From the NCBI RefSeq assembly GCF_000308775.1, contig NZ_BAGJ01000271.1, positions 1 to 64,000 of the forward strand: a stretch of DNA of 64,000 bases, given 5' to 3'. Every line of letters begins with the position of its first letter. Position 1 is the first letter of the stretch. Under the pieces are notes generated by a model. It had not been told where the DNA came from. It ran no database searches and was given only the letters and a program-made list of their open reading frames with translations. Shown here one piece after another: positions 1-64,000 of the stretch. The DNA is from Nocardia testacea NBRC 100365. GTDB taxonomy: Bacteria; Actinomycetota; Actinomycetes; Mycobacteriales; Mycobacteriaceae. The translations under genes and the position numbers were made by a program.

Positions 1-1
1 C

Positions 2-946
2 ATCACCGAGGACCCGGTGCCCGGCCTCACACATATCGCCGACGACGGCCGCTACGCCTATCTCGCGGCGGATGGGGAGACCACCGTCCTGGACAGCGGC
101 AGCTGGGTCGTCGACCACGGCGACCATGTGCACTACTACCGGGCCGAGCCGCGCCGGGTCGGCACGCTGCCGGGGTCCGTCCGGTCCGCGGCCGGTGACA
201 CCGTCGTCGCCGCGGCGGTACTGGGCGACGGTTCGACCGCCACCGCGGACCGGGCCGCACTCGACGAGGGCGCCCTCAGCCCCGGTCCGGTGGTGAACGG
301 TCCCGCTCTCCCCTACGGGGGCCACCTCCTCGTCGCGGACGCCGGCCGGGTCCAGGTGCGTGGCCGGGAGAACGCACCGGTGCAGACCCTGGAGCCGCGG
401 TGCGATCGGCCCGGCGGGCAAACGGTGACCCGCCGCGGCGCCGTGTTCTCCTGCGCCGACGGCGCGCTGGTGGTCACCGAACGCGACGACCGGTTCACCG
501 CGGAGAAGATGCCGTACCCGGCGGGGACGACCGGCAGCGCGGCGGGGTTCTTCCACCGGCGCGGCAGCGATGTGCTGGTGGCCGTGCGGGATTCGCGGGT
601 CCTGGTACTCGATATCGCCCGCCGCACCTGGCGGCCGATCGGCCCCGGGCCCGTGGTCGCGGCGACCACGGCGGGGGCGGGCACCGATGTCCTGACCCTC
701 GACGCCGCGGGGGTTTTGCACTCCTACGACCCTGAAACCGGGGCCGAGACCGGGCACCGGGCCCTCCCGTCGGGACCCGTGGACCCCGCGAGGCCACCGG
801 TCCTGCTGGTCGACGCGGATCGCGCCTATGTCAACGAACCGGCCGCCCGCCGGATCCACGAGATCGACTATGCCGACGGCCTCCGGATCGCCCGCACCTT
901 CGATCTCGACATCACCCCCGATCTGATGGTGGAGACCGGCCGATGA
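2..946 (+). CDS. AztD-like periplasmic zinc chaperone paralogue, 5' truncated by window
   Basis: The frame is open to the left window edge, so the start lies outside; an internal GTG at 17 is probably not the real start. The product reads as a beta-propeller-like secreted protein: repeated short strands with GDGST and PETGAE-type turns, and a C-terminal R-I-H-E-I-D-Y strand. Its last 60 residues resemble the end of the AztD gene at 1912 (IAYV/RAYV, then I-H-x-I-D), so the two look like paralogues. The stop TGA overlaps the ATG of the AztC gene (ATGA at 943), indicating translational coupling. Known for the family: AztD proteins pass zinc to the AztC binding protein. The chaperone role here is inference; without the N-terminus I cannot see the signal peptide. 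The gene could equally be an unrelated propeller lipoprotein. Confidence 0.6.
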   Translation: MTEDPVPGLTHIADDGRYAYLAADGETTVLDSGSWVVDHGDHVHYYRAEPRRVGTLPGSVRSAAGDTVVAAAVLGDGSTATADRAALDEGALSPGPVVNGPALPYGGHLLVADAGRVQVRGRENAPVQTLEPRCDRPGGQTVTRRGAVFSCADGALVVTERDDRFTAEKMPYPAGTTGSAAGFFHRRGSDVLVAVRDSRVLVLDIARRTWRPIGPGPVVAATTAGAGTDVLTLDAAGVLHSYDPETGAETGHRALPSGPVDPARPPVLLVDADRAYVNEPAARRIHEIDYADGLRIARTFDLDITPDLMVETGR

Positions 947-1860
947 ACACCGCACTCCGACTCTGCGTGGCGCTGCTCGTCGCGATACTGCCTCTCGCCG
1001 GCTGCGGCGTGACGAACTCCGGCGGCGGCGGGATCGTCGTCACCACGGATATTCTCGGCGATATCACCCGGACCGTGGTCGGGGAAGCGGCAGCGGTCAC
1101 GGTTCTGATGCCGCCCGGTTCCGACCCGCACTCCTTCGCCCTCTCGGCGCAGGAGGCCGCCGTCCTCGACGAGGCCGACCTCATCGTCGAGAACGGCCTG
1201 GGCCTGGAAGAAGGATTGGCCCGCCACGTGACGACGGCCGCGGACGCCGGGGTCGCGACCCTGCCGGTCGGCGCCGAGATCGATCCCCTCCCCTACCGCG
1301 GTGGGGACGCCGCGGGGCAACCGGACCCACATTTCTGGACCGACCCGCAGCGGGTACACCGCGCAGTCGAGGTCATCCGCGACCGGGTGATCGACACCGT
1401 TCCCGGGATCGACGCCGACACCGTGCGCGCCAACGCCGACCGGTACCTCGTCGAACTCGACCGGTTGCAGCGGTGGATGTCGGATCAGTTCGCCGGTATC
1501 GCACCCGAGCGCCGCAAACTGGTCACCAATCACCATGTGTTCGGTTATCTGGCGGCACGTTTCGACTTCGAGGTGGTGGGCGCCGTCATCCCCGGCGGCA
1601 CCACCCTGGCCTCGCCGAGCGCCGCCGACCTCGCGGACCTGGCCGCGGCCGTGCGCAGCACCGGGGTCCCGGCGATCTTCGTCGATTCCGCCCGGCCGGA
1701 CCGGCTGGCCCGCGCCCTGGCCGAACAAGCGGGCGTGCGGGTGCGCATCGTCGGCCTGCACTCGGAATCACTGACCGCGCCCGGTGCCGGCGCGGCCACC
1801 TACCTGGAAATGATGCGCGCCAACACCACCGCGATGGTCGAGGGTCTGGCTTCCGCGTAA
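943..1860 (+). CDS. aztC: Zinc ABC transporter substrate-binding lipoprotein AztC
   Basis: 305 aa, cluster A-I (ZnuA/TroA-like) solute-binding protein. The N-terminus is a signal peptide with lipobox L-A-G-C (Cys21), so it should be membrane-anchored outside the cell. Candidate zinc ligands are visible: His63 (D-P-H-S-F), His130 (P-D-P-H-F-W), His197/198 (N-H-H-V-F-G-Y) and the acidic residue in V-D-S-A-R (Asp248). The long His-rich acidic loop of classical ZnuA is absent, as in AztC proteins, which receive zinc from AztD. The gene lies between two AztD-type genes; the permease and ATPase (aztAB) are probably upstream, outside the window. Start ATG 943 overlaps the previous stop. No zinc-repressor box can be tested because the operon promoter is outside the window. 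Confidence 0.9.
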   Translation: MNTALRLCVALLVAILPLAGCGVTNSGGGGIVVTTDILGDITRTVVGEAAAVTVLMPPGSDPHSFALSAQEAAVLDEADLIVENGLGLEEGLARHVTTAADAGVATLPVGAEIDPLPYRGGDAAGQPDPHFWTDPQRVHRAVEVIRDRVIDTVPGIDADTVRANADRYLVELDRLQRWMSDQFAGIAPERRKLVTNHHVFGYLAARFDFEVVGAVIPGGTTLASPSAADLADLAAAVRSTGVPAIFVDSARPDRLARALAEQAGVRVRIVGLHSESLTAPGAGAATYLEMMRANTTAMVEGLASA

Positions 1861-1911
1861 CCGGGAACGCTGCGATATCCCGCAGCCAGCAGAAAAGAAT
1901 GAGGGAGCGTT

Positions 1912-3066
1912 ATGCACATTCGGACCGGCCCGATCCGGGCCGCGGCCCTGACCGGCCTGCTCACCGCGGTCGTCGCCGCGAGCGGCTGTGGTACCGGCAC
2001 CACCGAGGAGACGGCGATCGCCGATCCGCTGGCCGTGACCTACGACGGCGGTATCCATCTCCTGGACGGCAACACACTGGTGCGCGCCGGCGGTGTCGAA
2101 CTCCCGGGATTCAACCGGGTCAATCCGGCCGGCGACGACCGGCACATCATCGTGTCGACCGCCGCGGGTTTCCGGGTGTTCGACGCCGTCGGCGGCCGGT
2201 TCACCGATATCGAGTTCCCCGGGCCGAAGCCCGGGCACGTCGTGCGGCACGCCGGTCGCACGGTGCTGTTCACCGACGGTACCGGCACCGTGACCTCCTT
2301 CGACCCGGCCGAACTCGCCGCGGGCGCACCGCAGACCAGCGAATATCGTGCCGCGCACGCACATCACGGGGTGGCTGTGGAACTGGAGAGCGGCGAACTG
2401 GCCGTCACGCTCGGTACCGAGGAGGAGCGGGTCGGGCTGGCGATCCTGGACGTCGACCGCACGGAGATCACCCGCAGCGAGCAGTGCCCGGGAGTGCACG
2501 GCGAGGCCACCGCGGCCGGCGATACGCTGGTCGTCGGCTGCCAGAACGGGGCACTGGTCTACCGCGACGGCAAACTCACCAAGATCACCAGCCCGGATTC
2601 CTACGGGCGGATCGGCAATCAGGCCGGTAGCGAGAAGTCGCCGATCGTGCTCGGCGACTACAAGAAGGACGAGCACGCGGAACTGGAACGTCCCGAACAG
2701 ATCTCGCTGATCGATACCGAAGCCGGAACCATCCGCCTGGTCGATATCGGCACCAGCTACACCTTCCGTTCGCTCGCCCGGGGGCCGGAGGGCGAGGCGC
2801 TCGTCCTCGGTACCGACGGCGGACTGCGGGTGATCGACCCGGTGACGGGCAAGGTCGTGCGGACGATCGATGTGCTCGACCCGTGGCAGGAACCCATCGA
2901 CTGGCAGCAGCCGCGCCCGGCGCTGTTCGTGCGGGACGGCATCGCCTATGTCAGCGATACCGCGACCAAGCAGATCCACCGGATCGATCTGGCCGCCGGC
3001 ACGGTGACCGCGTCGGTGACCCTGTCGGAAATCCCCAACGAGATCAGCGGCGTCCTCGCGTCCTGA
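1912..3066 (+). CDS. aztD: Zinc metallochaperone AztD
   Basis: 384 aa. The signal peptide ends near A-A-S-G-C-G (lipobox-like, Cys about 24), followed by a seven-bladed-propeller-type repeat protein (GGIHLLDGN, AAGFRVFDA and similar blades). Potential zinc-binding histidines include a cluster A-H-A-H-H-G near residue 150 and C-P-G-V-H-G near 195. In characterised Azt systems AztD is a periplasmic protein that transfers zinc directly to AztC; the preceding AztC gene supports that assignment. RBS GAGGGAG stands 4 nt before the ATG. The 51-nt spacer from aztC contains no evident terminator, so the genes should be co-transcribed. Length and order are typical of the actinobacterial locus. Confidence 0.85.
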   Translation: MHIRTGPIRAAALTGLLTAVVAASGCGTGTTEETAIADPLAVTYDGGIHLLDGNTLVRAGGVELPGFNRVNPAGDDRHIIVSTAAGFRVFDAVGGRFTDIEFPGPKPGHVVRHAGRTVLFTDGTGTVTSFDPAELAAGAPQTSEYRAAHAHHGVAVELESGELAVTLGTEEERVGLAILDVDRTEITRSEQCPGVHGEATAAGDTLVVGCQNGALVYRDGKLTKITSPDSYGRIGNQAGSEKSPIVLGDYKKDEHAELERPEQISLIDTEAGTIRLVDIGTSYTFRSLARGPEGEALVLGTDGGLRVIDPVTGKVVRTIDVLDPWQEPIDWQQPRPALFVRDGIAYVSDTATKQIHRIDLAAGTVTASVTLSEIPNEISGVLAS

Positions 3067-3075
3067 TCGGGGCGC

Positions 3076-3117
3076 GGAGGTCCGCCCGGCACGGCGTGAG
3101 GGGCCGGGCGGGCCTCC
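3076..3117. terminator. Bidirectional hairpin terminator between convergent genes
   Basis: A 15-bp stem (arms 3076-3090 and 3103-3117, one T-G wobble) with a 12-nt loop lies between the aztD stop and the convergent membrane-protein gene. There is no U-tract, as is common for actinobacterial terminators. Confidence 0.6.
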
Positions 3118-3159
3118 TGTCGCAGGCACCGGACAAGACCGCCCGCCACACCGGCGCGA

Positions 3160-5412
3160 TCAGAAGCTCCACGGGTCCGGCCCTTCCGCAGGATCGACGT
3201 GGTCCAGGTTGGCGACCCGCATGGCCGAACGCAGGAGGCGGGCTCGATTGACCTCCGTCGGATCGTCGTAGTAGGCCTGCGCCACCGCGAGATGGGCCGC
3301 CGACAGCCGGCTGCCGATCGACCATCGGGTATCACGGCCCACGGCGTTCCATTCGGCGGGCGAGATCGCGGCGCGCAGCGCGCGCCCGGAATCCCAGTTC
3401 CGCTCGACCCGGCGGATGAAGTCCCGGTCCAGGATCGCTTCCGCGGCGGGCGCGTTGCTGTGCCGCGCGAAACCTTCGGCCGCGACCACCGCCTGCGCCG
3501 CGAACGCCCGCGCGCCCGGTTCGTCCGCGCGGTTGTAGGCCGCGAACGCGGCGGCCACGGTCTTCTGCAGGGGCAGGAAACCGTAGGGCCCCTGCGATCT
3601 GGTCGACTCCTGCACCGAGAACGCCTCCAGCGCGCCCGCGACCAGGTGGTCGGGGGCGCCGATCGCACGTAGCACCGGGACCAGCTGCGAGTCGGGGATC
3701 CTGTTGTCGCGCATCATCTTCAATGTTCGCGCCACCCCCATTTCGCTGCCGGTGCCGCCGAATCGCTCCGCTTCCCGCAAGGCGACCAGGCGCCAGTTGT
3801 ACCGGGCCAGATGACTCCACCGGAACGATTCCTCCATGCTCGCGCTGGAGGCGATGGCCGCCCGCTGCACCGTGCGGACGCCCCGCGCCAGAGGGTCGAA
3901 CGGACGTACAGTACCGGCCGCCATCCACGCCACGAGCGGCGAATTGTCGAGGGTGTTCACATCCCCGAGTGTTCTGATCATTCCGGGCGGGGATCCGCCG
4001 GCCGCTCGCCCGCCTCCCGCACCGCCGCCGGACCCCGGCCCGACCGCGCGACCGCCGAGGGCCGCACCGATCCGCCCGGCCACCTGGTCCGACCCCCGGG
4101 AGAGGCCTCGCCGGAGGCGGGACAGTTGCGAGATCGCCACGATCTCGACGAGTGCCGCGAGCACGAGCACCGGGAACACCTGCCCGGGCGCCTGGCGGAA
4201 GAGGTTGCCCAGGAAGAGCAGATAGACCCCCAGGAACACGGTGAACGCGCACATCCGGACCGCGGCGAAGCCGCAGGTGACCAGATTGCGGACGAGGAAG
4301 GTCTGGGTGGGGCCGTAGACGTAGCCGCCGGCGGCGAACCCGAAGATCGCCAGGAACCCGTGGTAGATGGAATCCAGCGCGCACCGCAGCACGAGTCCGG
4401 CCAGGTAGACGGCGAAGACCAGCAGCACGGTGGCACAGGCGAGCAGCAGCAGGCCCGCGCCGAGCTGACCCATCGTCGGCCGCGCCATCCGTTCCGCGGC
4501 GCCGCGATCACCGCACGCCGCGATATCCGCCCGCAGGGCATCGATATCTCCGGCGTTGACCCCCGCGCTCCACACCGCGCCGCACCGATCGTCGAGTACA
4601 TGCCCGAAATTCCAGACCTGCACCGGGCGCCGGGCGAAATCGTCGGCGGTACTCGCCGACAGGGCCTCGACGAGCCGACCGGGTTCGGAGTTCGCGCCGT
4701 CGAGGCCCGCCGCGACCGACATTCCCACATCACGTCCTCGGGCCAGCAGCCCGTCCGAAGACACCAGATCCGCACCGGGACCGAACACCAGCAGCCCGCC
4801 GAGCACGCCGACCGCCGCCATCGTCACAATTTGCCGGGCCGCCGCGGCCGGCCTTCCGCGAATTATGAACCACGCCACTATAAATGCGCCGAACGTGGCC
4901 GCGGTGAGCGATATCACCGGATCGGAGAGTTGCCTCGAAAGCGCTTCCGCCACACCGTGCAGCGCGGCCGAGAAAAGGTCCAGCCAACGAAAACTCAACG
5001 CATATACGATGAACCATATCGCCGTGGTCACGATAACCATATAACCCACGAATTCCAGGCCGATCAACGTCCACAGGACCGTGGCGCCGGGGTTGGCCAG
5101 GCTGCTCCGGTCGACCAGGAACGGATAGTCGGCCAGGGCGACGCCACCCGAATCCACCACTCCTGTCCAGGCCAAACCATCCATCCGGGATACCGCCGGG
5201 TGCGCCTGCCCGGGCTCCGCGGCCACCGCCACCGCGCCGACACCGCCCGGGATGATCAGAATTACGTAAAGCAATGCGACACAATACTTCCCGCGTCGCC
5301 ACCACGCATTCGCAGCAGAATTCCGCCCGCGAAACGGCGGAGATATCGAACCCACTCGGGTCAACGTCCGAACAGAACTGGCATGATTTTTGACGCTCTT
5401 TTCCACTATCAA
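3160..5412 (-). CDS. Polytopic membrane protein, TrbL/VirB6-like organisation
   Basis: About 750 aa from the TTG at 5412 (GAGG 5 nt upstream) or GTG 5406; the frame stays open to 5592, but that extension is Arg/Pro-rich and looks non-coding. An N-terminal hydrophobic segment ending A-V-A-A-E-P resembles a signal or first membrane helix. Then come six or more membrane segments in two groups (FVGYMVIVTTAIWFIVYAL; FGAFIVAWFII; VGVLGGLLVF; LLLLACATVLLVFAVYLAGL; FLAIFGFAAGG; FTVFLGVYLLFL; FPVLVLAALVEIVAI), a Gly/Ala-rich linker, and a roughly 250-residue soluble helical tail. The layout recalls TrbL/VirB6 conjugation membrane proteins, but no other transfer gene is nearby, so function stays open. 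Divergent from the TerD-domain gene, sharing a short promoter region. Confidence 0.55.
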   Translation of the reverse strand: MIVEKSVKNHASSVRTLTRVGSISPPFRGRNSAANAWWRRGKYCVALLYVILIIPGGVGAVAVAAEPGQAHPAVSRMDGLAWTGVVDSGGVALADYPFLVDRSSLANPGATVLWTLIGLEFVGYMVIVTTAIWFIVYALSFRWLDLFSAALHGVAEALSRQLSDPVISLTAATFGAFIVAWFIIRGRPAAAARQIVTMAAVGVLGGLLVFGPGADLVSSDGLLARGRDVGMSVAAGLDGANSEPGRLVEALSASTADDFARRPVQVWNFGHVLDDRCGAVWSAGVNAGDIDALRADIAACGDRGAAERMARPTMGQLGAGLLLLACATVLLVFAVYLAGLVLRCALDSIYHGFLAIFGFAAGGYVYGPTQTFLVRNLVTCGFAAVRMCAFTVFLGVYLLFLGNLFRQAPGQVFPVLVLAALVEIVAISQLSRLRRGLSRGSDQVAGRIGAALGGRAVGPGSGGGAGGGRAAGGSPPGMIRTLGDVNTLDNSPLVAWMAAGTVRPFDPLARGVRTVQRAAIASSASMEESFRWSHLARYNWRLVALREAERFGGTGSEMGVARTLKMMRDNRIPDSQLVPVLRAIGAPDHLVAGALEAFSVQESTRSQGPYGFLPLQKTVAAAFAAYNRADEPGARAFAAQAVVAAEGFARHSNAPAAEAILDRDFIRRVERNWDSGRALRAAISPAEWNAVGRDTRWSIGSRLSAAHLAVAQAYYDDPTEVNRARLLRSAMRVANLDHVDPAEGPDPWSF

Positions 5413-5615
5413 CCCGGCCTCGGGGTACCGAAGGATTATCCATTTCGATTCGGGACCGGCAAGAAATGAATTCTCGGTGGTGGAAATGGTTGCCGGGCGC
5501 CGGGCGGGTGGGAGCGCGAGCGGCGGAGCCCGCGGGTGTCGTGAACCCGGGGCCGGGGCCGGCCGGCGAGACCTAGGCTGGACGCCGACCACCGAGTCGA
5601 GCGACCGGAGTGCAG

Positions 5616-6914
5616 ATGTCCCGAGTGATCAGCAAAGGCGGCAACGCCACCGTGGCGGGCGGACAGTTGCGGGTCTCCGCGGCGCCGGCCGGCCTCGACC
5701 TGACCGTGCTGTGCCTGCGCCCGGACGGCAGGGTCGGCAGTGATGACGATTTCGTCTTCTACAACCAGCCGGTCTCCCCGGACGGCGCCGTCCGGCTGGC
5801 CGGGGCCGCGATCGAGATCGACCTGCCGGGGGTCGCCGCGAGGACGGACCGGCTGGTGGTCGCGGCCTCGGTGGACAGCGGATCCTTCGGTGGTATCGCA
5901 CTGCACGTGGTGATCGCCGAGCGCGCCGGCGAGACCTACGAACTGCCGATCACCGGGCTCGGCACCGAGACCACCGTCATCCTCGCCGAGGTGTACCGGC
6001 GAGGCGGTACCTGGAAGATCCGCAATGTGGGCCAGGGGTACGCCAGCGGACTGGCCGGACTGGCCACCGATTTCGGTATCACGGTGGACGACGCGGCGGA
6101 CCCGGCTCCGGACGGTACCCCGCCGGCGGTGCCGCAATCCGCGCCGGCGGCCGGATACCCGCCGCCGCTCGCACCCCCGCAGCGACCCACACCTCCCCCA
6201 CCGGCTCCGTCGGCCCCACCGGCACCGCCCACGATGCCGCCGCCGGGGCCCGTCCCGAATCCCGCGCCCGCCACCGCCTCGGCGCCCGGGGTCGACTTCT
6301 CCAAGGGCGCCGTCACTCTCACCAAGGGTGCGCCGCCGGTGCTCCTGCAGAAGGCGCCACTGTTGCGGTTACGGGTGGCCTGGGCCAGCGGTACGGATTA
6401 CGAGGCATACGCGCTGGTCGTCCTGGCCGACGGGACCGTCGTGCACGTCGCGACCTTCCCGGCCGCCGGTATCCCCGCCAATCCCCGGCACGGCGATCTG
6501 GTGCGCCATCTCGGGGACCGGGGCCGCGGTGACATCCGGCGCGGCGGCGGGCAGACCGAGGAGATCATCGAAGTTCGGCTCGCCCCCGAGATCGTGGCGG
6601 TGATCCCGGTGGCGTATTCGGCGATCAACAACGGCACCGGCTCGTTTCACAAATACCGGGTGACGTTGTCGATCGAGAACGGCGCCGATACCGTGTCGAT
6701 TCCCGCCGATCAGGCCAAGAAATCCGGCTGGATCTTCACCTGTGTGCCGGGCATCGTCCACAACCGCGCGGAGGGTGTACTGATCGAGCGGCTCGAGCTC
6801 TACAGCCGGCGTTTCTCCGAGCGCCGCCCGGCCGCGATTCTGCACCCGGACGGGCGGGTGGAGGTGCGGATGGACAAAGGCCCGGTGAACCAGTTCAAGG
6901 CGGACAACACCTGA
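5616..6914 (+). CDS. Double TerD-domain protein
   Basis: 432 aa. Start ATG 5616 has GGAG 5 nt upstream. Residues 1-155 form a TerD domain: I-S-K-G-G-N start, L-R-P-D-G, then D-D-D-F-V-F-Y-N-Q and the acidic I-E-I-D-L strand of the calcium-binding core. About 60 residues of Pro/Ala linker follow, then a second TerD-like domain beginning F-S-K-G-A-V-T-L-T-K-G (about residue 228), ending V-R-M-D-K-G. TerD proteins belong to tellurium/stress-response systems and are thought to act with membrane partners. Here the neighbour is the divergent polytopic membrane protein, which may be a partner (inference). No other ter genes (terC, terB, PRTase/ATP-grasp) are in view. The second domain has fewer acidic residues, so only the first may bind calcium. 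Confidence 0.75.
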   Translation: MSRVISKGGNATVAGGQLRVSAAPAGLDLTVLCLRPDGRVGSDDDFVFYNQPVSPDGAVRLAGAAIEIDLPGVAARTDRLVVAASVDSGSFGGIALHVVIAERAGETYELPITGLGTETTVILAEVYRRGGTWKIRNVGQGYASGLAGLATDFGITVDDAADPAPDGTPPAVPQSAPAAGYPPPLAPPQRPTPPPPAPSAPPAPPTMPPPGPVPNPAPATASAPGVDFSKGAVTLTKGAPPVLLQKAPLLRLRVAWASGTDYEAYALVVLADGTVVHVATFPAAGIPANPRHGDLVRHLGDRGRGDIRRGGGQTEEIIEVRLAPEIVAVIPVAYSAINNGTGSFHKYRVTLSIENGADTVSIPADQAKKSGWIFTCVPGIVHNRAEGVLIERLELYSRRFSERRPAAILHPDGRVEVRMDKGPVNQFKADNT

Positions 6915-6920
6915 ATTCTC

Positions 6921-6952
6921 ATCTTTACAAGCATTACAATCTTTTAAGAGCT
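6921..6952. promoter_or_regulatory. Candidate GntR operator, two tandem copies
   Basis: ATCTTTACAAGCAT (6921-6934) and a weaker copy starting ATCTTTTAAGAG (6939) lie about 75 bp upstream of the GntR start. The first matches 11 of 14 positions of the element found at 19423 and 63479. Probably autoregulatory. Confidence 0.5.
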
Positions 6953-7010
6953 AATAGGTTCACTGATAAACTCGCGGAATGGTGCACATTCGCGACCGGA
7001 AGCGGTTCTC

Positions 7011-7814
7011 GTGACGGCCCCGCGCCGGGGGCGGGTCACCCAGCACCGGGTGGCCCAGACCGTGGCGGCCGAACTACGGACCCGCATACTCAACGGCACC
7101 GACGACTACCGGCTGCCGACCCAGGACCAGCTGGTCCAGGAGTTCGGTGTCTCCTACCCCTCGATCCGGGAGGCCATCCGCATCCTGGAAACCGAGGGCC
7201 TGGTCACCGTGCGGCGCGGAAACGTCGGCGGCGCGGAGGTCCACCGGCCCGACGAGACCTCGGCCGCCTACCATCTCGGGCTGGCCCTGCAGGGCGGCCG
7301 GGTGACGTTGCGCGATCTGGCCACCGGCCTGCAGATGCTCGAACCCATGTGCGCCGCGGAATGCGCCCGCCGCGAGGACCGGCTCGAGGTGGTGGTTCCG
7401 GCGCTCACCGCGAATATCGAGAAATCCGCCGAGGTGATCGACGACGGGGTGGCCTTCACCCAGACCGCACGCGAATTCCACGATCTCGTGGTGTCCTTCA
7501 CCCCGAACGCCACCGTGCGTTACGTGGTCAGCAGTCTGGTCGCCCTGTGGTCGGCGCAGGAGGAGGCCTGGGCCGAGGCCCTGACCGGCCGGGGCGAATA
7601 CCCGTCGCCGGAGCAGGCCCGGGCCGCGGTACGCACCCACCAGAAGATTGTCGACGATATCGCCGCCGGGCAGGCGTCGGCGGCCGAGCACATGGCCTGC
7701 GCGCATCTGGCCGCCACCCAGGCACTGCTGCTGGAGCGGTTCGACGACGGCATCGTCAACGCGTCGTCGGCGCCGGCCCAGCAGGCCATCCGGTCCGGCG
7801 CCGGCCGGCGCTGA
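7011..7814 (+). CDS. FadR/GntR-family transcriptional regulator
   Basis: 267 aa, start GTG 7011. Residues 10-75 form a winged helix-turn-helix with the GntR signature (LPTQDQLVQEFGVSYPSIRE, then AIRILETEGLVTVRRG). Residues 95-245 form an all-helical FCD-type effector domain with candidate metal-binding histidines (E-F-H-D-L and R-T-H-Q-K). FCD regulators usually sense carboxylic acids or acyl intermediates and repress catabolic operons. An AT-rich upstream stretch holds repeats matching an element in front of the Rieske/BVMO operon and of the CaiB/ligase pair, so this protein is the best candidate regulator of those genes (inference). It ends head-to-tail against the convergent thioesterase gene with no spacer. 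Confidence 0.85.
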   Translation: MTAPRRGRVTQHRVAQTVAAELRTRILNGTDDYRLPTQDQLVQEFGVSYPSIREAIRILETEGLVTVRRGNVGGAEVHRPDETSAAYHLGLALQGGRVTLRDLATGLQMLEPMCAAECARREDRLEVVVPALTANIEKSAEVIDDGVAFTQTAREFHDLVVSFTPNATVRYVVSSLVALWSAQEEAWAEALTGRGEYPSPEQARAAVRTHQKIVDDIAAGQASAAEHMACAHLAATQALLLERFDDGIVNASSAPAQQAIRSGAGRR

Positions 7815-8720
7815 CTACAGCCGGGCCGCGCTGGGGATCTCGCGCACCGGTCCGGTGTCGAACGCGCGGATCATGGCGTCCTGGGTGAACGACGCGATCA
7901 ACGCTCCGGCGCGGGTGCTGATCTGACCCCGGATATGGGCCGTACCCGCCCCGACGAACGTCGCTTCGTGGTGGTAGCGCAGCCAGCCGTCCCAGGCCAC
8001 CGGGTCGTGGAAGGTGATCCCGATACCCATGGGCGCGGTCGACAGCGTGTGGTGTGCCTGTGCCGTGCCCAGGCCCGGATGCGGCCGCAGCGCGGTCGAG
8101 ATGCCCAGGTGGCCGGTGAAATGGGCGAGCACCGCGCGCCGGAGTTCGTCGGCGGCGGGCACCTCCTCGTAGCGCAGCCACGCGTCCACCACGGGCGGGC
8201 CCACCTCGTCCGGATCGTTGATATCGGCACAGTCGATGATGCGCACCTCGCGGCCCGGTAGCGCCAGACTCGCCTCCGGGCCGGCGGTCTCGGGGCCGGC
8301 GACCGGCGGTCCGGCGGGGGTGTCCCGGCGCACCAGATCCGGCTGCGGAACGTCCAGCAACAGGGTGCAGCCGGTCCGGATCTTCGCACCCTGCCGGGCG
8401 TCGACGGTGACACCGGCGAAACTCCGCCCCGTCCGGATCGGGGTGGCGGTGAACTCCAGCGGCAACTCGGGATCGGCGGCGGAGACGAACAGCGCGTGCG
8501 CGGTGCGCACCGTCCGGCCGGGCAGGGCCCTGGACGCGGCGACGATGCTCTGCCCGAGTATCTGGCTGCCGTCCACCACCCGTCGGGTGCCGCCGTCACT
8601 GTCGCCGAGGAAGCGCCCGGGGATCGCGGGATCGGCTCGCACATCGAAGATCTCGATCATTCGCGCCATCGACGACGCCGGGCGCTGTCCGGGCGGTTCC
8701 GGCGCGGGTTGCCCACTCAC
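7815..8720 (-). CDS. Acyl-CoA thioesterase, TesB/double hot-dog family
   Basis: 301 aa from GTG 8720, whose GTGA overlaps the stop of the DUF427 gene; the frame extends further upstream but only as Arg-rich shadow sequence. It has two hot-dog halves: the N-terminal half carries the V-D-G-S-Q-I-L-G-Q-S-I-V-A-A-S helix typical of TesB; the C-terminal half carries D-P-V-A-W-D-G-W-L-R-Y and G-Q-I-S-T-R-A-G-A-L-I-A-S-F-T-Q-D, including the Asp-Gln-Thr/Ser catalytic-type elements. It should hydrolyse acyl-CoA to free acid and CoA in the cytosol, relieving CoA sequestration during beta-oxidation. The neighbouring GntR gene and catabolic operon fit that role. Substrate chain type is not predictable. 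Confidence 0.85.
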   Translation of the reverse strand: MSGQPAPEPPGQRPASSMARMIEIFDVRADPAIPGRFLGDSDGGTRRVVDGSQILGQSIVAASRALPGRTVRTAHALFVSAADPELPLEFTATPIRTGRSFAGVTVDARQGAKIRTGCTLLLDVPQPDLVRRDTPAGPPVAGPETAGPEASLALPGREVRIIDCADINDPDEVGPPVVDAWLRYEEVPAADELRRAVLAHFTGHLGISTALRPHPGLGTAQAHHTLSTAPMGIGITFHDPVAWDGWLRYHHEATFVGAGTAHIRGQISTRAGALIASFTQDAMIRAFDTGPVREIPSAARL

Positions 8721-9112
8721 GACCGGACCCCGGTGTAACGTCCCGCCCCGATGGTGACGGCGACGGCGCTCTGGTCGAACGCGATGTACCCCGCCAGCCG
8801 CGCCACCGGGGGATGGGGCCGCGGATAGGACCAGGCAATCCAGGGCCGATCGCCGCCGGGCAGGGTCCAATAGGACGCTTCACCTTTGAAGGGGCATACG
8901 GTGTGCAGCGCGACGGGCTCGAGCTGGGCGGTATCCACCGCCTCGGGCGGGAAGTACACGACCAGACCGTGGTCCTGTTCGTCCACCAGCAGACAGGCGG
9001 CGCTGGACGCCAGCTGCCGGGCGCCGACGGTCGCGGTGAAGGAGTTGGTGCGGGCCAGCAGGTCCACCCGGTAGTCGGGACGCTGCCGGTAGCCGGACGG
9101 TACTTCGCTCAT
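8717..9112 (-). CDS. DUF427 domain protein
   Basis: 131 aa, start ATG 9112 with GGAG 6 nt upstream. It shows the DUF427 pattern: R-T-N-S-F-T-A-T-V-G, P-E-A-V-D, H-T-V-C-P-F-K-G-E-A-S-Y-W (the conserved C-P-x-K-G-x-A-x-Y-W stretch) and A-W-S-Y-P-x-P. The fold is a small beta-barrel and its biochemical role is not established. The stop overlaps the start of the thioesterase gene, so the two are translated together. Such proteins are often encoded beside fatty-acid or redox genes. No membrane segment or signal is present. Confidence 0.8.
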   Translation of the reverse strand: MSEVPSGYRQRPDYRVDLLARTNSFTATVGARQLASSAACLLVDEQDHGLVVYFPPEAVDTAQLEPVALHTVCPFKGEASYWTLPGGDRPWIAWSYPRPHPPVARLAGYIAFDQSAVAVTIGAGRYTGVRS

Positions 9113-9199
9113 TGCTGCTCCGAATCCTCGCTGCTCCGAATATGCGCTGTCGGTGTCCGCGCCCCCGGTCCGGACCCGGGCGCGGACCTCGGGGCGCCG

Positions 9200-9435
9200 C
9201 TACTCACCGGGCACCGGAAGGTACGGCTCGACGTCCGGCTCTGGACGCACTCCGAAGGAACGCAGGGCCATGGCATCGCGTAGGTGCCCACGGTGAAGAC
9301 TATGTCCATAAACTGCTGCGGGTCGAAGGTTTCCGCCAGTACCCGCCAGGTATCGTCGCCGACCACACCGGCGCGGTGCACTTCGGCGGCGGCCCGCAGC
9401 AGCGCGGCCTCTTCCGGCGGCCGGCCGAAGGGCAG
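9200..9435 (-). pseudogene. Decayed carboxymuconolactone-decarboxylase-family gene fragment
   Basis: Reading minus, one frame gives E-E-A-A-L-L-R-A-A-A-E-V-H, then D-D-T-W-R-V-L-A-E-T-F-D and M-D-I-V-F-T-V-G-T-Y-A-M. After position about 9272 the match continues in the next frame as M-A-L-R-S-F-G-V-R-P-E-P-D-V-E. Together these match the C-terminal half of CMD/AhpD-like proteins. The N-terminal half with the redox Cys-x-x-Cys region is missing, and one base is lacking at the join. Immediately upstream is the end of the aldehyde dehydrogenase gene, so this looks like the leftover tail gene of the catabolic operon. It is unlikely to be functional. Confidence 0.6.
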
Positions 9436-9482
9436 CCAAGGCCCTCGTGAACGCCGGATAGCGGGCCGGCGTGTCGCCCGGC

Positions 9483-10922
9483 CTACGCCTCGGCCGCTTC
9501 CGGCGCGTACCCGAGAATGCCCTTGACCTCCAGGTATTCCTCGAAACCGGCTTCGCCCCATTCACGCCCGTTACCGCTCTTCTTGTAACCGCCGAAGGGC
9601 GCGGCGAAATCGAATCCGCCGTTGATACCGATCGAACCCGCGCGGAGGCGGCGGGCCACCGCGCGGGCCTGTTCCAGATCGCGTCCCGCGACGAATCCGG
9701 CCAGACCGTATTCCGTGTCGTTGGCGATGGCGACGGCGTCGTCGATATCCCGGTAACCGATGATCACCAGAACCGGACCGAAGATCTCCTCGCGGGCGAC
9801 AGTCATCGTATTGGTCACGTCCGCGAACACGGTCGGTTTGACGAAGAAACCCTTCTCCAGGCCGTCGGGCCGGCCGGGACCGCCGGCGACGACGGTCGCC
9901 CCCTCCTCGATCCCCTTCTGGATGAGAGCCTGGATCCGATCCCACTGGGCCCCCGCGACCACCGGGCCGAGCGCGACCTCTCCGGTGGGATCACCGATGG
10001 TGATGCCCTCGACGGCGGCCCGCGCGGCGGCCACGGCTTCGTCCATCCGGCCCGACGGGACCAGCATGCGCGCCGGCGCGCTACAGGTCTGGCCGGAGTT
10101 GCCCATCATATTCGCCACGCCCTGGCCGACATTCACGGCGAAATCCTCGTCGTCGAGGATGATGTTGGGCCCCTTGCCGCCGAGTTCCTGGGTGACCCGC
10201 TTGACGGTCGCGGCGGCATTGCGGGCGATATCGATCCCGGCGCGAGTGGACCCGGTGAAGGAGATCATGTCGACCTCCGGATGCGACGACAGCGGCACGC
10301 CCACGCTCGGCCCGTCACCCTGCACCAGGTTGAACACACCCGCCGGGACCCCGGCCGCGGCCAGTACCTCGGCGAAGATCTGCCCGGTGAACGGGGACCG
10401 TTCGGAGGGTTTGAGCACCATGGTGCAACCCGTGGCCAGGGCGGGGAAGACCTTCACCGCGATCTGGTTCATCGGCCAGTTCCACGGCGTGATCAGTCCG
10501 CAGACTCCGATGGGCTCCTTGACGAAAAGGGTCGCCCCGCGTTGCTCCTCGAAGCGGTAGTTCCGCAGTATCCCGGTCGCGGTTTCGAGATGGCCGGCGG
10601 CGAGATCGACCTGGAATCCGTTGGCCAGCCCCGCCGGTGCGCCCATCTCCTCGGTGAGCGCCGCGGCCAGATCACCGGCGCGCTTCCGGTACTCCGCGCC
10701 GATGGCCCCGAACAGGTCCAACCGCTCGCCGACGGTGCTCGCGGCCCACCCGGGGAACGCAGCGCGGGCCGCTCCGACGGCGGCATCCACATCGGCGGCC
10801 GAGCCGAGCGCGACAGTCCCGCAGACCTCCTCGGTGGCGGGATTGATCACCTCGAAGGTCTGGTCACCGGCCGGGTCGGTCCACCGGCCGTCGATATAGA
10901 ACTTCCGGTATTCGCGCATCAC
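9483..10922 (-). CDS. NAD(P)-dependent aldehyde dehydrogenase
   Basis: 479 aa, full length for the ALDH superfamily. Visible: PWNWPMNQ near the cofactor site, K-P-S-E-R-S, the Rossmann turn FTGSTRAG, general base Glu246 in Q-E-L-G-G-K and catalytic Cys280 in G-Q-T-C-S-A-P. It ends with P-F-G-G-Y-K-x-S-G and E-Y-L-E-V-K. It oxidises an aldehyde to the acid. The start ATG 10922 overlaps the stop of the ThDP enzyme gene, so its likely substrate is the aldehyde released by that decarboxylase/lyase-type enzyme (inference). It is the last intact gene of the seven-gene operon. Resembles the ALDH family used for bulky cyclic or branched aldehydes, but specificity cannot be read. Confidence 0.85.
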   Translation of the reverse strand: MMREYRKFYIDGRWTDPAGDQTFEVINPATEEVCGTVALGSAADVDAAVGAARAAFPGWAASTVGERLDLFGAIGAEYRKRAGDLAAALTEEMGAPAGLANGFQVDLAAGHLETATGILRNYRFEEQRGATLFVKEPIGVCGLITPWNWPMNQIAVKVFPALATGCTMVLKPSERSPFTGQIFAEVLAAAGVPAGVFNLVQGDGPSVGVPLSSHPEVDMISFTGSTRAGIDIARNAAATVKRVTQELGGKGPNIILDDEDFAVNVGQGVANMMGNSGQTCSAPARMLVPSGRMDEAVAAARAAVEGITIGDPTGEVALGPVVAGAQWDRIQALIQKGIEEGATVVAGGPGRPDGLEKGFFVKPTVFADVTNTMTVAREEIFGPVLVIIGYRDIDDAVAIANDTEYGLAGFVAGRDLEQARAVARRLRAGSIGINGGFDFAAPFGGYKKSGNGREWGEAGFEEYLEVKGILGYAPEAAEA

Positions 10923-12625
10923 TGCATCCCTTCCGCGTACCAGGTGCGGAACTCGTCGTAGCTGGGCATCTCCTCGGAGTTCGCCTTCGGGTCCACGGCG
11001 ACGTGGATGACGCCGGGCCTACCGGCGGCGAAGGCGCGTTTGATGGCGGGGGCGATATCGGCGTCGGATTCGACGTATTCGCCGTAGCAGCCGAAGCCCT
11101 CCGCGACCTTGTCCAGCCGTGTGTCCTTGCTCCAGTGGACGGCGGTTTCCCGGGAGCCGTGACCGAAGGTGCGCTTGTAGACGCCGACCTCGAGGCCCCA
11201 CGCGTAGTCCACGGCGACCACGCAGACCAGCGGCAGATTCAGCCGCGCCGCGGTTTCCAGCTCCGCGATCTGGAACTGGAACGAGGAGTCACCGGTGAGC
11301 AGCAATACCGGACGCTTCCCGCCGTCGGCGACCGAAGCACCCACCGCGTAGGGCAGGCCGGTGCCGAGGTGGCCGAAGTTCTGGTTCCAGATCACGTCGT
11401 GGGGTTTGCACTGGGTGTAGGTCCAGCCGAAGATCGTGGTGGCGCCGCCGTCACGGACCAGGATCCCGTCGGCCGGGAAATCCTTGGTGGCCTCCACGAC
11501 CAGCCGGGCGGGGTGTACGGGAGTACCGCCGGTGGGCGCGTTCTCGGCGAGTTCGGCGAGCCGGGAGGCATCCTGTTCGATCCACCGCGCGAGTTCGGGG
11601 GTCGGGGGGCGCGGGGTGTCCTTCAGGGCCGCGGTGAGTTGCGGGACGATGGCGCGCAGATCACCGACCAGCGGTACGTCGATCGGCCGGTTGACGCCGA
11701 TGGCGGCGGGGTCCTGTTCGATCAGCACCCATGTGCGATCGGCTTCGCCGGCGACCCAGTGCCGGCCGCGGCCGTAGTGCACGGGTTCGCCGAGTTCGGT
11801 GCCGATGGCCAGGCACAGATCCGAATTGACCACCGCGTCCACCGCCGACGGGGAGAACCCGTACGGGAAGGTGCGGTCCTCGAGACCTTCGATGAACGAG
11901 GTGCCGCCGGAGGTCTGGATCACCGGGCCGGCCACGAGATCGGCCAGCGCCTGCACCGCGGCAGCCGCGCGCGCGGTGTGCACGCCGTGGCCCACGAGCA
12001 GGATCGGCTGTTTCGCCTGGCGGATGAGGTCGGCGGCCGCGTCGATCTTGTCCTGGCCCGCGGTCTGCCCGACCAGCCGGTACCGCTCGGGCGGGAGCGG
12101 CGGGGAGACCTCGAGCTCCTCCTGGATGATATGAGCCGGGTATTCGATGTACACGGGGCCGGGCGTGCCGGACAGCGCCTTGCGCAGGCCCTCGCGGATG
12201 ATCTCGTCGGTCTGATCGGCGTATTCGATACTCGCCGCGTATTTCACCGACGGCTCGAACAGGCCGGACTGTTTCACGAACTGGATCCGGCCCCGGCGCA
12301 CCCGCTGTTCGGTGATCCGGGCACGCTGACCGCCCAGGAAGATCACCGGTGAGTTCTCCACCTTCGCGCACATCATGGCGCCGGCCATATTCGCCACCCC
12401 GGGACCGAGAGTGCCGATGCAGACGGCGGCCCTTCCGGTCATCCGGGAGACGGCCTCGGCCATGAACCCGGCGGATTCCTCGTGGTGCGGGGCCACCACA
12501 TTCCAGCCCCGTTCGTCGGCGAGGTGGAACAGGTGCACGAAATTCGGGTCCGGGATACCGAAGATGGTGTCGATACCCTCGGCCTCGAAGAGATCCAGAA
12601 TCCGTTCGTAGACTTTGACCGTCAT
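10919..12625 (-). CDS. Thiamine-diphosphate enzyme, acetolactate synthase / benzoylformate decarboxylase-like
   Basis: 568 aa from ATG 12625; an upstream GTG at 12631 is too close to the GGAGG. The three ThDP domains are in order: N-terminal Pyr domain with catalytic Glu49 (H-H-E-E-S-A-G), central domain about residues 195-330, C-terminal PP domain with the cofactor motif G-D-S-S-F-Q-F-Q. The usual G-D-G is G-D-S, and the usual N-N at the end of the motif reads V-D, so the metal site is atypical. It probably cleaves or decarboxylates a 2-oxo acid or 2-hydroxyacyl-CoA, passing an aldehyde to the next gene. Its start lies just after the SDR stop and its stop overlaps the ALDH start. 2-hydroxyacyl-CoA lyase or oxalyl-CoA-decarboxylase-like chemistry is also possible. 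Confidence 0.75.
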   Translation of the reverse strand: MTVKVYERILDLFEAEGIDTIFGIPDPNFVHLFHLADERGWNVVAPHHEESAGFMAEAVSRMTGRAAVCIGTLGPGVANMAGAMMCAKVENSPVIFLGGQRARITEQRVRRGRIQFVKQSGLFEPSVKYAASIEYADQTDEIIREGLRKALSGTPGPVYIEYPAHIIQEELEVSPPLPPERYRLVGQTAGQDKIDAAADLIRQAKQPILLVGHGVHTARAAAAVQALADLVAGPVIQTSGGTSFIEGLEDRTFPYGFSPSAVDAVVNSDLCLAIGTELGEPVHYGRGRHWVAGEADRTWVLIEQDPAAIGVNRPIDVPLVGDLRAIVPQLTAALKDTPRPPTPELARWIEQDASRLAELAENAPTGGTPVHPARLVVEATKDFPADGILVRDGGATTIFGWTYTQCKPHDVIWNQNFGHLGTGLPYAVGASVADGGKRPVLLLTGDSSFQFQIAELETAARLNLPLVCVVAVDYAWGLEVGVYKRTFGHGSRETAVHWSKDTRLDKVAEGFGCYGEYVESDADIAPAIKRAFAAGRPGVIHVAVDPKANSEEMPSYDEFRTWYAEGMQ

Positions 12626-12627
12626 AC

Positions 12628-13575
12628 TCACTTACCTCCCATGGCCATTGCGAAGCTCCGGCCGATATGGTCGCTGTGGGCCGAGGGCACGACCGGCAAC
12701 AGCCACGAATCCGCCGTATCGCGTATTTCGCCGATCCGGGCCCCGACGTCCTCGATGGTCCATTCCGGCTGGTACACACCCGGGGTCTCCGCGATATATG
12801 CCCGCGCCACCCGGCCCGCCAGTGCCACCAGCATTTCCCCACTGATCGAACAGGATTCGTGGGCCAGCCAGCCCACGGCGGGGGCCACCAGCTCCGGTTC
12901 CATCGGCGGATATTTCGATGTGTCGAGGCCGTCGGCGAGCCGGGTGACCGCCGCGGGCACGATCACATTGGATTTCACATCGAATTCGGCGCCCTCGAGC
13001 GCCACCACGTTGGACAGTCCGATCACGCCTGCCTTGGCAACGGCGTAGTTGGCGACATTCCGATTGCCGTACAGGCCTCCGATGGAAGAGGTCAGTACGA
13101 CCCGTCCGTACCCGGCCTCCCGCATCACCGGGAACGCCGCGCGCACGACATGGAACGCACCGCGCAGGTGCACGTCCAGGACGGAATCGAAATCCTCGTA
13201 GGTCATTTCGGTCAGCGGCGCGTAGCGCACATTGCCCGCGTTGTGCACGACCACATCGATCCGGCCGTAGGCGTCGAGCGCGGTATCCACGATCGACCGG
13301 CCGCCGTCCGCGGTGGCCACCGAATCGGCATTGGCCACCGCCTGCCCGCCGGCGGCCACGATCTCCTCGGCCACCGACCCAGCGACCCCGATATCGCTGT
13401 CACCGCCCGGAATACCGCCGCCCACATCATTCACCACGACGCGGGCGCCCCGGGCGGCCAGCAGCAGGGCATACGCCCGGCCCAGACCGCGCCCCGCCCC
13501 GGTCACCACCGCGACCCGTCCGTCGAACCGGTTCTCCGGCAACGCTTCTCCCAATTTCTCGCCGCCGTTCGTCAT
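12628..13575 (-). CDS. SDR oxidoreductase, MFE-2/HSD17B4-like 3-hydroxyacyl-CoA dehydrogenase type
   Basis: 315 aa from ATG 13575, which overlaps the BVMO stop (ATGA). Rossmann motif V-T-G-A-G-R-G-L-G-R-A-Y, then V-V-N-D-V-G-G-G (the Asp after beta-2 indicates NAD), N-A-G-N, catalytic Ser in S-S-I-G-G and Tyr-Lys in Y-A-V-A-K. The V-V-N-D-V-G signature and the long C-terminal section (about 70 residues past the SDR core) resemble peroxisomal multifunctional-enzyme type dehydrogenases that oxidise 3-hydroxyacyl-CoA. In this operon it could oxidise either a hydroxyacyl-CoA or the alcohol produced by lactone opening. Translationally coupled to both neighbours. Confidence 0.8.
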   Translation of the reverse strand: MTNGGEKLGEALPENRFDGRVAVVTGAGRGLGRAYALLLAARGARVVVNDVGGGIPGGDSDIGVAGSVAEEIVAAGGQAVANADSVATADGGRSIVDTALDAYGRIDVVVHNAGNVRYAPLTEMTYEDFDSVLDVHLRGAFHVVRAAFPVMREAGYGRVVLTSSIGGLYGNRNVANYAVAKAGVIGLSNVVALEGAEFDVKSNVIVPAAVTRLADGLDTSKYPPMEPELVAPAVGWLAHESCSISGEMLVALAGRVARAYIAETPGVYQPEWTIEDVGARIGEIRDTADSWLLPVVPSAHSDHIGRSFAMAMGGK

Positions 13576-15395
13576 TCGCCGAGCGCCAGCCCCTCCAGCC
13601 GGCCGGTTTCGCGCCAGCTCTGCAGGATGTCCTCGAGCGCGTAGAAACCCGGCCAGTACGGTTCGCCGAGATGCGAGCGGATGTTCTGCTCGCCCTCGTT
13701 GTTGTAGTAACCGGGAGTGCATTCGCGCTGGAAGTTGCTGTTGTCCACGGCGGTCTCCCGGATGGTGGCGCACCAGCCGGCCACCGCCTCGGCGGTCGGT
13801 TCCACCGTGCGCGCGCCCCGGTCCAATGCCTCACCGATGATGTAGGCGGCGTGGGTGGCCTGCTGATCGAACATATCGGTGGTGCTCGCGGTGACTCCGC
13901 CCTGGATGAACCCGGTGAAGAAGATGTTCGGGAAACCGTTGCTGGTGAGCCCGTGCAGCGTCCGGTAGCCCTGCGCCCAGTGGTCGTAGAGCGAGAGCCC
14001 ATCGCGCCCGGCGAAGGGATGGATACCGTAGCGGCGATCGAGTTCGGTGGTGATCTCGAAACCGCTGGCGAAGACGATGCAGTCCACCTCGTGCTCCACC
14101 CCGGCGGCGACGATCCCCTTCGCGGTGATCCGCTCGACGCCCTTGGTCGCCGAGACATCGACCAGCGTCACATTGTCGCGGTTGAAGGTGGGCAGGTATT
14201 CGTCGTTGAAACACGGTCGTTTGCACAGGAATCGGTAATACGGTTTGAGCGCCGCGGCGGTCGCGGGATCGGTGACGATCTCGTCCACCCGCTGCCGGAC
14301 CCGTTCCATCGCCCGGTAGTCCTGGTGCTCGCGGATCTCGACGAATTTCTCCGGGGTGAGCTCCGCCCATAGGTGGTTCTCGTCCAGATAGGCCTGCACA
14401 TTGCGGCTGACCTCGGTCCATCCGTCGCACACCAGATCCGGCTGGCCGGGTGCGAACGCCTCGAACGCTGCGGTGTGGAAATTGCGGCGGCGCTGCAACT
14501 GCCAGCCCGGTTGCAGCGATCTCACCCATTCCGGATCGGTGGGGACGTTACCGCGCTCGTTGATATAGGACGGGGTGCGCTGGAAGACATAGAGATGTTC
14601 GGCCGAACGGGCGATGTGCGGAATCACCTGGATTCCGCTGGCCCCGGTCCCGATCACCGCGACCTTCTTGTCCTCGAGACCGGTGAGCCCGCCGCGCATA
14701 TCGCCGCCGGTGTAGGCGTAGTCCCAGCGTGCGGAGTGGAACATATGGCCGGTGAAATCGTTCAGCCCCGGGATACCCGGCAGTTTCGGCTTGTTGAACG
14801 GTCCCTGCGCCATCACCACGAAACGGGCGCGGATATCGTCGTCCCGATTGGTACCGATCCGCCACCGCTGGATGGCCTCGTCCCATGCCAGGGATTTCAC
14901 CATCGTGGAGAAGACGGCCTTCTCGTACAGCCCGAAATGTTTGCCGATCCGCTGCGCGTGCTCGAAACATTCGTCGCCGTAGGCATATTTCTGGGTCGGG
15001 ATGTACCCGGTCTCCTCCAAGAGCGGCAGATAACAGTATGCGTCGGAATCGCATTGGATGCCCGGGTACCGGTTCCAGTACCAGGCGCCACCGAAATCGC
15101 CGGCGAGTTCGATGATCCGGAAATCCTCCACCCCGGCCTGGGTCAGGCGCGCGCCCGCGGTGAGTCCGGCCCAGCCGCCGCCGAGCACCGCGACATCGAT
15201 CTCCTCCGTCAGCGGTTCCCGCGGCGTCACGGGGGTGTAGGGGTCGTCTTCGAAGAAGTCGGTGAATCCGTCCTCGGTCACCACGTACTGCTTCTGTCCC
15301 TCGGGCCGCAGCCGCTTATCGCGTTCGGCCAGGTACTTGGCCCGCAGTGCGGCATGGTCGATCTCGGGGGTCTGCGTGGGTGCGCAGTTGTTCAT
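13572..15395 (-). CDS. Baeyer-Villiger monooxygenase (FAD/NADPH)
   Basis: 607 aa. Two nucleotide-binding motifs: V-L-G-G-G-W-A-G (about residue 71) and V-I-G-T-G-A-S-G-I (about 250). The diagnostic type I BVMO fingerprint F-T-G-H-M-F-H-S-A-R-W-D lies between them, and the D-S-D-A-Y active-site stretch is present. The N-terminal extension of about 60 residues before the FAD motif is longer than in cyclohexanone monooxygenase and resembles the extended steroid/acetone-type enzymes. It inserts oxygen into a ketone to give an ester or lactone, in the cytosol. RBS GAGGAAT precedes ATG 15395. Position between a Rieske oxygenase and an SDR, with a lactonase-like gene at the operon head, supports ketone-to-lactone conversion of a cyclic substrate (inference). 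Confidence 0.9.
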   Translation of the reverse strand: MNNCAPTQTPEIDHAALRAKYLAERDKRLRPEGQKQYVVTEDGFTDFFEDDPYTPVTPREPLTEEIDVAVLGGGWAGLTAGARLTQAGVEDFRIIELAGDFGGAWYWNRYPGIQCDSDAYCYLPLLEETGYIPTQKYAYGDECFEHAQRIGKHFGLYEKAVFSTMVKSLAWDEAIQRWRIGTNRDDDIRARFVVMAQGPFNKPKLPGIPGLNDFTGHMFHSARWDYAYTGGDMRGGLTGLEDKKVAVIGTGASGIQVIPHIARSAEHLYVFQRTPSYINERGNVPTDPEWVRSLQPGWQLQRRRNFHTAAFEAFAPGQPDLVCDGWTEVSRNVQAYLDENHLWAELTPEKFVEIREHQDYRAMERVRQRVDEIVTDPATAAALKPYYRFLCKRPCFNDEYLPTFNRDNVTLVDVSATKGVERITAKGIVAAGVEHEVDCIVFASGFEITTELDRRYGIHPFAGRDGLSLYDHWAQGYRTLHGLTSNGFPNIFFTGFIQGGVTASTTDMFDQQATHAAYIIGEALDRGARTVEPTAEAVAGWCATIRETAVDNSNFQRECTPGYYNNEGEQNIRSHLGEPYWPGFYALEDILQSWRETGRLEGLALGE

Positions 15396-15437
15396 TCGGA
15401 TTCCTCGATGGGGTGGATCGGGCCGGCGGCGCCGGGG

Positions 15438-16811
15438 TCAGGTGAGGTCACGCGGTGCGCCGGTGCCCATGTACTTCGCGAGATTGTGGTGCAGGTTGAC
15501 GACACTGCGCTCGCGATACGGATTCGGTTTCGGGCCGGAGAAGCCCAGCGTCTTCATGCCCTGCTGGACCGCGGCCATATTGTCGAAGTCCTGCGGGAGG
15601 ACGGTGCGCCAGCCCGGATCGTCCTGGGGGGTGTGCACCCATTCCGTCTCCGGCGCTTCGCCTTCGGGAAACAGCTCGTAGACCGCGGCCTCGAAAATAC
15701 ATTTATCGGGGTCGTAACCGTAGGGGCGGGCGCTGTAGCAGAGCATATTGTTCACCGCGTGCCCGATCTGGAAGTTCGGGAAGATCTGCCACGCGGTACC
15801 GGCCGCCGCGACATCGGCCGGGGTGACGGTCGGCCAGAAGACACCGCGCTTCTCGTCGGCGGCGCGGGCCGAGGCCAGCCAGTGCGCCATCACCTCCGGC
15901 GCCGGGGTGCCCTCGGGCAGTTCCTCGGTGAGCCGCCGCGCCGCCTCGACCATGGTCCAGGTGGTGTTGGTGTTGGCGTTCTCCCAGGTGAAGTTCTGCA
16001 GTTCGATGGTGGATTTGCGGGCGTCGGGCCCGTGCCCCAGGCGGATCTTGCCCTGACTCTCCTCTTGGCCCTTGGGCGCGTCGTAGCCGATATTGCTGTG
16101 TTTGCCCTGTGCCCGCGCCCAGCCCAGGAACATGCCGAAGTTCATGAACTCCGGATGGGTGTAGGGCACGTGGTAGGTCTCCATGAAGGCCTCCAGCGCG
16201 ACCTTCCAGTTGCAGTCGAACACCAGCCAGCGCCGCCACCGGTAGCGCATGTTCTGCAAGTGGAACGGATCGAGCAGGGTCGCGGCCGGTTCCAGGTACT
16301 CCAGCAGCGTTTCCGCCGGGTTCGGATCCAGGTTGATCCAGAGCCAGCCGCCCCAGGTGTCGACGTGCACGTCGACGAGGCCGTCGTTGCGTTCGGTCAG
16401 GCCGCAGGGCCAGTCCGCGCGTTCGGGCACGAAGGTGTTGCGGCCCTCGAGGTCGTAGCGCCAGCCGTGGAATCCGCAGACGAACTGCTTCTTGCGACCC
16501 TTGGCGTTGCGCTCACCCGCCGGTGTGTCCACCAGGCGGCGGCCGCGGTGCGCGCACACATTGTGATAGGCGCGGATGGTGTCCTCGGCGGTGCGCACGA
16601 CGATGATCGAGTCGTCGAGGATCTCGTAGGTCAGGTAATCGCCGACCTTCGGGATCTCCTCGACCCGCCCCACCTGCTGCCATACCTTGCGCCACAGTTT
16701 GTCGCGCTCGTCCTTCACATAGTCGGGGCTGAGGTAGGCCTCCACTCCGATCGTCATCGGCGTGGACAGCGGTTCGGCGTTCGCGGCGATATCGTCGACG
16801 GTCTCACTCAT
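15438..16811 (-). CDS. Rieske non-heme iron oxygenase, alpha subunit
   Basis: 457 aa from ATG 16811 with GGGAGA 6 nt upstream; a GTG-like extension further up is not needed. The Rieske [2Fe-2S] ligands are Cys86-x-His88 and Cys112-x2-His115. The mononuclear iron ligands begin with His214 and His219 (E-T-Y-H-V-P-Y-T-H). The protein belongs to the aromatic-ring-hydroxylating / steroid-oxygenase-like group with a long catalytic domain. It needs an external ferredoxin and reductase, and none is encoded in this operon. Downstream BVMO and upstream SDR suggest it makes a hydroxyl that the SDR oxidises to the BVMO ketone substrate (inference). 42 nt separate it from the BVMO start. Confidence 0.9.
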   Translation of the reverse strand: MSETVDDIAANAEPLSTPMTIGVEAYLSPDYVKDERDKLWRKVWQQVGRVEEIPKVGDYLTYEILDDSIIVVRTAEDTIRAYHNVCAHRGRRLVDTPAGERNAKGRKKQFVCGFHGWRYDLEGRNTFVPERADWPCGLTERNDGLVDVHVDTWGGWLWINLDPNPAETLLEYLEPAATLLDPFHLQNMRYRWRRWLVFDCNWKVALEAFMETYHVPYTHPEFMNFGMFLGWARAQGKHSNIGYDAPKGQEESQGKIRLGHGPDARKSTIELQNFTWENANTNTTWTMVEAARRLTEELPEGTPAPEVMAHWLASARAADEKRGVFWPTVTPADVAAAGTAWQIFPNFQIGHAVNNMLCYSARPYGYDPDKCIFEAAVYELFPEGEAPETEWVHTPQDDPGWRTVLPQDFDNMAAVQQGMKTLGFSGPKPNPYRERSVVNLHHNLAKYMGTGAPRDLT

Positions 16812-16856
16812 GGTGTTCTCCCACCCCGGGTCCGGGGACAGTCGGTGCATTCGGTA

Positions 16857-17701
16857 TCAGCTGGTGATCGCGGCGCGGAAACCCTCGTCCTTCAGGAAAA
16901 GCGAGGTGTTGTCGGCGCCGAGATGGGTCCATTTGAGGTTCAGTCCGCCGTCGACCAGCAGCGTCTGCCCGGTGATGTAGGACGACAGCCGTGACAGCAG
17001 GAACAGCACGGCGCCGGCCTGCTCCTCGGGACGCCCGCGCCGCCCCATGGCGATCGCGGTCCGGTCGCGCCGGGGATCCTCGTCCACGTAGGTGCCCGAG
17101 GCCGGGGTCTCGGTGACACCGGGGGCGATCGCGTTCACCCGGATATCGCGCAGCGCCAGCTCGACCGCCAGCGTCCGGGTGGCCGCCACCAGCGCCGCCT
17201 TGGCGGTGCCGTAGGCGATATGGAAGGGGCGGTGTTCATCCCGCTGATGGACGACAGCGAGACGATCGACCCCGGCCGGCCGGCTCCGCCGATCTCCGCG
17301 GCCACGGCCTGGCTCATGAAGAACATGGATTCGAGGTTCTGCTCGAACAGCGACCGCCAGTCCGCGCGCGTCACGCGGGTGGCGGGCATCCAGGTGGCGG
17401 GCGCGGCGCCTCCGGCGATGTTCACCAGACCGTAGAGGTCTCCCTCGGCGCGGCGGGCCGCTTCCAGGACGGTGGCAACTCCTTGGTCGGTACCGGCGTC
17501 GGCCCGCACCGGAATCACCTTCAGCCCCTCCTCCGCAAGCGGTTCCACATGCTTCGCCAGGTTCTCCGCGCCGCGGCTCACCCCCAGCACGGTGGCTCCG
17601 GCTTCGGCGACCAGCCTGGTCACCGCGGTCCCGATCCCGCCGCCGCCCGCACCGGACACGATCACCACACGTCCGCCGAGGCCGAAGAAGTCGGTCGTCA
17701 T
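16857..17701 (-). pseudogene. SDR oxidoreductase with one-base frameshift
   Basis: ATG 17701 has a GGTGAG RBS and begins a clean SDR: V-S-G-A-G-G-G-G-I-G-T-A, N-I-A-G-G-A, active-site Ser in S-L-S-S-I-S-G. At the GGGG run 17226-17229 (plus strand) the frame is lost. The alternative frame continues exactly as expected with the catalytic Y-G-T-A-K, V-N-A-I-A-P-G and the C-terminal S-S-Y-I-T-G-Q-T-L-L-V-D-G-G. Restoring one C (minus strand) would rejoin them into a protein of about 280 aa. Either a base-call/homopolymer error or a recent inactivation. If intact, it would oxidise the alcohol made by the adjacent Rieske oxygenase (inference). The start lies 8 nt from the lactonase stop. Confidence 0.75.
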
Positions 17702-17708
17702 GGATTTC

Positions 17709-19316
17709 TCACCCGTCCTTCCGGAACGCGAGCACACTGCCCTCGGCATCGGCGGCGACGTAGAGGGTGCCGTCGGCGCCCGCCGTGATACCGGCGAACG
17801 GACCCTGCGGCCCCGAGAACGGCGGCATACCGAGCAACGGCTTCGGAGTCACTCCCGGCGGCGCGCCCACCGGCAGGTTCCAGGCCAGGATTTCGCGCGC
17901 TTTCGTCTCCAGGTCGACGGCGACCAGATTTTTGGCCCCGGAGTCGACGATCAGCAGTTCGGAACCGCGGATCAGCAGGCCCTGCGGGGTATCCAGACCG
18001 TCTACGACGGTATCCACCCCGGTGGCGGTGACCGCGACCACGCGACCGGCGCCGGACTCGGAGACCAGACACGTACCGTCGCCGGTGAACACGACTCCGA
18101 GCGGTTTGTCGAGACCGGACGCGAGCACCTCGACTCCGCCCCCGCCGCGCACACCGATCACCCGGCCGGTGCCGAACTCCGCGGTCACGATGAGCCCGCC
18201 CGGCGCTACCGCGATGCCGTACAGCTGGTCCAACGGCGTCTCGCCGCCGGCCAGGATCTCGCTCTCCGCGGTGCCGGGCCGCCAGCGGGTCACCTGTCCG
18301 CCGGAGGTGGCGACGACGAATTCGCCGGGGCCGGTGGCGGTCACCCCGCGCACGAATCCCGGATAACCCGGATGGAACAGCATGCCGACGGTTTCGAGGC
18401 CACCGTCACGGACCGCGTAGAAGTAGGTGCCGTCGGCGACGAACAGGGTGCCGTCCGGACCCACGGTCAGGTCCAGCGGCCAGTTCAGTCCCCCGGGCAG
18501 GGTCGTGCGGGTCTCGCCACCGGCCAGGATCTCGGTGATCTCGCCGGTGAAGTTGGAGACGAAGAGGCGGCCGTTCACCAGCGTGCAGTTGTCCAGCCCG
18601 GGATTCAGCTGGGCGAGCAGGGTTTTTTCGCCGTTGCGCGGGTCGATCCGCAACACCTGTCCCGACGCCACCTGGGTGGACACGATGTAGCCGTCCGGAT
18701 CGAACTTCACCGAATCGGGCACCCCGAGATCACCCGCGACCCGTTCCGGTTCACCACCGTCGGGATGGATACGCCAGATCTCGTTGGTCCCCATGACCGG
18801 GTAGTAGAGAAGCCCGTCGGGCCCGACCTCCATCGCGTTGGGCTGTTCGATGTTCTCCAGCAGGATGCGGGGAGAGCCGCCGTCCAGCGGGAGCTCCATC
18901 AGGCGGCCGCCCGGCCGGCATTCGTTGACGAACAATCTGCCCTGGTGGACGGTGATGCCGTTGGCGCTGGGCAGATCCGCGCGCAGCAGCCGGGTGGTGC
19001 CGTCGGCGTGCCGGGCGCTGACCCGGCCGTCCATCACCTCGGTGGCGTAGAGAGTGCCGTCGGGGTGGAAGGCACAGTCGTCGGGGGCGATGATGTCGCC
19101 GCCCTTGGCGCTGATGGTTTCGATCGCCCCGGTGTCGATATCGAGCGCGCTGATCTGGCTACCGGTGACCTGGGCGATGTAGATCCGGCCGTCGGGGCCC
19201 GTCCGCAGCCCGTTGGCGCCGAACAGCCGGCTCGGCGGCGTGACGCGTCGCTGACTCCACCCCGCCGCGAGCCCGATCGATCGGCCGCCCTGAAAACGGG
19301 TCTCCTGCTGCAACAT
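17709..19316 (-). CDS. SMP-30/gluconolactonase-like beta-propeller hydrolase
   Basis: 535 aa, start ATG 19316 with GGGAG 9 nt upstream. The sequence is a chain of propeller blades: repeated G-P-D-G-x-I/L-Y-x-A, A-N-G-I-T-V-H-Q-G-R-L, Q-P-N-A-M-E-V-G-P-D-G-L-L-Y-Y and D-L-T-V-G-P-D-G-T-L-F-V-A-D-G. These are typical of SMP-30/LRE lactonases, which bind calcium through Glu/Asn/Asp on the blade tops. Length is nearly double that of single-propeller SMP-30 enzymes, so it may contain two propellers. No signal peptide is seen. As first gene of the operon containing a Baeyer-Villiger monooxygenase it is a candidate lactone hydrolase (inference). An NHL-type scaffold protein is the alternative. Confidence 0.75.
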   Translation of the reverse strand: MLQQETRFQGGRSIGLAAGWSQRRVTPPSRLFGANGLRTGPDGRIYIAQVTGSQISALDIDTGAIETISAKGGDIIAPDDCAFHPDGTLYATEVMDGRVSARHADGTTRLLRADLPSANGITVHQGRLFVNECRPGGRLMELPLDGGSPRILLENIEQPNAMEVGPDGLLYYPVMGTNEIWRIHPDGGEPERVAGDLGVPDSVKFDPDGYIVSTQVASGQVLRIDPRNGEKTLLAQLNPGLDNCTLVNGRLFVSNFTGEITEILAGGETRTTLPGGLNWPLDLTVGPDGTLFVADGTYFYAVRDGGLETVGMLFHPGYPGFVRGVTATGPGEFVVATSGGQVTRWRPGTAESEILAGGETPLDQLYGIAVAPGGLIVTAEFGTGRVIGVRGGGGVEVLASGLDKPLGVVFTGDGTCLVSESGAGRVVAVTATGVDTVVDGLDTPQGLLIRGSELLIVDSGAKNLVAVDLETKAREILAWNLPVGAPPGVTPKPLLGMPPFSGPQGPFAGITAGADGTLYVAADAEGSVLAFRKDG

Positions 19317-19422
19317 TCCGCGTGACTCCCAACCGACCCGGCCGATAGCGCTGATCCGCCTCGATGTCGAGGACTTGTAAGGAATCTAACGCCGTATCCG
19401 GGCAAGCGCAATAAGTATTGCA

Positions 19423-19436
19423 ATCTTTGTAAGGAT
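19423..19436. promoter_or_regulatory. Candidate GntR operator upstream of the Rieske/BVMO operon
   Basis: ATCTTTGTAAGGAT, an imperfect palindrome (10 of 14 positions symmetric). With one flanking base on the left and two on the right it is identical over 17 nt to 63478-63494, and similar to 6921-6934 in front of the GntR gene. It lies 107 bp upstream of the SMP-30 start. Confidence 0.55.
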
Positions 19437-19505
19437 AGGCCAGGACAGCCGGACCAGACGCCTCCCCGCCCCGCCGACTGCGCCAGTATTTCACTGCCCC
19501 CTTGG

Positions 19506-19520
19506 GAGAATAACATTCTC
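19506..19520. promoter_or_regulatory. 15-bp palindromic operator, perfect copy
   Basis: GAGAAT-AAC-ATTCTC, perfect inverted repeat. Same element as at 29217, 30914, 34827, 42532, 42676 and 56440. It faces the truncated flavin monooxygenase gene to its right. Confidence 0.6.
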
Positions 19521-19709
19521 TAATTAGGAAATATGCAGGTCCGGCGATATCCGAGGATCGCGGCAGACAAGGAACCGGATGCCGCGGCACCGCCGCCGCG
19601 ACCCGGCGCCATTCCTTCCACCGACCGCTCGGCGGAGTCCGCGTGCCAACCACCGCGGCACCGGACGTCGATGCCCTCAGGGCCCGGCACCGGACGATCC
19701 GAATGCCCC

Positions 19710-20195
19710 GCGCGTAGGCGATTCCGAAATCAATCGCGCCGGTTGTCCCATGCCATCGGGGTCGATGTGAGCACCCCGGCCCTGGACGAGCCGTTCCCGG
19801 ACCAGGTGCTGCGCGGACCGGCGGATCCGGAGATTCTCACCGGCAGTATCGGCTTCCGCGAATCCATACTCGAACAGATCCGCCAAACCCGGCCCACCGT
19901 GCGGGAGTACCTGCGCCAGACGCGCTATTCCGGTTCCGGGCACGGCGGTTTCGTCGGCACCCCCGAGCAGCCGGCCGACCGGATCGAGCAGTGGTATCGC
20001 GAATACGCCTGCGACGATTTCGATCTGCAGCCCGATGTGCTGCTCGACAGCCTGGAGGTGATCGCCGACGAGGTGATCCCGCTGCTGCGGACCCGGGGGC
20101 TGTACCGCGACGAGTACGAAACGAGCACACTACGCGGCCATTTCGCGTCGGCCCGGCCCGAGCACGCGCCGGCGGTGAGCGCGGGACGGCGCTGA
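19710..20195 (+). pseudogene. C-terminal remnant of an NtaA/DszA-type flavin monooxygenase
   Basis: Recognisable protein starts around I-G-V-D-V-S (about 19763) and runs through G-G-F-V-G-T-P-E-Q, then D-R-I-E-Q-W-Y, a C-D-D-F-D-L-Q-P-D-V-L stretch, V-I-P-L-L-R-T-R-G-L-Y-R and Y-E-T-S-T-L-R-G-H. This is the last 130-140 residues of the luciferase-like nitrilotriacetate/alkanesulfonate monooxygenase family, whose members are about 440 aa. The N-terminal 300 residues, with the flavin-binding barrel, are absent. The sequence upstream to 19533 is in frame but Arg/Pro-rich and unlike the family. A catabolic operator sits at 19506, so the promoter was kept while the gene body was deleted. The remaining piece cannot bind flavin. 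Confidence 0.65.
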
Positions 20196-20264
20196 GGCCC
20201 GTGCCCGCGGGTGTAGCGTCTCGGAGGTCCACCAGTTCGTCGATTGCGATCTCGTGAGGGTGCC

Positions 20265-20909
20265 ATGCCGCGGGAACTGACCGACCTGCCATTCGCGAAC
20301 CTGCTGGAGCCGGCCGGTGCGATAGCGGTGAAAGGCGAATACGACTGCCTCCGCTTCGACGGCACGGACCTGTCCGAGCCGGATATCCGCCACACCGTCT
20401 TCGACCAGTGCGCCTTCCGGTCGGTGCGGCTGGACGGAGGGACAGCGCGCGGGTCGCGGTTCACCGAGGTCTGGCTGCACGGGGTGCGGATCACCGGAAC
20501 CGAGCTGGCGGACGCGGCCTGGATGGACGCCGAGATCATGGAGGGCGCCTGGTCCGGTGTCGAGGCGAGCGGCGCCGAACTGCGGCGGGTGGAGTTCCAC
20601 AACTGCAAACTCGATTCCGTCAATTTCCGGGGCGCGACCCTGACGAAGGTCCGGTTCGTCGACTGTGTGCTCCGGCATGTGGATTTCGGCGGCGCGAAAC
20701 TGAACGAGGTCGACTTCCCGGGGTCGGAGATCTCGGCGCTGGTGGTCCGGGACGCGCGCTTGACGAAGGTGGATTTCCGCGGGGCCGAAGCGTTACGGGT
20801 CGCCGAGGGGGTCACCGCCCTGCGCGGTGCGATCGTCACCCCCGGCCAATTGCTCGATCTCGCCCCGGCCTTCGCCGCCTCCGTCGGGCTGCTGGTCGAA
20901 CCGGAGTAG
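20265..20909 (+). CDS. Pentapeptide-repeat protein
   Basis: 214 aa from ATG 20265 (GAGGG 5 nt upstream). Residues 20-190 show the five-residue periodicity A(D/N)Lxx with central Phe/Leu: for example V-E-F-H-N-C-K-L-D-S-V-N-F-R-G-A-T-L-T-K, then V-D-F-G-G-A-K-L-N-E-V-D-F-P-G-S. Such repeats form a right-handed quadrilateral beta-helix. MfpA/Qnr members mimic DNA and protect gyrase, but many have other or unknown roles. This one has a non-repetitive C-terminus (V-T-P-G-Q-L-L-D-L-A-P-A-F-A-A) like the widespread actinobacterial type often annotated simply as pentapeptide-repeat protein. Convergent with the beta-lactamase gene. Confidence 0.8.
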   Translation: MPRELTDLPFANLLEPAGAIAVKGEYDCLRFDGTDLSEPDIRHTVFDQCAFRSVRLDGGTARGSRFTEVWLHGVRITGTELADAAWMDAEIMEGAWSGVEASGAELRRVEFHNCKLDSVNFRGATLTKVRFVDCVLRHVDFGGAKLNEVDFPGSEISALVVRDARLTKVDFRGAEALRVAEGVTALRGAIVTPGQLLDLAPAFAASVGLLVEPE

Positions 20910-20913
20910 ACCG

Positions 20914-20942
20914 GGCCGGGACCTCCCGTGCTTTGCCCGGCC
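20914..20942. terminator. Hairpin between convergent genes
   Basis: A GGCCGGG stem at 20914-20920 pairs with CCCGGCC at 20936-20942 across a 15-nt loop, directly after the pentapeptide stop and before the convergent beta-lactamase. No U-tract. Confidence 0.45.
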
Positions 20943-21003
20943 GGTGACCCTGCGCTTCGGCGAATGACCGCGGCGGCCGGCCACGACCGCGCCGATACCG
21001 GGT

Positions 21004-21951
21004 TCACTGCGACATGGTGCCCAGGACCGCCGCCGCCGCGTCGGCGACCGCGGCGTCGGCGCCCGCGGCCATCGGATACCCGGTCGTCGAGCGGCTGAAG
21101 ATCACCAGCACCAGCGACGTCCCGGTGGGACCCCACACCACGCCGGCGTCATTGGCCGTGCCGTAGGCGCCGCTGCCGGTTTTGTCCGCCGCCACCCACC
21201 CGACCGGCAAACCTGCGCGCAATCGTTGCCGCGAGGTGACGCTCGACCGCATCCAGCTGGTGAGCATGCGGCGGTACTCAGTGCTCAGGCCGTCCCCGAG
21301 GATGAGTTTGCGGTAGCCCGCGGCGAACGCGGACGCGGTACTGGTATCGCGGGAGTCACCGGCGCGCGCCTCGTTGAGCTCGGGCTCCCAGCGATCCAGC
21401 CGGGTCTGCGAATCGTTGATCGAGCGCGCGAACGCGGTGACCGCGGCCGGGCCGCCGAGCCGGCGCAGCAGCAGATTCGCCGCCGTATTGTCGCTGCGTA
21501 CCAGCGCCGCCCGGCTCAACTCGTAGTAGCTCATGAGCTCGCCGATGTGATCGTAGGAGACCGGTGAGTTCATCACGATGTCCTGGCGGGTTATCGGCAC
21601 CTTGTCGTTGAGATCCAGTTCCCTGCGTTCGGCGAGCCGCAGGATCGCGGCCACCGCGTACACCTTGAAGGTCGAGCACATCGCGAACCGATCGTCGGCG
21701 TTCCATTCGAAGGTCCGCCCGCCCCGGGTATCGACCGCGGCGATCCCGAAGAGCACATTGTATTTCGCCTGCAGCGTCATCAGCGTATTGCTCAGGTCCA
21801 CGGTCCGCTGCGCGGTGGTCGTGGCGGGCGCGGACGGTGAGCCGGTGTCGCCGCCCCCGCAGGCGGCGGCGGACAATGCGACCGCGGTCAGCGCGAGGGC
21901 CAGTGATCGCCGACTCGACGGGATGCGGAATGCGGATCGGTTCGGTTTCAC
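21004..21951 (-). CDS. Class A serine beta-lactamase, lipoprotein type
   Basis: About 315 aa from GTG 21951, the start that leaves a normal signal peptide (R-R-S-L-A-L-A-L-T-A-V-A-L) ending in lipobox S-A-A-A-C; the frame also offers ATG 22005 and GTG 22014. All class A elements are present: S-T-F-K (nucleophile Ser70 and Lys73), S-D-N (Ser130), E-P-E-L-N (Glu166) and K-T-G (234-236). It hydrolyses penicillins and cephalosporins outside the membrane. The closest recollection is the FAR/AST-type enzymes of Nocardia. A cysteine precedes the nucleophile (M-C-S-T-F-K), as in several carbapenemase-like or nocardial enzymes. Divergent from a LysR gene 160 nt away, an AmpR-like arrangement. Confidence 0.9.
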   Translation of the reverse strand: MKPNRSAFRIPSSRRSLALALTAVALSAAACGGGDTGSPSAPATTTAQRTVDLSNTLMTLQAKYNVLFGIAAVDTRGGRTFEWNADDRFAMCSTFKVYAVAAILRLAERRELDLNDKVPITRQDIVMNSPVSYDHIGELMSYYELSRAALVRSDNTAANLLLRRLGGPAAVTAFARSINDSQTRLDRWEPELNEARAGDSRDTSTASAFAAGYRKLILGDGLSTEYRRMLTSWMRSSVTSRQRLRAGLPVGWVAADKTGSGAYGTANDAGVVWGPTGTSLVLVIFSRSTTGYPMAAGADAAVADAAAAVLGTMSQ

Positions 21952-22114
21952 TCCCGCAGCAGACACCGGCCGATCGGTGGTCGCCAATATCCGACACTCC
22001 CGCATACCAGTCACATTTGATATGGCCGCAGGTAGTGTCCGGTTTCAATGCTCGAAACGGCCCGGAAATACACAGTTCGGAAGCGGCGCGCCGGGCCGCT
22101 GGTTCAATATCGCT

Positions 22115-22989
22115 ATGGACCTGATCCGCCACCTCGGCTATTTCGTCGCGATCGCCGACGAAGGTCATTTCGGACGGGCCGCCACGGTACTGGATATGAC
22201 CCAGCCGCCTCTGTCACAGGGACTGCGGCGGCTGGAGGCCCGGCTGGGCGTCGAACTGGTCCACCGGACCCGTCAGGGGGCAGTGCTCACTGCGGCCGGC
22301 CGGCAACTGCTGCCCCGGGCACGGCTGCTGGTCGACGACGCGGAAAGACTGCTCGCCGAGGCGCAACGGATCGCCCGCACGCGCGGCACGGTGCACTGGG
22401 GCGCCACCTCCGCCCTGCCCGACCGGATCGTCACCGCCTGCGTCACCGCGCTGCGTACCGGGAACACCTCCGGTGAAGCGGTATCCACCGATACCGGTCC
22501 GACGGTGGATCTGGTGGCGGCCGTCCGGTCCGGTCTGTGCGATCTCGCGGTGATCGAGCATCCGGCGCTGGTGGACGGGGTGGAGGCCCGGTCGGTGGTG
22601 AAACTCCCGCGCTGGATCGTGGTTCCGGCCGACCACCGCAGCGCGGCCACCGAGCGCCCCACCTTCCCGATGCTGGCCGATCTGACCCACGCCGCGTACC
22701 CCCGGGCCGCCAACCCCCCGGCGTCCGACACCGTCCGCGACCTGCTGCGGGAACGCGGCCTGGACGCGCAGACGGTCACCGTCCACGACGATCGCGCGGT
22801 ACTCGCCGCGGTCGCCGCGGGGCGAGTTTCGGGCTCACCACCACCCCGCCGTCCGATATCCCGGGGGTGTCCTGGTTGCGGATGGCCCCGCAGGCGGTGG
22901 CGCTGCGCTGCCGGGTGATCCACCGGCCCGGCGCCGAGCACCAGGCCGACGCGGTGGACCGGGTGCTCTACCGGGAACGGCTGCGATGA
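22115..22989 (+). pseudogene. LysR-family regulator with one-base frameshift
   Basis: ATG 22115 opens a LysR protein: helix-turn-helix residues 1-60 (L-G-Y-F-V-A-I-A-D-E-G-H-F-G-R-A-A, Q-P-P-L-S-Q-G-L-R-R-L-E), then the effector domain. At about 22826 one G is missing; after it the other frame continues correctly as S-F-G-L-T-T-T-P-P-S-D-I-P-G and ends R-V-L-Y-R-E-R-L-R at 22989. The full product would be about 291 aa. Its stop overlaps the start of the next beta-lactamase-fold gene. Placement between two serine beta-lactamase-fold genes, divergent from the true class A enzyme, suggests it controls one or both (inference). The missing base may be a sequencing error. Confidence 0.75.
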
Positions 22990-23882
22990 GCGCCGCCGAG
23001 CGGATCCGCGCGATCTTCGCCGACGCCGGGTGCACCGGCCGGCTGCACGCGCGCCGCTGCGACGGCAGCGACGAGGAGGTCTGTATCGGCGGGACCGAGC
23101 GGGTGGTCACCGCCTCGGTCTACAAGCTTCCGCTGCTGCTCGCCTACTGCCGCGCCGTGGACGCCGGCCGGCTCGACCCGCTGGCGCGGCTCACCCTCAC
23201 GCCCTCGGAATGTACGCCCGGCCCCACCGGGATCTCGGCCCTGCACGATCCGGTCACCATGAGCCGGCGCGATCTGGCGACCTCGATGATGACGGTCTCC
23301 GACAACGCGGCCGCCGATCTGCTGCTCGGCGAGGTGGGACTGACCGCGGTACACGAACTGCTGGAATCGCTGGGACTGGACCGGACCCGGCTGGTCGGCG
23401 GCACCGCCGATATCCACCGCAGCCTGGTCCGCGACACCGACACCCACGGCACCGCGGAGGCGTTCGCCGCGCTGGCCGACAACGACGAGGCCTGGACGGT
23501 CGCCGCCTACGATCCGGCGTACACCAGCGCGACGACCCCGGCGGAGATGACCCGGTTGCTGGCCGCGCTGTGGCGCGGGGAGGTGGTGTCCACGGAGCAG
23601 ACGGATTTCGCCCGCGCGGTCATGCGCCGCCAGGTCTGGCCGCACCGGATCGCGGCCGGATTCCCCCACCGCGGCGTGGCGGTGGCCGGGAAGACCGGCA
23701 CCATCGGCATCATCCGCAACGAGGTCGCCGTGGTGGAGTTCCCGGGCGAATATCCGGTCGCGGTGGCTGTTTTCACCCGGGCCGCCCGCGCCGACCCGGC
23801 ACTGCCCGCCGTGGACGCGGCGATCGCCGAGGGCGCGCGGATCGCGGTGACCGAGTTGCGCCGGGCCCTGCCCACCGACTGA
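22986..23882 (+). CDS. Serine hydrolase of the beta-lactamase/PBP fold, cytosolic
   Basis: 298 aa. Class A-like motifs: A-S-V-Y-K (nucleophile Ser and Lys), S-D-N and K-T-G in order and at normal spacing. No signal peptide precedes them, and no convincing Glu166-type E-x-x-L-N motif is visible between S-D-N and K-T-G. It is therefore likely a beta-lactamase-related serine hydrolase or DD-peptidase-like protein rather than a secreted resistance enzyme. Translation is coupled to the LysR gene (ATGA overlap), so the two belong together. Similar LysR plus beta-lactamase-like pairs occur in actinomycetes. Biological substrate unknown. Confidence 0.75.
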   Translation: MSAAERIRAIFADAGCTGRLHARRCDGSDEEVCIGGTERVVTASVYKLPLLLAYCRAVDAGRLDPLARLTLTPSECTPGPTGISALHDPVTMSRRDLATSMMTVSDNAAADLLLGEVGLTAVHELLESLGLDRTRLVGGTADIHRSLVRDTDTHGTAEAFAALADNDEAWTVAAYDPAYTSATTPAEMTRLLAALWRGEVVSTEQTDFARAVMRRQVWPHRIAAGFPHRGVAVAGKTGTIGIIRNEVAVVEFPGEYPVAVAVFTRAARADPALPAVDAAIAEGARIAVTELRRALPTD

Positions 23883-23970
23883 TCCGGGCCGGGCACCGAT
23901 TACGCACCGCCGAGCCGCCTTCCGAGCCCACGACCGTCGGGTTCGCGACCGGCGCCCGGCCCGGCGGCCA

Positions 23971-24399
23971 TCATTGCGCGGTGACCAGCAGTTCCGCGCG
24001 ATAGTCCGCCGCCGGGACCACTGCGCTCTCCGGCCGGGACGGCCGCAGCGCGACCAGTTCGATCCGGTAACCGCCCACCGCGGCCCCGGTGGCGAAACGC
24101 CCGTTCGTATGGAGTTCGTGCCGGGAACTCCGGCCGCCCACCGCCACTTCGGTGACCACCGTGGCGTCACCTTCCCATACACACGTGGTCCCGGCCGGGC
24201 ACCTGCTGTCGGCGGGCACCTCGCCGAACGACACCGCCAGCCGGTCCCGGTCCAGCCGGGCCGTTTCGCCCGGCGCCAGCGTGAACGGGGCGCCCAGTCG
24301 CGGGGACACCGGCAGCGGTTCGGCCGACGCGCCGCAACCCAGCGCGGCCGTCAGCGCCACCGTCACGACTGCCCACCGGCCGATCCGCCCATCCCGCAT
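23971..24399 (-). CDS. Secreted or lipid-anchored hypothetical protein
   Basis: 142 aa. The N-terminus is a signal sequence (A-V-V-T-V-A-L-T-A-A-L-G-C-G) with a lipobox-like L-G-C, so it is probably a lipoprotein. The mature part is a small beta-sheet protein with the conserved S-R-C-P-A-G-T-T-C-V-W-E-G-D-A pattern (two cysteines likely disulfide-bonded). This is shared by many uncharacterised bacterial exported proteins. No catalytic motif is visible. Neighbours (beta-lactamase-fold gene upstream, unknown gene downstream on the same strand) do not define a function. Confidence 0.6.
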   Translation of the reverse strand: MRDGRIGRWAVVTVALTAALGCGASAEPLPVSPRLGAPFTLAPGETARLDRDRLAVSFGEVPADSRCPAGTTCVWEGDATVVTEVAVGGRSSRHELHTNGRFATGAAVGGYRIELVALRPSRPESAVVPAADYRAELLVTAQ

Positions 24400-24463
24400 G
24401 GCAACCGATCATGGCATATCGAGCGGCCGTGACCCCGCCGGAAGTACCGGTGAGCGCTGCGGA

Positions 24464-25108
24464 TCATCCCGGACGGGACGTGCCGCCGATCGGCCGGGCT
24501 CTCCACGCCTCACGCAACCGGAGCCACGACGAGTCGCCGACGAAGGTGAGACCGAATCGAGCGCCCAGCCGGTTGAGCGCATCCGGGTCGCCGAATACGG
24601 CCTCCACGCCGTGGTCGTCATCGGTGGGCTCCACTGAACACAGACAGCCGAGGCGGTTTCCGGCCAGGCCGTGCACAGAGGTGGCGAAGACGAGGGCGGC
24701 CTCCATCTCCTCGTCGTCGTCACCGGGAAAGATCGGCCATGCTTCGGGAACACCGTCCCAGTCGAATCGCAGCTCCCATTCGCCGTCCTCCTCGACCATC
24801 TGCACCTCGGTAACCGTCACGGTGCCCCGGGTACAGGCCGCGACGGACTCCAGCTCGTGCCGATACCACGCGAGCCGGGTCACGTGGTCGAGGTCTGCGA
24901 CACCACGGAAAGCCTTGTTGCCCAGCGTGTAACGGATGCCGAGGCGCCCGAGCAGACTGCGCACGGCATCCCGATCGGTATGACCGAACCGGCTCAGCGG
25001 CCCGGCGAATACGCCGGATTCGAATACCTCACCCGGCGTCGACGGATCGACCAGGCCGAGTTCGACGATCAGGTCCACCACCTCCCGAGTGGTGTACTCC
25101 GAACCCAC
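24464..25108 (-). CDS. Hypothetical cytosolic protein
   Basis: 214 aa from GTG 25108, chosen because a strong GGAGGAGG lies just upstream; the longer frame to 25195 is Pro/Gly-rich and probably untranslated. N-terminal residues 1-60 contain E-V-V-D-L-I-V-E-L-G-L-V-D and a helix-rich stretch. The middle holds an acidic run (G-D-D-D-E-E-M-E). No signal peptide, membrane segment or recognised catalytic motif. I do not recognise the family. It stands alone, 65 nt downstream of the lipoprotein gene start on the same strand. Confidence 0.55.
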   Translation of the reverse strand: MGSEYTTREVVDLIVELGLVDPSTPGEVFESGVFAGPLSRFGHTDRDAVRSLLGRLGIRYTLGNKAFRGVADLDHVTRLAWYRHELESVAACTRGTVTVTEVQMVEEDGEWELRFDWDGVPEAWPIFPGDDDEEMEAALVFATSVHGLAGNRLGCLCSVEPTDDDHGVEAVFGDPDALNRLGARFGLTFVGDSSWLRLREAWRARPIGGTSRPG

Positions 25109-25355
25109 ACTTCCTCCTCCCGGCGGGGGCCGGGTGGCGCCGCCCGGGCGAGTATCCACGGCGGGCAGGCCCGGTACCAAGCGATAGCTTCCCATGGCCG
25201 GTCACCCGTGCAGGGAGGGGCCCTTGGTGGTGGCGGTCCGGCTCGACGCATGGGCGCAGACCCGGCGCGGTCGCCGACGGCGGCACCGTGGGGCCGTGCC
25301 GGCCGTGGCCCGGGCGGTGACCCCGCCCGGGCCGCGGCCGCGAGACCGCAGCGGA

Positions 25356-26192
25356 CTACTTGAGCATCGACCCACAGTCCACCGGCAGCGTCACACCGGT
25401 GAGATAGCGGGCTTCGTCGGAGGACAGGTACAGCACCGCGTTGCTGATATCGATCGGGTCCACCCACGGCACCGGCAGGGTGTGGAACAGCTGGCAGATC
25501 GGCGCCATATCGTCGGCGGTCGGGTTCTCCAGATCCGGGCGGAACATCTTGAAGGTTTTCTCGTTCATGATCATCGCGGTGCTCACATGTGTCGGGTGCA
25601 CCGAGTTGACCCGGATATTGTGCTGCCCGAGTTCCACCGCGAAGGCCCGCATCAGGCCGACCACACCGTGTTTGGCGGAGACGTAGTGCCCCGTCTGCGG
25701 GTATGCCTTGAGACCGCCGACCGAGCTGGTGAGCACGATCGACCCGCCGCGGCCGCCCTCCAGGATGTGCGGGACGCCGGCCTTCACCGATTTCCACACC
25801 CCGCTGAGGTTGACGTCGATCATGTCCTGCCAGACCTGTTCGTCGGTCTCGGCCAGGGTGTCGCCGCCGCTGGCGATCCCGGCGTTGGCGACGATGATGT
25901 CGAGCCGGCCCAGTGTGCCGACCGCTTCGGCGAGCGCGGCCTTCAGGGCGGCCGAATCGCGCACGTCGACCTCGGCGGTGACGACCCGGCGGCCGGTGGC
26001 CTTGACCAATTCCTCGGTTTCGACGAGATCGTCCGGTGTGGCCAGCGGTATCTCGACCGTATCGATCGGTTTACAGATATCGATGGCGATGATGTCGGCG
26101 CCCTCTTCGGCCAGCCGCACCGCGTGGCTGCGGCCCTGGCCGCGGGCCGCGCCGGTGATGAAGGCGACCTTGCCCTCGACCCGTCCGGTCAT
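25356..26192 (-). CDS. Mycofactocin-type short-chain dehydrogenase
   Basis: 278 aa. Signature start [16 protein letters not shown] followed by I-I-A-I-D-I-C, the pattern of the mycofactocin-coupled SDR family (TIGR03971-like). These proteins hold NAD(H) tightly and pass electrons to the peptide redox cofactor mycofactocin. Catalytic Ser in T-S-S-V-G-G and Tyr/Lys in Y-V-S-A-K. The 30-residue insert after beta-2 (D-T-V-E-I-P-L-A-T) is also typical. It lies 58 nt after the P450 gene on the same strand with RBS GAGGAAAAG, so it probably oxidises the alcohol made by that P450 (inference). Mycofactocin biosynthesis genes are not in this window. Confidence 0.88.
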
Positions 26193-26250
26193 GACTTCCT
26201 CTTTTCCTCGTTCCAGCGGACCGCTGAATGGCTTTGCTGTGACTTCTGTT

Positions 26251-27519
26251 TCACGACTTCGGCGTATAGGTGATGTGCAGATCGGTCAGGCCGCGCAGGA
26301 TGAAGGTCGGTTCGAAATGGAAGGTGGGATCGTCGAGCGGGCCGTGCTTGTCCGTATCGAGCCGGATATCGAGCATCCGGTCCAGGATGCGTTCCAGCGA
26401 GACCCGGCCCTCGACCCGCGCCAGCGGACTACCTGGGCAGGTGTGCACACCGCGGCCGAATGCCATGTGCTCGCGAAAGTTCGGGCGGTCCAGGTCGAAT
26501 AGGTGCGGGTTCTCGAAACGGCGCGGGTCGCGGTTGGCCGCGCCGGGGCAGACCATCACCAGCGAGCCCGCCGCCAGGGGTACGTCACCGATCTCCACGG
26601 GTTTCTTCGCCAGCCGGAATCCGCTCTTCACCGGCGCCTGCATCCGCAGGGTCTCTTCGATGAACACGGGGATCCGGCTGCGGTCGGCCCGGAGCGCCTC
26701 CTGCAGGTCGGGCCGGACGACCATGAACTGCATGGCGCTGCCGAGCAGTTTCGCGGTGGTCTCCTGGCCGGCGCCGAAGAGGAAGGTCGCGGTGCGCACG
26801 ACCTCGATCACCTCGGGCGTCGACCCGTCGGGATATTTCGCCTGGGCCAGCGAGGTGAGCACATCGTCGCGCGGATTGGTGCGCCGCTCGGAGATGAGCT
26901 CGCTGAACAGGTTGTCCAGCCATTCCAGCGGATTGACCGGCACGATCTCCTTGTCGATCGAACCGACCGTCGGCCCGCCGGCCAGGTTGATGCGCAGTTC
27001 CTCGTGATATTCCTCCGGGACCCCCAGCAGGTCGGCGATCACGAGCAGAGTGAAGACCTTGGCGTAGGCGGAGAGGAATTCGCAGCGGCCGTCGTCGATG
27101 AACTCGTCGAGTTGTCTATCGGCGAGTTTCCACATGAACTCCTCGTTCTCCTTGAGCCGGGAGGGCACGAGCAGTTTGTTGAGCAGCGAGCGGGCGGCGG
27201 TGTGATCGGGCGGATCCATGGTGACCATGTGCTCGTGCATCGGCAGTTGTTCGCGGTGTGCGGCGATCTGGCCGGTGATGTCGTCGCCCTCTGGGGTGAA
27301 CGGCAGCGGCGGGAAGGGCCCGCCGACGGCGATGCAGGAGGAGAACGTGTCGGAGTCGCGGAGGACCTCGACGGCTTCCTCGTAGCCGGTTACCGCCCAG
27401 ACGCCGTAGTTGGGTTCCCGGGTCACCGGGCATTTGGCGCGCAGATGGTCGTAGTACGGATGCGGGTCGGGTACCAGCGCGGGATCGGTGAAGTAGTCGA
27501 CCGTATCGAAATCGGTCAC
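26251..27519 (-). CDS. Cytochrome P450
   Basis: 422 aa bacterial class I P450. I-helix oxygen-binding motif A-G-Q-E-T-T, K-helix E-E-T-L-R (E-x-x-R), and heme-binding loop F-G-R-G-V-H-T-C-P-G with Cys361. It closely resembles the P450 at 56524: both share F-S-S-C-I, G-P-F-P, R-L-K-E-N-E-E, I-A-D-L-L-G-V-P and N-R-D-P-R-R-F-E-N-P, so they are paralogues. Hydroxylates an aliphatic position using ferredoxin-supplied electrons; the nearest ferredoxin genes are at 43497 and 57819. Start ATG 27519 has GGAACCTCC reading GGAGG on the coding strand. Operon with the mycofactocin-type SDR. Divergent from the TetR gene. Confidence 0.92.
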   Translation of the reverse strand: MTDFDTVDYFTDPALVPDPHPYYDHLRAKCPVTREPNYGVWAVTGYEEAVEVLRDSDTFSSCIAVGGPFPPLPFTPEGDDITGQIAAHREQLPMHEHMVTMDPPDHTAARSLLNKLLVPSRLKENEEFMWKLADRQLDEFIDDGRCEFLSAYAKVFTLLVIADLLGVPEEYHEELRINLAGGPTVGSIDKEIVPVNPLEWLDNLFSELISERRTNPRDDVLTSLAQAKYPDGSTPEVIEVVRTATFLFGAGQETTAKLLGSAMQFMVVRPDLQEALRADRSRIPVFIEETLRMQAPVKSGFRLAKKPVEIGDVPLAAGSLVMVCPGAANRDPRRFENPHLFDLDRPNFREHMAFGRGVHTCPGSPLARVEGRVSLERILDRMLDIRLDTDKHGPLDDPTFHFEPTFILRGLTDLHITYTPKS

Positions 27520-27552
27520 GGGAACCTCCTGATATCAACAGAATCTTTTCGC

Positions 27553-27572
27553 CAACCGTGGGTCACCGGTTG
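27553..27572. promoter_or_regulatory. Inverted repeat upstream of the P450/SDR operon
   Basis: CAACCG and CGGTTG arms separated by 8 nt lie 34 bp upstream of the P450 start. A possible repressor site; unlike the GAGAAT element. Confidence 0.35.
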
Positions 27573-27734
27573 ATACGGCTCGGTTGCTGCGCGGCCCTCG
27601 CGGCCTGTCGCCGCCGGAAGCCGTCCACGGCGCGCGCTGCTGCTCCGGATCGCCCCACAGCCGCCTCCTCGCGCCGCCCCACACACTCCATCCGACGCCG
27701 CGGCCGGTACCCCGGTATCGAGCCGGGACAGCTG

Positions 27735-27777
27735 CTGAGCGAGCGCTCAGATGTGATGCTGAGCACATGCTTAGCAT
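27735..27777. promoter_or_regulatory. Two palindromes in the P450/TetR divergent promoter
   Basis: CTGAGCG-AG-CGCTCAG (27735-27750) is a perfect 16-bp inverted repeat. 27756-27777 has arms ATGCTGAG and CTTAGCAT around 6 nt, with one mismatch. The two centres are 24 bp apart. The 358-bp gap between the P450 and TetR genes contains nothing else recognisable besides these and the repeat at 27553. They are the likely operators of the TetR protein. Confidence 0.5.
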
Positions 27778-27877
27778 GGGCGGAGGGAGCGCGTCAACAG
27801 TCGTCGACCGCGGGATACGATCGCCGGTGATCTCGCGACCGGCGTGGTAATACGAAAAGTCCAGAGGAGGCCTGAAC

Positions 27878-28462
27878 ATGTCATCACCCCGCCGGCTCGG
27901 CGCACCCGAGGCCAAGAACCGCGGCGTCCTGATGGACGCGGCCGAACAACTGATGCTGGAACAGGGCTGGGCCGCGGTGACCTCGCGGCGACTCGCCGAA
28001 CACGCCGGTCTCAAACCACAATTGGTGCACTACTACTTCCGGTCGATGGACGACCTCTTCCTGGCGGTGTTCCGGCGCCGCGCCGAACAGGGGCTGGAAA
28101 CCCTCGCGCAGGTCCTGAAATCCGACCGGCCGCTGCACGCACTGTGGGAGTTCAGTACCGACACCACCGCCGCCCGGTTCACCATGGAGTTCGTCGGCCT
28201 GGCCAATCACAAACCGGCGATCCGCGCCGAGGTGGTGCGCTATTCCGAGCAGTTCCGCGCGGCGCAGACCGAGGCACTGGCCCGGCTGCTCGACGGCTAC
28301 GGCGTGGACACCGGCAGATTCCCCGCCGATGTGCTCTCGGTGCTGATGACCAGCGCGGCGCGGATGGTCGTCCTGGAACAGGCGCTCGGGATGACCGCGG
28401 GACACGCGGAAACCTTCGCCTTCGCCGAACGCGAGATCGGATTGCTCGAGAACGGGTCGTAA
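27878..28462 (+). CDS. TetR-family transcriptional regulator
   Basis: 194 aa, ATG 27878 preceded by GGAGG. N-terminal helix-turn-helix residues 20-60: M-D-A-A-E-Q-L-M, then T-S-R-R-L-A-E-H-A-G-L-K-P-Q-L-V-H-Y-Y-F. The C-terminal helical ligand domain (residues 70-190) has F-T-M-E-F-V-G-L-A-N-H-K. TetR proteins of this shape repress lipid, steroid or terpenoid catabolism and are released by a CoA thioester or hydrophobic ligand. Its promoter carries two palindromes that differ from the GAGAAT element present at seven other promoters. It is therefore uncertain whether it controls only the P450/SDR operon or the wider set. Convergent with the crotonase gene after a 19-nt gap. Confidence 0.85.
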   Translation: MSSPRRLGAPEAKNRGVLMDAAEQLMLEQGWAAVTSRRLAEHAGLKPQLVHYYFRSMDDLFLAVFRRRAEQGLETLAQVLKSDRPLHALWEFSTDTTAARFTMEFVGLANHKPAIRAEVVRYSEQFRAAQTEALARLLDGYGVDTGRFPADVLSVLMTSAARMVVLEQALGMTAGHAETFAFAEREIGLLENGS

Positions 28463-28481
28463 CCGGCGGCTCATCCCGGCC

Positions 28482-29198
28482 TCACTTCCCGCGGTTCATC
28501 ACCCGGTCGGCCGCCGCCCAGTGCGCGTCGGCCACCCACAGTTCGGCGAAGGCCGCCACCGCCTCCTGCGGACTCGCGCCGTCGACCACTCGTTTGACGG
28601 CTCCGGCCGAGGGGTTGGCCAGCGACCGCGCCAGCGCCCGCCAGCCGGTATCGAACTCGGCGCGCGGCAGCACCCGGTCCACCAGGCCGACTCGTTCGGC
28701 GTCCGCGGCCGACAGGATTTCCCCGGATCCCGCCAGCAGCAGCGCCCGGCCGCGGCCGACCAGCCGCGCCAGCCGTTCCGCCCCGCCCCAGGCCGGCATG
28801 ATCGCCAGCGCCACCTGATTGAAGCCGATCCTGATATCGTCCGCGGCGATCCGGATATCCGCGGCCACCGCGACCTCCGCGCCGCCACCCAGCGCGTGAC
28901 CGTTCAGTGCGGCGAGCACCGGCCCGGGGAATCGTGCGATCTTGTCACAGACCTCTCGCATCCGATTGGCCATGGCCGAGGCCTGTTCCACCGTCCGCAG
29001 CGCGGCCAGTTCCTTGAGATCACCGCCGGAGACGAACGCACGGTCGCCCGCACCGGTGATCACCAGCGCCCGGGCACCGGCGGCGCCGTCGATCGCCTTG
29101 TCCAGCTCGTCCATCGTGTCCAACGCGATGGCATTGCGCGCGTGCGGCCGGTTGATGGTGACGACGGCCAGACCGTCCGCGAGTTCGAGCTCGATCAT
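28482..29198 (-). CDS. Enoyl-CoA hydratase/isomerase-family protein
   Basis: 238 aa crotonase fold. Substrate-entry helix region R-P-H-A-R-N-A-I; oxyanion-hole segments S-G-G-D-L-K-E and N-G-H-A-L-G-G-G-A-E. The first catalytic-position Glu (G-G-G-A-E) is present. The second (normally P-E in the next loop) is replaced by N-Q (F-N-Q-V-A-L-A). That loss argues against classical hydratase activity and for isomerase, hydrolase or another crotonase reaction. The start ATG 29198 is divergent from the acyl-CoA ligase at 29290, with two copies of the GAGAAT-type operator between them. Confidence 0.8.
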   Translation of the reverse strand: MIELELADGLAVVTINRPHARNAIALDTMDELDKAIDGAAGARALVITGAGDRAFVSGGDLKELAALRTVEQASAMANRMREVCDKIARFPGPVLAALNGHALGGGAEVAVAADIRIAADDIRIGFNQVALAIMPAWGGAERLARLVGRGRALLLAGSGEILSAADAERVGLVDRVLPRAEFDTGWRALARSLANPSAGAVKRVVDGASPQEAVAAFAELWVADAHWAAADRVMNRGK

Positions 29199-29216
29199 CG
29201 TCTTGTTCTCCTCGGC

Positions 29217-29253
29217 GGAAATATGATTCTCTTACTCAGAGAACCATATACTT
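29217..29253. promoter_or_regulatory. Tandem pair of 15-bp operators (crotonase/ligase divergent promoter)
   Basis: GGAAAT-ATG-ATTCTC at 29217 and GAGAAC-CAT-ATACTT at 29239, exactly 22 bp apart centre to centre. Same layout as at 34827 and 42532. Confidence 0.6.
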
Positions 29254-29289
29254 TCCGCTGGACTCCGGCGGTCGGATCGGGAGTTCGAT

Positions 29290-30912
29290 ATGGCGCAGCC
29301 CCGGCACGAGAGCACAGACCCCGCGTGGAAACACTCCACCTCCGTCGCCTCCCCGCGTGAGGTCCCCGCCGAGCTGGGCCTGCGCTATCGCGAGGCGGGC
29401 TGGTGGACCGACGAGACACTCGGCGAACTGCTGGCGCGCGGCCTGGCCGCGGCACCCGCCGCCACCTTCGCGGTGCATTCCCGGATCCGCCCCTGGACGG
29501 GCACCTTCGCCGAGGTCGAACGGATCGCGCGGCGACTGGCCGCCGGATTGCGCCGCCGCGGGGTGGGGCCGGGCGATATCGTCGCGTTCCAGCTACCGAA
29601 TTGGATGGAGGCGGCGGCCACCTATTGGGCCTCGGCGCTGCTGGGCACCACGGTGGTCCCGGTCGCACACTTCTACGGCCGGCGGGAACTCGGCTACATC
29701 CTGGGCGCGGTCGCGCCGAAGGTATTCATCACCTGCGAACGGTTCGGGCACAACGAATTCGACCCGGGCCTGTCCGCGACGGTGCCGGTGGTAGGCGTGG
29801 TGGATCGGGATTTCGACGCCCTGCTCGAACCCGAGCCCATGACAGGTGCGCTCCGGACCGACCCGGACGGCCCGGCGTGTATCGCCTTCACCTCCGGTAC
29901 CACCAGCGCACCGAAAGGCGTGGTACACAGCCACAACACCCTGGGTTACGAGGTCCGCCAGCTGGCCGGGATGTACCCGGACGACCGAGGCGATCAGCTC
30001 ACCTCGGCGCCGGTGGGCCATTTCATCGGCATGCTCAACGCCCTGCTCATCCCGGTCCTCGACGGCGCCCCGATCCATCTGCTCGACCTCTGGGATCCCG
30101 GCCGGGTCCTCGAACTGATGGCGAGCGAGAACATCTGCGTGGGCGGCGGAGTGAGCTATTTCGTCACCAGCCTGCTCGACCATCCGGACTACACGCCCGA
30201 GCACCTGACGCAACTGCGCTACGCCGGCCTCGGCGGCGCGGCCGTACCGGCGGCGGTGAGCACCCGCCTCGAGCGACTCGGCATCACCGTTTTCCGCTCC
30301 TACGGCAGTACCGAACATCCCTCGATCACCGGTTCACTGTCCACCGCACCGGCGGACAAACGCCTCTTCACCGACGGTAAGGCGCTGCCCGGCGTCGAAT
30401 TCCGGCTGACCGGCGACGGCGAGATCGTCAGCCGCGGCCCCGACCTGTGCCTGGGCTACACCGATCCCGATCTCACCGCCCGCGCTTTCGACGCCGACGG
30501 CTGGTACCACACCGGTGATATCGGCACCGTGGACGCCGACGGTTACCTCACCATCACCGATCGCCTGTCCGACATCATCATCCGCGGCGGCGAGAACGTG
30601 AGCGCGCTCGAGGTGGAGGAGGTGCTGCTCACACTGGCGGGCGTGGCCGAGGGGGTCGCGGTCGCCGTGCCGGACCCACGCCTGGGTGAACGCACCGCCG
30701 CGGTGGTGCGGTGCCTGCCCGGCCACCGGCCACCCGATATCGAGGCGCTGCGCGCGCATTTCGCCCGGGCGGGCCTGGCCAAGCAGAAGTGGCCCGAGGA
30801 ATTGCATATCGTCGCCGACTTCCCACGGACCCCCAGCGGAAAGATCCAGAAGTTCGCCATCCGGCGGGAGCTGACCGCGGCGCGCGACGAGGCCGTTGCG
30901 ACCGAACCATAA
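29290..30912 (+). CDS. Acyl-CoA ligase, AMP-forming
   Basis: 540 aa, full length. Motifs in order: A3 phosphate loop T-S-G-T-T-S-A-P-K-G, A5 Y-G-S-T-E-H-P-S, A7 Y-H-T-G-D-I-G, hinge D-R-L-S-D-I-I-I-R-G-G-E-N and the C-terminal catalytic lysine in P-S-G-K-I-Q-K. It activates a carboxylic acid to its CoA thioester with ATP. The sequence resembles cyclohexanecarboxylate-CoA ligase-type (AliA-like) enzymes, suggesting a cyclic or branched acid (inference). GGGAG lies 6 nt upstream of ATG 29290. It heads a plus-strand run with the amidohydrolase and a second ligase. Operators at 29217-29253 and again at 30912 flank it. Confidence 0.88.
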   Translation: MAQPRHESTDPAWKHSTSVASPREVPAELGLRYREAGWWTDETLGELLARGLAAAPAATFAVHSRIRPWTGTFAEVERIARRLAAGLRRRGVGPGDIVAFQLPNWMEAAATYWASALLGTTVVPVAHFYGRRELGYILGAVAPKVFITCERFGHNEFDPGLSATVPVVGVVDRDFDALLEPEPMTGALRTDPDGPACIAFTSGTTSAPKGVVHSHNTLGYEVRQLAGMYPDDRGDQLTSAPVGHFIGMLNALLIPVLDGAPIHLLDLWDPGRVLELMASENICVGGGVSYFVTSLLDHPDYTPEHLTQLRYAGLGGAAVPAAVSTRLERLGITVFRSYGSTEHPSITGSLSTAPADKRLFTDGKALPGVEFRLTGDGEIVSRGPDLCLGYTDPDLTARAFDADGWYHTGDIGTVDADGYLTITDRLSDIIIRGGENVSALEVEEVLLTLAGVAEGVAVAVPDPRLGERTAAVVRCLPGHRPPDIEALRAHFARAGLAKQKWPEELHIVADFPRTPSGKIQKFAIRRELTAARDEAVATEP

Positions 30913-30930
30913 TGAGAATACGATTCTCAT
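30912..30930. promoter_or_regulatory. Operator, perfect 19-bp palindrome
   Basis: ATGAGAAT-ACG-ATTCTCAT, 8-bp perfect arms, 20 bp before the amidohydrolase start and touching the ligase stop. The most symmetric copy of the GAGAAT-N3-ATTCTC element. Bound protein would block translation or transcription of the next gene. Confidence 0.65.
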
Positions 30931-30950
30931 AAATAGCCAAGGAGGATTCC

Positions 30951-32147
30951 ATGAGCAAAGTCGAGCTGCCGTACCAGCTCTTCGACGCGGACAACCATCT
31001 CTACGAGACCAAGGAAGCGCTCACCCGCCACCTGCCCAAGCAGTACGAGGGAGCCATCCAGTACGTCGAGATCAACGGCCGCACCAAGATCGCGGTACTC
31101 GGCCAGATCAGCGAGTACATCCCCAACCCCACCTTCGAGGTGGTGGCCCGGCCCGGCGCCATGGAGGAGTACTTCAAGCACGGCAACCCCGAGGGCAAGA
31201 GCCGGCGTGAGATCTTCGGCAAGTCGATGAAGGCGATCGACGCCTTCCGCAATCCCGAGGCCCGGCTGAAGGTCATGGACGATCTCCAGCTCCAGCGCGC
31301 GCTGATGTTCCCCACCCTGGCCAGCCTGGTCGAGGAACGGATGCGCCACCACCCCGAACTGATCCACGCCGTGATCGAATCGCTGAACCGCTGGATGCTC
31401 GACGACTGGGGCCAGGACGGCAACTTCGTGCACTCCGGCCGGATCTTCACCGTCCCGGTGATCACCCTGCCGATCGTCGAGCGCGCTATCGCCGAACTGA
31501 ACTGGGCCGTGGTCGAACACGGCGCCAAGGCCATCCTGGTACGCCCGGCCCCGGTCCCCGGCTTCAAGGGCATGCGCTCGTTCGCGCTGCCGGAGTTCGA
31601 TCCGTTCTGGAAGCGCGTCGTCGAACTCGATGTGCTGGTCACCATGCACTCCTCCGACAGCGGCTATTCCCGCTACGACGCCGAATGGGACGGCAACAGC
31701 CTGGAGATGCTGCCGTTCCAGACCAATACCTTCGCCATGACCAACCAGTGGCGCCCGGTCACCGACGCGGTCGCGTCCTGGGTGTGCCACGGTGCGCTGA
31801 ACCGCTTCCCGGATCTGAAGATCGCTGTCATCGAGAACGGGTCCGCCTGGCTCGAGCCGCTGCTGCAACAGCTGTCCGACGTCTACAAGAAGGCACCGGA
31901 GGGCTTCGGCTTCCGCAACCCGATCGAGGCCATCAAGCAGAGCCTCTACGTCAGCCCCTTCTGGGAAGAAGACCTGGTGCGCCTGTCGGAGGTCATGGGC
32001 GCCGATCATGTGCTGTTCGGGTCCGACTGGCCGCATCCGGAGGGCCTGGCCGAACCGGCGCGCTACATCCACGAGATCAAGGACATGCCGCTGGAGAACC
32101 AGGCCAAGATCATGGGCGGCAACCTGGCCCGGCTGCTCGAGGTCTGA
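30951..32147 (+). CDS. Amidohydrolase_2 (ACMSD-like) metal-dependent hydrolase/decarboxylase
   Basis: 398 aa TIM-barrel protein, RBS GGAGG 5 nt before ATG. Metal-binding Asp14-x-His16 (F-D-A-D-N-H-L-Y-E), a further His in T-M-H-S-S-D, and the late Asp in G-S-D-W-P-H-P-E-G. This is the amidohydrolase_2 family, which contains non-oxidative decarboxylases (ACMSD, resorcylate decarboxylase) and C-C hydrolases. A second, divergent member lies at 34910. Such proteins are frequent in steroid/terpenoid gene clusters of actinomycetes, but the exact reaction is usually unknown. Flanked by two acyl-CoA ligases on the same strand, which suggests it works on a CoA-linked or acid intermediate (inference). 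Confidence 0.8.
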   Translation: MSKVELPYQLFDADNHLYETKEALTRHLPKQYEGAIQYVEINGRTKIAVLGQISEYIPNPTFEVVARPGAMEEYFKHGNPEGKSRREIFGKSMKAIDAFRNPEARLKVMDDLQLQRALMFPTLASLVEERMRHHPELIHAVIESLNRWMLDDWGQDGNFVHSGRIFTVPVITLPIVERAIAELNWAVVEHGAKAILVRPAPVPGFKGMRSFALPEFDPFWKRVVELDVLVTMHSSDSGYSRYDAEWDGNSLEMLPFQTNTFAMTNQWRPVTDAVASWVCHGALNRFPDLKIAVIENGSAWLEPLLQQLSDVYKKAPEGFGFRNPIEAIKQSLYVSPFWEEDLVRLSEVMGADHVLFGSDWPHPEGLAEPARYIHEIKDMPLENQAKIMGGNLARLLEV

Positions 32148-32166
32148 GCGCGGTGGCGGACACAGC

Positions 32167-33603
32167 ATGACCTGGGAAACCATCCCGCAGCTCGCCCTGT
32201 CCACCGCGGACCGCTTCGGTGATGCCGAAGCGGTCGTGGACGGGGACCTGCGGTGGAACTACACCGAACTGGTGGACCGGATCCGCCGGGCCGCGGGATC
32301 GTTCGCCGAATCCGGGATCGGCAGAGGCGACCGGGTGGCCATCTGGGCGCCCAATTCGGCGGAGTGGATCGTCGCCGCCCTCGGCCTGCTGACCGCGGGC
32401 GGGGTGCTGGTGCCGGTCAACACCCGGTTCAAAGCCGAGGAGGCCGCCGATGTCATCCGCCGCAGCGGGGCGAAGGCCCTGCTGGTGCAGAAGGGTTTCC
32501 TCGGCGCGGACTACCCGGCGCCTCCCGGGGTGCCGGTCTACGATCTGAAATCCGATTTCCTCACCGCCGGTGCGCCGTTCGAACGCGATGTCGCCGGCAC
32601 CGATATCGCCGACATCATCTACACCTCCGGGACCACCGGCCGCCCCAAGGGCGTGATGATGAACCATCTGCAGACCCTGCGGCTGTACTCGGAATGGTGC
32701 GATCTGGCCGATCTGCGCCACGGCGACCGCTATCTGATGGTCAACCCGTTCTTCCACACCTTCGGTTTGAAGGCGGGCATCGTGGCCTCCCTGGTCCGCG
32801 GCGCGACCATGCTGCCGGTGCCGGTGTTCGACGTGGACCGGGTGATCGAGCTGGTGGAAACCGAACGCATCACCATGCTCCCGGGCCCGCCGACGCTGTA
32901 CCACTCACTACTGGAATACCGGGGTGCGCGCGATATCTCCTCATTGCGCGCCGCGGTGACCGGCGCCGCCGATATCCCGGTCGACCTGATCCGCCGGGTC
33001 CGGCAGGAACTGCCGTTCCAGTCGATCATGACCGGCTACGGTCTCACCGAAGCCGGTACGGCCACCGCCTCCCGTCCCGGGGACACCTTCGAGCAGATCG
33101 CGACCACCGCGGGCACCGCCTGCGACGGTATCGAACTGCGGATCGCCGAGGACAGCGAAGTACTCATCCGCGGCTACAGCGTGATGCAGGGTTACCTCGA
33201 CGACCCGGAGAGCACTGCCGCCGCGATCGACAGCGACGGTTGGCTGCACACCGGCGACCTGGGCAGCCTCGACGAGGATGGCCGATTGAAGGTGATCGGG
33301 CGCAAGAAGGATATGTTCATAGTCGGCGGATTCAATGCCTACCCGGCCGAGATCGAGGGGTTTCTGCTGGAGAATCCGGCGGTGTCCCAGGCGGCGGTGA
33401 TCGGGGTCCCCGACGAGCGCTTGGGCCAGGTCGGCAAGGCGTTCGTCGTGCACAACCGTGACAGCGCCGCCATCGATGCCGAGACACTCATCGCCTGGTG
33501 CCGGACGCGTATGGCCGGATACAAGGTTCCGCGCACCGTGGTGTTTCTCGACGAGCTGCCGTTGAATGCCACCGGCAAGGTCATGAAGGATCACCTGAGG
33601 TGA
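32167..33603 (+). CDS. Acyl-CoA ligase, FadD-type
   Basis: 478 aa from ATG 32167; the longer open frame upstream overlaps the amidohydrolase and is not coding. Motifs: Y-T-S-G-T-T-G-R-P-K-G, Y-G-L-T-E-A-G-T, L-H-T-G-D-L-G, K-K-D-M-F-I-V-G-G-F-N and the lysine of N-A-T-G-K-V-M-K. The compact size and K-D-M-F-I-V-G-G-F-N-A-Y-P-A-E sequence resemble FadD3/FadD17-type ligases that activate ring-derived acids in steroid degradation. That comparison is from memory, not from a search. It forms an acyl-CoA with ATP. It begins 19 nt after the amidohydrolase stop, so the two are co-transcribed. Confidence 0.85.
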   Translation: MTWETIPQLALSTADRFGDAEAVVDGDLRWNYTELVDRIRRAAGSFAESGIGRGDRVAIWAPNSAEWIVAALGLLTAGGVLVPVNTRFKAEEAADVIRRSGAKALLVQKGFLGADYPAPPGVPVYDLKSDFLTAGAPFERDVAGTDIADIIYTSGTTGRPKGVMMNHLQTLRLYSEWCDLADLRHGDRYLMVNPFFHTFGLKAGIVASLVRGATMLPVPVFDVDRVIELVETERITMLPGPPTLYHSLLEYRGARDISSLRAAVTGAADIPVDLIRRVRQELPFQSIMTGYGLTEAGTATASRPGDTFEQIATTAGTACDGIELRIAEDSEVLIRGYSVMQGYLDDPESTAAAIDSDGWLHTGDLGSLDEDGRLKVIGRKKDMFIVGGFNAYPAEIEGFLLENPAVSQAAVIGVPDERLGQVGKAFVVHNRDSAAIDAETLIAWCRTRMAGYKVPRTVVFLDELPLNATGKVMKDHLR

Positions 33604-33741
33604 TCGACGTGCACTGAACGACGGGCGGCATCCGGCACAGGCATTCAGCAGCGGGAACACCACGCGGGACCCCGAACGAGGGAGAACCAATAGAGTTCCC
33701 CCGTGGCATGCGTACGGTCCGAGTCGGCGAGCTGAAACGAT

Positions 33742-34535
33742 ATGATTCCCAATCGCTGCTTCTTCGTGTGTCTCCAGCCGATGGAGTTCTCGCTCGTCAG
33801 CTACCTGGCGGTCCGGTCGGCGGCCGAGGTCAACACGCCCGATGAGCTGATCGTCTACTGCGACCGCATCCCGTCCGGCGCCTGGTGGGACGCGGCCGAC
33901 GACTACATCACCGCGGTGGTGCGGATCGACCCACCGGATTCGATCGGCGGAGTTCCGGTCCCGCACCCCGCGCACCGGTCCGATCTGGTCCGACTCGACG
34001 TGCTGATGCGCGACGGCGGTATCTATCTGGATCTGGATGTGTTGTCCGTTCGCCCTCTCACTCCTTTCCTGGGTGAGTCGTTCGTACTCGGACAGGAGGG
34101 AGTGGGGGGCCATATCGGTCTGTGCAACGCGGTGATCCTCGCCGAGCCGGACGCACCGTTCGGACGGGAGTGGCTGCGCGGGTGGGATCCGGCGACATCG
34201 CGCTGGAGCGGTTTTCGTTCCACCGGGATGGATCAGTTCTGGTCGGAGATGTCGGTACAGTACCCCGCCTACCTGGCCGGATTGTTTCCGGAACTGATCA
34301 CCGTGGCGCCCATGACAATTTCCACTGGCCCACTTGGACCGCCGAGCATCTGGCGTGGTTGTTCGAGGGACAGGGCGACGAGTTTCCCAACGCCTTCTGC
34401 CATCATCTGTGGCAGACGGCATCGGGGCCACGGTATCTCCAGCACCTGACGCCGGAAATCATCATGCGGAGCGACACGAACTTCAATCTTCTGGTACGTC
34501 GATACTTCGACGGTTCGGCGGTATCGACTCCCTGA
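33742..34535 (+). pseudogene. GT32-like glycosyltransferase with DXD motif, one-base frameshift
   Basis: ATG 33742. The first frame gives the Gly_transf_sug (DXD) signature: H-R-S-D-L-V-R-L-D, then R-D-G-G-I-Y-L-D-L-D-V, with the D-L-D metal/nucleotide-sugar site, and continues to I-T-V-A-P. At the CCC run 34309-34311 the frame changes and the protein resumes as H-D-N-F-H-W-P-T-W, ending in R-R-Y-F-D-G-S at 34535. One missing C would restore about 264 aa. RBS is weak. It is unrelated to the surrounding catabolic genes and may be a lone acquired gene. Nothing recognisable precedes it between 33604 and 33741. Confidence 0.65.
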
Positions 34536-34826
34536 CCGGCGCGCGGTGATTCGATCACCACGCCTTCGCGCCCGCCACACGGCCCCGGCGGCGGCCGACG
34601 TGGCGTTCGGCATCCCGGCCGGGCGCGATCGCCACTCGGTGAGCCGCCCGGACGCAAAAGCTCTCGTCGCCCGGTCGCGGCAAGGCACTCCCGCCCGGCG
34701 GTGCGTCGTTCCCGCATACCCCCACGAGGTCGCGCCGGCAGAAGGCACCCATGCCCTGAAGCCGAAGATGCCACCGGTACTGCGCAGTTGTCGACCCCGC
34801 AGCCGGGTGTATCGTTTATCCTTGAC
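34536..34826. other. Gene-free stretch
   Basis: No gene with family resemblance on either strand; the open frames here have shadow-like Arg/Pro composition. It ends in the AT-rich operator region at 34827. Confidence 0.4.
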
Positions 34827-34863
34827 GAGAGTGACATTCTCTTATTGGCAGATTTGCAATCTC
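34827..34863. promoter_or_regulatory. Tandem operators upstream of the second amidohydrolase
   Basis: GAGAGT-GAC-ATTCTC at 34827 and the weaker CAGATT-TGC-AATCTC at 34849, 22 bp apart. They lie 47-83 bp upstream of the GTG start. Confidence 0.6.
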
Positions 34864-34909
34864 GCAACTCGGGATGCCCGAGCGTCGACCATGAACAGCG
34901 AGGAGTCCG

Positions 34910-36169
34910 GTGAATATCGACGACATGATTCTGGTGAGCATCGACGACCATGTGGTCGAGCCGCGCGATATGTTCGACAATCACGTGCCGAAGAAGTACG
35001 CCGAGTACGTTCCCAAGGTCGTCGTCGACGACGCGGGGATCGATCGCTGGATCTACCGGGACCGGCCCACCGGTGTCACCGGCCTCAACGCGGTCGTCTC
35101 CTGGCCGCCGGAGGAATGGGGTTACGACCCCGCGGGGTACGCCGAAATGCGGCCCGCCGTCTACGACATCCACGACCGGGTACGCGATATGGACGCCAAC
35201 GGCGTTCTCGGCTCCATGTGCTTCCCCACCTTCACCGGTTTCAGCGCCGGGCATCTGAGCCGCGGCGGGATGGACGAGATCACCGTCGCGATGATCTCCG
35301 CCTACAACGACTGGCATATCGAGGAATGGGCCGGCGCCTACCCGGATCGCTTCATCCCGATCGCCATCCTGCCGCTGTGGGAGCCGCAACTGGCCGTCGA
35401 CGAGATCAACCGCGTCGCCGCCAAGGGCTGCCATTCGGTCACCATGCCGGAACTGCCGCATATCGACGGCCTGCCCAGCTATCACGACATCGACTACTGG
35501 GGGCCGGTGTTCCAGGCGCTCAGCGATAACGACACCGTGATGAACCTGCATATCGGCCAGGGTTTCGGCGTCCTCAAGCTGGCCCCGGACGCGCCCATCG
35601 ACAACCTGATGGTCCTCGCGCCCAGTATTTCGCTCATCGGCACCCAGGATCTGCTGTGGGGTCCGGCCTTCCGTAGTTATCCGAAACTCAAGGTCGCCCT
35701 GTCCGAAGGTGGCGTGGGCTGGATCCCGTTCTTCCTGGACCGTTCCGACCGGCACTACACCAACCAGCGTTGGCTGCGGCGCGATTTCGGCGGCAAGATG
35801 CCCAGCGAGGTGTTCCGCGAGCATGTGCTCGCCTGCTACGTCACCGACCCCACCTCGCTGAAACTGCGGCACGAGATCGGCATCGACAACATCGCGTGGG
35901 AATGCGACTACCCGCATTCGGATTCACTGTGGCCGGGCGCGCCGGAATTCGTGCTCGCCGAGCTCGAGGGCGCGGGGGCCGACGATTCCGATATCGACAA
36001 GATCACCTGGCAGAACGCCTGCCGCTTCCTGAACTGGGATCCGTTCGCGCGTACCTCCCGGGAGCAGGCGACGGTCGGCGCGCTGCGCGCGAAGGCCACC
36101 GACGTGGACCTGTCGACCACGACCCGCGCCGAGTACGCCGAGCGCTTCGCGGCCAAGCACGCGAGCTGA
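34910..36169 (+). CDS. Amidohydrolase_2 family protein
   Basis: 419 aa, GTG 34910 with AGGAG 5 nt upstream. Metal ligands: Asp12-x-His14 (S-I-D-D-H-V-V-E-P), His in M-N-L-H-I-G-Q and the late Asp in W-E-C-D-Y-P-H-S-D. It is longer than the first family member, with a distinctive N-terminal insert (R-W-I-Y-R-D-R-P-T-G-V-T-G-L-N). Reaction probably hydrolysis or non-oxidative decarboxylation/hydration at a divalent metal, in the cytosol. It is a single-gene unit with its own tandem operator and a strong downstream hairpin. Co-regulation with the crotonase, ligase, ALDH and SDR operons links it to the same pathway (inference). Confidence 0.8.
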   Translation: MNIDDMILVSIDDHVVEPRDMFDNHVPKKYAEYVPKVVVDDAGIDRWIYRDRPTGVTGLNAVVSWPPEEWGYDPAGYAEMRPAVYDIHDRVRDMDANGVLGSMCFPTFTGFSAGHLSRGGMDEITVAMISAYNDWHIEEWAGAYPDRFIPIAILPLWEPQLAVDEINRVAAKGCHSVTMPELPHIDGLPSYHDIDYWGPVFQALSDNDTVMNLHIGQGFGVLKLAPDAPIDNLMVLAPSISLIGTQDLLWGPAFRSYPKLKVALSEGGVGWIPFFLDRSDRHYTNQRWLRRDFGGKMPSEVFREHVLACYVTDPTSLKLRHEIGIDNIAWECDYPHSDSLWPGAPEFVLAELEGAGADDSDIDKITWQNACRFLNWDPFARTSREQATVGALRAKATDVDLSTTTRAEYAERFAAKHAS

Positions 36170-36222
36170 GCCCCGGTCGCGGCCGGGCATTCCCTCATGA
36201 GCCCGCCGCGACCGCCGGTACG

Positions 36223-36256
36223 CCGCCTCCCGGACTCCGTGGAGCCCGGGAGGCGG
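36223..36256. terminator. Strong GC hairpin terminator
   Basis: An 11-bp stem (36223-36233 with 36246-36256) continues into a 4-bp inner stem around GT. It sits 54 nt after the amidohydrolase stop and before the convergent esterase gene. Confidence 0.65.
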
Positions 36257-36340
36257 TCGGCGTTCCCGCGCACCGCGCCGCCGCCACGCCGAGCCGTGGC
36301 AACGGCCCGGTCCGGTCCGGTCACCCCCTCCGGCCCACGA

Positions 36341-37543
36341 TCACGCGGGGCCGGCAGGCACCCACGGTCGCGGATCCCCCTCCCCGGCGCCGCGGTAGCC
36401 GGCGCCGTCGTGGATGTGCAGGATCGCATCGGCGCCGTCGATCGAGGCGCGGTCGAGCGGGAAGAAGCCGTGCTCCGGGCGGTGATCGGCCCGGGTGCGG
36501 GCGGTGGGGATCTCGGTGGGTGCGATCAGCCCCCGGTCCGGGATACGGGTCTGCAGGAAACCCTCGTAGGTATCGGGCCCGGGCTCGGGCAGGCCGAAGG
36601 TCTCGTCGCGGCCCAGGCTGCCGAGGATCAGGGCGTAGCCGGTGCCCACGAGGGAGTGCACGACGGCGCCGGCACTGTGCCAGTCGAGTTCCATGGGTCC
36701 CATGGTCATATGGCTCGGATTCCGTTGCAGATGCGCGTTCTGCGCGAATACCAGCGTCGGACCCCGGTCGGCCTCGAAGCGGCGGATATCGAGGAGGTTC
36801 TGTGCCATCAGCGCGTCCCGGGCGGCACACATACGGGTCCAGCGGGCAGTCTGGTCGACGTGGCGGGCCGCCAGTTTGTGGTACCGCAGCAGACCGAGGC
36901 CCGCGGTGAGATACGTTTCGGCCCGGAACCACTCGGCGCGTGTGGTTTTGCCCATCAGCTCGGGTGCCCGGAGGTACAGCTCGATGAGCATATCGTCGGC
37001 GTGCGCACGGAGCGTATCGGCCGCCGCGGTCGCGCCGATCGATTCATCCGGGTCCATGACCGCCGCTGTGCGGTGCCACTGTTCGTCCGCGCCGAGCAGG
37101 CCGGCCAGGTCGAGGTCGAGGCCCAGGTAGTCGCGGGCGTATTCGAGGTACCGACGGGGACTGAACGCGCTCATCGTCTCCGCCGACATATCGAAGCCGT
37201 GGAATGCCAGTCGCTCTCCGGCGGGACGGTTCTCGTTGTATTCCCGCATCCAGGCGACCAGCTGCCGGTTGGCGGCGAGACCACCGAACCCGTGCGAGAA
37301 ACCCTCGTCCATGACCGTATCGAGGGTGCCCACACCCCGCTGGACATAGTCGCCCACGGCGAGGGCGGCCACCCGATCGGTTTCCAGGGCGATCGATCGA
37401 TAACCGCGGCCGGTCAACTCGGCGAACAGATCGTTGCGGGTCCAGGCGAAGGCGGGTTCCAGATGGGTCGGTTCACCGAATGCCAGCAGTTCGGGGGAGG
37501 TGGCGACGAAAGTGTCGATGTCGAAGTTCATTTCTTCGATCAT
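36341..37543 (-). CDS. Erythromycin-esterase family protein
   Basis: About 400 aa from ATG 37543 or 37531; the frame opens at 37618, but that would overlap the divergent regulator start. Family features: the G-E-P-T-H motif near the N-terminus (Glu and His equivalent to the catalytic EreB residues), A-L-E-T-D-R, H-G-F-D-M and Q-N-A-H-L-Q-R. Known members open the macrolide lactone ring (EreA/EreB) or act on other substrates. Many actinobacterial homologues are not resistance enzymes. The divergent partner is a double-MerR regulator with a shared AT-rich promoter, an arrangement typical of drug- or ligand-inducible genes. Macrolide activity is possible but unproven. Confidence 0.8.
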   Translation of the reverse strand: MIEEMNFDIDTFVATSPELLAFGEPTHLEPAFAWTRNDLFAELTGRGYRSIALETDRVAALAVGDYVQRGVGTLDTVMDEGFSHGFGGLAANRQLVAWMREYNENRPAGERLAFHGFDMSAETMSAFSPRRYLEYARDYLGLDLDLAGLLGADEQWHRTAAVMDPDESIGATAAADTLRAHADDMLIELYLRAPELMGKTTRAEWFRAETYLTAGLGLLRYHKLAARHVDQTARWTRMCAARDALMAQNLLDIRRFEADRGPTLVFAQNAHLQRNPSHMTMGPMELDWHSAGAVVHSLVGTGYALILGSLGRDETFGLPEPGPDTYEGFLQTRIPDRGLIAPTEIPTARTRADHRPEHGFFPLDRASIDGADAILHIHDGAGYRGAGEGDPRPWVPAGPA

Positions 37544-37550
37544 ATCTTTG

Positions 37551-37568
37551 AAGTCTCGGTTGAAACTT
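37551..37568. promoter_or_regulatory. Dyad in the esterase/MerR divergent promoter
   Basis: AAGTCTC-GGTT-GAAACTT, one mismatch in 7-bp arms. A third half, AAAGTCTC, lies at about 37597. TTGAAA (37560) and GATATT (37585) are 19 bp apart, the spacing typical of MerR-controlled promoters. Confidence 0.45.
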
Positions 37569-37610
37569 TTCGCGCGTCTACTCGGATATTGGCGGTAAAG
37601 TCTCAAATCG

Positions 37611-38345
37611 ATGATCACTCTGCGGCCGGCCGACCTCGCGCGCGAGCACGGGCTCTCGTCCCAAGCCGTCCGTAACTACGAACGAGCCGGGTTCCTCCCG
37701 GCCGCCGAACGCACGGACAGCGGCTACCGGATCTACACCGAGGTCCACGCGGCGGCCCTACGCGCCTTTCTCGCCCTTGTCGCGGCATACGGGCACGCGC
37801 TCGCCGGCCGGATCATGACCGAACTCCACGCCGGCGACCTGGACGCCGCCCTGAAACTGATCGACCGCGGCCACCAGCAGCTGCTCCGCGACCGCGAAAC
37901 CCTGGATACGGTCCGGCGGGCCATCGCCCACCTCCCCACCGGGCGGCAATCGGCACCCGATCGTTCCCGCGCGTCCACCGACCGCACCGTGGGCGAGCTG
38001 GCGAACCATCTGCGTGTCACCCCGGCCACGCTGCGAGCCTGGGAAACCGCCGGCATCCTCACCCCCGGGCGCGACCCGGGCACCGGGTACCGGATCTACC
38101 GCGCATCCGATATCCGCGACGCCGAACTGGCCCATTTGCTCAGGCGGGGAGGTTACGGGTTGGACCGGATCGCCGTCGTGGTCGATCAGGTCCGGACAGC
38201 CGGCGGCACCGACGCCCTGGCCACCGCGCTCGCCGCCTGGCAGCGCCGGCTCACCGACCGGGGGCTGGCCATGCTCCGGGCGGCGGGCCGGCTGGGAGAT
38301 TACCTGCACCATCTCCCGCCCGGACAACACGAGCGAACCGGATGA
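37611..38345 (+). CDS. MerR-family regulator with two HTH domains (TioE-like)
   Basis: 244 aa. Two complete MerR DNA-binding domains: residues 5-60 (R-P-A-D-L-A-R-E-H-G-L-S-S-Q-A-V-R-N-Y-E, S-G-Y-R-I-Y) and 125-180 (T-V-G-E-L-A-N-H-L-R-V-T-P-A-T-L-R-A-W-E, T-G-Y-R-I-Y). They are separated by a linker of about 65 residues. This tandem form is the TioE-type seen near thiocoraline and other resistance genes. One polypeptide could bind a dyad alone. No cysteine pair for metal sensing is visible, so the inducer is probably organic. Divergent from the erythromycin-esterase homologue, which is its likely target (inference). Confidence 0.8.
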   Translation: MITLRPADLAREHGLSSQAVRNYERAGFLPAAERTDSGYRIYTEVHAAALRAFLALVAAYGHALAGRIMTELHAGDLDAALKLIDRGHQQLLRDRETLDTVRRAIAHLPTGRQSAPDRSRASTDRTVGELANHLRVTPATLRAWETAGILTPGRDPGTGYRIYRASDIRDAELAHLLRRGGYGLDRIAVVVDQVRTAGGTDALATALAAWQRRLTDRGLAMLRAAGRLGDYLHHLPPGQHERTG

Positions 38346-38495
38346 CGGTCCCCGGGCGGATGCATCGCGACACTCCGAAGAGGGCCGATGACCGGCGGTA
38401 TCGATCGCACCCCTGAATCCCACCGGCCGAACGTGAATACTGCGAACAGGTACCCGAACAGCCGTCCCTTTCCCGAGACGAGAGGAGCAGCGACA

Positions 38496-38792
38496 GTGCG
38501 ATACCTCGCGAACACCCTGGGCGTCGTCGTCACCGGCGCGGCGGTCACGCTGGCCGTCCCGCTCACCGCGCACGCGGATCCCGGCGACTTCGTCTACGTG
38601 TCACAGCAGGGCGGCCCCGCCGTATTGAGCGATCCCGTCCCCGATCGATGCCACAACACACCCGGGGCCGCCGGCATGATCGCCAACGACACCCGCCTCC
38701 GAGTCGCCGCGTTCCCCGGGCCGAATTGCGAAGGAGCCCCCACGGCCCCGGAGCAGAAGTCGGCCTTCGAGAGCGTGGTGTTCAGCGCGTAG
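38496..38792 (+). CDS. Small secreted protein
   Basis: 98 aa from GTG 38496, preceded by AGGAG; the frame extends upstream but without a better start. Signal peptide residues 1-29 (L-A-N-T-L-G-V-V-V-T-G-A-A-V-T-L-A) with cleavage after A-H-A. The mature protein is about 69 aa, beta-rich, with two cysteines (R-C-H-N-T and N-C-E-G) likely forming a disulfide. I do not recognise a family. Short cysteine-paired exported proteins of this type are common in mycolic-acid actinomycetes. Confidence 0.65.
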   Translation: MRYLANTLGVVVTGAAVTLAVPLTAHADPGDFVYVSQQGGPAVLSDPVPDRCHNTPGAAGMIANDTRLRVAAFPGPNCEGAPTAPEQKSAFESVVFSA

Positions 38793-38879
38793 TTCTCCGG
38801 CCGCACCCGTCGCGGTGGCCGGAACCCCGACGAGCGGGCGGCCGACACCGCCGTGCTCGGGCCCGGAATCGCGACCGGG

Positions 38880-39317
38880 TCAGAAGCCGCGTATGCGGTC
38901 GGGCACCACCCGGAGGGGCACCGAGTACTCGGCGCGGAACTGATCGCCGGTCATGGACAGACCGGCCAGCCCCGACTCGTACTTGCCGAGATAGGCGGCG
39001 ATCTCGTCCGCGTCGACGGTGGGGTCGAGCTGGGCCGCGCCGCCGAAGACCACGACTTCGCCCCCGCTCTCGGTGCTGTTGAAATGCAGCGCCACTCGCG
39101 GATTGCGGGCGATATTGCGGAGCTTGGGACGGTCGGGCTGACTGAATATCAGAAAGCTGCTCCCGTCCCACCGGAACCACACCGGGTTGGGCTGTGGGGT
39201 GCCGGTGGGGCCCACGGTGGTGAGCCAGACGATCTGCTCGCGGTCCAGCCGCTCGGCGACGCGGGCACCGAAATCCGTGGCGGGGTCGATCAATTCATGC
39301 GCGCGCGGTGTCGTCAT
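38880..39317 (-). CDS. PPOX-class F420/flavin-dependent oxidoreductase, TIGR03667-like
   Basis: 145 aa from ATG 39317. Split-barrel flavin fold: R-E-Q-I-V-W-L-T-T-V-G-P-T-G-T-P-Q-P-N-P-V-W-F, then S-Q-P-D-R-P-K-L-R-N-I, P-R-V-A-L-H-F-N and a C-terminal F-R-A-E-Y-S-V-P-L-R-V-x-P. This matches the small F420-binding PPOX proteins of actinobacteria. Substrate unknown; some reduce nitroaromatics, biliverdin or quinone-like compounds. A longer frame to 39374 exists but ATG 39317 is conserved-looking. Isolated gene, no operon partner. Confidence 0.8.
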   Translation of the reverse strand: MTTPRAHELIDPATDFGARVAERLDREQIVWLTTVGPTGTPQPNPVWFRWDGSSFLIFSQPDRPKLRNIARNPRVALHFNSTESGGEVVVFGGAAQLDPTVDADEIAAYLGKYESGLAGLSMTGDQFRAEYSVPLRVVPDRIRGF

Positions 39318-39527
39318 GAGCGGCCTCCGGAGGATGGGCGGGCGGGATGCGCCCGGAACAACATCCGGGCCCACGCGAGGATTCCCGCCCGAGAACGCGG
39401 TTGCCCTGCGTTCCGGTAAGTATCCGGTAACTATTTTTATAGGTCACTTTTCCATTAAATCCAGGCTCGTCCGGCCCGAGTCGTGCAAAACTTCGGCGAT
39501 TCGTCCTTCCCGCGGAAAGAAGCCTTG

Positions 39528-39782
39528 ATGAAAACCCTGTCCATCCTGGGCACCGCCGCTCTCGCCGTCGGCTCGTTCGGCCTGACGGCAGCCGCCCCGG
39601 CCGGGGCGGCACCGGCCGGATGCCACGCCTCCTACGACCCCTGCGTGCCCATCACCAGCGATGTCGACTGCGCGGGTGGCAGTGGTAACGGCCCCGCCTA
39701 CACCGGGCGGGTACGGGTGATCGGACCCGATGACTACGACCTGGATCGCGACGGCAACGGAATCGGCTGCGAGAGCAGCTGA
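39528..39782 (+). CDS. Secreted excalibur-domain protein
   Basis: 84 aa from ATG 39528 (GAAAGAAG upstream). Signal peptide 1-28 (G-T-A-A-L-A-V-G-S-F-G-L-T-A-A) with cleavage near A-G-A. The mature region ends with the excalibur calcium-binding motif: V-D-C-A-G-G, then D-L-D-R-D-G-N-G-I-G-C-E, with Asp ligands of the EF-hand-like D-x-D-x-D-G loop and two cysteines. Extracellular calcium binding is likely. Function unknown. The gene is followed within 6 nt by a perfect palindrome terminator. Confidence 0.75.
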   Translation: MKTLSILGTAALAVGSFGLTAAAPAGAAPAGCHASYDPCVPITSDVDCAGGSGNGPAYTGRVRVIGPDDYDLDRDGNGIGCESS

Positions 39783-39787
39783 ACGGA

Positions 39788-39831
39788 CACGCGGCGGTGC
39801 CGGAACCCCGGGGTTCCGGCACCGCCGCGTG
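39788..39831. terminator. Perfect 44-nt palindrome, bidirectional terminator
   Basis: Two 22-nt arms with no unpaired base and no spacer lie between convergent genes (excalibur gene and CaiB gene). It forms a very stable cruciform or hairpin. Confidence 0.65.
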
Positions 39832-39838
39832 CTGTCGG

Positions 39839-41044
39839 TCAGGCCACCGCGCCGCTGGTCTTCAGCTCGATGATCCGGTCCCAGTCCCAGCCGAGTTCGA
39901 GCAGGACCTCCTCGGTCTGCGCCGCGAACTCCGGCCCGGGGCGCAACTCGGGCGCCCTGACGTCGAATTGCACCGGGCTCGAGACCAGCTCCAGTTCTCC
40001 GGCCGGGAGAATGTACTCGTTGGACCTGATCTGATCGTCCTGCCCCACCTGATACGAGTCCTGGACCGGGGCCCAGGGGCCCTTCAGTGTCGCGAATTTC
40101 TTCGTCCACTCGGCCAGCGTCCGTTGCGCGATGGCCTCGCGCAGGATCTCGACCCCGGCCGCGGTATTGGCGGCGATCTGCGCCGCGTCGGCGAAGCGGG
40201 GGTCCTCGGCCAGCTCCGGGCGGTCGATGTGGCGGCAGACGTCGGCCCAGAACTTCCCGGGTTGCAACATGACGAACGAGAGGTAGCGGTCGTCGGCCGT
40301 GCGGTAGAGACCCGACAGCGGATTCGCCATCGCGCCGTGCGTCCCGGGCCGGGGCGCGAGCATGGGCTCCCCCTGATACGCCGACAGCGCGACCGTGTGC
40401 CCCAGCGACCAGAGGCCGCTGCCCAGCAACGAGACATCCACGACGGACGGTTCCCCGGTGCGCTCCCGCTTCAGTAGCGCCGCGGCGATCCCACCGGCCA
40501 GGTTCGTCCCCGAAATGGTGTCCCCGAACGCCGGACCGGGCGGCTGGATCATCCCGTCGGTGCCCTCCGGAGTGATGGTGGCGGCCACGCCGCCGCGGCA
40601 CCAGAAGGCGGTCATGTCGTAGCCGCCGCGGTCGGCCTCTTGGCCGCGCGGCCCCAGGGCGCTGCCCCGCGCGTAGACGATCGAGGGGTTCACCGCGCGG
40701 ATATCGCCGACATCGATCCCGAACTTCGCCCGCGCCGAGGGCAGGAAACTGGTGAGGAACACATCCGCGCGCCGCGCCAGTTCATGGATGACCGCACGGC
40801 CGTCCGGATTCGACATATCCACGCCGATACTGCGTTTCCCGCGGTTGGCGTGCTCGATATTGGGGTTCGGATCGCCCTCTACCTTGAACTTGCCGATCTG
40901 GCGCAGCCCCCGCTGCGGATCACCGGTGACCGCGTGCTCGACCTTGATCACATTCGCACCCCAGTCGGCGAGCACCGCGCCCGCCGAGGGCACGAACCCG
41001 TACATCGCGACCTCGAGAACCGTGATCCCCTCCAGCGGTTTCAC
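39839..41044 (-). CDS. CaiB/BaiF family CoA transferase
   Basis: 401 aa class III CoA-transferase. N-terminal L-E-V-A-M-Y-G-F-V-P-S-A-G, D-W-G-A-N-V-I-K-V-E-H, R-G-K-R-S-I-G-V-D, then F-G-D-T-I-S-G, where the Asp is the candidate catalytic residue. C-terminal D-W-D-R-I. It transfers CoA between an acyl-CoA and a free acid, or acts as a racemase in the same fold. The start overlaps the stop of the ALDH gene (41041), so the aldehyde-derived acid may be its substrate (inference). The family resembles actinobacterial CaiB proteins in sterol or branched-acid catabolism, including alpha-methylacyl-CoA racemase relatives. Confidence 0.85.
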   Translation of the reverse strand: MKPLEGITVLEVAMYGFVPSAGAVLADWGANVIKVEHAVTGDPQRGLRQIGKFKVEGDPNPNIEHANRGKRSIGVDMSNPDGRAVIHELARRADVFLTSFLPSARAKFGIDVGDIRAVNPSIVYARGSALGPRGQEADRGGYDMTAFWCRGGVAATITPEGTDGMIQPPGPAFGDTISGTNLAGGIAAALLKRERTGEPSVVDVSLLGSGLWSLGHTVALSAYQGEPMLAPRPGTHGAMANPLSGLYRTADDRYLSFVMLQPGKFWADVCRHIDRPELAEDPRFADAAQIAANTAAGVEILREAIAQRTLAEWTKKFATLKGPWAPVQDSYQVGQDDQIRSNEYILPAGELELVSSPVQFDVRAPELRPGPEFAAQTEEVLLELGWDWDRIIELKTSGAVA

Positions 41045-42510
41045 GAAACCACCACTTCCGCGATGGTCTTGCTCTCCATGAACTCCTCCATGCCCACGAC
41101 GCCCATCTCCCGCCCGACACCGGACTGTTTGTAGCCGCCGAAGGGCGCGTCCGGGTGGAAGTAGTTGCCGCCATTGATACTGAAGGTGCCGGTGCGGATC
41201 CGGCGGGCCACGGCCCGCGCGCGCTCCGCGTCGGCGCCGAAGACGCCGCCGGACAGGCCGTAGATGGAGTTGTTGGCGATCCGCACGGCGTCGTCGATAT
41301 CGTCGTACGGGATCAACGCCAGCACCGGGCCGAACACCTCCTCTTGCGCGATCTCGCTGTCGGGATCGACATTCGCCAGCAGCGTCGGCTTGTAGAAGTA
41401 ACCCGGGTCCACCTTCTCGCCACCGGCCACCAGGGTGGCGCCCGCGGCGACCGCCCGCTCCACCAGACCGTGCACCTTGTCGCGCTGGCGTTCACTGATC
41501 AGCGGGCCCATGTAGTTCTTCGGATCGGCCGGGTCGCCATAGGTGATGTTGGCGAGATTGGCCGCGACCAATTCGGCGACCTTGTCGTGGTCGGCCCGGG
41601 GCACCAGCAGCCGGGTGGTGATGGCACAGCCCTGCCCGGCGTGCGAGCAGATGCTGAAAGCGGCGAACATGGCGCCGAGGTTGTAGTCGGCGTCGTCGAG
41701 CAGGATGGCCGCTGATTTTCCGCCGAGTTCGAGGAAGACCTTCTTGAGGGTGGCGCTGGCGGCGGCCATGATCTTGCGGCCCACCGGAGTGGAGCCGGTG
41801 AACGAGACGACATCGACGTCGGGGTGCGTGGTCATCCGTTCCCCCACCGCCACCTCGGAGCTCGCGAGGATGTTCACCACCCCGGCCGGGATATCGGTGT
41901 GGTTCGCGATGAGCTCGCCCAGCGCCAGGGTGATGAGCGGGGTGTCGGGAGCGCCCTTGAGCACCACCGTGCAGCCCGCGGCCAGCGCCGGCGCGAGTTT
42001 GGCGAAGGCCAGCTGGTAGGGATAGTTGTAGGCGGCGATGGCGGCGACGACGCCCGCACCCTCCCTCTCCACCCAGCGCTGGTGCTGCGCACCACGGATC
42101 TCGACCGGGCCGAGGTCCTCGGTCCAGGTGTAGTCCTTCAGCACGCCCGCGTAGTACTTGACGATCTCGAACGGGGTCTCGAGCTGGTTGCCCTTGGTGA
42201 GGATGTAGCTCGCGCCGACCTCGGCGATCATCAGCGCGCGCAGGTCCTCCACATTGTCCTGCAGCGCCTGGTAGAGCTGTTCCAGGCAGCGCGCGCGGAA
42301 TTCGTGGTTCGTCGACCAGTCGGTGGTGTCGAACGCCCGGCGGGCGGCGGCCACCGCGGCATCGACCTCGGCGACACCGGCCTCGGGCGCGTGGCCGACC
42401 ACTTCCCCGGTCGCGGGGTTGAGTGAGGCCAGGGTCGCCCCGGTCTCGACCAGCTGGCCGTCGATGAGCAACCGCTGGGTGGCCGTCACCGCCTCTTCCT
42501 GCGTTGACAT
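41041..42510 (-). CDS. NAD(P)-dependent aldehyde dehydrogenase
   Basis: 489 aa from ATG 42510 with AGGAGG 4 nt upstream; the extension to 42573 runs through operators and is not coding. ALDH motifs: A-A-Y-N-Y-P-Y-Q-L (unusual Y-P in place of W-P), F-T-G-S-T-P-V-G, E-L-G-G-K-S and catalytic Cys295 in G-Q-G-C-A-I-T. It oxidises a bulky aldehyde to an acid. Two GAGAAT-type operators cover the promoter (42532 and 42554). Operon with the CaiB gene downstream; divergent from the SDR/ferredoxin/P450 operon. The A-Y-N-Y-P variant places it apart from the ALDH at 9483. Confidence 0.88.
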   Translation of the reverse strand: MSTQEEAVTATQRLLIDGQLVETGATLASLNPATGEVVGHAPEAGVAEVDAAVAAARRAFDTTDWSTNHEFRARCLEQLYQALQDNVEDLRALMIAEVGASYILTKGNQLETPFEIVKYYAGVLKDYTWTEDLGPVEIRGAQHQRWVEREGAGVVAAIAAYNYPYQLAFAKLAPALAAGCTVVLKGAPDTPLITLALGELIANHTDIPAGVVNILASSEVAVGERMTTHPDVDVVSFTGSTPVGRKIMAAASATLKKVFLELGGKSAAILLDDADYNLGAMFAAFSICSHAGQGCAITTRLLVPRADHDKVAELVAANLANITYGDPADPKNYMGPLISERQRDKVHGLVERAVAAGATLVAGGEKVDPGYFYKPTLLANVDPDSEIAQEEVFGPVLALIPYDDIDDAVRIANNSIYGLSGGVFGADAERARAVARRIRTGTFSINGGNYFHPDAPFGGYKQSGVGREMGVVGMEEFMESKTIAEVVVS

Positions 42511-42531
42511 CCCGCCTCCTCGAAAGTTTAT

Positions 42532-42568
42532 GAAAATTGCATTCTCGTTTGAGGAGAATAGTACATTT
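42532..42568. promoter_or_regulatory. Tandem operators of the ALDH/CaiB operon
   Basis: GAAAAT-TGC-ATTCTC at 42532 and GAGAAT-AGT-ACATTT at 42554, 22 bp apart. They begin 22 bp upstream of the ALDH start codon. Confidence 0.6.
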
Positions 42569-42675
42569 GGCAAGGGAGTCCGGCTGCCGATTCGGTGAGC
42601 TGGGGCAATCCGGAACCGTCCGCAGGCCGGCCGCCTTCACGCGGCACCCGCCGATCTTGCGGACCCGAACTGGAC

Positions 42676-42712
42676 GAGAGTACGGTTCTCACTATTCGGA
42701 ATGCATATTCTT
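42676..42712. promoter_or_regulatory. Operator of the SDR/ferredoxin/P450 operon
   Basis: GAGAGT-ACG-GTTCTC at 42676, with a degenerate second copy ending ATTCTT at 42698-42712 in the same 22-bp register. Centre about 62 bp upstream of GTG 42745. Confidence 0.55.
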
Positions 42713-42744
42713 GCGCCGGTGGGCGCGGGAGAGGAGAGGCAGGC

Positions 42745-43452
42745 GTGAAAACCGCAGTTGTCACCGGCGGCGCCTCGGGCATCGGACTGGCCATCGCGCG
42801 GCGGTTGCGCAGCGACGGGTTCCACGTGGCCGCCCTGGACCGTAATGCCGCCGCGGAGGACGATTCCGCCTACCGGGCCGATGTGACCGATCCGGACAGC
42901 ATCGCCGAAGCCCTCGGGGCCGTGCGCGAGAAATTGGGGCCGGTCACCGTGCTGGTGAACGCGGCCGGGGTCGACGGGTTCAAACGGTTCCAGAACATCG
43001 ACTTCGCGGAATGGCAGCGGGTCATCGAGGTGAACCTGCACGGCGTCTTCCACACCATCCAGGCCGTACTGCCGGATATGATCGACGCCGGCTGGGGCCG
43101 CATCGTGAACATCTCCTCCTCGAGCGCACAGTCGGGTCAGCCGTTCATGTCCCACTATGTCTCCTCGAAATCAGCGGTCAACGGCCTCACCAAATCGCTG
43201 GCGCTGGAACTGGGCCCATCGGGGATCACGGTGAACGCGGTGCCACCCGGTTTCATCGACACCCCGATGCTGCGCCGCTCCGAGGAGCGCCGGCTGCTCG
43301 GCGGCACCGTCGAGGACCATATCCAGCGCACCCCGGTGCGGCGTGTCGGCAAACCCGAGGATATCGCCGCAACCTGCGCTTTCCTGATCTCCGAGGAGGC
43401 CGGCTACATCACCGGCCAGATCATCGGCGTCAACGGCGGACGCAACACCTGA
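42745..43452 (+). CDS. SDR oxidoreductase, FabG-like
   Basis: 235 aa from GTG 42745 (GAGGAGAGG upstream). T-G-G-A-S-G-I-G-L-A cofactor loop, A-L-D-R (Asp selecting NAD), N-A-A-G-V-D, catalytic Ser in S-S-S-S-A-Q and Y-V-S-S-K. Compact FabG-type, probably dehydrogenating a hydroxyacyl-CoA or an alcohol. First gene of a plus-strand operon that continues to the ferredoxin 44 nt downstream and the P450. Co-regulated with the divergent ALDH through the operators between them. It could act on the product of the P450 in the same operon (inference). Confidence 0.85.
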   Translation: MKTAVVTGGASGIGLAIARRLRSDGFHVAALDRNAAAEDDSAYRADVTDPDSIAEALGAVREKLGPVTVLVNAAGVDGFKRFQNIDFAEWQRVIEVNLHGVFHTIQAVLPDMIDAGWGRIVNISSSSAQSGQPFMSHYVSSKSAVNGLTKSLALELGPSGITVNAVPPGFIDTPMLRRSEERRLLGGTVEDHIQRTPVRRVGKPEDIAATCAFLISEEAGYITGQIIGVNGGRNT

Positions 43453-43496
43453 CAGCCCCGGGTAACCGCCACCGCATCCGAAGGGAAGTGACAACC

Positions 43497-43691
43497 GTGA
43501 AGGTTCATGTCGATCAGGAACGCTGCCAGGGGCACACCCTGTGCTCGATGATCGCGCCGAAAGCGTTCGAACTCAGCGAAATCGACGGGCATTCCTCGCC
43601 GGTCGACGAAAACGTAGCCCACGACCAAGAGGACCTGGTGCGCGAAGCGGTGCACTCGTGCCCCGAGCGCGCGATCTCACTCACCGAATAG
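43497..43691 (+). CDS. [3Fe-4S] ferredoxin, P450 electron donor
   Basis: 64 aa from GTG 43497 with AAGGGAAG upstream. Cys10-x2-His13-x2-Cys16 and Cys55-Pro56 give the single-cluster motif with His in place of the second Cys, the actinobacterial [3Fe-4S] type that feeds CYP enzymes. It precedes the P450 by 15 nt, so it is the likely redox partner. A ferredoxin reductase is not encoded in the window. Close relative of the ferredoxin at 57819. Confidence 0.9.
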   Translation: MKVHVDQERCQGHTLCSMIAPKAFELSEIDGHSSPVDENVAHDQEDLVREAVHSCPERAISLTE

Positions 43692-43706
43692 CACGAGGGG
43701 GGACCG

Positions 43707-45059
43707 ATGTCCGCCGCCGAATCCACCGACCGCCTGCATCCCCGGCTCGATTTCGACCGCTACGGCCCCGGCTACCGGGAAGCGTTCCAGTCGATCACCG
43801 AGCATATGCACCGGCAGTGCCCGATCGCCTGGACCGACCGACACGACGGTTACTGGGTGGCCGCGGGAAACCGGGAGGTCTTCGAACTCGCCCGGTGCCC
43901 GTACGTCTCCAACGACCGTGACGTCGACGGTGTGCGGCGCGGGTATCAGGGCATCACCATCCCTTCCACCAACCAGGCCGCCATTCGCAACGGCATCCTC
44001 GAGATGGACGACCCGGAGCACCGCGAACTGCGGGCGGTGCTCAACCCGTATCTCTCGCCCGCCGCGGTGCAGCGGTGGATACCGTTCGTCGACGAACTGG
44101 TCCGCGCCGCGCTCGACGAGAAGATCAGCACGGGCCGTATCGATTTCGTCGACGACCTGGCCAATATCGTGCCCGCGGTGCTGACTTTGGCCATGTTGGG
44201 CGTACCGCTGCGCAACTGGTCGGTCTACAGCGAACCCGCGCACGCCACGGTGTACACCCCGCCCGACTCCCCCGAGTTCGAGCGGGTACACCGGATGCAC
44301 CAGGAGATGGGCCTGGACCTCTACACCAATCTCACCGAGATCCGGGCGAATCCGCGGCCCGGTCTCATCCACGCCCTCGCGACCGAGGCGACGCTCGGCG
44401 GAAAGCCGCTGTCCGATATCGAGATCCTGGGCATGCTCGGCCTGCTCATCGGCGGCGGGTTCGACACCACCACCGCACTCACCGCGCATTCGCTGGAATG
44501 GTTGTCCGAGCATCCGGGCGAACGGGAAACACTCAGCCGGGAACGGGACCAGCTACTGGATTCGGCCACCGAGGAGTTCCTGCGCTACTTCACCCCGGCG
44601 CCCGGTGACGGCCGCACGGTGAACGCCGATGTCGAACTGGCCGGGGCGCGGTTCGCCGAAGGCGAACGACTGTGGTTGTCCTGGGCCATGGCCAACCGCG
44701 ATCCGGCCGTGTTCGACCGGCCCGATACGGTCGTGCTGGACCGTAAAGGCAATCGGCACTTCAGTTTCGGATTGGGCATCCACCGGTGCATCGGATCCAA
44801 TGTGGCCCGCGCGGTGTACAAGCGGATGCTGGTCGCGGTGCTGGATCGGCTACCGGACTTCCGGTGTATCCCGGAGGAAACCGTGCACTACGAGACCATC
44901 GCGGTGATCCAGGGGATGCGGCACCTGCCGGCCACCTTCACCCCCGGGACCCCGGTGGGCCCCGGGCTCACCGAGACACTCGAGAAACTGCAGACCATCT
45001 GCGATGAACAGCGGCTCGCCGAGCCGGTGACCGTCCGCAAGGACGCGGCGCAGATCTGA
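43707..45059 (+). CDS. Cytochrome P450
   Basis: 450 aa. I-helix G-G-F-D-T-T, K-helix E-E-F-L-R and heme loop F-S-F-G-L-G-I-H-R-C-I-G with Cys361. It differs clearly from the pair at 26251 and 56524 (other B-C region, I-H-R-C-I-G-S-N loop) and belongs to another subfamily. A C-terminal tail of about 40 residues extends beyond the usual end. Hydroxylates with electrons from the ferredoxin just upstream. A 126-nt gap with a hairpin separates it from the fused thiolase-like gene, which may reduce read-through. Confidence 0.9.
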   Translation: MSAAESTDRLHPRLDFDRYGPGYREAFQSITEHMHRQCPIAWTDRHDGYWVAAGNREVFELARCPYVSNDRDVDGVRRGYQGITIPSTNQAAIRNGILEMDDPEHRELRAVLNPYLSPAAVQRWIPFVDELVRAALDEKISTGRIDFVDDLANIVPAVLTLAMLGVPLRNWSVYSEPAHATVYTPPDSPEFERVHRMHQEMGLDLYTNLTEIRANPRPGLIHALATEATLGGKPLSDIEILGMLGLLIGGGFDTTTALTAHSLEWLSEHPGERETLSRERDQLLDSATEEFLRYFTPAPGDGRTVNADVELAGARFAEGERLWLSWAMANRDPAVFDRPDTVVLDRKGNRHFSFGLGIHRCIGSNVARAVYKRMLVAVLDRLPDFRCIPEETVHYETIAVIQGMRHLPATFTPGTPVGPGLTETLEKLQTICDEQRLAEPVTVRKDAAQI

Positions 45060-45084
45060 CGCGGGCCCGCACAACACGATTCCA

Positions 45085-45117
45085 CCCCGGGCGGGCGGCC
45101 GCGCGGCTCGCCCGGGG
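45085..45117. terminator. Intra-operon hairpin
   Basis: CCCCGGGCG at 45085-45093 pairs with CGCCCGGGG at 45109-45117. It lies between the P450 and the DUF35-thiolase gene and is a possible partial terminator or mRNA-stability element. Confidence 0.4.
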
Positions 45118-45185
45118 GTCGGAACACCGGACGAGGTCGCCACCGGCGGCACCGGGCCCCGGCACCGACGCCACGAGGAGGCGAT

Positions 45186-46871
45186 ATGTCATCGACGACC
45201 GGCGAGGAACCGGCACCCCGATCGGGGCGGCCGCTACCGCTGCTGTCCCTGGACACCGAGTTCTTCTGGACGTCGGGCGCCGACGGGAACCTCCGGATCC
45301 AGGAGTGCCGGGCGTGCGCGGCCCTGATCCACCCGCCGCAGCCGATCTGTCGCTACTGCCGGAGCCGCGAGCTGGCGCCCCGGATCGTCTCGGGCACGGC
45401 GGTACTGGCCTCGTTCACCGTCAACCACCGATTCGGCCTGCCGGGTCTCCCACCGCCGTACGTGGTGGCGACGGTGGCGCTGGACGACGATCCGCGGGTC
45501 CGGCTGACCACCAATATCGTCGACTGTGATCCCGGCGAGCTCACTCTGGGCATGCGGCTGGAGGTGGTGTTCCGGCAGGACGACGATGTGTGGCTGCCGC
45601 TGTTCCGGCCCGCTGCGCACCAACCCGGCCCGGCCCCGCTTCCGGTCGACGAGATACCCGCCGATCAGTTCGCCCTCCACGTCACCACGAGGCGGCCGCG
45701 CGCCAAGTTCGAGGACAGCGTCGCACTCACCGGAATCGGGATGTCGCGGATAGGGCGGCGGCTCATGCGGCCACCGCTGGAACTCACCGTCGACGCCTGC
45801 CAGCAGGCGATCACCGATGCGGGCCTGGGCCTCGACGATATCGACGGGCTGTCCTCGTATCCTGGTGGCGGCAACCTCGGCGGTTTCGGGGAGGGTGGGG
45901 TCACCGCGCTGGAGTCCGCGCTCGGTATCCGGCCCACCTGGCACAACGGTGGAATAGAGACCTTCGGACCGGGCGGGTCGGTGATCGCGGCCATGCTCGC
46001 GGTGCACGCGGGTCTGGCCACCCACGTGCTGTGTTTCCGCACGGTCTGGGAGGCCACCTTCAACGAGCTGATGAAACGGGGCACGATTCCCGCGTCCGGC
46101 GGCGGCCGCACCGCGAGCTGGATGCATCCCTTCGGTTCCACCTCCGCCGCGCATACCCTGGCGCAGAAGGCGCAGCGGCATTTCCACGACTACGGCACCA
46201 CCCGCGAAACCCTCGGCTGGATCGCGCTGAACCAGCGCGCGAACGCCGCGCTGAACCCGAGCGCGGTCTACCGCGATCCGATGACGATGGACGACTATCT
46301 GAACGCGCGGCCGATCACCACACCGTTCGGACTCTACGACTGCGATGTCCCCTGCGACGGCGCCGTCGCGGTGATCGTCTCGGCCCGGGAGGCCGCCGCG
46401 GATCTTCCCGTACCCACCATCCGAGTGGAGGCGGTGGGCACCCAGATCGTCGAACGAATCGAATGGGATCAGAGCACGCTGACGCACGAACCGCAGGTCC
46501 TCGGTCCCGCGGCCCATCTGTGGACCCGCACCGAGCTACGACCCGACGATGTGGATGTCGCCGAGCTGTACGACGGATTCACCATCAACTGCCTGTCCTG
46601 GATCGAAGCGCTCGGCTTCTGCAAGATCGGTGAGGCCAAGGACTTCCTGGACGGCGGGAAGAACATCGCCCGCGACGGCATCCTGCCGCTGAACACGCAC
46701 GGCGGCCAACTCTCGCACGGCCGCACCCACGGCATGGGGCTGATGCACGAGGCGATCGTCCAACTGCGCGGGACCGCCGGGGAACGGCAGGTGCGCGACG
46801 CGAAGGTGGCGGTGGTGTCCAGCGGGGGCCTCACACCGGGCGGTGCGGTGCTGCTGCGGAGCGAATCCTGA
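45186..46871 (+). CDS. DUF35 OB-fold / thiolase-like (Ltp) fusion, candidate acyl-CoA retro-aldolase
   Basis: 561 aa, GAGGAGG before ATG. Residues 20-160: DUF35 zinc-ribbon plus OB-fold with Cys pairs (E-C-R-A-C and I-C-R-Y-C). Residues 175-560: thiolase-fold lipid-transfer-protein domain (S-V-A-L-T-G-I-G-M-S, Y-D-G-F-T, N-T-H-G-G-Q-L-S-H-G-R). The nucleophilic Cys of true thiolases is absent (T-F-G-P-G-G-S-V), and the C-terminal Cys position reads S-S-G-G. In steroid degradation, separate Ltp2 and DUF35 proteins form an aldolase that cleaves side chains. Here both parts are one chain, so a retro-aldolase or hydroxyacyl-CoA lyase role is likely (inference). Within the P450 operon. Confidence 0.8.
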   Translation: MSSTTGEEPAPRSGRPLPLLSLDTEFFWTSGADGNLRIQECRACAALIHPPQPICRYCRSRELAPRIVSGTAVLASFTVNHRFGLPGLPPPYVVATVALDDDPRVRLTTNIVDCDPGELTLGMRLEVVFRQDDDVWLPLFRPAAHQPGPAPLPVDEIPADQFALHVTTRRPRAKFEDSVALTGIGMSRIGRRLMRPPLELTVDACQQAITDAGLGLDDIDGLSSYPGGGNLGGFGEGGVTALESALGIRPTWHNGGIETFGPGGSVIAAMLAVHAGLATHVLCFRTVWEATFNELMKRGTIPASGGGRTASWMHPFGSTSAAHTLAQKAQRHFHDYGTTRETLGWIALNQRANAALNPSAVYRDPMTMDDYLNARPITTPFGLYDCDVPCDGAVAVIVSAREAAADLPVPTIRVEAVGTQIVERIEWDQSTLTHEPQVLGPAAHLWTRTELRPDDVDVAELYDGFTINCLSWIEALGFCKIGEAKDFLDGGKNIARDGILPLNTHGGQLSHGRTHGMGLMHEAIVQLRGTAGERQVRDAKVAVVSSGGLTPGGAVLLRSES

Positions 46872-46887
46872 TGGCCCGGGGCGCGCG

Positions 46888-47859
46888 GTGACGCTGACCG
46901 GGTCCGAGCTGACGCCGGCCGAATCCACCGGCCCGCTGCCGGTGGTCGCCGAAGTGCCCGGAGTCGACGGGATTCCGGTATCCGGACTGCTGGCCGAGGC
47001 GCCCGACCCGCGGGCGGTCGTGGTCGCCCTGCACGGCGGCGCCGTGGATTCGCGGTATTTCGACTGTCCCGGCCATCGGGATCACTCGCTGCTGCGCACC
47101 GGGCAGCGGCTCGGCTACACCGTGCTCGCGCTGGACCGCCCCGGCTTCGGCAGTTCGGCTCCGCACGCCGAGTTCCTGGAGCCGCCGCGGCGCCGGGTGG
47201 ACCTCGTCTTCGGAGCAGTCGACGCGCTCCTGGACGGGCTGCCCCGCGGTGCGGGCGTCTTCCTGCTCGCGCATTCGGCGGGTTGCGAACTCGCGGTCCG
47301 GATGGCGGCGTCCGAACGCGGCGCCGACCTGCTCGGACTCGAACTCGCCGGAACCGGGCGCCGGCACCGGCAGGCCGCCCACGACCTGCTCTGGGGCGCC
47401 GACCGGGTGGCCGGCCGGCGGCCACGTGGGGTCGGCCGGCTGATCTGGGAGCCGGCCCGGCTCTACCCCGACGACGTCCTGGGCGGTGGCACGGTCTCCG
47501 CACAGGGCTCGCATCTGGAGTCGCGGGCGCTGCACGACTGGGCCGCGCGGGAATTCCTCGGCCTGGCGCCCGATATCGGTGTTCCGGTGCGGTACAGCCT
47601 GGGTGAATACGAACGGGTCTGGCGCAACGATCCCGCGGAGATGGTCGCGGTCGGGGGCCTGTTCACCCGCTCCCCTCGGGTCGTGGTGAACCTCATGCCC
47701 AATACCGGTCACAACGTGAGCCTCGGCCGCACCGCCCCGGCCTACCACCTCACCGTCCTGGCCTTCGCCGAGCAGTGCATCATCGCCCGCAGGACCGGAG
47801 AGTTCTCCGGCCCTGCCCTGCAATTCGACGGCGGCGCGGCCGCGCCGCCGGGAAGGTAA
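46888..47859 (+). CDS. Alpha/beta-hydrolase
   Basis: 323 aa from GTG 46888. Oxyanion-hole region A-L-H-G-G-A-V, nucleophile elbow A-H-S-A-G-C (Ser), late Asp/Glu region and catalytic His in N-T-G-H-N. Alpha/beta-hydrolase fold of esterase/lactonase/C-C-hydrolase type without lid motif. Starts 16 nt after the preceding stop and is followed 4 nt later by the DoxX gene. Possible role: hydrolysis of an ester, thioester or ring-cleavage product after the aldolase step (inference). Confidence 0.75.
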   Translation: MTLTGSELTPAESTGPLPVVAEVPGVDGIPVSGLLAEAPDPRAVVVALHGGAVDSRYFDCPGHRDHSLLRTGQRLGYTVLALDRPGFGSSAPHAEFLEPPRRRVDLVFGAVDALLDGLPRGAGVFLLAHSAGCELAVRMAASERGADLLGLELAGTGRRHRQAAHDLLWGADRVAGRRPRGVGRLIWEPARLYPDDVLGGGTVSAQGSHLESRALHDWAAREFLGLAPDIGVPVRYSLGEYERVWRNDPAEMVAVGGLFTRSPRVVVNLMPNTGHNVSLGRTAPAYHLTVLAFAEQCIIARRTGEFSGPALQFDGGAAAPPGR

Positions 47860-47863
47860 CCGA

Positions 47864-48385
47864 ATGGACGTCACCGATATCGCATTGCTGCTGCTCCGAC
47901 TGGTCGTGGGCGGCACCATGATCGCGCACGGGGTCAACCACTGGATCGGCGGTGGCAAGATCGCCGGCACCGCCGGCTGGTTCAGCGGACTCGGGTTACG
48001 CCACGGCGTACTGCAGGCCTGGTTGAGTGTGATCACCGAGATCGGCGCGGGAGCACTGCTGGTCGTGGGTTTGCTCACCCCGCTGGCCGCCGCGGCGGTG
48101 ATCTCGGTGATGCTGGTCGCCGCCCTGCTCGCGCACCGCAAGAACGGCTTCTTCGTGTTCAAGGACGGCTACGAGTACGTCCTGGTCCTCGCCGTCGTCG
48201 CGCTGGCGCTCGGCATCCTCGGACCCGGATGGCTGTCGCTGGACCACGCTGCCGGGATCGAGCTCACCGGCTGGGGCGGCGGCGCCGTCGCGCTGGGGGT
48301 CGGTGTGGTCGCCACCGCCGGTCTGCTGGCGGTGTTCTGGCGACCGGCCACCCCGGAACCGGAGTCGGCGGACGCCGATTCCTGA
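47864..48385 (+). CDS. DoxX-family membrane protein
   Basis: 173 aa with four predicted membrane helices (I-A-L-L-L-L-R-L-V-V-G-G-T-M-I; L-S-V-I-T-E-I-G-A-G-A-L-L-V-V; Y-V-L-V-L-A-V-V-A-L-A-L-G-I-L; A-L-G-V-G-V-V-A-T-A-G-L-L). The first helix carries the family's G-G-T-M-I-A-H-G and the second loop T-E-I-G-A-G-A-L-L. DoxX proteins are linked to respiratory or redox chains, sometimes next to thiosulfate or oxygenase genes. The reason for its place in this catabolic operon is unknown. RBS GGAAGG upstream. Confidence 0.75.
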   Translation: MDVTDIALLLLRLVVGGTMIAHGVNHWIGGGKIAGTAGWFSGLGLRHGVLQAWLSVITEIGAGALLVVGLLTPLAAAAVISVMLVAALLAHRKNGFFVFKDGYEYVLVLAVVALALGILGPGWLSLDHAAGIELTGWGGGAVALGVGVVATAGLLAVFWRPATPEPESADADS

Positions 48386-48406
48386 GCTGTGTGAGAGAGG
48401 AACATC

Positions 48407-49246
48407 ATGCGCGTCGGATTCATCGGACTGGGAAGTCAGGGCGGGCCCATGGCCCGCCGAATCGTCGAGTCCGGGTACCGGACCACGCTGTGGGCGCGCC
48501 GCCGCGCCGCCACCGAACCCTATGCGGATACCGCGGCGAAAGTGGCCGGCAGTCCCGCGGAACTCGCCGGCGACAGTGATCTGGTGTGCCTGTGCGTGGT
48601 CGGTGACGCCGATGTGCGTGAAGTCCTCGAACGCGCCGACGGCGTGCTGGCGGGATTCGCCGCCTCCGCCGCCGGGCGCGAGACGGCACCGGTGATCGCG
48701 ATCCACAGCACGGTCCATCCCGACACCTGTCGCGAGCTGGCCGAAATTGCTGGCACCCAGGGGGTTTCGCTCATCGACGCACCGGTCAGCGGCGGGGCAC
48801 CCGCCGTCGCGGCCGGGCGGCTGCTGGTGATGGCCGGGGGCGACGAGCAGACCTTCGCCCGCTGCCGGCCGGTATTCGAGACGTACGCGAACCCGGTCGT
48901 GCATCTGGGCGGTGTCGGCGCCGGGCAGACCACCAAACTGCTCAACAATCTCCTGTTCACCGCGCATATGGCCACCGCGGTGAGCACCTTGGAACTGGGC
49001 GCCCGGCTGGGTGTGAGCCCCGACCGGCTCGGCGAGGTGATCGGCAACGGCAGCGGGAACAGTTTCGCGCTCGGCCGCATCCTGGCCGGTGGTGGAACTC
49101 TCGACCAGATCGCCGCGCATGCCGGTGATCTACTGCGCAAAGACGTCCGGCTGATCAGCGAACTGGCCGATGCCGCACAGATCGCCCCCGGCGTGGTACT
49201 CGATACCGCCGACGCCACGCTCGCCCTGATGGGCCGCCCCCGCTGA
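48407..49246 (+). CDS. NAD(P)-dependent beta-hydroxyacid dehydrogenase family protein
   Basis: 279 aa. Rossmann G-F-I-G-L-G-S-Q-G (Q replaces the more common M/R), D-A-P-V-S-G-G, then the catalytic lysine in G-Q-T-T-K-L-L-N-N. 3-hydroxyisobutyrate / 6-phosphogluconate dehydrogenase-like. ATG 48407 has GAGAGAGG upstream. Likely oxidises a 3-hydroxyacid or reduces an oxo acid in the same pathway. A second, about 35-40% similar-looking copy follows at 49383, suggesting consecutive or isomer-specific steps (inference; identity judged by eye). Confidence 0.8.
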   Translation: MRVGFIGLGSQGGPMARRIVESGYRTTLWARRRAATEPYADTAAKVAGSPAELAGDSDLVCLCVVGDADVREVLERADGVLAGFAASAAGRETAPVIAIHSTVHPDTCRELAEIAGTQGVSLIDAPVSGGAPAVAAGRLLVMAGGDEQTFARCRPVFETYANPVVHLGGVGAGQTTKLLNNLLFTAHMATAVSTLELGARLGVSPDRLGEVIGNGSGNSFALGRILAGGGTLDQIAAHAGDLLRKDVRLISELADAAQIAPGVVLDTADATLALMGRPR

Positions 49247-49382
49247 CCCTTCGGCACCGCATCCCTGCCGACCCTGCCGAAATCGGCAGCCCCGGCGCCA
49301 CCGATGCGTCCGCACGACCGCCGGCCCCACCGCGGAGCGGGAGGCACAGCAGACCGGGACTTTTCGAACGAAGGAGAACCGA

Positions 49383-50204
49383 GTGCGTATCGGATTCATC
49401 GGCGCCGGCCGCATGGGAACCCCCATGATCCGGCGCCTGACGGCCGCCGGGCACAGTGTCCGCGCGCTCGGGCGCGATCCCGGCGCCCGCGCCGCGATCA
49501 CCGCGACCGGCGCCACCGCGCTCGGCTCGGCGGCCGAGGCCGGCCGGGACGCCGAGGCGGTGGTGGTCTGTGTTTTCACCGATCAGCAGGTCCGCGAGGT
49601 GTGTCTGGACAGCGGACTACTCGAGACGATGCCGCCCGGCTCGGTCCTGATCCTGCACACCACCGGCAGCCCCGACACCGCGACGACGATCGCCGCCGCC
49701 CCGGCCGCTGCCGGACGCCATGTGGTCGACGCCCCGGTGAGCGGGGGCCCGCACAATATCGCCGACGGTTCCCTCACGGTCTTCCTGGGCGGCTCGGCCG
49801 ACGCGACCGCGCGGGCGCGACCCGTGCTGGCCGCGTACGCCGATCCGGTCTTGCCGGTCGGGGAACTGGGTAACGGGCAGCGCGTGAAACTCGTCAACAA
49901 TTCGCTGTTCGCCGCCCAGATCGGCCTGGTCACCGAGGCCGTGCGGCTGGCGGGGGAACTGGGCCTCACCGAGGCCGAAATCCTTTCCGCACTGCCCCAT
50001 GCCAGCAGTTCTGGGCGTGCGGTACTGAGTGTGGCGGCCAAGGGATCGGTGGCGGCGTTCGCGGAGTCGGTGGGCGATTTCCTGCGCAAGGATGTCGCCG
50101 TGGCCCGCGAAGTCGCCGACCGGCTGGGCAGCGATCTCGGCCTGCTCGATCCGGCCATCCGCGCGGCGGTCGGACTGGGCCCTACCGCCGTGAGCAAGGG
50201 ATAG
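49383..50204 (+). CDS. NAD(P)-dependent beta-hydroxyacid dehydrogenase family protein
   Basis: 273 aa from GTG 49383 (AAGGAG 6 nt upstream). G-F-I-G-A-G-R-M-G-T-P-M, A-P-V-S-G-G-P, catalytic lysine in G-N-G-Q-R-V-K-L-V-N-N. Same family as the preceding gene and probably its paralogue. A 136-nt gap without a hairpin or operator separates them, so they may still share a transcript. Last gene of the operon; only an unassigned 248-nt stretch follows before the cupin gene. Confidence 0.8.
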   Translation: MRIGFIGAGRMGTPMIRRLTAAGHSVRALGRDPGARAAITATGATALGSAAEAGRDAEAVVVCVFTDQQVREVCLDSGLLETMPPGSVLILHTTGSPDTATTIAAAPAAAGRHVVDAPVSGGPHNIADGSLTVFLGGSADATARARPVLAAYADPVLPVGELGNGQRVKLVNNSLFAAQIGLVTEAVRLAGELGLTEAEILSALPHASSSGRAVLSVAAKGSVAAFAESVGDFLRKDVAVAREVADRLGSDLGLLDPAIRAAVGLGPTAVSKG

Positions 50205-50452
50205 AGCCCGGGACAACGGCCGCCGGGTCGCGATGGGATCGGGCGGGACCGGCGGGCCTCAAACCGGCAATGCGCCGAACCTCCCTCCCCCGGAGGCCAA
50301 GTGCGGCTGAACCACACGCGCCCGTGCCGACCGGATCCCCGGTGGCCCGGGACGAGCCGCTTCGGTGGGCATGTCACACCCGGCGAGCCCGCTCCGTCGA
50401 CTCTGTAGCGGTCACCAACGGGTGCCGCACCCCCGAGATCCACGGAGTTCCG

Positions 50453-50950
50453 ATGACCGCTGCCGCGCAGACCGCCCCCGTCCTGGTTCGTTCCGATGAG
50501 GCCGAAGCCCTCCAGGACGGCGCGCTGAGCCTGATCACACTGCTCGCCGACGCAGACGCCACCGGCGGCGCGCTCACCGCCAACAAGGCGACGCTGCGCA
50601 AGGGTTCCCCCGGTGCGCCGGCGCATTTCCACACTGCCGCCTCCGAGATGTTCCTCGTCATCGACGGTTCGGTGCGAATCCTGCTCGGCGAGGAGATCGT
50701 GCGGCTCGACAAGGGCGACTTCCTGACCGTGCCGCCCACTGTCCCGCACGCGTTCGCCCCGGCCGCCGAGACCGAGGCCGAACTGCTCGTGGTCTTCACG
50801 CCGGGGTTGCACCGGTTCGACTACTACCGGTTGCTCGAGCGGGTTCATCGCGGTACGGCGAGCGTGGCGGACATCCGCGCGAGCTCCGAACTCTACGACA
50901 ATCACTATGTGGACAGCCCGGTGTGGCGCAAGGAGCTCACGGGTGCGTGA
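50453..50950 (+). CDS. Cupin-domain protein
   Basis: 165 aa from ATG 50453 (GGAG upstream). Cupin motif 1: G-A-P-A-H-F-H-T-A-A-S-E-M-F-L-V-I-D-G (His, His, Glu metal ligands). Motif 2 contains L-D-K-G-D-F-L-T-V-P-P-T-V-P-H-A-F. A single-domain metal cupin, perhaps a dioxygenase, isomerase or sensor; the family is too diverse to assign. It ends close to and convergent with the DinB-like gene. Confidence 0.75.
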   Translation: MTAAAQTAPVLVRSDEAEALQDGALSLITLLADADATGGALTANKATLRKGSPGAPAHFHTAASEMFLVIDGSVRILLGEEIVRLDKGDFLTVPPTVPHAFAPAAETEAELLVVFTPGLHRFDYYRLLERVHRGTASVADIRASSELYDNHYVDSPVWRKELTGA

Positions 50951-50983
50951 TCGCACGAGCCCGCCGCGCCGTCCGCTGGCGCG

Positions 50984-51586
50984 CTACTCGCTTTTCGGCC
51001 ATGCGGGCGAGCGCCCGAGCAGTCGCAGGATCCGGTCCAGCGGCGCGCCCGGGTCGCCATCCGGCAACGCGTGGGCGAAGGGGGATCCGGGCTGTTCGCG
51101 CTCCGGGCCGTCGGGGACGGATTCGGCGATACGCAGCACCGGGCCGGCCGCGGCCTCGTCCAGTTCGTAGCCCACTCCGAGGGCTCGCGCGAGATCCCAG
51201 CCGTGGACGACATAGTCCACCAGATGGAAGCCGAGGGCCTGATGCCCCGGGACCGTCACATCCGGCCCGAACTCCGGCATCGCGAAGAGACGTTCGGTCG
51301 TCCCGGGCTCGGCGAAGGCCCGCAGCACCTCGGCCGCGGACTCGGTGTACTCGGCCGGGGTGTGTGGTCCCGGTGGCCGCTGCCGCCAGTGCGCGAGATC
51401 GGCGCCGTCGCCGCGTGCGCCGGCGGCGAAGCCGCGATGCTGGGCGGCCATATGCGCCAGCAGATCGCCCACTGTCCATCCCGCGCACGGGGTGGGCAGG
51501 CCGAGCTGGTCTGGGGTCACGAGTTCGGCGGTGGTCACGGTGGCGAGCACCGCTCGGCGGTCGAGTTCGATGAGGTCTGTGGTCAT
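50984..51586 (-). CDS. TIGR03086-like DinB/mycothiol-dependent maleylpyruvate isomerase fold protein
   Basis: 200 aa from ATG 51586. L-P-T-P-C-A-G-W-T-V-G-D-L-L-A-H-M near the N-terminus and H-L-V-D-Y-V-V-H-G-W-D-L-A-R-A in the middle provide the candidate metal histidines of this four-helix fold. In actinobacteria such proteins include mycothiol-dependent S-transferases and isomerases; many are uncharacterised. Divergent from a MarR gene, which may control it (inference). Confidence 0.75.
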   Translation of the reverse strand: MTTDLIELDRRAVLATVTTAELVTPDQLGLPTPCAGWTVGDLLAHMAAQHRGFAAGARGDGADLAHWRQRPPGPHTPAEYTESAAEVLRAFAEPGTTERLFAMPEFGPDVTVPGHQALGFHLVDYVVHGWDLARALGVGYELDEAAAGPVLRIAESVPDGPEREQPGSPFAHALPDGDPGAPLDRILRLLGRSPAWPKSE

Positions 51587-51606
51587 AACCGCAACAGTAC
51601 GCAGAA

Positions 51607-51632
51607 GCTTATAATACGTCAATGCTTATTAT
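51607..51632. promoter_or_regulatory. Direct repeat in the DinB/MarR divergent promoter
   Basis: GCTTATAAT (51607) and GCTTATTAT (51624), 17 bp apart, in an AT-rich gap of 69 bp. Candidate MarR site. Confidence 0.35.
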
Positions 51633-51655
51633 TTTCGTATGGGTAGGTTCTACTC

Positions 51656-52108
51656 ATGGGAACCACGGACCGACCGGATCTGGCCGCGATGCTCGCGCCA
51701 CTGACCCGCACCCTCATCGCCCTGGAACGCCCGATTCTCGAAGCCCACGGACTGACCATGTGGGCCTACACGGTCCTGATCGCGCTGAGCCGGGGTACCG
51801 CACGCGGGCAGGGCGTACTCGCCCAGGAGATCGGCGCGGACAAGACCCGGATCATCGCGGTACTCGACGACCTCCAGGACCGCGGCCTCATCGAACGCAC
51901 CCCCGACCCCGCCGACCGCCGGGCCAGGCTGCTGGAGTTGACGGCGGAGGGCCACCGGATCGCGGCCGCGGTGCAGGCCGAGATCCAGGCGCGTGAGAAC
52001 GAACAGGTCCTCGAGCAGCTGCCCGCCGCCGACCGCCGCGGTTTCCTGAACGCGCTGCGCATCCTGACCGCGCTCCCCCGGGATCCCGCACCGGACGGCA
52101 GCGACTGA
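51656..52108 (+). CDS. MarR-family transcriptional regulator
   Basis: 150 aa. Winged-helix core residues 35-105: Y-T-V-L-I-A-L-S-R-G, L-A-Q-E-I-G-A-D-K-T-R-I-I-A-V-L-D-D-L-Q-D-R-G-L-I-E-R, wing D-P-A-D-R-R-A-R-L. N- and C-terminal dimerisation helices. No redox cysteine is apparent. Likely autoregulates and controls the divergent TIGR03086-like gene (inference); no link to the catabolic operators is visible. Confidence 0.85.
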   Translation: MGTTDRPDLAAMLAPLTRTLIALERPILEAHGLTMWAYTVLIALSRGTARGQGVLAQEIGADKTRIIAVLDDLQDRGLIERTPDPADRRARLLELTAEGHRIAAAVQAEIQARENEQVLEQLPAADRRGFLNALRILTALPRDPAPDGSD

Positions 52109-52138
52109 CAGCACCCCTCGATTACCGCACTCGCCGAA

Positions 52139-52993
52139 CTACCCGGCTTCGCTCGCCCGGAGTACCCGCAGCGGCGCGTGATTCGCCCAGCCCTCCGCCG
52201 GCCAGTTGAACCACCCGGCCGACGCCCATGTCCCCCCGTCGGGGTGCAGGGTGGTCCCGGTGAGGTAGGACGACAGGCGGGAAGCCAAGAACACCGCGCA
52301 CTCCGAGATATCGGTGAGGTACCCGGCCCGGCCCATGGGTATGGCCACTTTCACACCTTCCGGATCGGTCATGGCGTTGTCACCGGTGCCGATGCGCTCC
52401 AGGTTCGGTGTGGGGACGAAATCGGGGGCGATATTGTTCACGCGGATCCCGTCCGGGGCCACTTCCACGGCCAGGGTGCGGGCGAACTGCTCCACCGCTG
52501 CCTTCGCCGCGGCGTACACCGCGAAACCAGGGGCGGCGCGATGGGCTTCGATGGTCGTGATGTTGATGATGCTGCCGCCGCGTCCGCCCGCGCGCATCCG
52601 GGGTACGGCCAGATGACAGGCGTGCAGGACATGGGTGAGATTGGTCCGCAGCAGCGCGTCCCAGCCCTTCGGGCCGGTTTCGGTGAAGGGGGCGCGGAAG
52701 GTGCCGCCGACCACATTCACCAGAGTGTCGAGACGCCCCCACCGGGCGTCGGCGGCCTCGAACAGTGCCGTCAGGACCGCCGGGTCGCGGGCATCGCCGT
52801 GGTGCACGACGGCCTCCTGCCCGGCCGGCGAATCCCGTAGCTCCGCGACCCCGGCGGGATCGAGATCCACTACCGCCGGATGTACACCGTTCGCGACCAG
52901 ATCCGCCACGATCGCCCGGCCCAGACCGCCCGCACCGCCGGTCACCACCGCGACCGTCCCGGCGAGACCGCCTCGTTCCTCGAACCAGCCCAT
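52139..52993 (-). CDS. SDR oxidoreductase
   Basis: 284 aa. T-G-G-A-G-G-L-G-R-A cofactor loop, V-V-D-L-D (NAD preference), N-V-V-G-G-T, Ser/Thr in N-I-T-T-I-E and Y-A-A-A-K. C-terminal S-Y-L-T-G-T-T-L-H-P-D-G-G-T-W-A-S-A-G-W-F. Found 14 nt downstream of the LLM oxidoreductase gene on the same strand, and in line with the acyl-CoA dehydrogenases further upstream. Probably oxidises a hydroxyl of a beta-oxidation or ring intermediate (inference). Confidence 0.85.
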   Translation of the reverse strand: MGWFEERGGLAGTVAVVTGGAGGLGRAIVADLVANGVHPAVVDLDPAGVAELRDSPAGQEAVVHHGDARDPAVLTALFEAADARWGRLDTLVNVVGGTFRAPFTETGPKGWDALLRTNLTHVLHACHLAVPRMRAGGRGGSIINITTIEAHRAAPGFAVYAAAKAAVEQFARTLAVEVAPDGIRVNNIAPDFVPTPNLERIGTGDNAMTDPEGVKVAIPMGRAGYLTDISECAVFLASRLSSYLTGTTLHPDGGTWASAGWFNWPAEGWANHAPLRVLRASEAG

Positions 52994-53007
52994 TGCGATC
53001 CGCCTCG

Positions 53008-53926
53008 CTAACCGATGTAGTCCGCGCCGAAGGACGCCAGGAAATCGAAGGTGACCGCCGGGTCGAGGGTGTCGTGTACACCGGCGCGGGTGGAGACGGT
53101 GATCCAGTCGACCCCGGCCCGCGCCAATTCGCCGAATGCTTCCCGGTGCGGCCCCGGATCGGTGCCGGGGCCGGTGAGCCCGGCGTGGCTGTAGGAATAC
53201 ACCAGGTCGATATGGTCGGTGCGGCCGCTGTCCGCGGCCGCCGACCGCACCTCGGCGATCTTGCCGGCCAGCTCCGCGATCGTGCCGAGCTCCGGGGTCC
53301 GGGCGGTGCTGCTGAGTTCGGCGCCCCCGGACATCGGGATCCAGCCCTGGGCCGCCCGGGCCACCCGGCGCCGGCTCAGCGCGGAATTACCGCCGATCCA
53401 GATGGGGGATCGGCTGCTGGACCGGGGTCGGCCGGGCCTGCACTTCGCGGGCGCTGAAATGTTTACCGGTGTAACTGAACGGCTCGCCTGTCCAGTGCAG
53501 GGGCAGCACCTCCAGGGCTTCGTCGAACAGGATGTTGCGCTCCTCGAAATCCACTCCCACCGCGTGGAATTCCCCCTTCAGATACCCGGTGCCGATCCCC
53601 AGGACGGCTCGGCCGCCGGACAGTTTGTCCAGGGTGGCCGCCGCTTTCGCCAGCAGCATCGGATTCCGGTAGGGCGCCACCGACAGGTAGGTGATCAGGC
53701 GGATTCGTTCGGTCAGCGCCGCCGCGTAGCCGAGAGACACGAAGGGGTCCAGGGTCTGATGCCCGCCGGCCCCCAGCCAGCGGGCGCCGGGCGCCGGATG
53801 CTCGCTGAGCGAGAAGCCGGCGAAACCCGCCTGCTCGGCCGCGCGCGCGACCTCTCCCAGCGGGCCCGGGTCGAGCACATCGCCCGCCGCACCACCGGTC
53901 TCGGGATAGTGGAAGATGAATCGCAT
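53008..53926 (-). pseudogene. LLM-class F420-dependent oxidoreductase with one-base frameshift
   Basis: ATG 53926 gives a luciferase-like start: F-H-Y-P-E-T-G, A-E-Q-A-G-F-A-G-F-S-L-S-E-H-P, G-I-G-T-G-Y. In the GGGGG run 53404-53408 (plus) the frame breaks; removing one base gives P-I-W-I-G-G-N-S-A-L and continues to a stop at 53008. The rejoined product is about 305 aa with the normal F420-type barrel. This is an insertion, unlike the other four breaks. Start lies 33 nt after the acyl-CoA dehydrogenase stop; same transcript likely. Possibly functional if the extra base is an error. Confidence 0.75.
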
Positions 53927-53959
53927 CGCTACCTCCGTGCCCTCGCACCGGTTCCGGTG

Positions 53960-55189
53960 TCACCGGCCACGCTTCACCTCGTTGAACGGCACATCCCGGT
54001 CGGCGGCGTACTCTCGCGGCATCCCGAGTACACGTTCGCTGATCACATTGCGGGCGATCTCGGTGCTGCCACCCGCCAGGCTCCACGCGGCCCGGAACAG
54101 GAAATCGGTGCCGATACGCGCGGTGTCCACCGGATCGCCGGGAGCGTGCGTCGCGGCGGCCGCACCGGCGACCTTCACCGCCAGATCGGTTTGCAGCCAG
54201 GAATTCTCGGCACTGAACAGGCGGGTGATGGATCCGGCGGCCGGCGGCAGCTCCCCGGCGAGCACACTGCGGGAGATGTGGTCGATCAGCTGATCGCGCA
54301 CCACCTGCATGGCCCGTGCCTCGCCGATGTCCTCACGGACCCGGATATCGTCGAGCTGACCACTGTTGCGGGCGATATCCAGAATCGGGGACTCCTCGCC
54401 GCCGATATGCGGCCGGGCGCCGCTGAGATACGGCGAGGTCCCGCCGATGGCCGCACGCTCGTGGTAGAGCAGCCGGGACGCGGCCTCCCAGCCGTCGTCG
54501 ACCCGGCCGATCACGGCCTCGTCACCGAGCACCACATCGTCGAAGAACTCCTGGCAGAACTCGGTGGATCCGGTGACCTGTTTGATCCGCTGCACGGTCA
54601 CCCCCGCGGCCGCGATGGGCACCAGGAACATGGTGAGCCCACGATGCTTGGGCACCTCCCAGTTGGTACGGGCCAGGCACAACCCGTAGTCCGCCGCGTA
54701 GGCGCCCGAACTCCAGATCTTCGAGCCGTTGAGGATCCAGCGGTCGCCGTCCCGTTCGGCCCGGGTGGTGAGTCCGGCCAGATCCGAACCACCGCGTGGC
54801 TCGGACAGCAACTGCACCAGTACCTCGTCCCCGCGCAGCACCGCGCTCAGATGCTCCCGCTTCTGTTCCTCGGTACCCAGGTCGAGCAGGGTGGCCGCGC
54901 AGATGGACAGCGTCGGCACATTGAGGATCACCGGCATCTCGTAGGCGTAGGACTCCTTGGTGAACGCCTGCTGATGGGCGGGAGTCAGGCCGAGGCCGCC
55001 GTATTCCTCCGGGAAGCAGATACCCGCGAAACCACCGTCGTGGAGTATCCGCTGCAACTGCCGCGCCCGGTCCCACTCCTCTTTGCTGTCGGGCGGGCCC
55101 TGATCCGGCGGAGCGGGTGGAAGATTGGCGCGCAGCCAGAGCCGGGCGCGCTCGCGGAACTCGGCTACGGGTTCGAGCTCGGTGGTCAT
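53960..55189 (-). CDS. Acyl-CoA dehydrogenase, FadE29-like
   Basis: 409 aa. F-P-E-E-Y-G-G-L-G-L, S-E-P-R-G-G-S-D-L-A-G-L (FAD/substrate loop), W-I-L-N-G-S-K-I-W and C-terminal G-G-S-T-E-I-A-R-N-V-I-S-E-R. Introduces the alpha-beta double bond into an acyl-CoA. Adjacent to a second, shorter dehydrogenase gene (30 nt away). Such pairs in actinobacteria, such as FadE28-FadE29 and FadE26-FadE27, assemble as alpha2beta2 heteromers on steroid side chains. That pairing is inferred from order and subfamily look only. Confidence 0.85.
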   Translation of the reverse strand: MTTELEPVAEFRERARLWLRANLPPAPPDQGPPDSKEEWDRARQLQRILHDGGFAGICFPEEYGGLGLTPAHQQAFTKESYAYEMPVILNVPTLSICAATLLDLGTEEQKREHLSAVLRGDEVLVQLLSEPRGGSDLAGLTTRAERDGDRWILNGSKIWSSGAYAADYGLCLARTNWEVPKHRGLTMFLVPIAAAGVTVQRIKQVTGSTEFCQEFFDDVVLGDEAVIGRVDDGWEAASRLLYHERAAIGGTSPYLSGARPHIGGEESPILDIARNSGQLDDIRVREDIGEARAMQVVRDQLIDHISRSVLAGELPPAAGSITRLFSAENSWLQTDLAVKVAGAAAATHAPGDPVDTARIGTDFLFRAAWSLAGGSTEIARNVISERVLGMPREYAADRDVPFNEVKRGR

Positions 55190-55219
55190 AGGAGTACTGC
55201 CTTCCGGAGAGCGGCCGCG

Positions 55220-56380
55220 CTAGGCGGCGGTGAGGAGGAGATCGGTGATCCGGCGGCGATGCTCCTCGGGCGTACCGTAAAGCGCGCGACCCAGTCCGAT
55301 CCGCCGCAGATACAGATGCAGATCGTGCTCCCAGGTGACCCCGATACCGCCGTGCAACTGCACACAGTCCTGACCGATCACCGGAGCCTTCGCGCCGACA
55401 TAGGATTTCGCGACGCTCACCGCTTCCGCTGCGGACAGCGGATCGTCGTCACAGGCCGCCGCGGCCGCGGCGGTGGTCGCCCGGCAGGCCTCGTACCAGG
55501 TCTTGTTGTCGGCCATCCGATGTTTGAGCGCCTGGTAGGAGGCCAGTGGCCGGCCGAAGGTGAAGCGGTCGGCGAGCCAGGCCAGAGTCGCCTCCATCGC
55601 CTTGCCGGTGGCGCCCACCGTCTCCGCCGCCGTCAGTACCGCGGCGGTGTGCAACTGGGTGCGGACGGCGGCGGCCGCGGCGGCGCCGGTGTGCACCACG
55701 GCTGCCGCGGGTACCGCTACCTCCGCGAATTCGATCCGGGCGGTACGGCGGACCAGGTCCAGGGTCCAGGTCGGAGTGACGGTGACGCCCGGTGCGTCGG
55801 TGGGCACCAGCAGTTGTACCGGGCCGTCCGCGCTCTGCGCGCTCACCAGCAGGATATCGGCGCGGTCCCCGGCCTCGACGCGGTCCTTCGCTCCGGTCAG
55901 CCGGTAGCCTGCGCCGTCCCGGACCGCGCGTGCCCATTCGCCGTCGGTGGGCGCTTCGCGATCGGCGAGCGCGTCGACGATATCGAGACCGCGTCCGGGT
56001 TCGTAGACGGCCCAGGAGGCGATCAGGGTGCCGGCCACGATCCCCGTGATCGTGTCGCCCAGCGCCGCGCTCGCGCTCGCCAGCCCGGCGAGTACCGCGT
56101 TGGTGGTGACGAAGGGGCCCGGCGCACAGGTCCGGCCGAGTTCGGTGGCGATCAGCGCCAATTCGGTCATCGGGCGCCCGGATACACTGCCGCCGCCGTA
56201 TTCCTCGGCGACCAGCATGGCGGTCCAGCCCAGTTCGGCGGCCGAGCGCCACCACTCGTCGTCGAATCCGGTACCCGCCTCACCGAGCGCGCGTACTGTC
56301 GGCACCGGGACGGTATCGGCCAGGAATTCGCGGGTTGTCTGCTGGAAGAGCCGCTGGTCAGCGGTGAGATCAAGGGTCAT
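55220..56380 (-). CDS. Acyl-CoA dehydrogenase, FadE28-like partner subunit
   Basis: 386 aa from ATG 56380 (GGAGG upstream). E-E-Y-G-G-G-S-V-S-G-R-P, L-T-G-A-K-D-R-V, then Q-L-H-G-G-I-G-V-T-W-E-H-D-L-H-L-Y near the C-terminus, the signature of the smaller heteromer subunit. The usual S-E-P-G-A-G-S-D type substrate loop is absent, in line with a subunit that depends on its partner for part of the FAD or active site. Divergent from the P450 gene at 56524 with an operator between. Confidence 0.85.
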   Translation of the reverse strand: MTLDLTADQRLFQQTTREFLADTVPVPTVRALGEAGTGFDDEWWRSAAELGWTAMLVAEEYGGGSVSGRPMTELALIATELGRTCAPGPFVTTNAVLAGLASASAALGDTITGIVAGTLIASWAVYEPGRGLDIVDALADREAPTDGEWARAVRDGAGYRLTGAKDRVEAGDRADILLVSAQSADGPVQLLVPTDAPGVTVTPTWTLDLVRRTARIEFAEVAVPAAAVVHTGAAAAAAVRTQLHTAAVLTAAETVGATGKAMEATLAWLADRFTFGRPLASYQALKHRMADNKTWYEACRATTAAAAAACDDDPLSAAEAVSVAKSYVGAKAPVIGQDCVQLHGGIGVTWEHDLHLYLRRIGLGRALYGTPEEHRRRITDLLLTAA

Positions 56381-56439
56381 GTTCGCCGGTCCTCCGGTTG
56401 ACGCACGGCACACCGTGTGGAAATCTCATATTCACAGAT

Positions 56440-56454
56440 GAGAGTTATATTCTC
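56440..56454. promoter_or_regulatory. Operator between the dehydrogenase and P450 operons
   Basis: GAGAGT-TAT-ATTCTC, five of six arm pairs symmetric. It lies in the 143-bp divergent promoter of the acyl-CoA dehydrogenase pair and the P450/ferredoxin pair. Confidence 0.6.
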
Positions 56455-56523
56455 AATTGCGAAAGTCAACCGGCGGAGCTGCTCGTGGCGGTGGGTGCCG
56501 GCCGAGCGAAGGGAACCCGTCAC

Positions 56524-57813
56524 GTGAAAAACTTCGAGGATCTGGACTTCTTCCTCGGCCAGGAGCTGGTCGCCGATCCCTATCCGTACTTCGACGCCCT
56601 TCGCGAGAAGTGCCCGGTGACCCGCGAGAAGCACCACAACGTCATGATGGTGACCGGCTACGACGAGGCACTGGAAGTTCTCAACGACGCCGAGCGCTTC
56701 TCCTCCTGTATCTCGGTGACCGGGCCGTTCCCCGGCTTTCCCGTCCCCATCGACGAGAACTCCGACGCCGACGCCCTCATCGCCGAACACCGCGATTCGC
56801 TGCCGTTCAGCGACCAGCTGCCGGCCCTGGATCCGCCGGCCCATACCGCCCACCGTGGGCTGCTCATGCGGCTGATCACCCCCAAACGCCTCAAGGAGAA
56901 CGAAGAGGCGATGTGGGATCTGGCCGACAAGATGCTCGACGAGTACCTGGCGCCCGGAAAAGGGGAACTCATCCGGGATTTCGCGGGCCCCTTCACCCTC
57001 TACGTGATCGCGGACCTGCTCGGTGTACCGCCGGAGGACCAGGAGGAGTTCCTCAACACGTTGCAGCGCGATCCGCACCGTACCGGCACGGTCGGCAGCA
57101 CCAGCTCCGATCACGCCATGGAGCACAACCCGATCGAGTTCCTGTACGAGAAGTTCTCCACCTATATCGAGGACCGCCGCAAGAACCCGCGCGGCGACGT
57201 GCTGACCGGTCTCGCCGAGGCCACCTTCCCCGACGGCAGCCGGCCGGAGGTGATCGACGTGGTCCGGGTCGCCGCCAACCTCTTCTCGGCCGGCCAGGAG
57301 ACCACCGTGCGGCTGCTGTCCTCGGGATTGAAACTGATCGCCGAGGATCCGGAACTGCAGTCCTGGCTGCGCGGAGACCCGGAACGCATCAACAACTTCA
57401 TCGAAGAGATGCTGCGGATGGAGAGCCCGGTGAAGGGTGATTTCCGGCTGGCGAAGACCACGACCACAGTAGGCGGCGTGGAGGTCCCGGCGGGCACGGT
57501 CCTGATGCTCGCCAACGGTGGCGCCAACCGCGACCCGCGGCGTTTCGAGAACCCGGGCGTTTTCGACGCCAAGCGGTCCAATGCCCGCTCCCATATCGCC
57601 TTCGGCCGGGGTATCCACACCTGCCCCGGCGCCCCACTGGCCCGCACCGAGGCGAAGGTGGCGTTCAAGCGCCTGCTGGAGCGCACCACCGATATCCGGA
57701 TCGACGAGAGCGCCCACGGTCCGGCCGGCGCGCGCAGATACCAGTATCTGCCGACCTTCATCCTGCGCGGGATCACCGCACTGCACCTGGAATTCGACCG
57801 GACGGAAGGGTGA
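56524..57813 (+). CDS. Cytochrome P450 (paralogue of the 26251 enzyme)
   Basis: 429 aa from GTG 56524 (AAGGGA upstream); the frame extends upstream through the operator region and that part is not coding. I-helix A-G-Q-E-T-T, K-helix E-E-M-L-R, heme loop F-G-R-G-I-H-T-C-P-G with Cys367. Shares long stretches with the P450 at 26251, so the two arose by duplication or are closely related CYP members acting on similar substrates. The ferredoxin follows 5 nt after the stop and supplies electrons. Cytosolic. Confidence 0.92.
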   Translation: MKNFEDLDFFLGQELVADPYPYFDALREKCPVTREKHHNVMMVTGYDEALEVLNDAERFSSCISVTGPFPGFPVPIDENSDADALIAEHRDSLPFSDQLPALDPPAHTAHRGLLMRLITPKRLKENEEAMWDLADKMLDEYLAPGKGELIRDFAGPFTLYVIADLLGVPPEDQEEFLNTLQRDPHRTGTVGSTSSDHAMEHNPIEFLYEKFSTYIEDRRKNPRGDVLTGLAEATFPDGSRPEVIDVVRVAANLFSAGQETTVRLLSSGLKLIAEDPELQSWLRGDPERINNFIEEMLRMESPVKGDFRLAKTTTTVGGVEVPAGTVLMLANGGANRDPRRFENPGVFDAKRSNARSHIAFGRGIHTCPGAPLARTEAKVAFKRLLERTTDIRIDESAHGPAGARRYQYLPTFILRGITALHLEFDRTEG

Positions 57814-57818
57814 GCCAC

Positions 57819-58022
57819 ATGAAGGTCATCGTCGACGAGGACTCCTGCAAGGGGCACGGGATCTGCACCACCCTGTGCTCGGAAGTGTTCGCGCTCAACG
57901 ACTACGGCTACGCCGAGGCGGTCGCCGAGGACATCCCCGAGGATCTGCACGAGGCGGTGCTGACCGCCAAGGACGCCTGCCCCGAATGGGCGATCAAGAT
58001 CGTCGACGAGAGCGAGGGCTGA
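57819..58022 (+). CDS. [3Fe-4S] ferredoxin
   Basis: 67 aa from ATG 57819 (GGGTGAG RBS); a GTG at 57810 overlapping the P450 stop is a weaker alternative. Cys10-x2-His13-x2-Cys16 and Cys54-Pro55 bind a single [3Fe-4S] cluster. Acidic surface typical of CYP redox partners. Serves the P450 immediately upstream and possibly its paralogue at 26251, which has no ferredoxin beside it (inference). Confidence 0.9.
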   Translation: MKVIVDEDSCKGHGICTTLCSEVFALNDYGYAEAVAEDIPEDLHEAVLTAKDACPEWAIKIVDESEG

Positions 58023-58037
58023 CCCAGGGGCACGGTC

Positions 58038-59066
58038 TCACACCGTGAGCAGGACCTTGGTGGCACGCCGCTCGTCCATCGCGCGGTAGCCCTCCGCGGC
58101 CTGCTCCAGCGGCAGGGTGAGATCGAAGACCTCGCCGGGTTCGATCTCACCGCGCACGATGAGGTCGATCAGTTCCGGGAGGAACCGGCGCACCGGTGCG
58201 GGACCGCCGTGCAGATGGACGGCGGAGAAGAACAGCCGCATTCCGTCGAGTTCGACACCGTGGGCCACCCCGACGTAGCCGACATGGCCGCCGGGGCGGG
58301 CGGCGCGGATGGCCTGGATCATCGATTCCTGGGTACCGACCGCCTCGACCACCGAATGCGCGCCGAGCCCGTCGGTGAGTTCCCTGATTCTGGCCACCCC
58401 GGCCGTGCCACGTTCCTCGACGATCTCGTCGGCGCCGAATCTACGGGCCAGTGCCTGACGATCGGCATGGCGGCTCATGGCGATGACCCGATCGGCGCCG
58501 AGTTGTCTGGCGGCCAGCACGGCCAGCAGGCCCACCGCGCCGTCGCCGACCACGACCACCGTTTTCCCCGGTCCCGCCTCGGCGGCGACGGCGGCGAACC
58601 AGCCGGTGCCGAGTACGTCGGAGGCCGCGAGCAGGCCGGGGTACTGAGCCGGACCGGGAGACCCCGGAACGGTGACCAGGGTTCCGTCGGCGAGCGGGAT
58701 ACGGGCCCGCTCGGCCTGGGTCCCGATGGACCCCATCGGGACGCTGTGCACGCAGCGGCTCTGGTATCCGGCCCGGCAGATCTCGCAGGTGTTGTCCGAG
58801 GCGAAGAACGATCCGACCACGAAATCACCGACCGCGATATCGGCCACCTCCGGGCCGACCTGCTCGACCACTCCGATGTACTCGTGCCCCATCGGGGCGG
58901 GACCCTCGACCGCCTCCACGCCGCGGTAAGGCCACAGGTCCGACCCGCAGATGCAGGTGGCGGCGATGCGGATGACCGCGTCGGTGGGCTCGACGATCTC
59001 GGGGTCCGCCCGGTCCTCGACCCGGATGTCGCCGGGGGCGTACATCATCACTCCACGCATGGTCAC
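58038..59066 (-). CDS. Zinc-dependent alcohol dehydrogenase (MDR family)
   Basis: 342 aa. Catalytic zinc: Cys in I-C-G-S-D-L and G-H-E-Y-I-G. Structural-zinc lobe C-E-I-C-R-A-G-Y-Q-S-R-C shows only three of the usual four cysteines in regular spacing. Rossmann V-V-G-D-G-A-V-G-L. Medium-chain dehydrogenase of the Tdh/Adh type oxidising a secondary alcohol with NAD(P). Convergent with the ferredoxin gene (15 nt apart). No GAGAAT-type element upstream. Confidence 0.85.
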   Translation of the reverse strand: MTMRGVMMYAPGDIRVEDRADPEIVEPTDAVIRIAATCICGSDLWPYRGVEAVEGPAPMGHEYIGVVEQVGPEVADIAVGDFVVGSFFASDNTCEICRAGYQSRCVHSVPMGSIGTQAERARIPLADGTLVTVPGSPGPAQYPGLLAASDVLGTGWFAAVAAEAGPGKTVVVVGDGAVGLLAVLAARQLGADRVIAMSRHADRQALARRFGADEIVEERGTAGVARIRELTDGLGAHSVVEAVGTQESMIQAIRAARPGGHVGYVGVAHGVELDGMRLFFSAVHLHGGPAPVRRFLPELIDLIVRGEIEPGEVFDLTLPLEQAAEGYRAMDERRATKVLLTV

Positions 59067-59162
59067 CGTCTCCTGTGGTTATCTGCTCGGTTTCGACTTT
59101 TCCGGGGTGCGACGCGGATGATTCCCACACGCGGGACAACGCGGCCGAGTGAAGAATTCATC

Positions 59163-59855
59163 TCAGCCGAGTACTTCGAGAACCTTTTCGGCGAGCGGCC
59201 CGGCGGAAGCCGGATTCTGCCCGGTGAACAGATTCCGGTCGACCACGGTGTACGGTTCCCAGATTTCTCCGCGCGTGAAATCGACGCCGAGTGCCACCAG
59301 TTCGTCCTCGACCGTCCAGAACGCTTTCGACCGTAATCCGACGGCGTCTTCTTCGTCGTTGGTGTATGCCGTGACCCGGTACCCCGCGAACGGTGATACG
59401 CCGTCGCGTCTGGTCGCCAGAATCGCCACCGGGGCATGGCAGACGATGGCCAGCGGCCTGCCCGAGGCGAGCGCCGCGGTCAGCAGCCGGCCGGAGTCGG
59501 CGTCCCGCCACAGATCCTCCATGGGGCCGTGACCACCGGGGTAGTAGATCGCGGCGTAGTCGGCCGGGCGGACGTGGGCCAATTCGATCGGCCGGCGTAA
59601 TTCCTCGGCCGAGCGCAGGGTCTCTTCCAGGTCCCGGGCGACCTGTTCACCGCCGGCCATCGACGGTCGCAGGCTCATCACATCGACATGGGGGACGACC
59701 CCGCCGGGAGTGGCCACCACGATTCGATGACCGGCCCCGGTCAGTGCGCGATAGGGGGCGGCGAACTCTTCGGCCCAATAACCGGTGGGGTGCCGGGTGC
59801 CGTCTTTCAGGGTCCAATAACTCGCCCCGGTCACCACGAACAGAATATCGGCCAT
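59163..59855 (-). CDS. DJ-1/PfpI superfamily protein, Hsp31-like
   Basis: 230 aa from ATG 59855 (GGGAG upstream); the longer frame to 60032 is not supported. G-G-H-G-P-M-E-D-L loop, nucleophile Cys in V-C-H-A-P with the following His, and an early Y-W-A-E-E-F-A-A-P segment as in Hsp31/glyoxalase III proteins. Likely a deglycase, glyoxalase-type or stress chaperone. Unconnected to the catabolic operators. Confidence 0.75.
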   Translation of the reverse strand: MADILFVVTGASYWTLKDGTRHPTGYWAEEFAAPYRALTGAGHRIVVATPGGVVPHVDVMSLRPSMAGGEQVARDLEETLRSAEELRRPIELAHVRPADYAAIYYPGGHGPMEDLWRDADSGRLLTAALASGRPLAIVCHAPVAILATRRDGVSPFAGYRVTAYTNDEEDAVGLRSKAFWTVEDELVALGVDFTRGEIWEPYTVVDRNLFTGQNPASAGPLAEKVLEVLG

Positions 59856-60213
59856 ACAGCTTACTCCCCGATCGGTGGTAGAGCTGTGTGCGGGTGAAGT
59901 AGATTTCACGGAACCCGAATTCGCATCCACTATAAAGCGGCCCCGGGTGACGGGCAACAGTCCCGCTGCTTCGTCGCGCGGCGGTATCCGCGCGAGAAAT
60001 GGATCATCGGCGAGCGCCCCCGCGGCCCGCACGGCACCGGCGAATCCACGCGACCGCGTTCACCCGAGGCACGGTCTCGGCGGATCGGATCTACGATTCC
60101 CGACCAGGCCGTCGCGCCGCGGTGTGCGCGCGACGGCCGGCCCTTCCACGGTCACCCCGCGCGCTCGTATTCCCCATCGCCGGCGCGCGGCACCGCGCCG
60201 GTCCGGGCAGCGC
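59856..60213. other. Gene-free stretch
   Basis: 358 nt between two minus-strand genes. The left 80 nt is AT-richer and should hold the DJ-1 gene promoter; the rest has no recognisable gene, repeat or operator. Confidence 0.4.
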
Positions 60214-60981
60214 TCACTCCCCGGTCCATCGGGGCGCCCGCTTCTCCGCGAACGCCGCCGGCCCCTCTTGCGCGTCCGCGCTGTGATAGGCCCGCGCCGA
60301 GGCGTGCCGGGCCGCCTGCAGCGCCGCCGACCGGCCCATTTCGGTTGCCAGCATGACCGTTTCCCGGGCGGCGCGTACCGACAACGGCGCCCCGGCGAGC
60401 ACGGTGGCGGCCAGCTCGAGAGCCGCCGGGAGCAGGTCGCCCGGTTCGGCCAGCCGGTTCACCAGACCGATCTCGTAGGCCCGGGCCGCGCTGATCGGAT
60501 TACCGGTGAGCAGGATCTCCATCATGATGCGCTGCGGGATCATATGGATCAGCGGCGCGGCCCACGGTGAACTACGACCCACCGTCACCTCGCTCACCGC
60601 GAAGGTCGCCGTGGTACTGGCCACGCACAGATCGCAGGCCTGGGCGATCATCCAGCCGCCGGCGAAGGCGGCGCCGTTGACCGCGGCGATGGTCGGTTTG
60701 GACAGTTCGATCGTGTCGTAGGGGACGGGGAACATATCGCGGGGCGGCTCGGCCATTCCGGTTTCCACCATTTCCCGCAGGTCCCCGCCCGCGCAGAACG
60801 CCTTGGGCCCGGCACCGGTCAGGATCGCGACCCGCAGCGCCGGGTCGTGTTCGAAACGGTCCCAGGCCGCGAACAGTCCGGCCCGGACCTCCGCGGACAG
60901 GCAGTTGCGGGTCTGCGGCCGGTTCAGGGTGATCACCGCGATGCCGTCGTCGCGGGCATCGAAGAGTACGGCGTCCTCCAT
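60214..60981 (-). CDS. Enoyl-CoA hydratase/isomerase family protein
   Basis: 255 aa crotonase. R-P-Q-T-R-N-C-L, oxyanion segments A-G-G-D-L-R and N-G-A-A-F-A-G-G-W; Glu in S-E-V-T-V-G, but the first catalytic-position Glu (G-G-C-E type) is replaced in G-G-W-M-I-A-Q-A. So, like the crotonase at 28482, it keeps only one of the two glutamates, here the other one. Forms a tight operon with the CoA transferase (stop and start adjacent) and CaiB. Confidence 0.8.
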   Translation of the reverse strand: MEDAVLFDARDDGIAVITLNRPQTRNCLSAEVRAGLFAAWDRFEHDPALRVAILTGAGPKAFCAGGDLREMVETGMAEPPRDMFPVPYDTIELSKPTIAAVNGAAFAGGWMIAQACDLCVASTTATFAVSEVTVGRSSPWAAPLIHMIPQRIMMEILLTGNPISAARAYEIGLVNRLAEPGDLLPAALELAATVLAGAPLSVRAARETVMLATEMGRSAALQAARHASARAYHSADAQEGPAAFAEKRAPRWTGE

Positions 60982-62241
60982 CTAGAATCCTCGTTTCTCG
61001 ATGAGGCGGGCGGTCCGGGCCAGTTCGTCGCGGAAGCCGGGATGGGCGATACCGATGAGGCGCCGGGCGCGTTCGGCCAGCGACTGTCCGGCCAGTTCGG
61101 CGGCGCCGTATTCGGTGACGACGATGTCGACTTCGGTCCGCGCGGTGGTGACCGGCCCGGACAGCGCCGCGGTGATCCGGCTGACGGTGCCGTTGCGGGC
61201 GGTGGCGGGCAGCGCGATGATCGACCGGCCCCCGGGCGAGCGCACCCCGGCCCGGACGAAATCCACCTGGCCGCCGGTGCCGCCGAGATAGCTCTCGCCG
61301 GATTGTTCGGCGTTCACCTGGCCGGTCAGGTCCACCTCCAGCGCGGAGTTGAGCGTGACGAGGTGGTCGAGCCGCGCGAGAACGGCGGCATCGTGGGTGT
61401 AGGAGGTGGGGCACATGCGCAACGCCGGATTGCGATGGGCGAAATCGTAGAGCCGCCGGGTGCCGATGAGAGCACCCGTGATCGAGACACCCGGGTCGAT
61501 CCGTTTGCGCGCGTTGGTGATCACGCCGGCCTCGACGAGGTCGACGAGGCCGTCCCCCATCATTCCCGAGTGGACGCCGAGATCGCGGCGGTCGCCCAGC
61601 AGCCGCACGACCGCGTCCGGGACGGCACCGATACCGATCTGCAGAACCGCACCGTCGCCGATGTACTCGGTGATGTGCCGGGCGACGGCCTCGTCCACCG
61701 CGCCGATCGCGGCGGACGCCACCTCCACCGGCGGGTTCGATACGGTGACCGCGCAATCGATCTCGGCGGCGGCCAGTGATTCGCCGAAGGTGTCGGGTAC
61801 CTGATCGTTGACCTCCGCGATCACCACCCGGGCCCGTGCGACCGCGGCCCGGACGTAGTCGCCGACGAGTCCGCAGCTGTGTCTGCCCGCGGCATCGGCG
61901 GGACCGACCTGGACGAGCGCCACATCGCAGCCGAGCTCGCCCGATTCGATCATGGGAGCCACCCGGCCCACATGGCACGGCACGATATCGAGTTCGTGGC
62001 TGCGGGTGAGGCCGCGCAACGCGCCGATGGCGCCCATACTCGACAGCGCGAAGGATCGCCCGACCCCGGGCACGAACTTCCCGGAGAAGCTGGTCGCGGT
62101 GAAGGCGGACAGCTTTCCGATACGCGGCCCCTGCTCGATGAGGGCGTCGACGAGAGTGGTCGGCTCACCGCAGGCCTGCCCGATGACGATCCGGTCGCCG
62201 GGGCGCAGCCACTGCCCCAGGTCGAGGTCCGGCGCACTCAC
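60982..62241 (-). CDS. Acetyl-CoA hydrolase / 4-hydroxybutyrate CoA-transferase family
   Basis: 419 aa from GTG 62241, whose GTGA overlaps the CaiB stop; a longer frame continues through CaiB but in its shadow. Class I CoA-transferase: G-Q-A-C-G-E-P-T-T-L, D-V-A-L-V-Q-V-G-P-A-D, G-I-G-A-V-P-D-A-V and E-Q-S-G-E, with a candidate catalytic Glu. Moves CoA between acids, or hydrolyses acyl-CoA. Together with CaiB it makes two different CoA-transferase types in one operon, suggesting recycling of CoA between a bulky acid and a small acyl donor (inference). Confidence 0.85.
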   Translation of the reverse strand: MSAPDLDLGQWLRPGDRIVIGQACGEPTTLVDALIEQGPRIGKLSAFTATSFSGKFVPGVGRSFALSSMGAIGALRGLTRSHELDIVPCHVGRVAPMIESGELGCDVALVQVGPADAAGRHSCGLVGDYVRAAVARARVVIAEVNDQVPDTFGESLAAAEIDCAVTVSNPPVEVASAAIGAVDEAVARHITEYIGDGAVLQIGIGAVPDAVVRLLGDRRDLGVHSGMMGDGLVDLVEAGVITNARKRIDPGVSITGALIGTRRLYDFAHRNPALRMCPTSYTHDAAVLARLDHLVTLNSALEVDLTGQVNAEQSGESYLGGTGGQVDFVRAGVRSPGGRSIIALPATARNGTVSRITAALSGPVTTARTEVDIVVTEYGAAELAGQSLAERARRLIGIAHPGFRDELARTARLIEKRGF

Positions 62242-63428
62242 CGCGGGTTGCCGATGCCGTTGCCGGTCGGCGCGGCCGGTCGCGGTGCGCGGGCGGCCGC
62301 GGCGTCCAGCACTTCCCGGGTGTGGGCGCCGAGCCGGGGCGCCGGACCGGACACACGCCCGGGGGTGCGGGAGAACCAGGTCGGCGGGCCGGGAAAGCGC
62401 AGCGGGCCGTCGGGACTGTCGACGGTCTCGAAGAAGCCCACCTCGTTCAGGTGCGGATTGTCGAAGAGATCGTCCAGACCGCGGACCGGCGCGGCCGGAA
62501 TATCCAGGGAATTCAGCAATTCGAGCCACTCGGCGGTGGGGCGGGTCGCGAAGGTCTCCCGCAGATGGGCGTAGACGGTGTCGATCCGGCGCGCCCGCTG
62601 GGCGAGGGTCGCGAATTCCGGGCCGTCCCAGGCCGGGCGGACCGCGTCCACGAAAGCCGTCCACTGTTTGTCGTTGTAGACCAGCGCGGACAGATACCCG
62701 TCGGCGGTGCGGTACGGGGTGCGCTCGGGTGTCACCGCGCGTGGATAGGCGGCCGGTCCCAGCGGCGGCTGGAACAGGGCGCCGTTGGCGTGTTCGACCA
62801 GCATGAAGGCGGCCATGGTTTCGAACATCGCGACCTCCACCTCCTGCCCCTCCCCGGTCCGCTCGCGATGGAACAGCGCCATCGTGGTGGCGTAGACGGC
62901 GGTCATTCCGGCGATCTTGTCCGCCATGATGGTGCCCACGTAACCCGGCGTGCCGGTGAGGAGTTCCTGCACGTACGGTAGGCCGCACTCGGCCTGGATG
63001 GTGTCGTCGTAGGCGGTGCGGTCGGCATCGGGGCCGCGCCGGCCGTAGCCGTAGCAGTTGGTGTAGACGATCGCGGGATTGATCGCGGCGACCTGCTCGT
63101 AGCCGAACCCGAGCGCGGCGACGGCCTTGCCACGCATGGAGTGGATGAACACATCGGCGCCGGTGATCAGTTCGCGCAGCGCGGTTTTGCCCGCCGGCTC
63201 GCGCAGATCGAGGACCACGCTGCGTTTTCCGCGGTTGACGTTGACGAACACTCCGGCCATTCCCGGTTCCGGGCCCACCGAGATATGGCGGGTGTTGTCC
63301 CCGGCCGGCGGCTCCACCTTGATCACATCCGCGCCCATATCGGCCATGATCTGGGTGCAGTAGGGACCCATCACCATCGCGGTCAGATCGATCACCCGCA
63401 CCCCGGCCAGCGGCCCTGTGTGCTGCAT
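62238..63428 (-). CDS. CaiB/BaiF family CoA transferase
   Basis: 396 aa from ATG 63428 (GAAGG upstream). V-R-V-I-D-L-T-A-M-V-M-G-P-Y, G-A-D-V-I-K-V-E-P, R-G-K-R-S-V-V-L-D-L, and catalytic Asp candidate in M-A-D-K-I-A-G. Formyl-/succinyl-CoA-transferase-like architecture. First gene of the operon with the CoA hydrolase/transferase and crotonase. Its divergent neighbour is an acyl-CoA ligase, with a GntR-type element between. Confidence 0.85.
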   Translation of the reverse strand: MQHTGPLAGVRVIDLTAMVMGPYCTQIMADMGADVIKVEPPAGDNTRHISVGPEPGMAGVFVNVNRGKRSVVLDLREPAGKTALRELITGADVFIHSMRGKAVAALGFGYEQVAAINPAIVYTNCYGYGRRGPDADRTAYDDTIQAECGLPYVQELLTGTPGYVGTIMADKIAGMTAVYATTMALFHRERTGEGQEVEVAMFETMAAFMLVEHANGALFQPPLGPAAYPRAVTPERTPYRTADGYLSALVYNDKQWTAFVDAVRPAWDGPEFATLAQRARRIDTVYAHLRETFATRPTAEWLELLNSLDIPAAPVRGLDDLFDNPHLNEVGFFETVDSPDGPLRFPGPPTWFSRTPGRVSGPAPRLGAHTREVLDAAAARAPRPAAPTGNGIGNPR

Positions 63429-63478
63429 ACGCCCTACCTTCACCGGGCCGGCCGGACAAATCGGCGGCTATCTGATGA

Positions 63479-63492
63479 ATCTTTGTAAGGAT
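63479..63492. promoter_or_regulatory. Candidate GntR operator between CaiB and the acyl-CoA ligase
   Basis: ATCTTTGTAAGGAT, identical to 19423-19436 and, with flanks, over 17 nt (63478-63494). Divergent promoter of about 80 bp. Confidence 0.55.
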
Positions 63493-63509
63493 AGTGATAT
63501 CAAGTATGG

Positions 63510-64000
63510 GTGCCCAGTTTCAATGGCGAGAACGCCGGGCCCGGCAGCGGCGCCGGCGCGCCCGTAATTCCGGCGTCCATCGCCGAGGTACTCGAACCCG
63601 CCCTCGCCGCGCACCCCGACACGGTCGCGATCGAGGCGACCTCGGGCTGCTGGACCTATCGTGAACTCGACGCACAAGCTCGCGCGGCAGCCGGGGCGCT
63701 GTGGTCGCTCGGCGTCCGCCCCGGCGACCGGGTCGCCGCCTGCCTGCCCAACGACCTGCAGATCGTGGCCGCCTTCCACGGCGCGCAGCGCATCGGGGCG
63801 ATCTGGGCGGGTATCGGCGAAGCGCTCGCCCCGGCCGAACAGCGGTATCTGCACGATCTGATCGAGCCGCGCGTCGTCCTCGCCGGCCCCCGCAGCACGC
63901 TCGACACACCCGCGCGAGTCGATCCGGGACGCTGGGCCGACGCCCTGAACTCCCCGTCGGCACCCGAGATCACCCACGATCCGGACGCCCCCGCCGCGAT
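63510..64000 (+). CDS. Acyl-CoA ligase, AMP-forming, 3' truncated by window
   Basis: GTG 63510 begins an open frame to the window end: P-A-S-I-A-E-V-L-E-P, then W-T-Y-R-E-L-D-A-Q-A-R-A-A-A-G, G-V-R-P-G-D-R-V-A-A-C-L-P-N and A-A-F-H-G-A-Q-R-I-G-A-I-W-A-G. These are the first 160 residues of an acyl-AMP ligase; the T-S-G-T-T-G-x-x-K loop lies beyond the edge. Divergent from the CaiB gene with a shared GntR-type element. No clear Shine-Dalgarno was identified, so the start is uncertain by a few codons. Confidence 0.7.
   Translation, partial: MPSFNGENAGPGSGAGAPVIPASIAEVLEPALAAHPDTVAIEATSGCWTYRELDAQARAAAGALWSLGVRPGDRVAACLPNDLQIVAAFHGAQRIGAIWAGIGEALAPAEQRYLHDLIEPRVVLAGPRSTLDTPARVDPGRWADALNSPSAPEITHDPDAPAA

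Follow-up and report, generated by a model that had tools for sequence, protein, structure and literature searches.

A fused DUF35-Ltp protein of Nocardia testacea, a predicted single-chain retro-aldolase in a clade separate from Ltp2 and Sal

The described DUF35-dependent aldolases, Ltp2 and Sal, share one fold and use different acid-base residues. In TcLtp2, catalysis is attributed to Tyr294, the base within a YDHF motif, and to Tyr344, the acid, His296 lying in the oxyanion hole; the catalytic residues of CtSal are Tyr302 and Cys304 (YDCY motif), and Gln352 occupies the position of Tyr344 (PMC12329534). SCP2-thiolases are described in the same source as carrying catalytic cysteines and an HDCF motif (PMC12329534). 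As for the DUF35 partner, its zinc finger is reported to shape the cleft of CtSal, and the CtSal-DUF35 complex to lose activity on dilution (PMC12329534); DUF35 is reported as not important for the activity of Ltp2 (PMC11321319); and in Mycolicibacterium neoaurum the deletion of chsH4 reportedly blocks the Atf1 aldolase branch, a free-standing DUF35 being needed in vivo (PMC10398937). The aldehyde produced by Sal during cholate degradation is reported to be oxidized and then re-esterified with CoA (PMC11321319), and in ibuprofen degradation propionyl-CoA is said to come from the ipfDE thiolase (PMC9195938). That DUF35 homologs occur joined to thiolase-superfamily proteins was already stated, in generic terms, in 2010 (PMC2954200).

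The fusion analyzed here is encoded by Nocardia testacea NBRC 100365, on a stretch of 64,000 nucleotides (positions 1 to 64,000 of contig NZ_BAGJ01000271.1) hereafter called the window. The gene occupies positions 45186-46871 of the forward strand, with an ATG at 45186, a stop codon ending at 46871 and no internal stop, and encodes 561 amino acids. The protein comprises a zinc ribbon (residues 28-63, 45267-45374; PF12172, zf-ChsH2, E 1.7e-9), the OB fold of DUF35 (residues 68-130, 45387-45575; PF01796, OB_ChsH2_C, E 6.1e-16), a less conserved linker (about residues 147-173, 45624-45704) and an Ltp/thiolase-fold domain (residues about 174-561, 45705-46868) recognized by PDB sequence and structure-model matches, in which Pfam places Thiolase_C_1 at residues 447-550 (E 2.6e-33); each of the three Pfam matches exceeds its curated cut-off. 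Among the lower blocks of mean conservation in the fused orthologs are residues 141-180 (0.71-0.76), the N-terminus (0.61) and residues 301-320 (0.72). In PDB sequence searches TcLtp2 (6ok1_A, E 3.5e-51) was the top match of the C-terminal part, and the N-terminal part was closest to the DUF35 domain of ChsH2 (6ok1_B, E 1e-17); both top matches are partners in a single solved complex, Ltp2-ChsH2 (6ok1). In total, 23 distinct PDB sequences were matched, and the best listed stretch of each is confined to one half of the fused protein. A first-pass annotation of this DNA had proposed that both domains reside in one chain, and the intact 561-residue frame and the Pfam and PDB matches bear this out. 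Four cysteines, Cys41, Cys44, Cys55 and Cys58, form the canonical C4 zinc-ligand pattern C-x2-C-x10-C-x2-C and are kept in 81/81 fused proteins (that of the window and the best 80 of 583 stretches); the DUF35 half is therefore under constraint.

The same annotation had noted that the thiolase cysteines are replaced, as an alignment with an SCP2-type thiolase paralog (L005) confirms: the fused protein lacks a Cys where thiolases have their nucleophile, and the HDCF motif of the paralog becomes YDGF (Tyr462-Asp-Gly-Phe465, 46569-46580). With both the nucleophilic Cys and the catalytic Cys of HDCF missing, a true SCP2-type thiolase was rejected. Tyr462 falls at the position of the base in both known aldolases (Tyr294 in TcLtp2, Tyr302 in CtSal), and Gly464 occupies the motif position held by His in TcLtp2 and Cys in CtSal. 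Arg513 (46722-46724) stands at the place of the catalytic Tyr344 of TcLtp2, or Gln352 of CtSal, and the clade-specific Asp387 (46344-46346) at that of Cys215 of TcLtp2, counted from the PDB alignment. The fused protein hence lacks the general acid of both known aldolase types, with Arg in place of Tyr344 and Gly in place of Cys304. Asp387, Tyr462-Phe465 and Arg513 are identical in 81/81 fused proteins, counted as above. Of the 23 matched PDB sequences, five were inspected in alignment, and these lack the clade residues.

A tree with long branches was built from 59 chosen Ltp-domain rows, namely the window protein, fused orthologs, split homologs, paralogs from the same genome and three PDB sequences. 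It places the window protein in a starred clade of 48 rows (support 100/99) apart from TcLtp2, CtSal and 4u4e, and pairs TcLtp2 with another paralog of the N. testacea genome, L002 (100/100). The clade spans actinobacteria and proteobacteria, and unites 22 fused rows with 26 in which DUF35 is a gene of its own. Tyr462, Asp463, Asp387 and Gly464 are present in 48/48 clade rows and Arg513 in 47/48, and the last three are each found in 0/11 rows outside it; the exceptions are L113, without Arg513 and Cys386, and L144, which reads YDGI. Orthology to Ltp2 is thus ruled out by YDGF and Arg513 versus YDHF and Tyr344 and by the different clade, and orthology to Sal by its YDC[YF] motif with a catalytic Cys versus Gly464 in every clade row. 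Twenty-one of the fused rows cluster in a starred group (100/100); the remaining one, L106 (45% identity), branches elsewhere, weakly supported. On this tree two label changes are required, of which the starred branches force only one, so that one or two fusion events are compatible with it. No characterized or solved member of the clade was found, and neither the fused protein nor an Asp/YDGF/Arg clade was found described in the open-access literature, subscription papers lying largely outside that search. What appears new here is the separate clade, with a residue set differing from those of Ltp2 and Sal, the DUF35-thiolase fusion itself being known.

The best reading of the fused protein, and one that we consider probable, is a retro-aldolase that acts on a β-hydroxyacyl-CoA and has its DUF35 subunit built into one polypeptide; it rests on a thiolase fold devoid of thiolase cysteines, the conserved Tyr462 and neighbors that handle CoA esters and aldehydes. 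The domains and their fusion, the loss of the thiolase Cys, the conserved Tyr, the clade with its own residues and the conserved neighbors are observed; we infer the reaction, the class of substrate, the roles of Arg513 and Asp387 and that of the DUF35 half. Tyr462 would take the proton from the β-hydroxyl of the β-hydroxyacyl-CoA, and the C-C bond would break to give an aldehyde or ketone and a short acyl-CoA. Arg513, and perhaps Asp387, would replace His296 and Tyr344 of TcLtp2 in stabilizing or protonating the enolate, while the fused DUF35 would serve as a scaffold shaping the substrate cleft. Points against this reading are the missing general acid, the mycobacterial loci without matches for aldehyde dehydrogenase or CoA-transferase (0/31), the reported unimportance of DUF35 to Ltp2 activity, and the result for MaoC, the hydratase that would supply the β-hydroxyacyl-CoA, which four queries of limited recall matched at 0/70 loci. 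The first-pass annotation had likewise proposed a single-chain retro-aldolase; this stands as the best reading, given the fold, the missing Cys and Tyr462 in 48/48 rows, but the protein is not simply Ltp2 joined to DUF35, as it belongs to another clade with Asp387, Gly464 and Arg513. As for steroids, no tested evidence ties the fused gene to them, and an apparent chsH2-ltp2 locus lies elsewhere in the genome, on contig C264. The steroid pathway was accordingly dropped as the default.

The fixation of Asp387 and Arg513 in the clade and their absence outside it could also point to another acid-base C-C cleavage, for instance a retro-Claisen or decarboxylating reaction in which Arg513 would bind a second carboxylate of the substrate. 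We regard this as possible but unlikely, the aldolase base Tyr being kept in 48/48 rows and a second carboxylate lacking support from any substrate. An acyl-enzyme-forming, condensing enzyme has in its favor the same fold and partnership with DUF35, along with matches to 5m3k_C, 6esq_A and 9skh; it is nevertheless improbable, for the fused protein has no Cys able to carry an acyl group, and the ten scanned neighboring proteins (a cupin included) comprise no polyketide or carrier-protein gene product. We give still less credence to a protein without catalytic role, a scaffold or lipid carrier holding pathway enzymes together: a scaffolding function of DUF35 domains is reported for related complexes (PMC12329534), but the putative active-site residues Tyr462, Asp463, Gly464 and Asp387 are fixed throughout the clade.

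The genes around the fusion agree with those named in the first-pass annotation, which had listed a P450, an SDR, a downstream hydrolase and two dehydrogenases, all of them recovered by domain matches. On the forward strand, a short-chain dehydrogenase gene (42595-43452, its domain starting near 42745) precedes a small ferredoxin-like gene (43497-43691, a conserved neighbor named by sequence inspection), which adjoins a cytochrome P450 gene (43707-45059, PF00067) located just upstream of the fusion. Downstream on the same strand are an α/β hydrolase (46843-47859, PF12697), whose open reading frame overlaps the end of the fused gene and whose true start is likely the GTG at 46888, a DoxX family protein (47864-48385) and two proteins resembling 3-hydroxyisobutyrate dehydrogenase (48407-49246 and 49383-50204). 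A divergent pair on the reverse strand encodes an aldehyde dehydrogenase (ALDH; 41041-42573, PF00171, with TIGR04284 below its cut-off) and a type III CoA-transferase (39839-41044, PF02515), the two genes overlapping by 4 nt. This pair at 39839-42573, the ferredoxin-like gene and the DoxX gene go beyond the earlier gene list. The hydrolase found nothing in the PDB with phmmer, and the PDB matches of the P450 (the CYP125 ancestor, P450cin and others) are too remote for its substrate to be predicted.

Conservation of these neighbors was assessed by tblastn (E 1e-12, half of the query covered) at loci with at least 4 kb on both sides, which left 70 of the best 80 of 583 stretches, 10 being dropped for having less than 4 kb on one side; the 70 loci include many close strains and are not independent. 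Near the fused gene, matches were obtained for the dehydrogenase-like proteins at 68 loci, the P450 at 67, the hydrolase at 63, the SDR at 43, ALDH at 36, DoxX at 32, the CoA-transferase at 27, acyl-CoA dehydrogenase at 15, CoA ligase at 9 and enoyl-CoA hydratase at 8. The N. testacea genome holds approximately 36 distinct P450 frames (43 matches) in 7.27 Mb, or about 0.07 per 13.7 kb, and against this expectation the association of P450 and fused gene at 67/70 loci is hardly due to chance, interrelated as the loci are. Amidohydrolases (PF04909) recur, in 17/70 fused loci and in 9/15 annotated plasmid regions.

ALDH, CoA-transferase and DoxX are features of the 39 non-mycobacterial loci (36/39, 27/39 and 32/39, respectively), and tblastn on locus DNA returned 0/31 for all three in Mycobacteriaceae, so the ALDH/CoA-transferase step is no part of a fixed module. 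Where the two enzymes are present, their position beside the fused gene fits the release of an aldehyde followed by oxidation and re-esterification: the aldehyde would be converted to the acid and then to its CoA ester, as for the product of Sal. The CoA-transferase of the fused-gene locus has matches of 45-51% in 6/11 scanned plasmid loci, versus 29-32% at the same six plasmid genes for the other CoA-transferase of the window (62238-63443), which suggests a shared pathway role.

More speculatively, the clade might constitute a third catalytic type of DUF35-linked aldolase (Tyr/Asp/Arg) operating in a short route made of an oxygenase, CoA activation, the fused aldolase and ALDH, although we hold this for doubtful. 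The P450 would install the β-hydroxyl directly, and the chain would be shortened without acyl-CoA dehydrogenase or hydratase. Such a route is hinted at by the neighbor counts, with P450 at 67/70 loci versus 15/70 for acyl-CoA dehydrogenase, 8/70 for enoyl-CoA hydratase and 0/70 for MaoC, the last from tblastn with four queries of limited recall. A further hint is the gene order on a Rhodococcus oxybenzonivorans plasmid, where an AMP-binding gene and a P450 gene precede the fused gene and ALDH follows further on in the same direction. The MaoC queries found genes in two plasmid loci that were not query sources, gave nothing at the L002 and L009 loci, and missed the PF13452 MaoC-type domain of the ChsH2-like frame in the same genome (C264:100273-100689). 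It speaks against the route that more distant parts of the window contain acyl-CoA dehydrogenase genes and a gene resembling enoyl-CoA hydratase (some of these gene calls coming from a crude GC-position script), and that PF13452 has a match at C4:67059-67427, on the contig of the window (C4), just past the end of the window and about 20 kb from the fused gene; PF01575 had no match on this contig.

The DUF35-thiolase fusion is widespread and no quirk of one genome. At least 80 full-length fused orthologs with 72-97% identity were found on genome contigs (the best 80 of 583 candidate stretches), the closest among them being that of Nocardia sienata (97%), with hosts in Nocardia, Rhodococcus, Mycobacterium, Mycolicibacter, Mycolicibacterium, Williamsia, Aldersonia, Amycolatopsis, Actinomadura, Thermomonospora and Streptomyces. 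Of 396 genomes drawn separately from the phylum, 22 gave a match with an E-value of 1e-60 or lower; in 15 of these, among them the genome of the window, a match covers nearly the full length in a single frame. The N. testacea genome itself has 10 places matching Thiolase_C_1 and 11 matching OB_ChsH2_C, both occurring in one frame only at the window gene. Three scans of viral contigs found no relatives of the fused protein. Of 40 plasmid matches listed, 17 were examined, and 15 of these are annotated (L141 and L146 carry no annotation). In nine of the 10 annotated split clade members on plasmids, the DUF35 gene lies directly upstream of the Ltp gene with an overlap of 1 or 4 nt, in the same order as the domains of the fusion (DUF35 first); the tenth (L143) has three genes separating the two. 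Split members from genomes have their DUF35 gene upstream, downstream or divergent. An assembly or frameshift artifact, conceivable insofar as in many relatives the two parts are encoded by two genes with an overlap of 1 or 4 nt, is ruled out by the fused orthologs, 80 separate records (best 80 of 583) having one open frame of 550-572 amino acids, and by four plasmids on which the fused form is annotated as a single "OB-fold domain-containing protein". Clade members on the examined plasmids bear merely this name, "thiolase family protein" or the like.

An AlphaFold2 model computed from 49 rows, four of them distant, reached a mean pLDDT of 67.1 and a pTM of 0.55, versus 47.2 and 0.33 for an earlier run with 56 close orthologs. 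Blocks of the DUF35 half (21-150) have a pLDDT of 75-94, and the stretches of Asp387, 463-468 and Arg513 lie below 50. The top Foldseek match is 6ok1_A (E 9.8e-23, 32% identity, rmsd 10.9); VIA-align superposes 296 residues on this chain at 3.3 Å with Z 27.5, a score on a par with those of other thiolase-fold entries. The model, of moderate confidence, thus supports the thiolase fold, and not function, the geometry of the active site or the packing of the domains.

With a third residue set, beside those of Ltp2 and Sal, fixed throughout a clade, the conversion of a thiolase fold into an aldolase can be tested directly. A practical advantage of the fused form is that one gene gives both parts, which may prevent the drop in activity that dilution reportedly causes in CtSal-DUF35 (PMC12329534).

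Among known systems, the SCP2-thiolases (6hsj, 3zbg) resemble the fused protein in fold and differ by the catalytic Cys residues and HDCF that it lacks. IpfD, from ibuprofen degradation on plasmid pIBU218, is likewise an Ltp-type protein with a DUF35 (OB-fold) partner, there encoded by a separate gene; we took ipfD to be the gene at L147:13640-14827 from the adjoining OB-fold, AMP-binding and dioxygenase genes. With 33% identity, YDAF, DCC and a Tyr at the place of Arg513, IpfD falls outside the clade by its residues and in a quick 21-row FastTree, and was rejected as a functional anchor; the other Ltp of this plasmid (YDHF, Tyr) lies outside as well. Atf1-ChsH4 of M. neoaurum, compared here by its subunits, also combines an aldolase with a DUF35 devoid of a MaoC domain, but as two polypeptides with a free-standing DUF35 and a steroid substrate. 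The Sal-Shy(DUF35) bile-acid aldolase of Comamonas testosteroni (9myr) has the Tyr base and the DUF35 partner in common with the fused protein; it differs by YDCY, Cys304 and Gln352 in CtSal, where the fusion has Gly464 and Arg513, and by the C3H1 zinc finger of CtShy, which is C4 in the fusion. Finally, Ltp2-ChsH2(DUF35) (6ok1) shares a thiolase fold without the thiolase Cys, a Tyr base in YDxF and a DUF35 partner with a C4 zinc finger. Relative to this complex, the DUF35 of the fused protein has no attached MaoC domain, and a single chain carries YDGF in place of YDHF, Arg513 in place of Tyr344 and Asp387 in place of Cys215.

The fused gene, which encodes the DUF35 and Ltp/thiolase-fold domains of a putative retro-aldolase, keeps part of its surroundings in Mycobacteriaceae: the hydrolase gene lies nearby in 30 of 31 loci of this family (among them L040 and L045-L049), and the dehydrogenase genes are likewise retained in 30 of 31. 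The P450s of these loci differ, matching that of the window at 26-29% where one matches at all, and the aldehyde dehydrogenase/CoA-transferase pair was not found within the flanking DNA covered.

Judged by gene content, window positions 9483-63443 look like a catabolic island, several genes of which were named by sequence inspection. In addition to the cluster around the fused gene, this stretch includes a mycofactocin-type SDR (25356-26192) and two further P450s, the second of the window at 56398-58022 together with a ferredoxin-like gene, the third at 26251-27519. On the forward strand it also carries two PF04909 amidohydrolases (30951-32147 and 34910-36169). Acyl-CoA dehydrogenases, one CoA ligase and a second CoA-transferase are also encoded there. 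A PF13452 (MaoC-type) domain lies on the same contig, 3 kb beyond the window end (G000:C4:67059-67427).

Amidohydrolases are also annotated in 9 of the 15 annotated plasmid regions fetched, the hosts being Rhodococcus, Mycobacterium, Streptomyces, Sphingomonas and Massilia.

Plasmids of Mycobacterium intracellulare and Mycobacterium branderi are among those that carry unfused members of the clade, which is marked by Asp387, YDGF and Arg513. The DUF35 gene adjoining the clade Ltp gene in the M. intracellulare plasmid region (L136, 8166-8366) is annotated with a length of just 201 nt; the tblastn match begins 165 nt farther upstream, and on this sequence evidence the true start may lie upstream of the annotated one. 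The M. branderi plasmid (L143, 1655-9179) harbors a compact set consisting of an amidohydrolase, a Gfo/Idh oxidoreductase, DUF35, an alpha/beta hydrolase, an aldehyde dehydrogenase, a CoA-transferase and the clade Ltp, which closely parallels the Nocardia set, except that Ltp and DUF35 are unfused.
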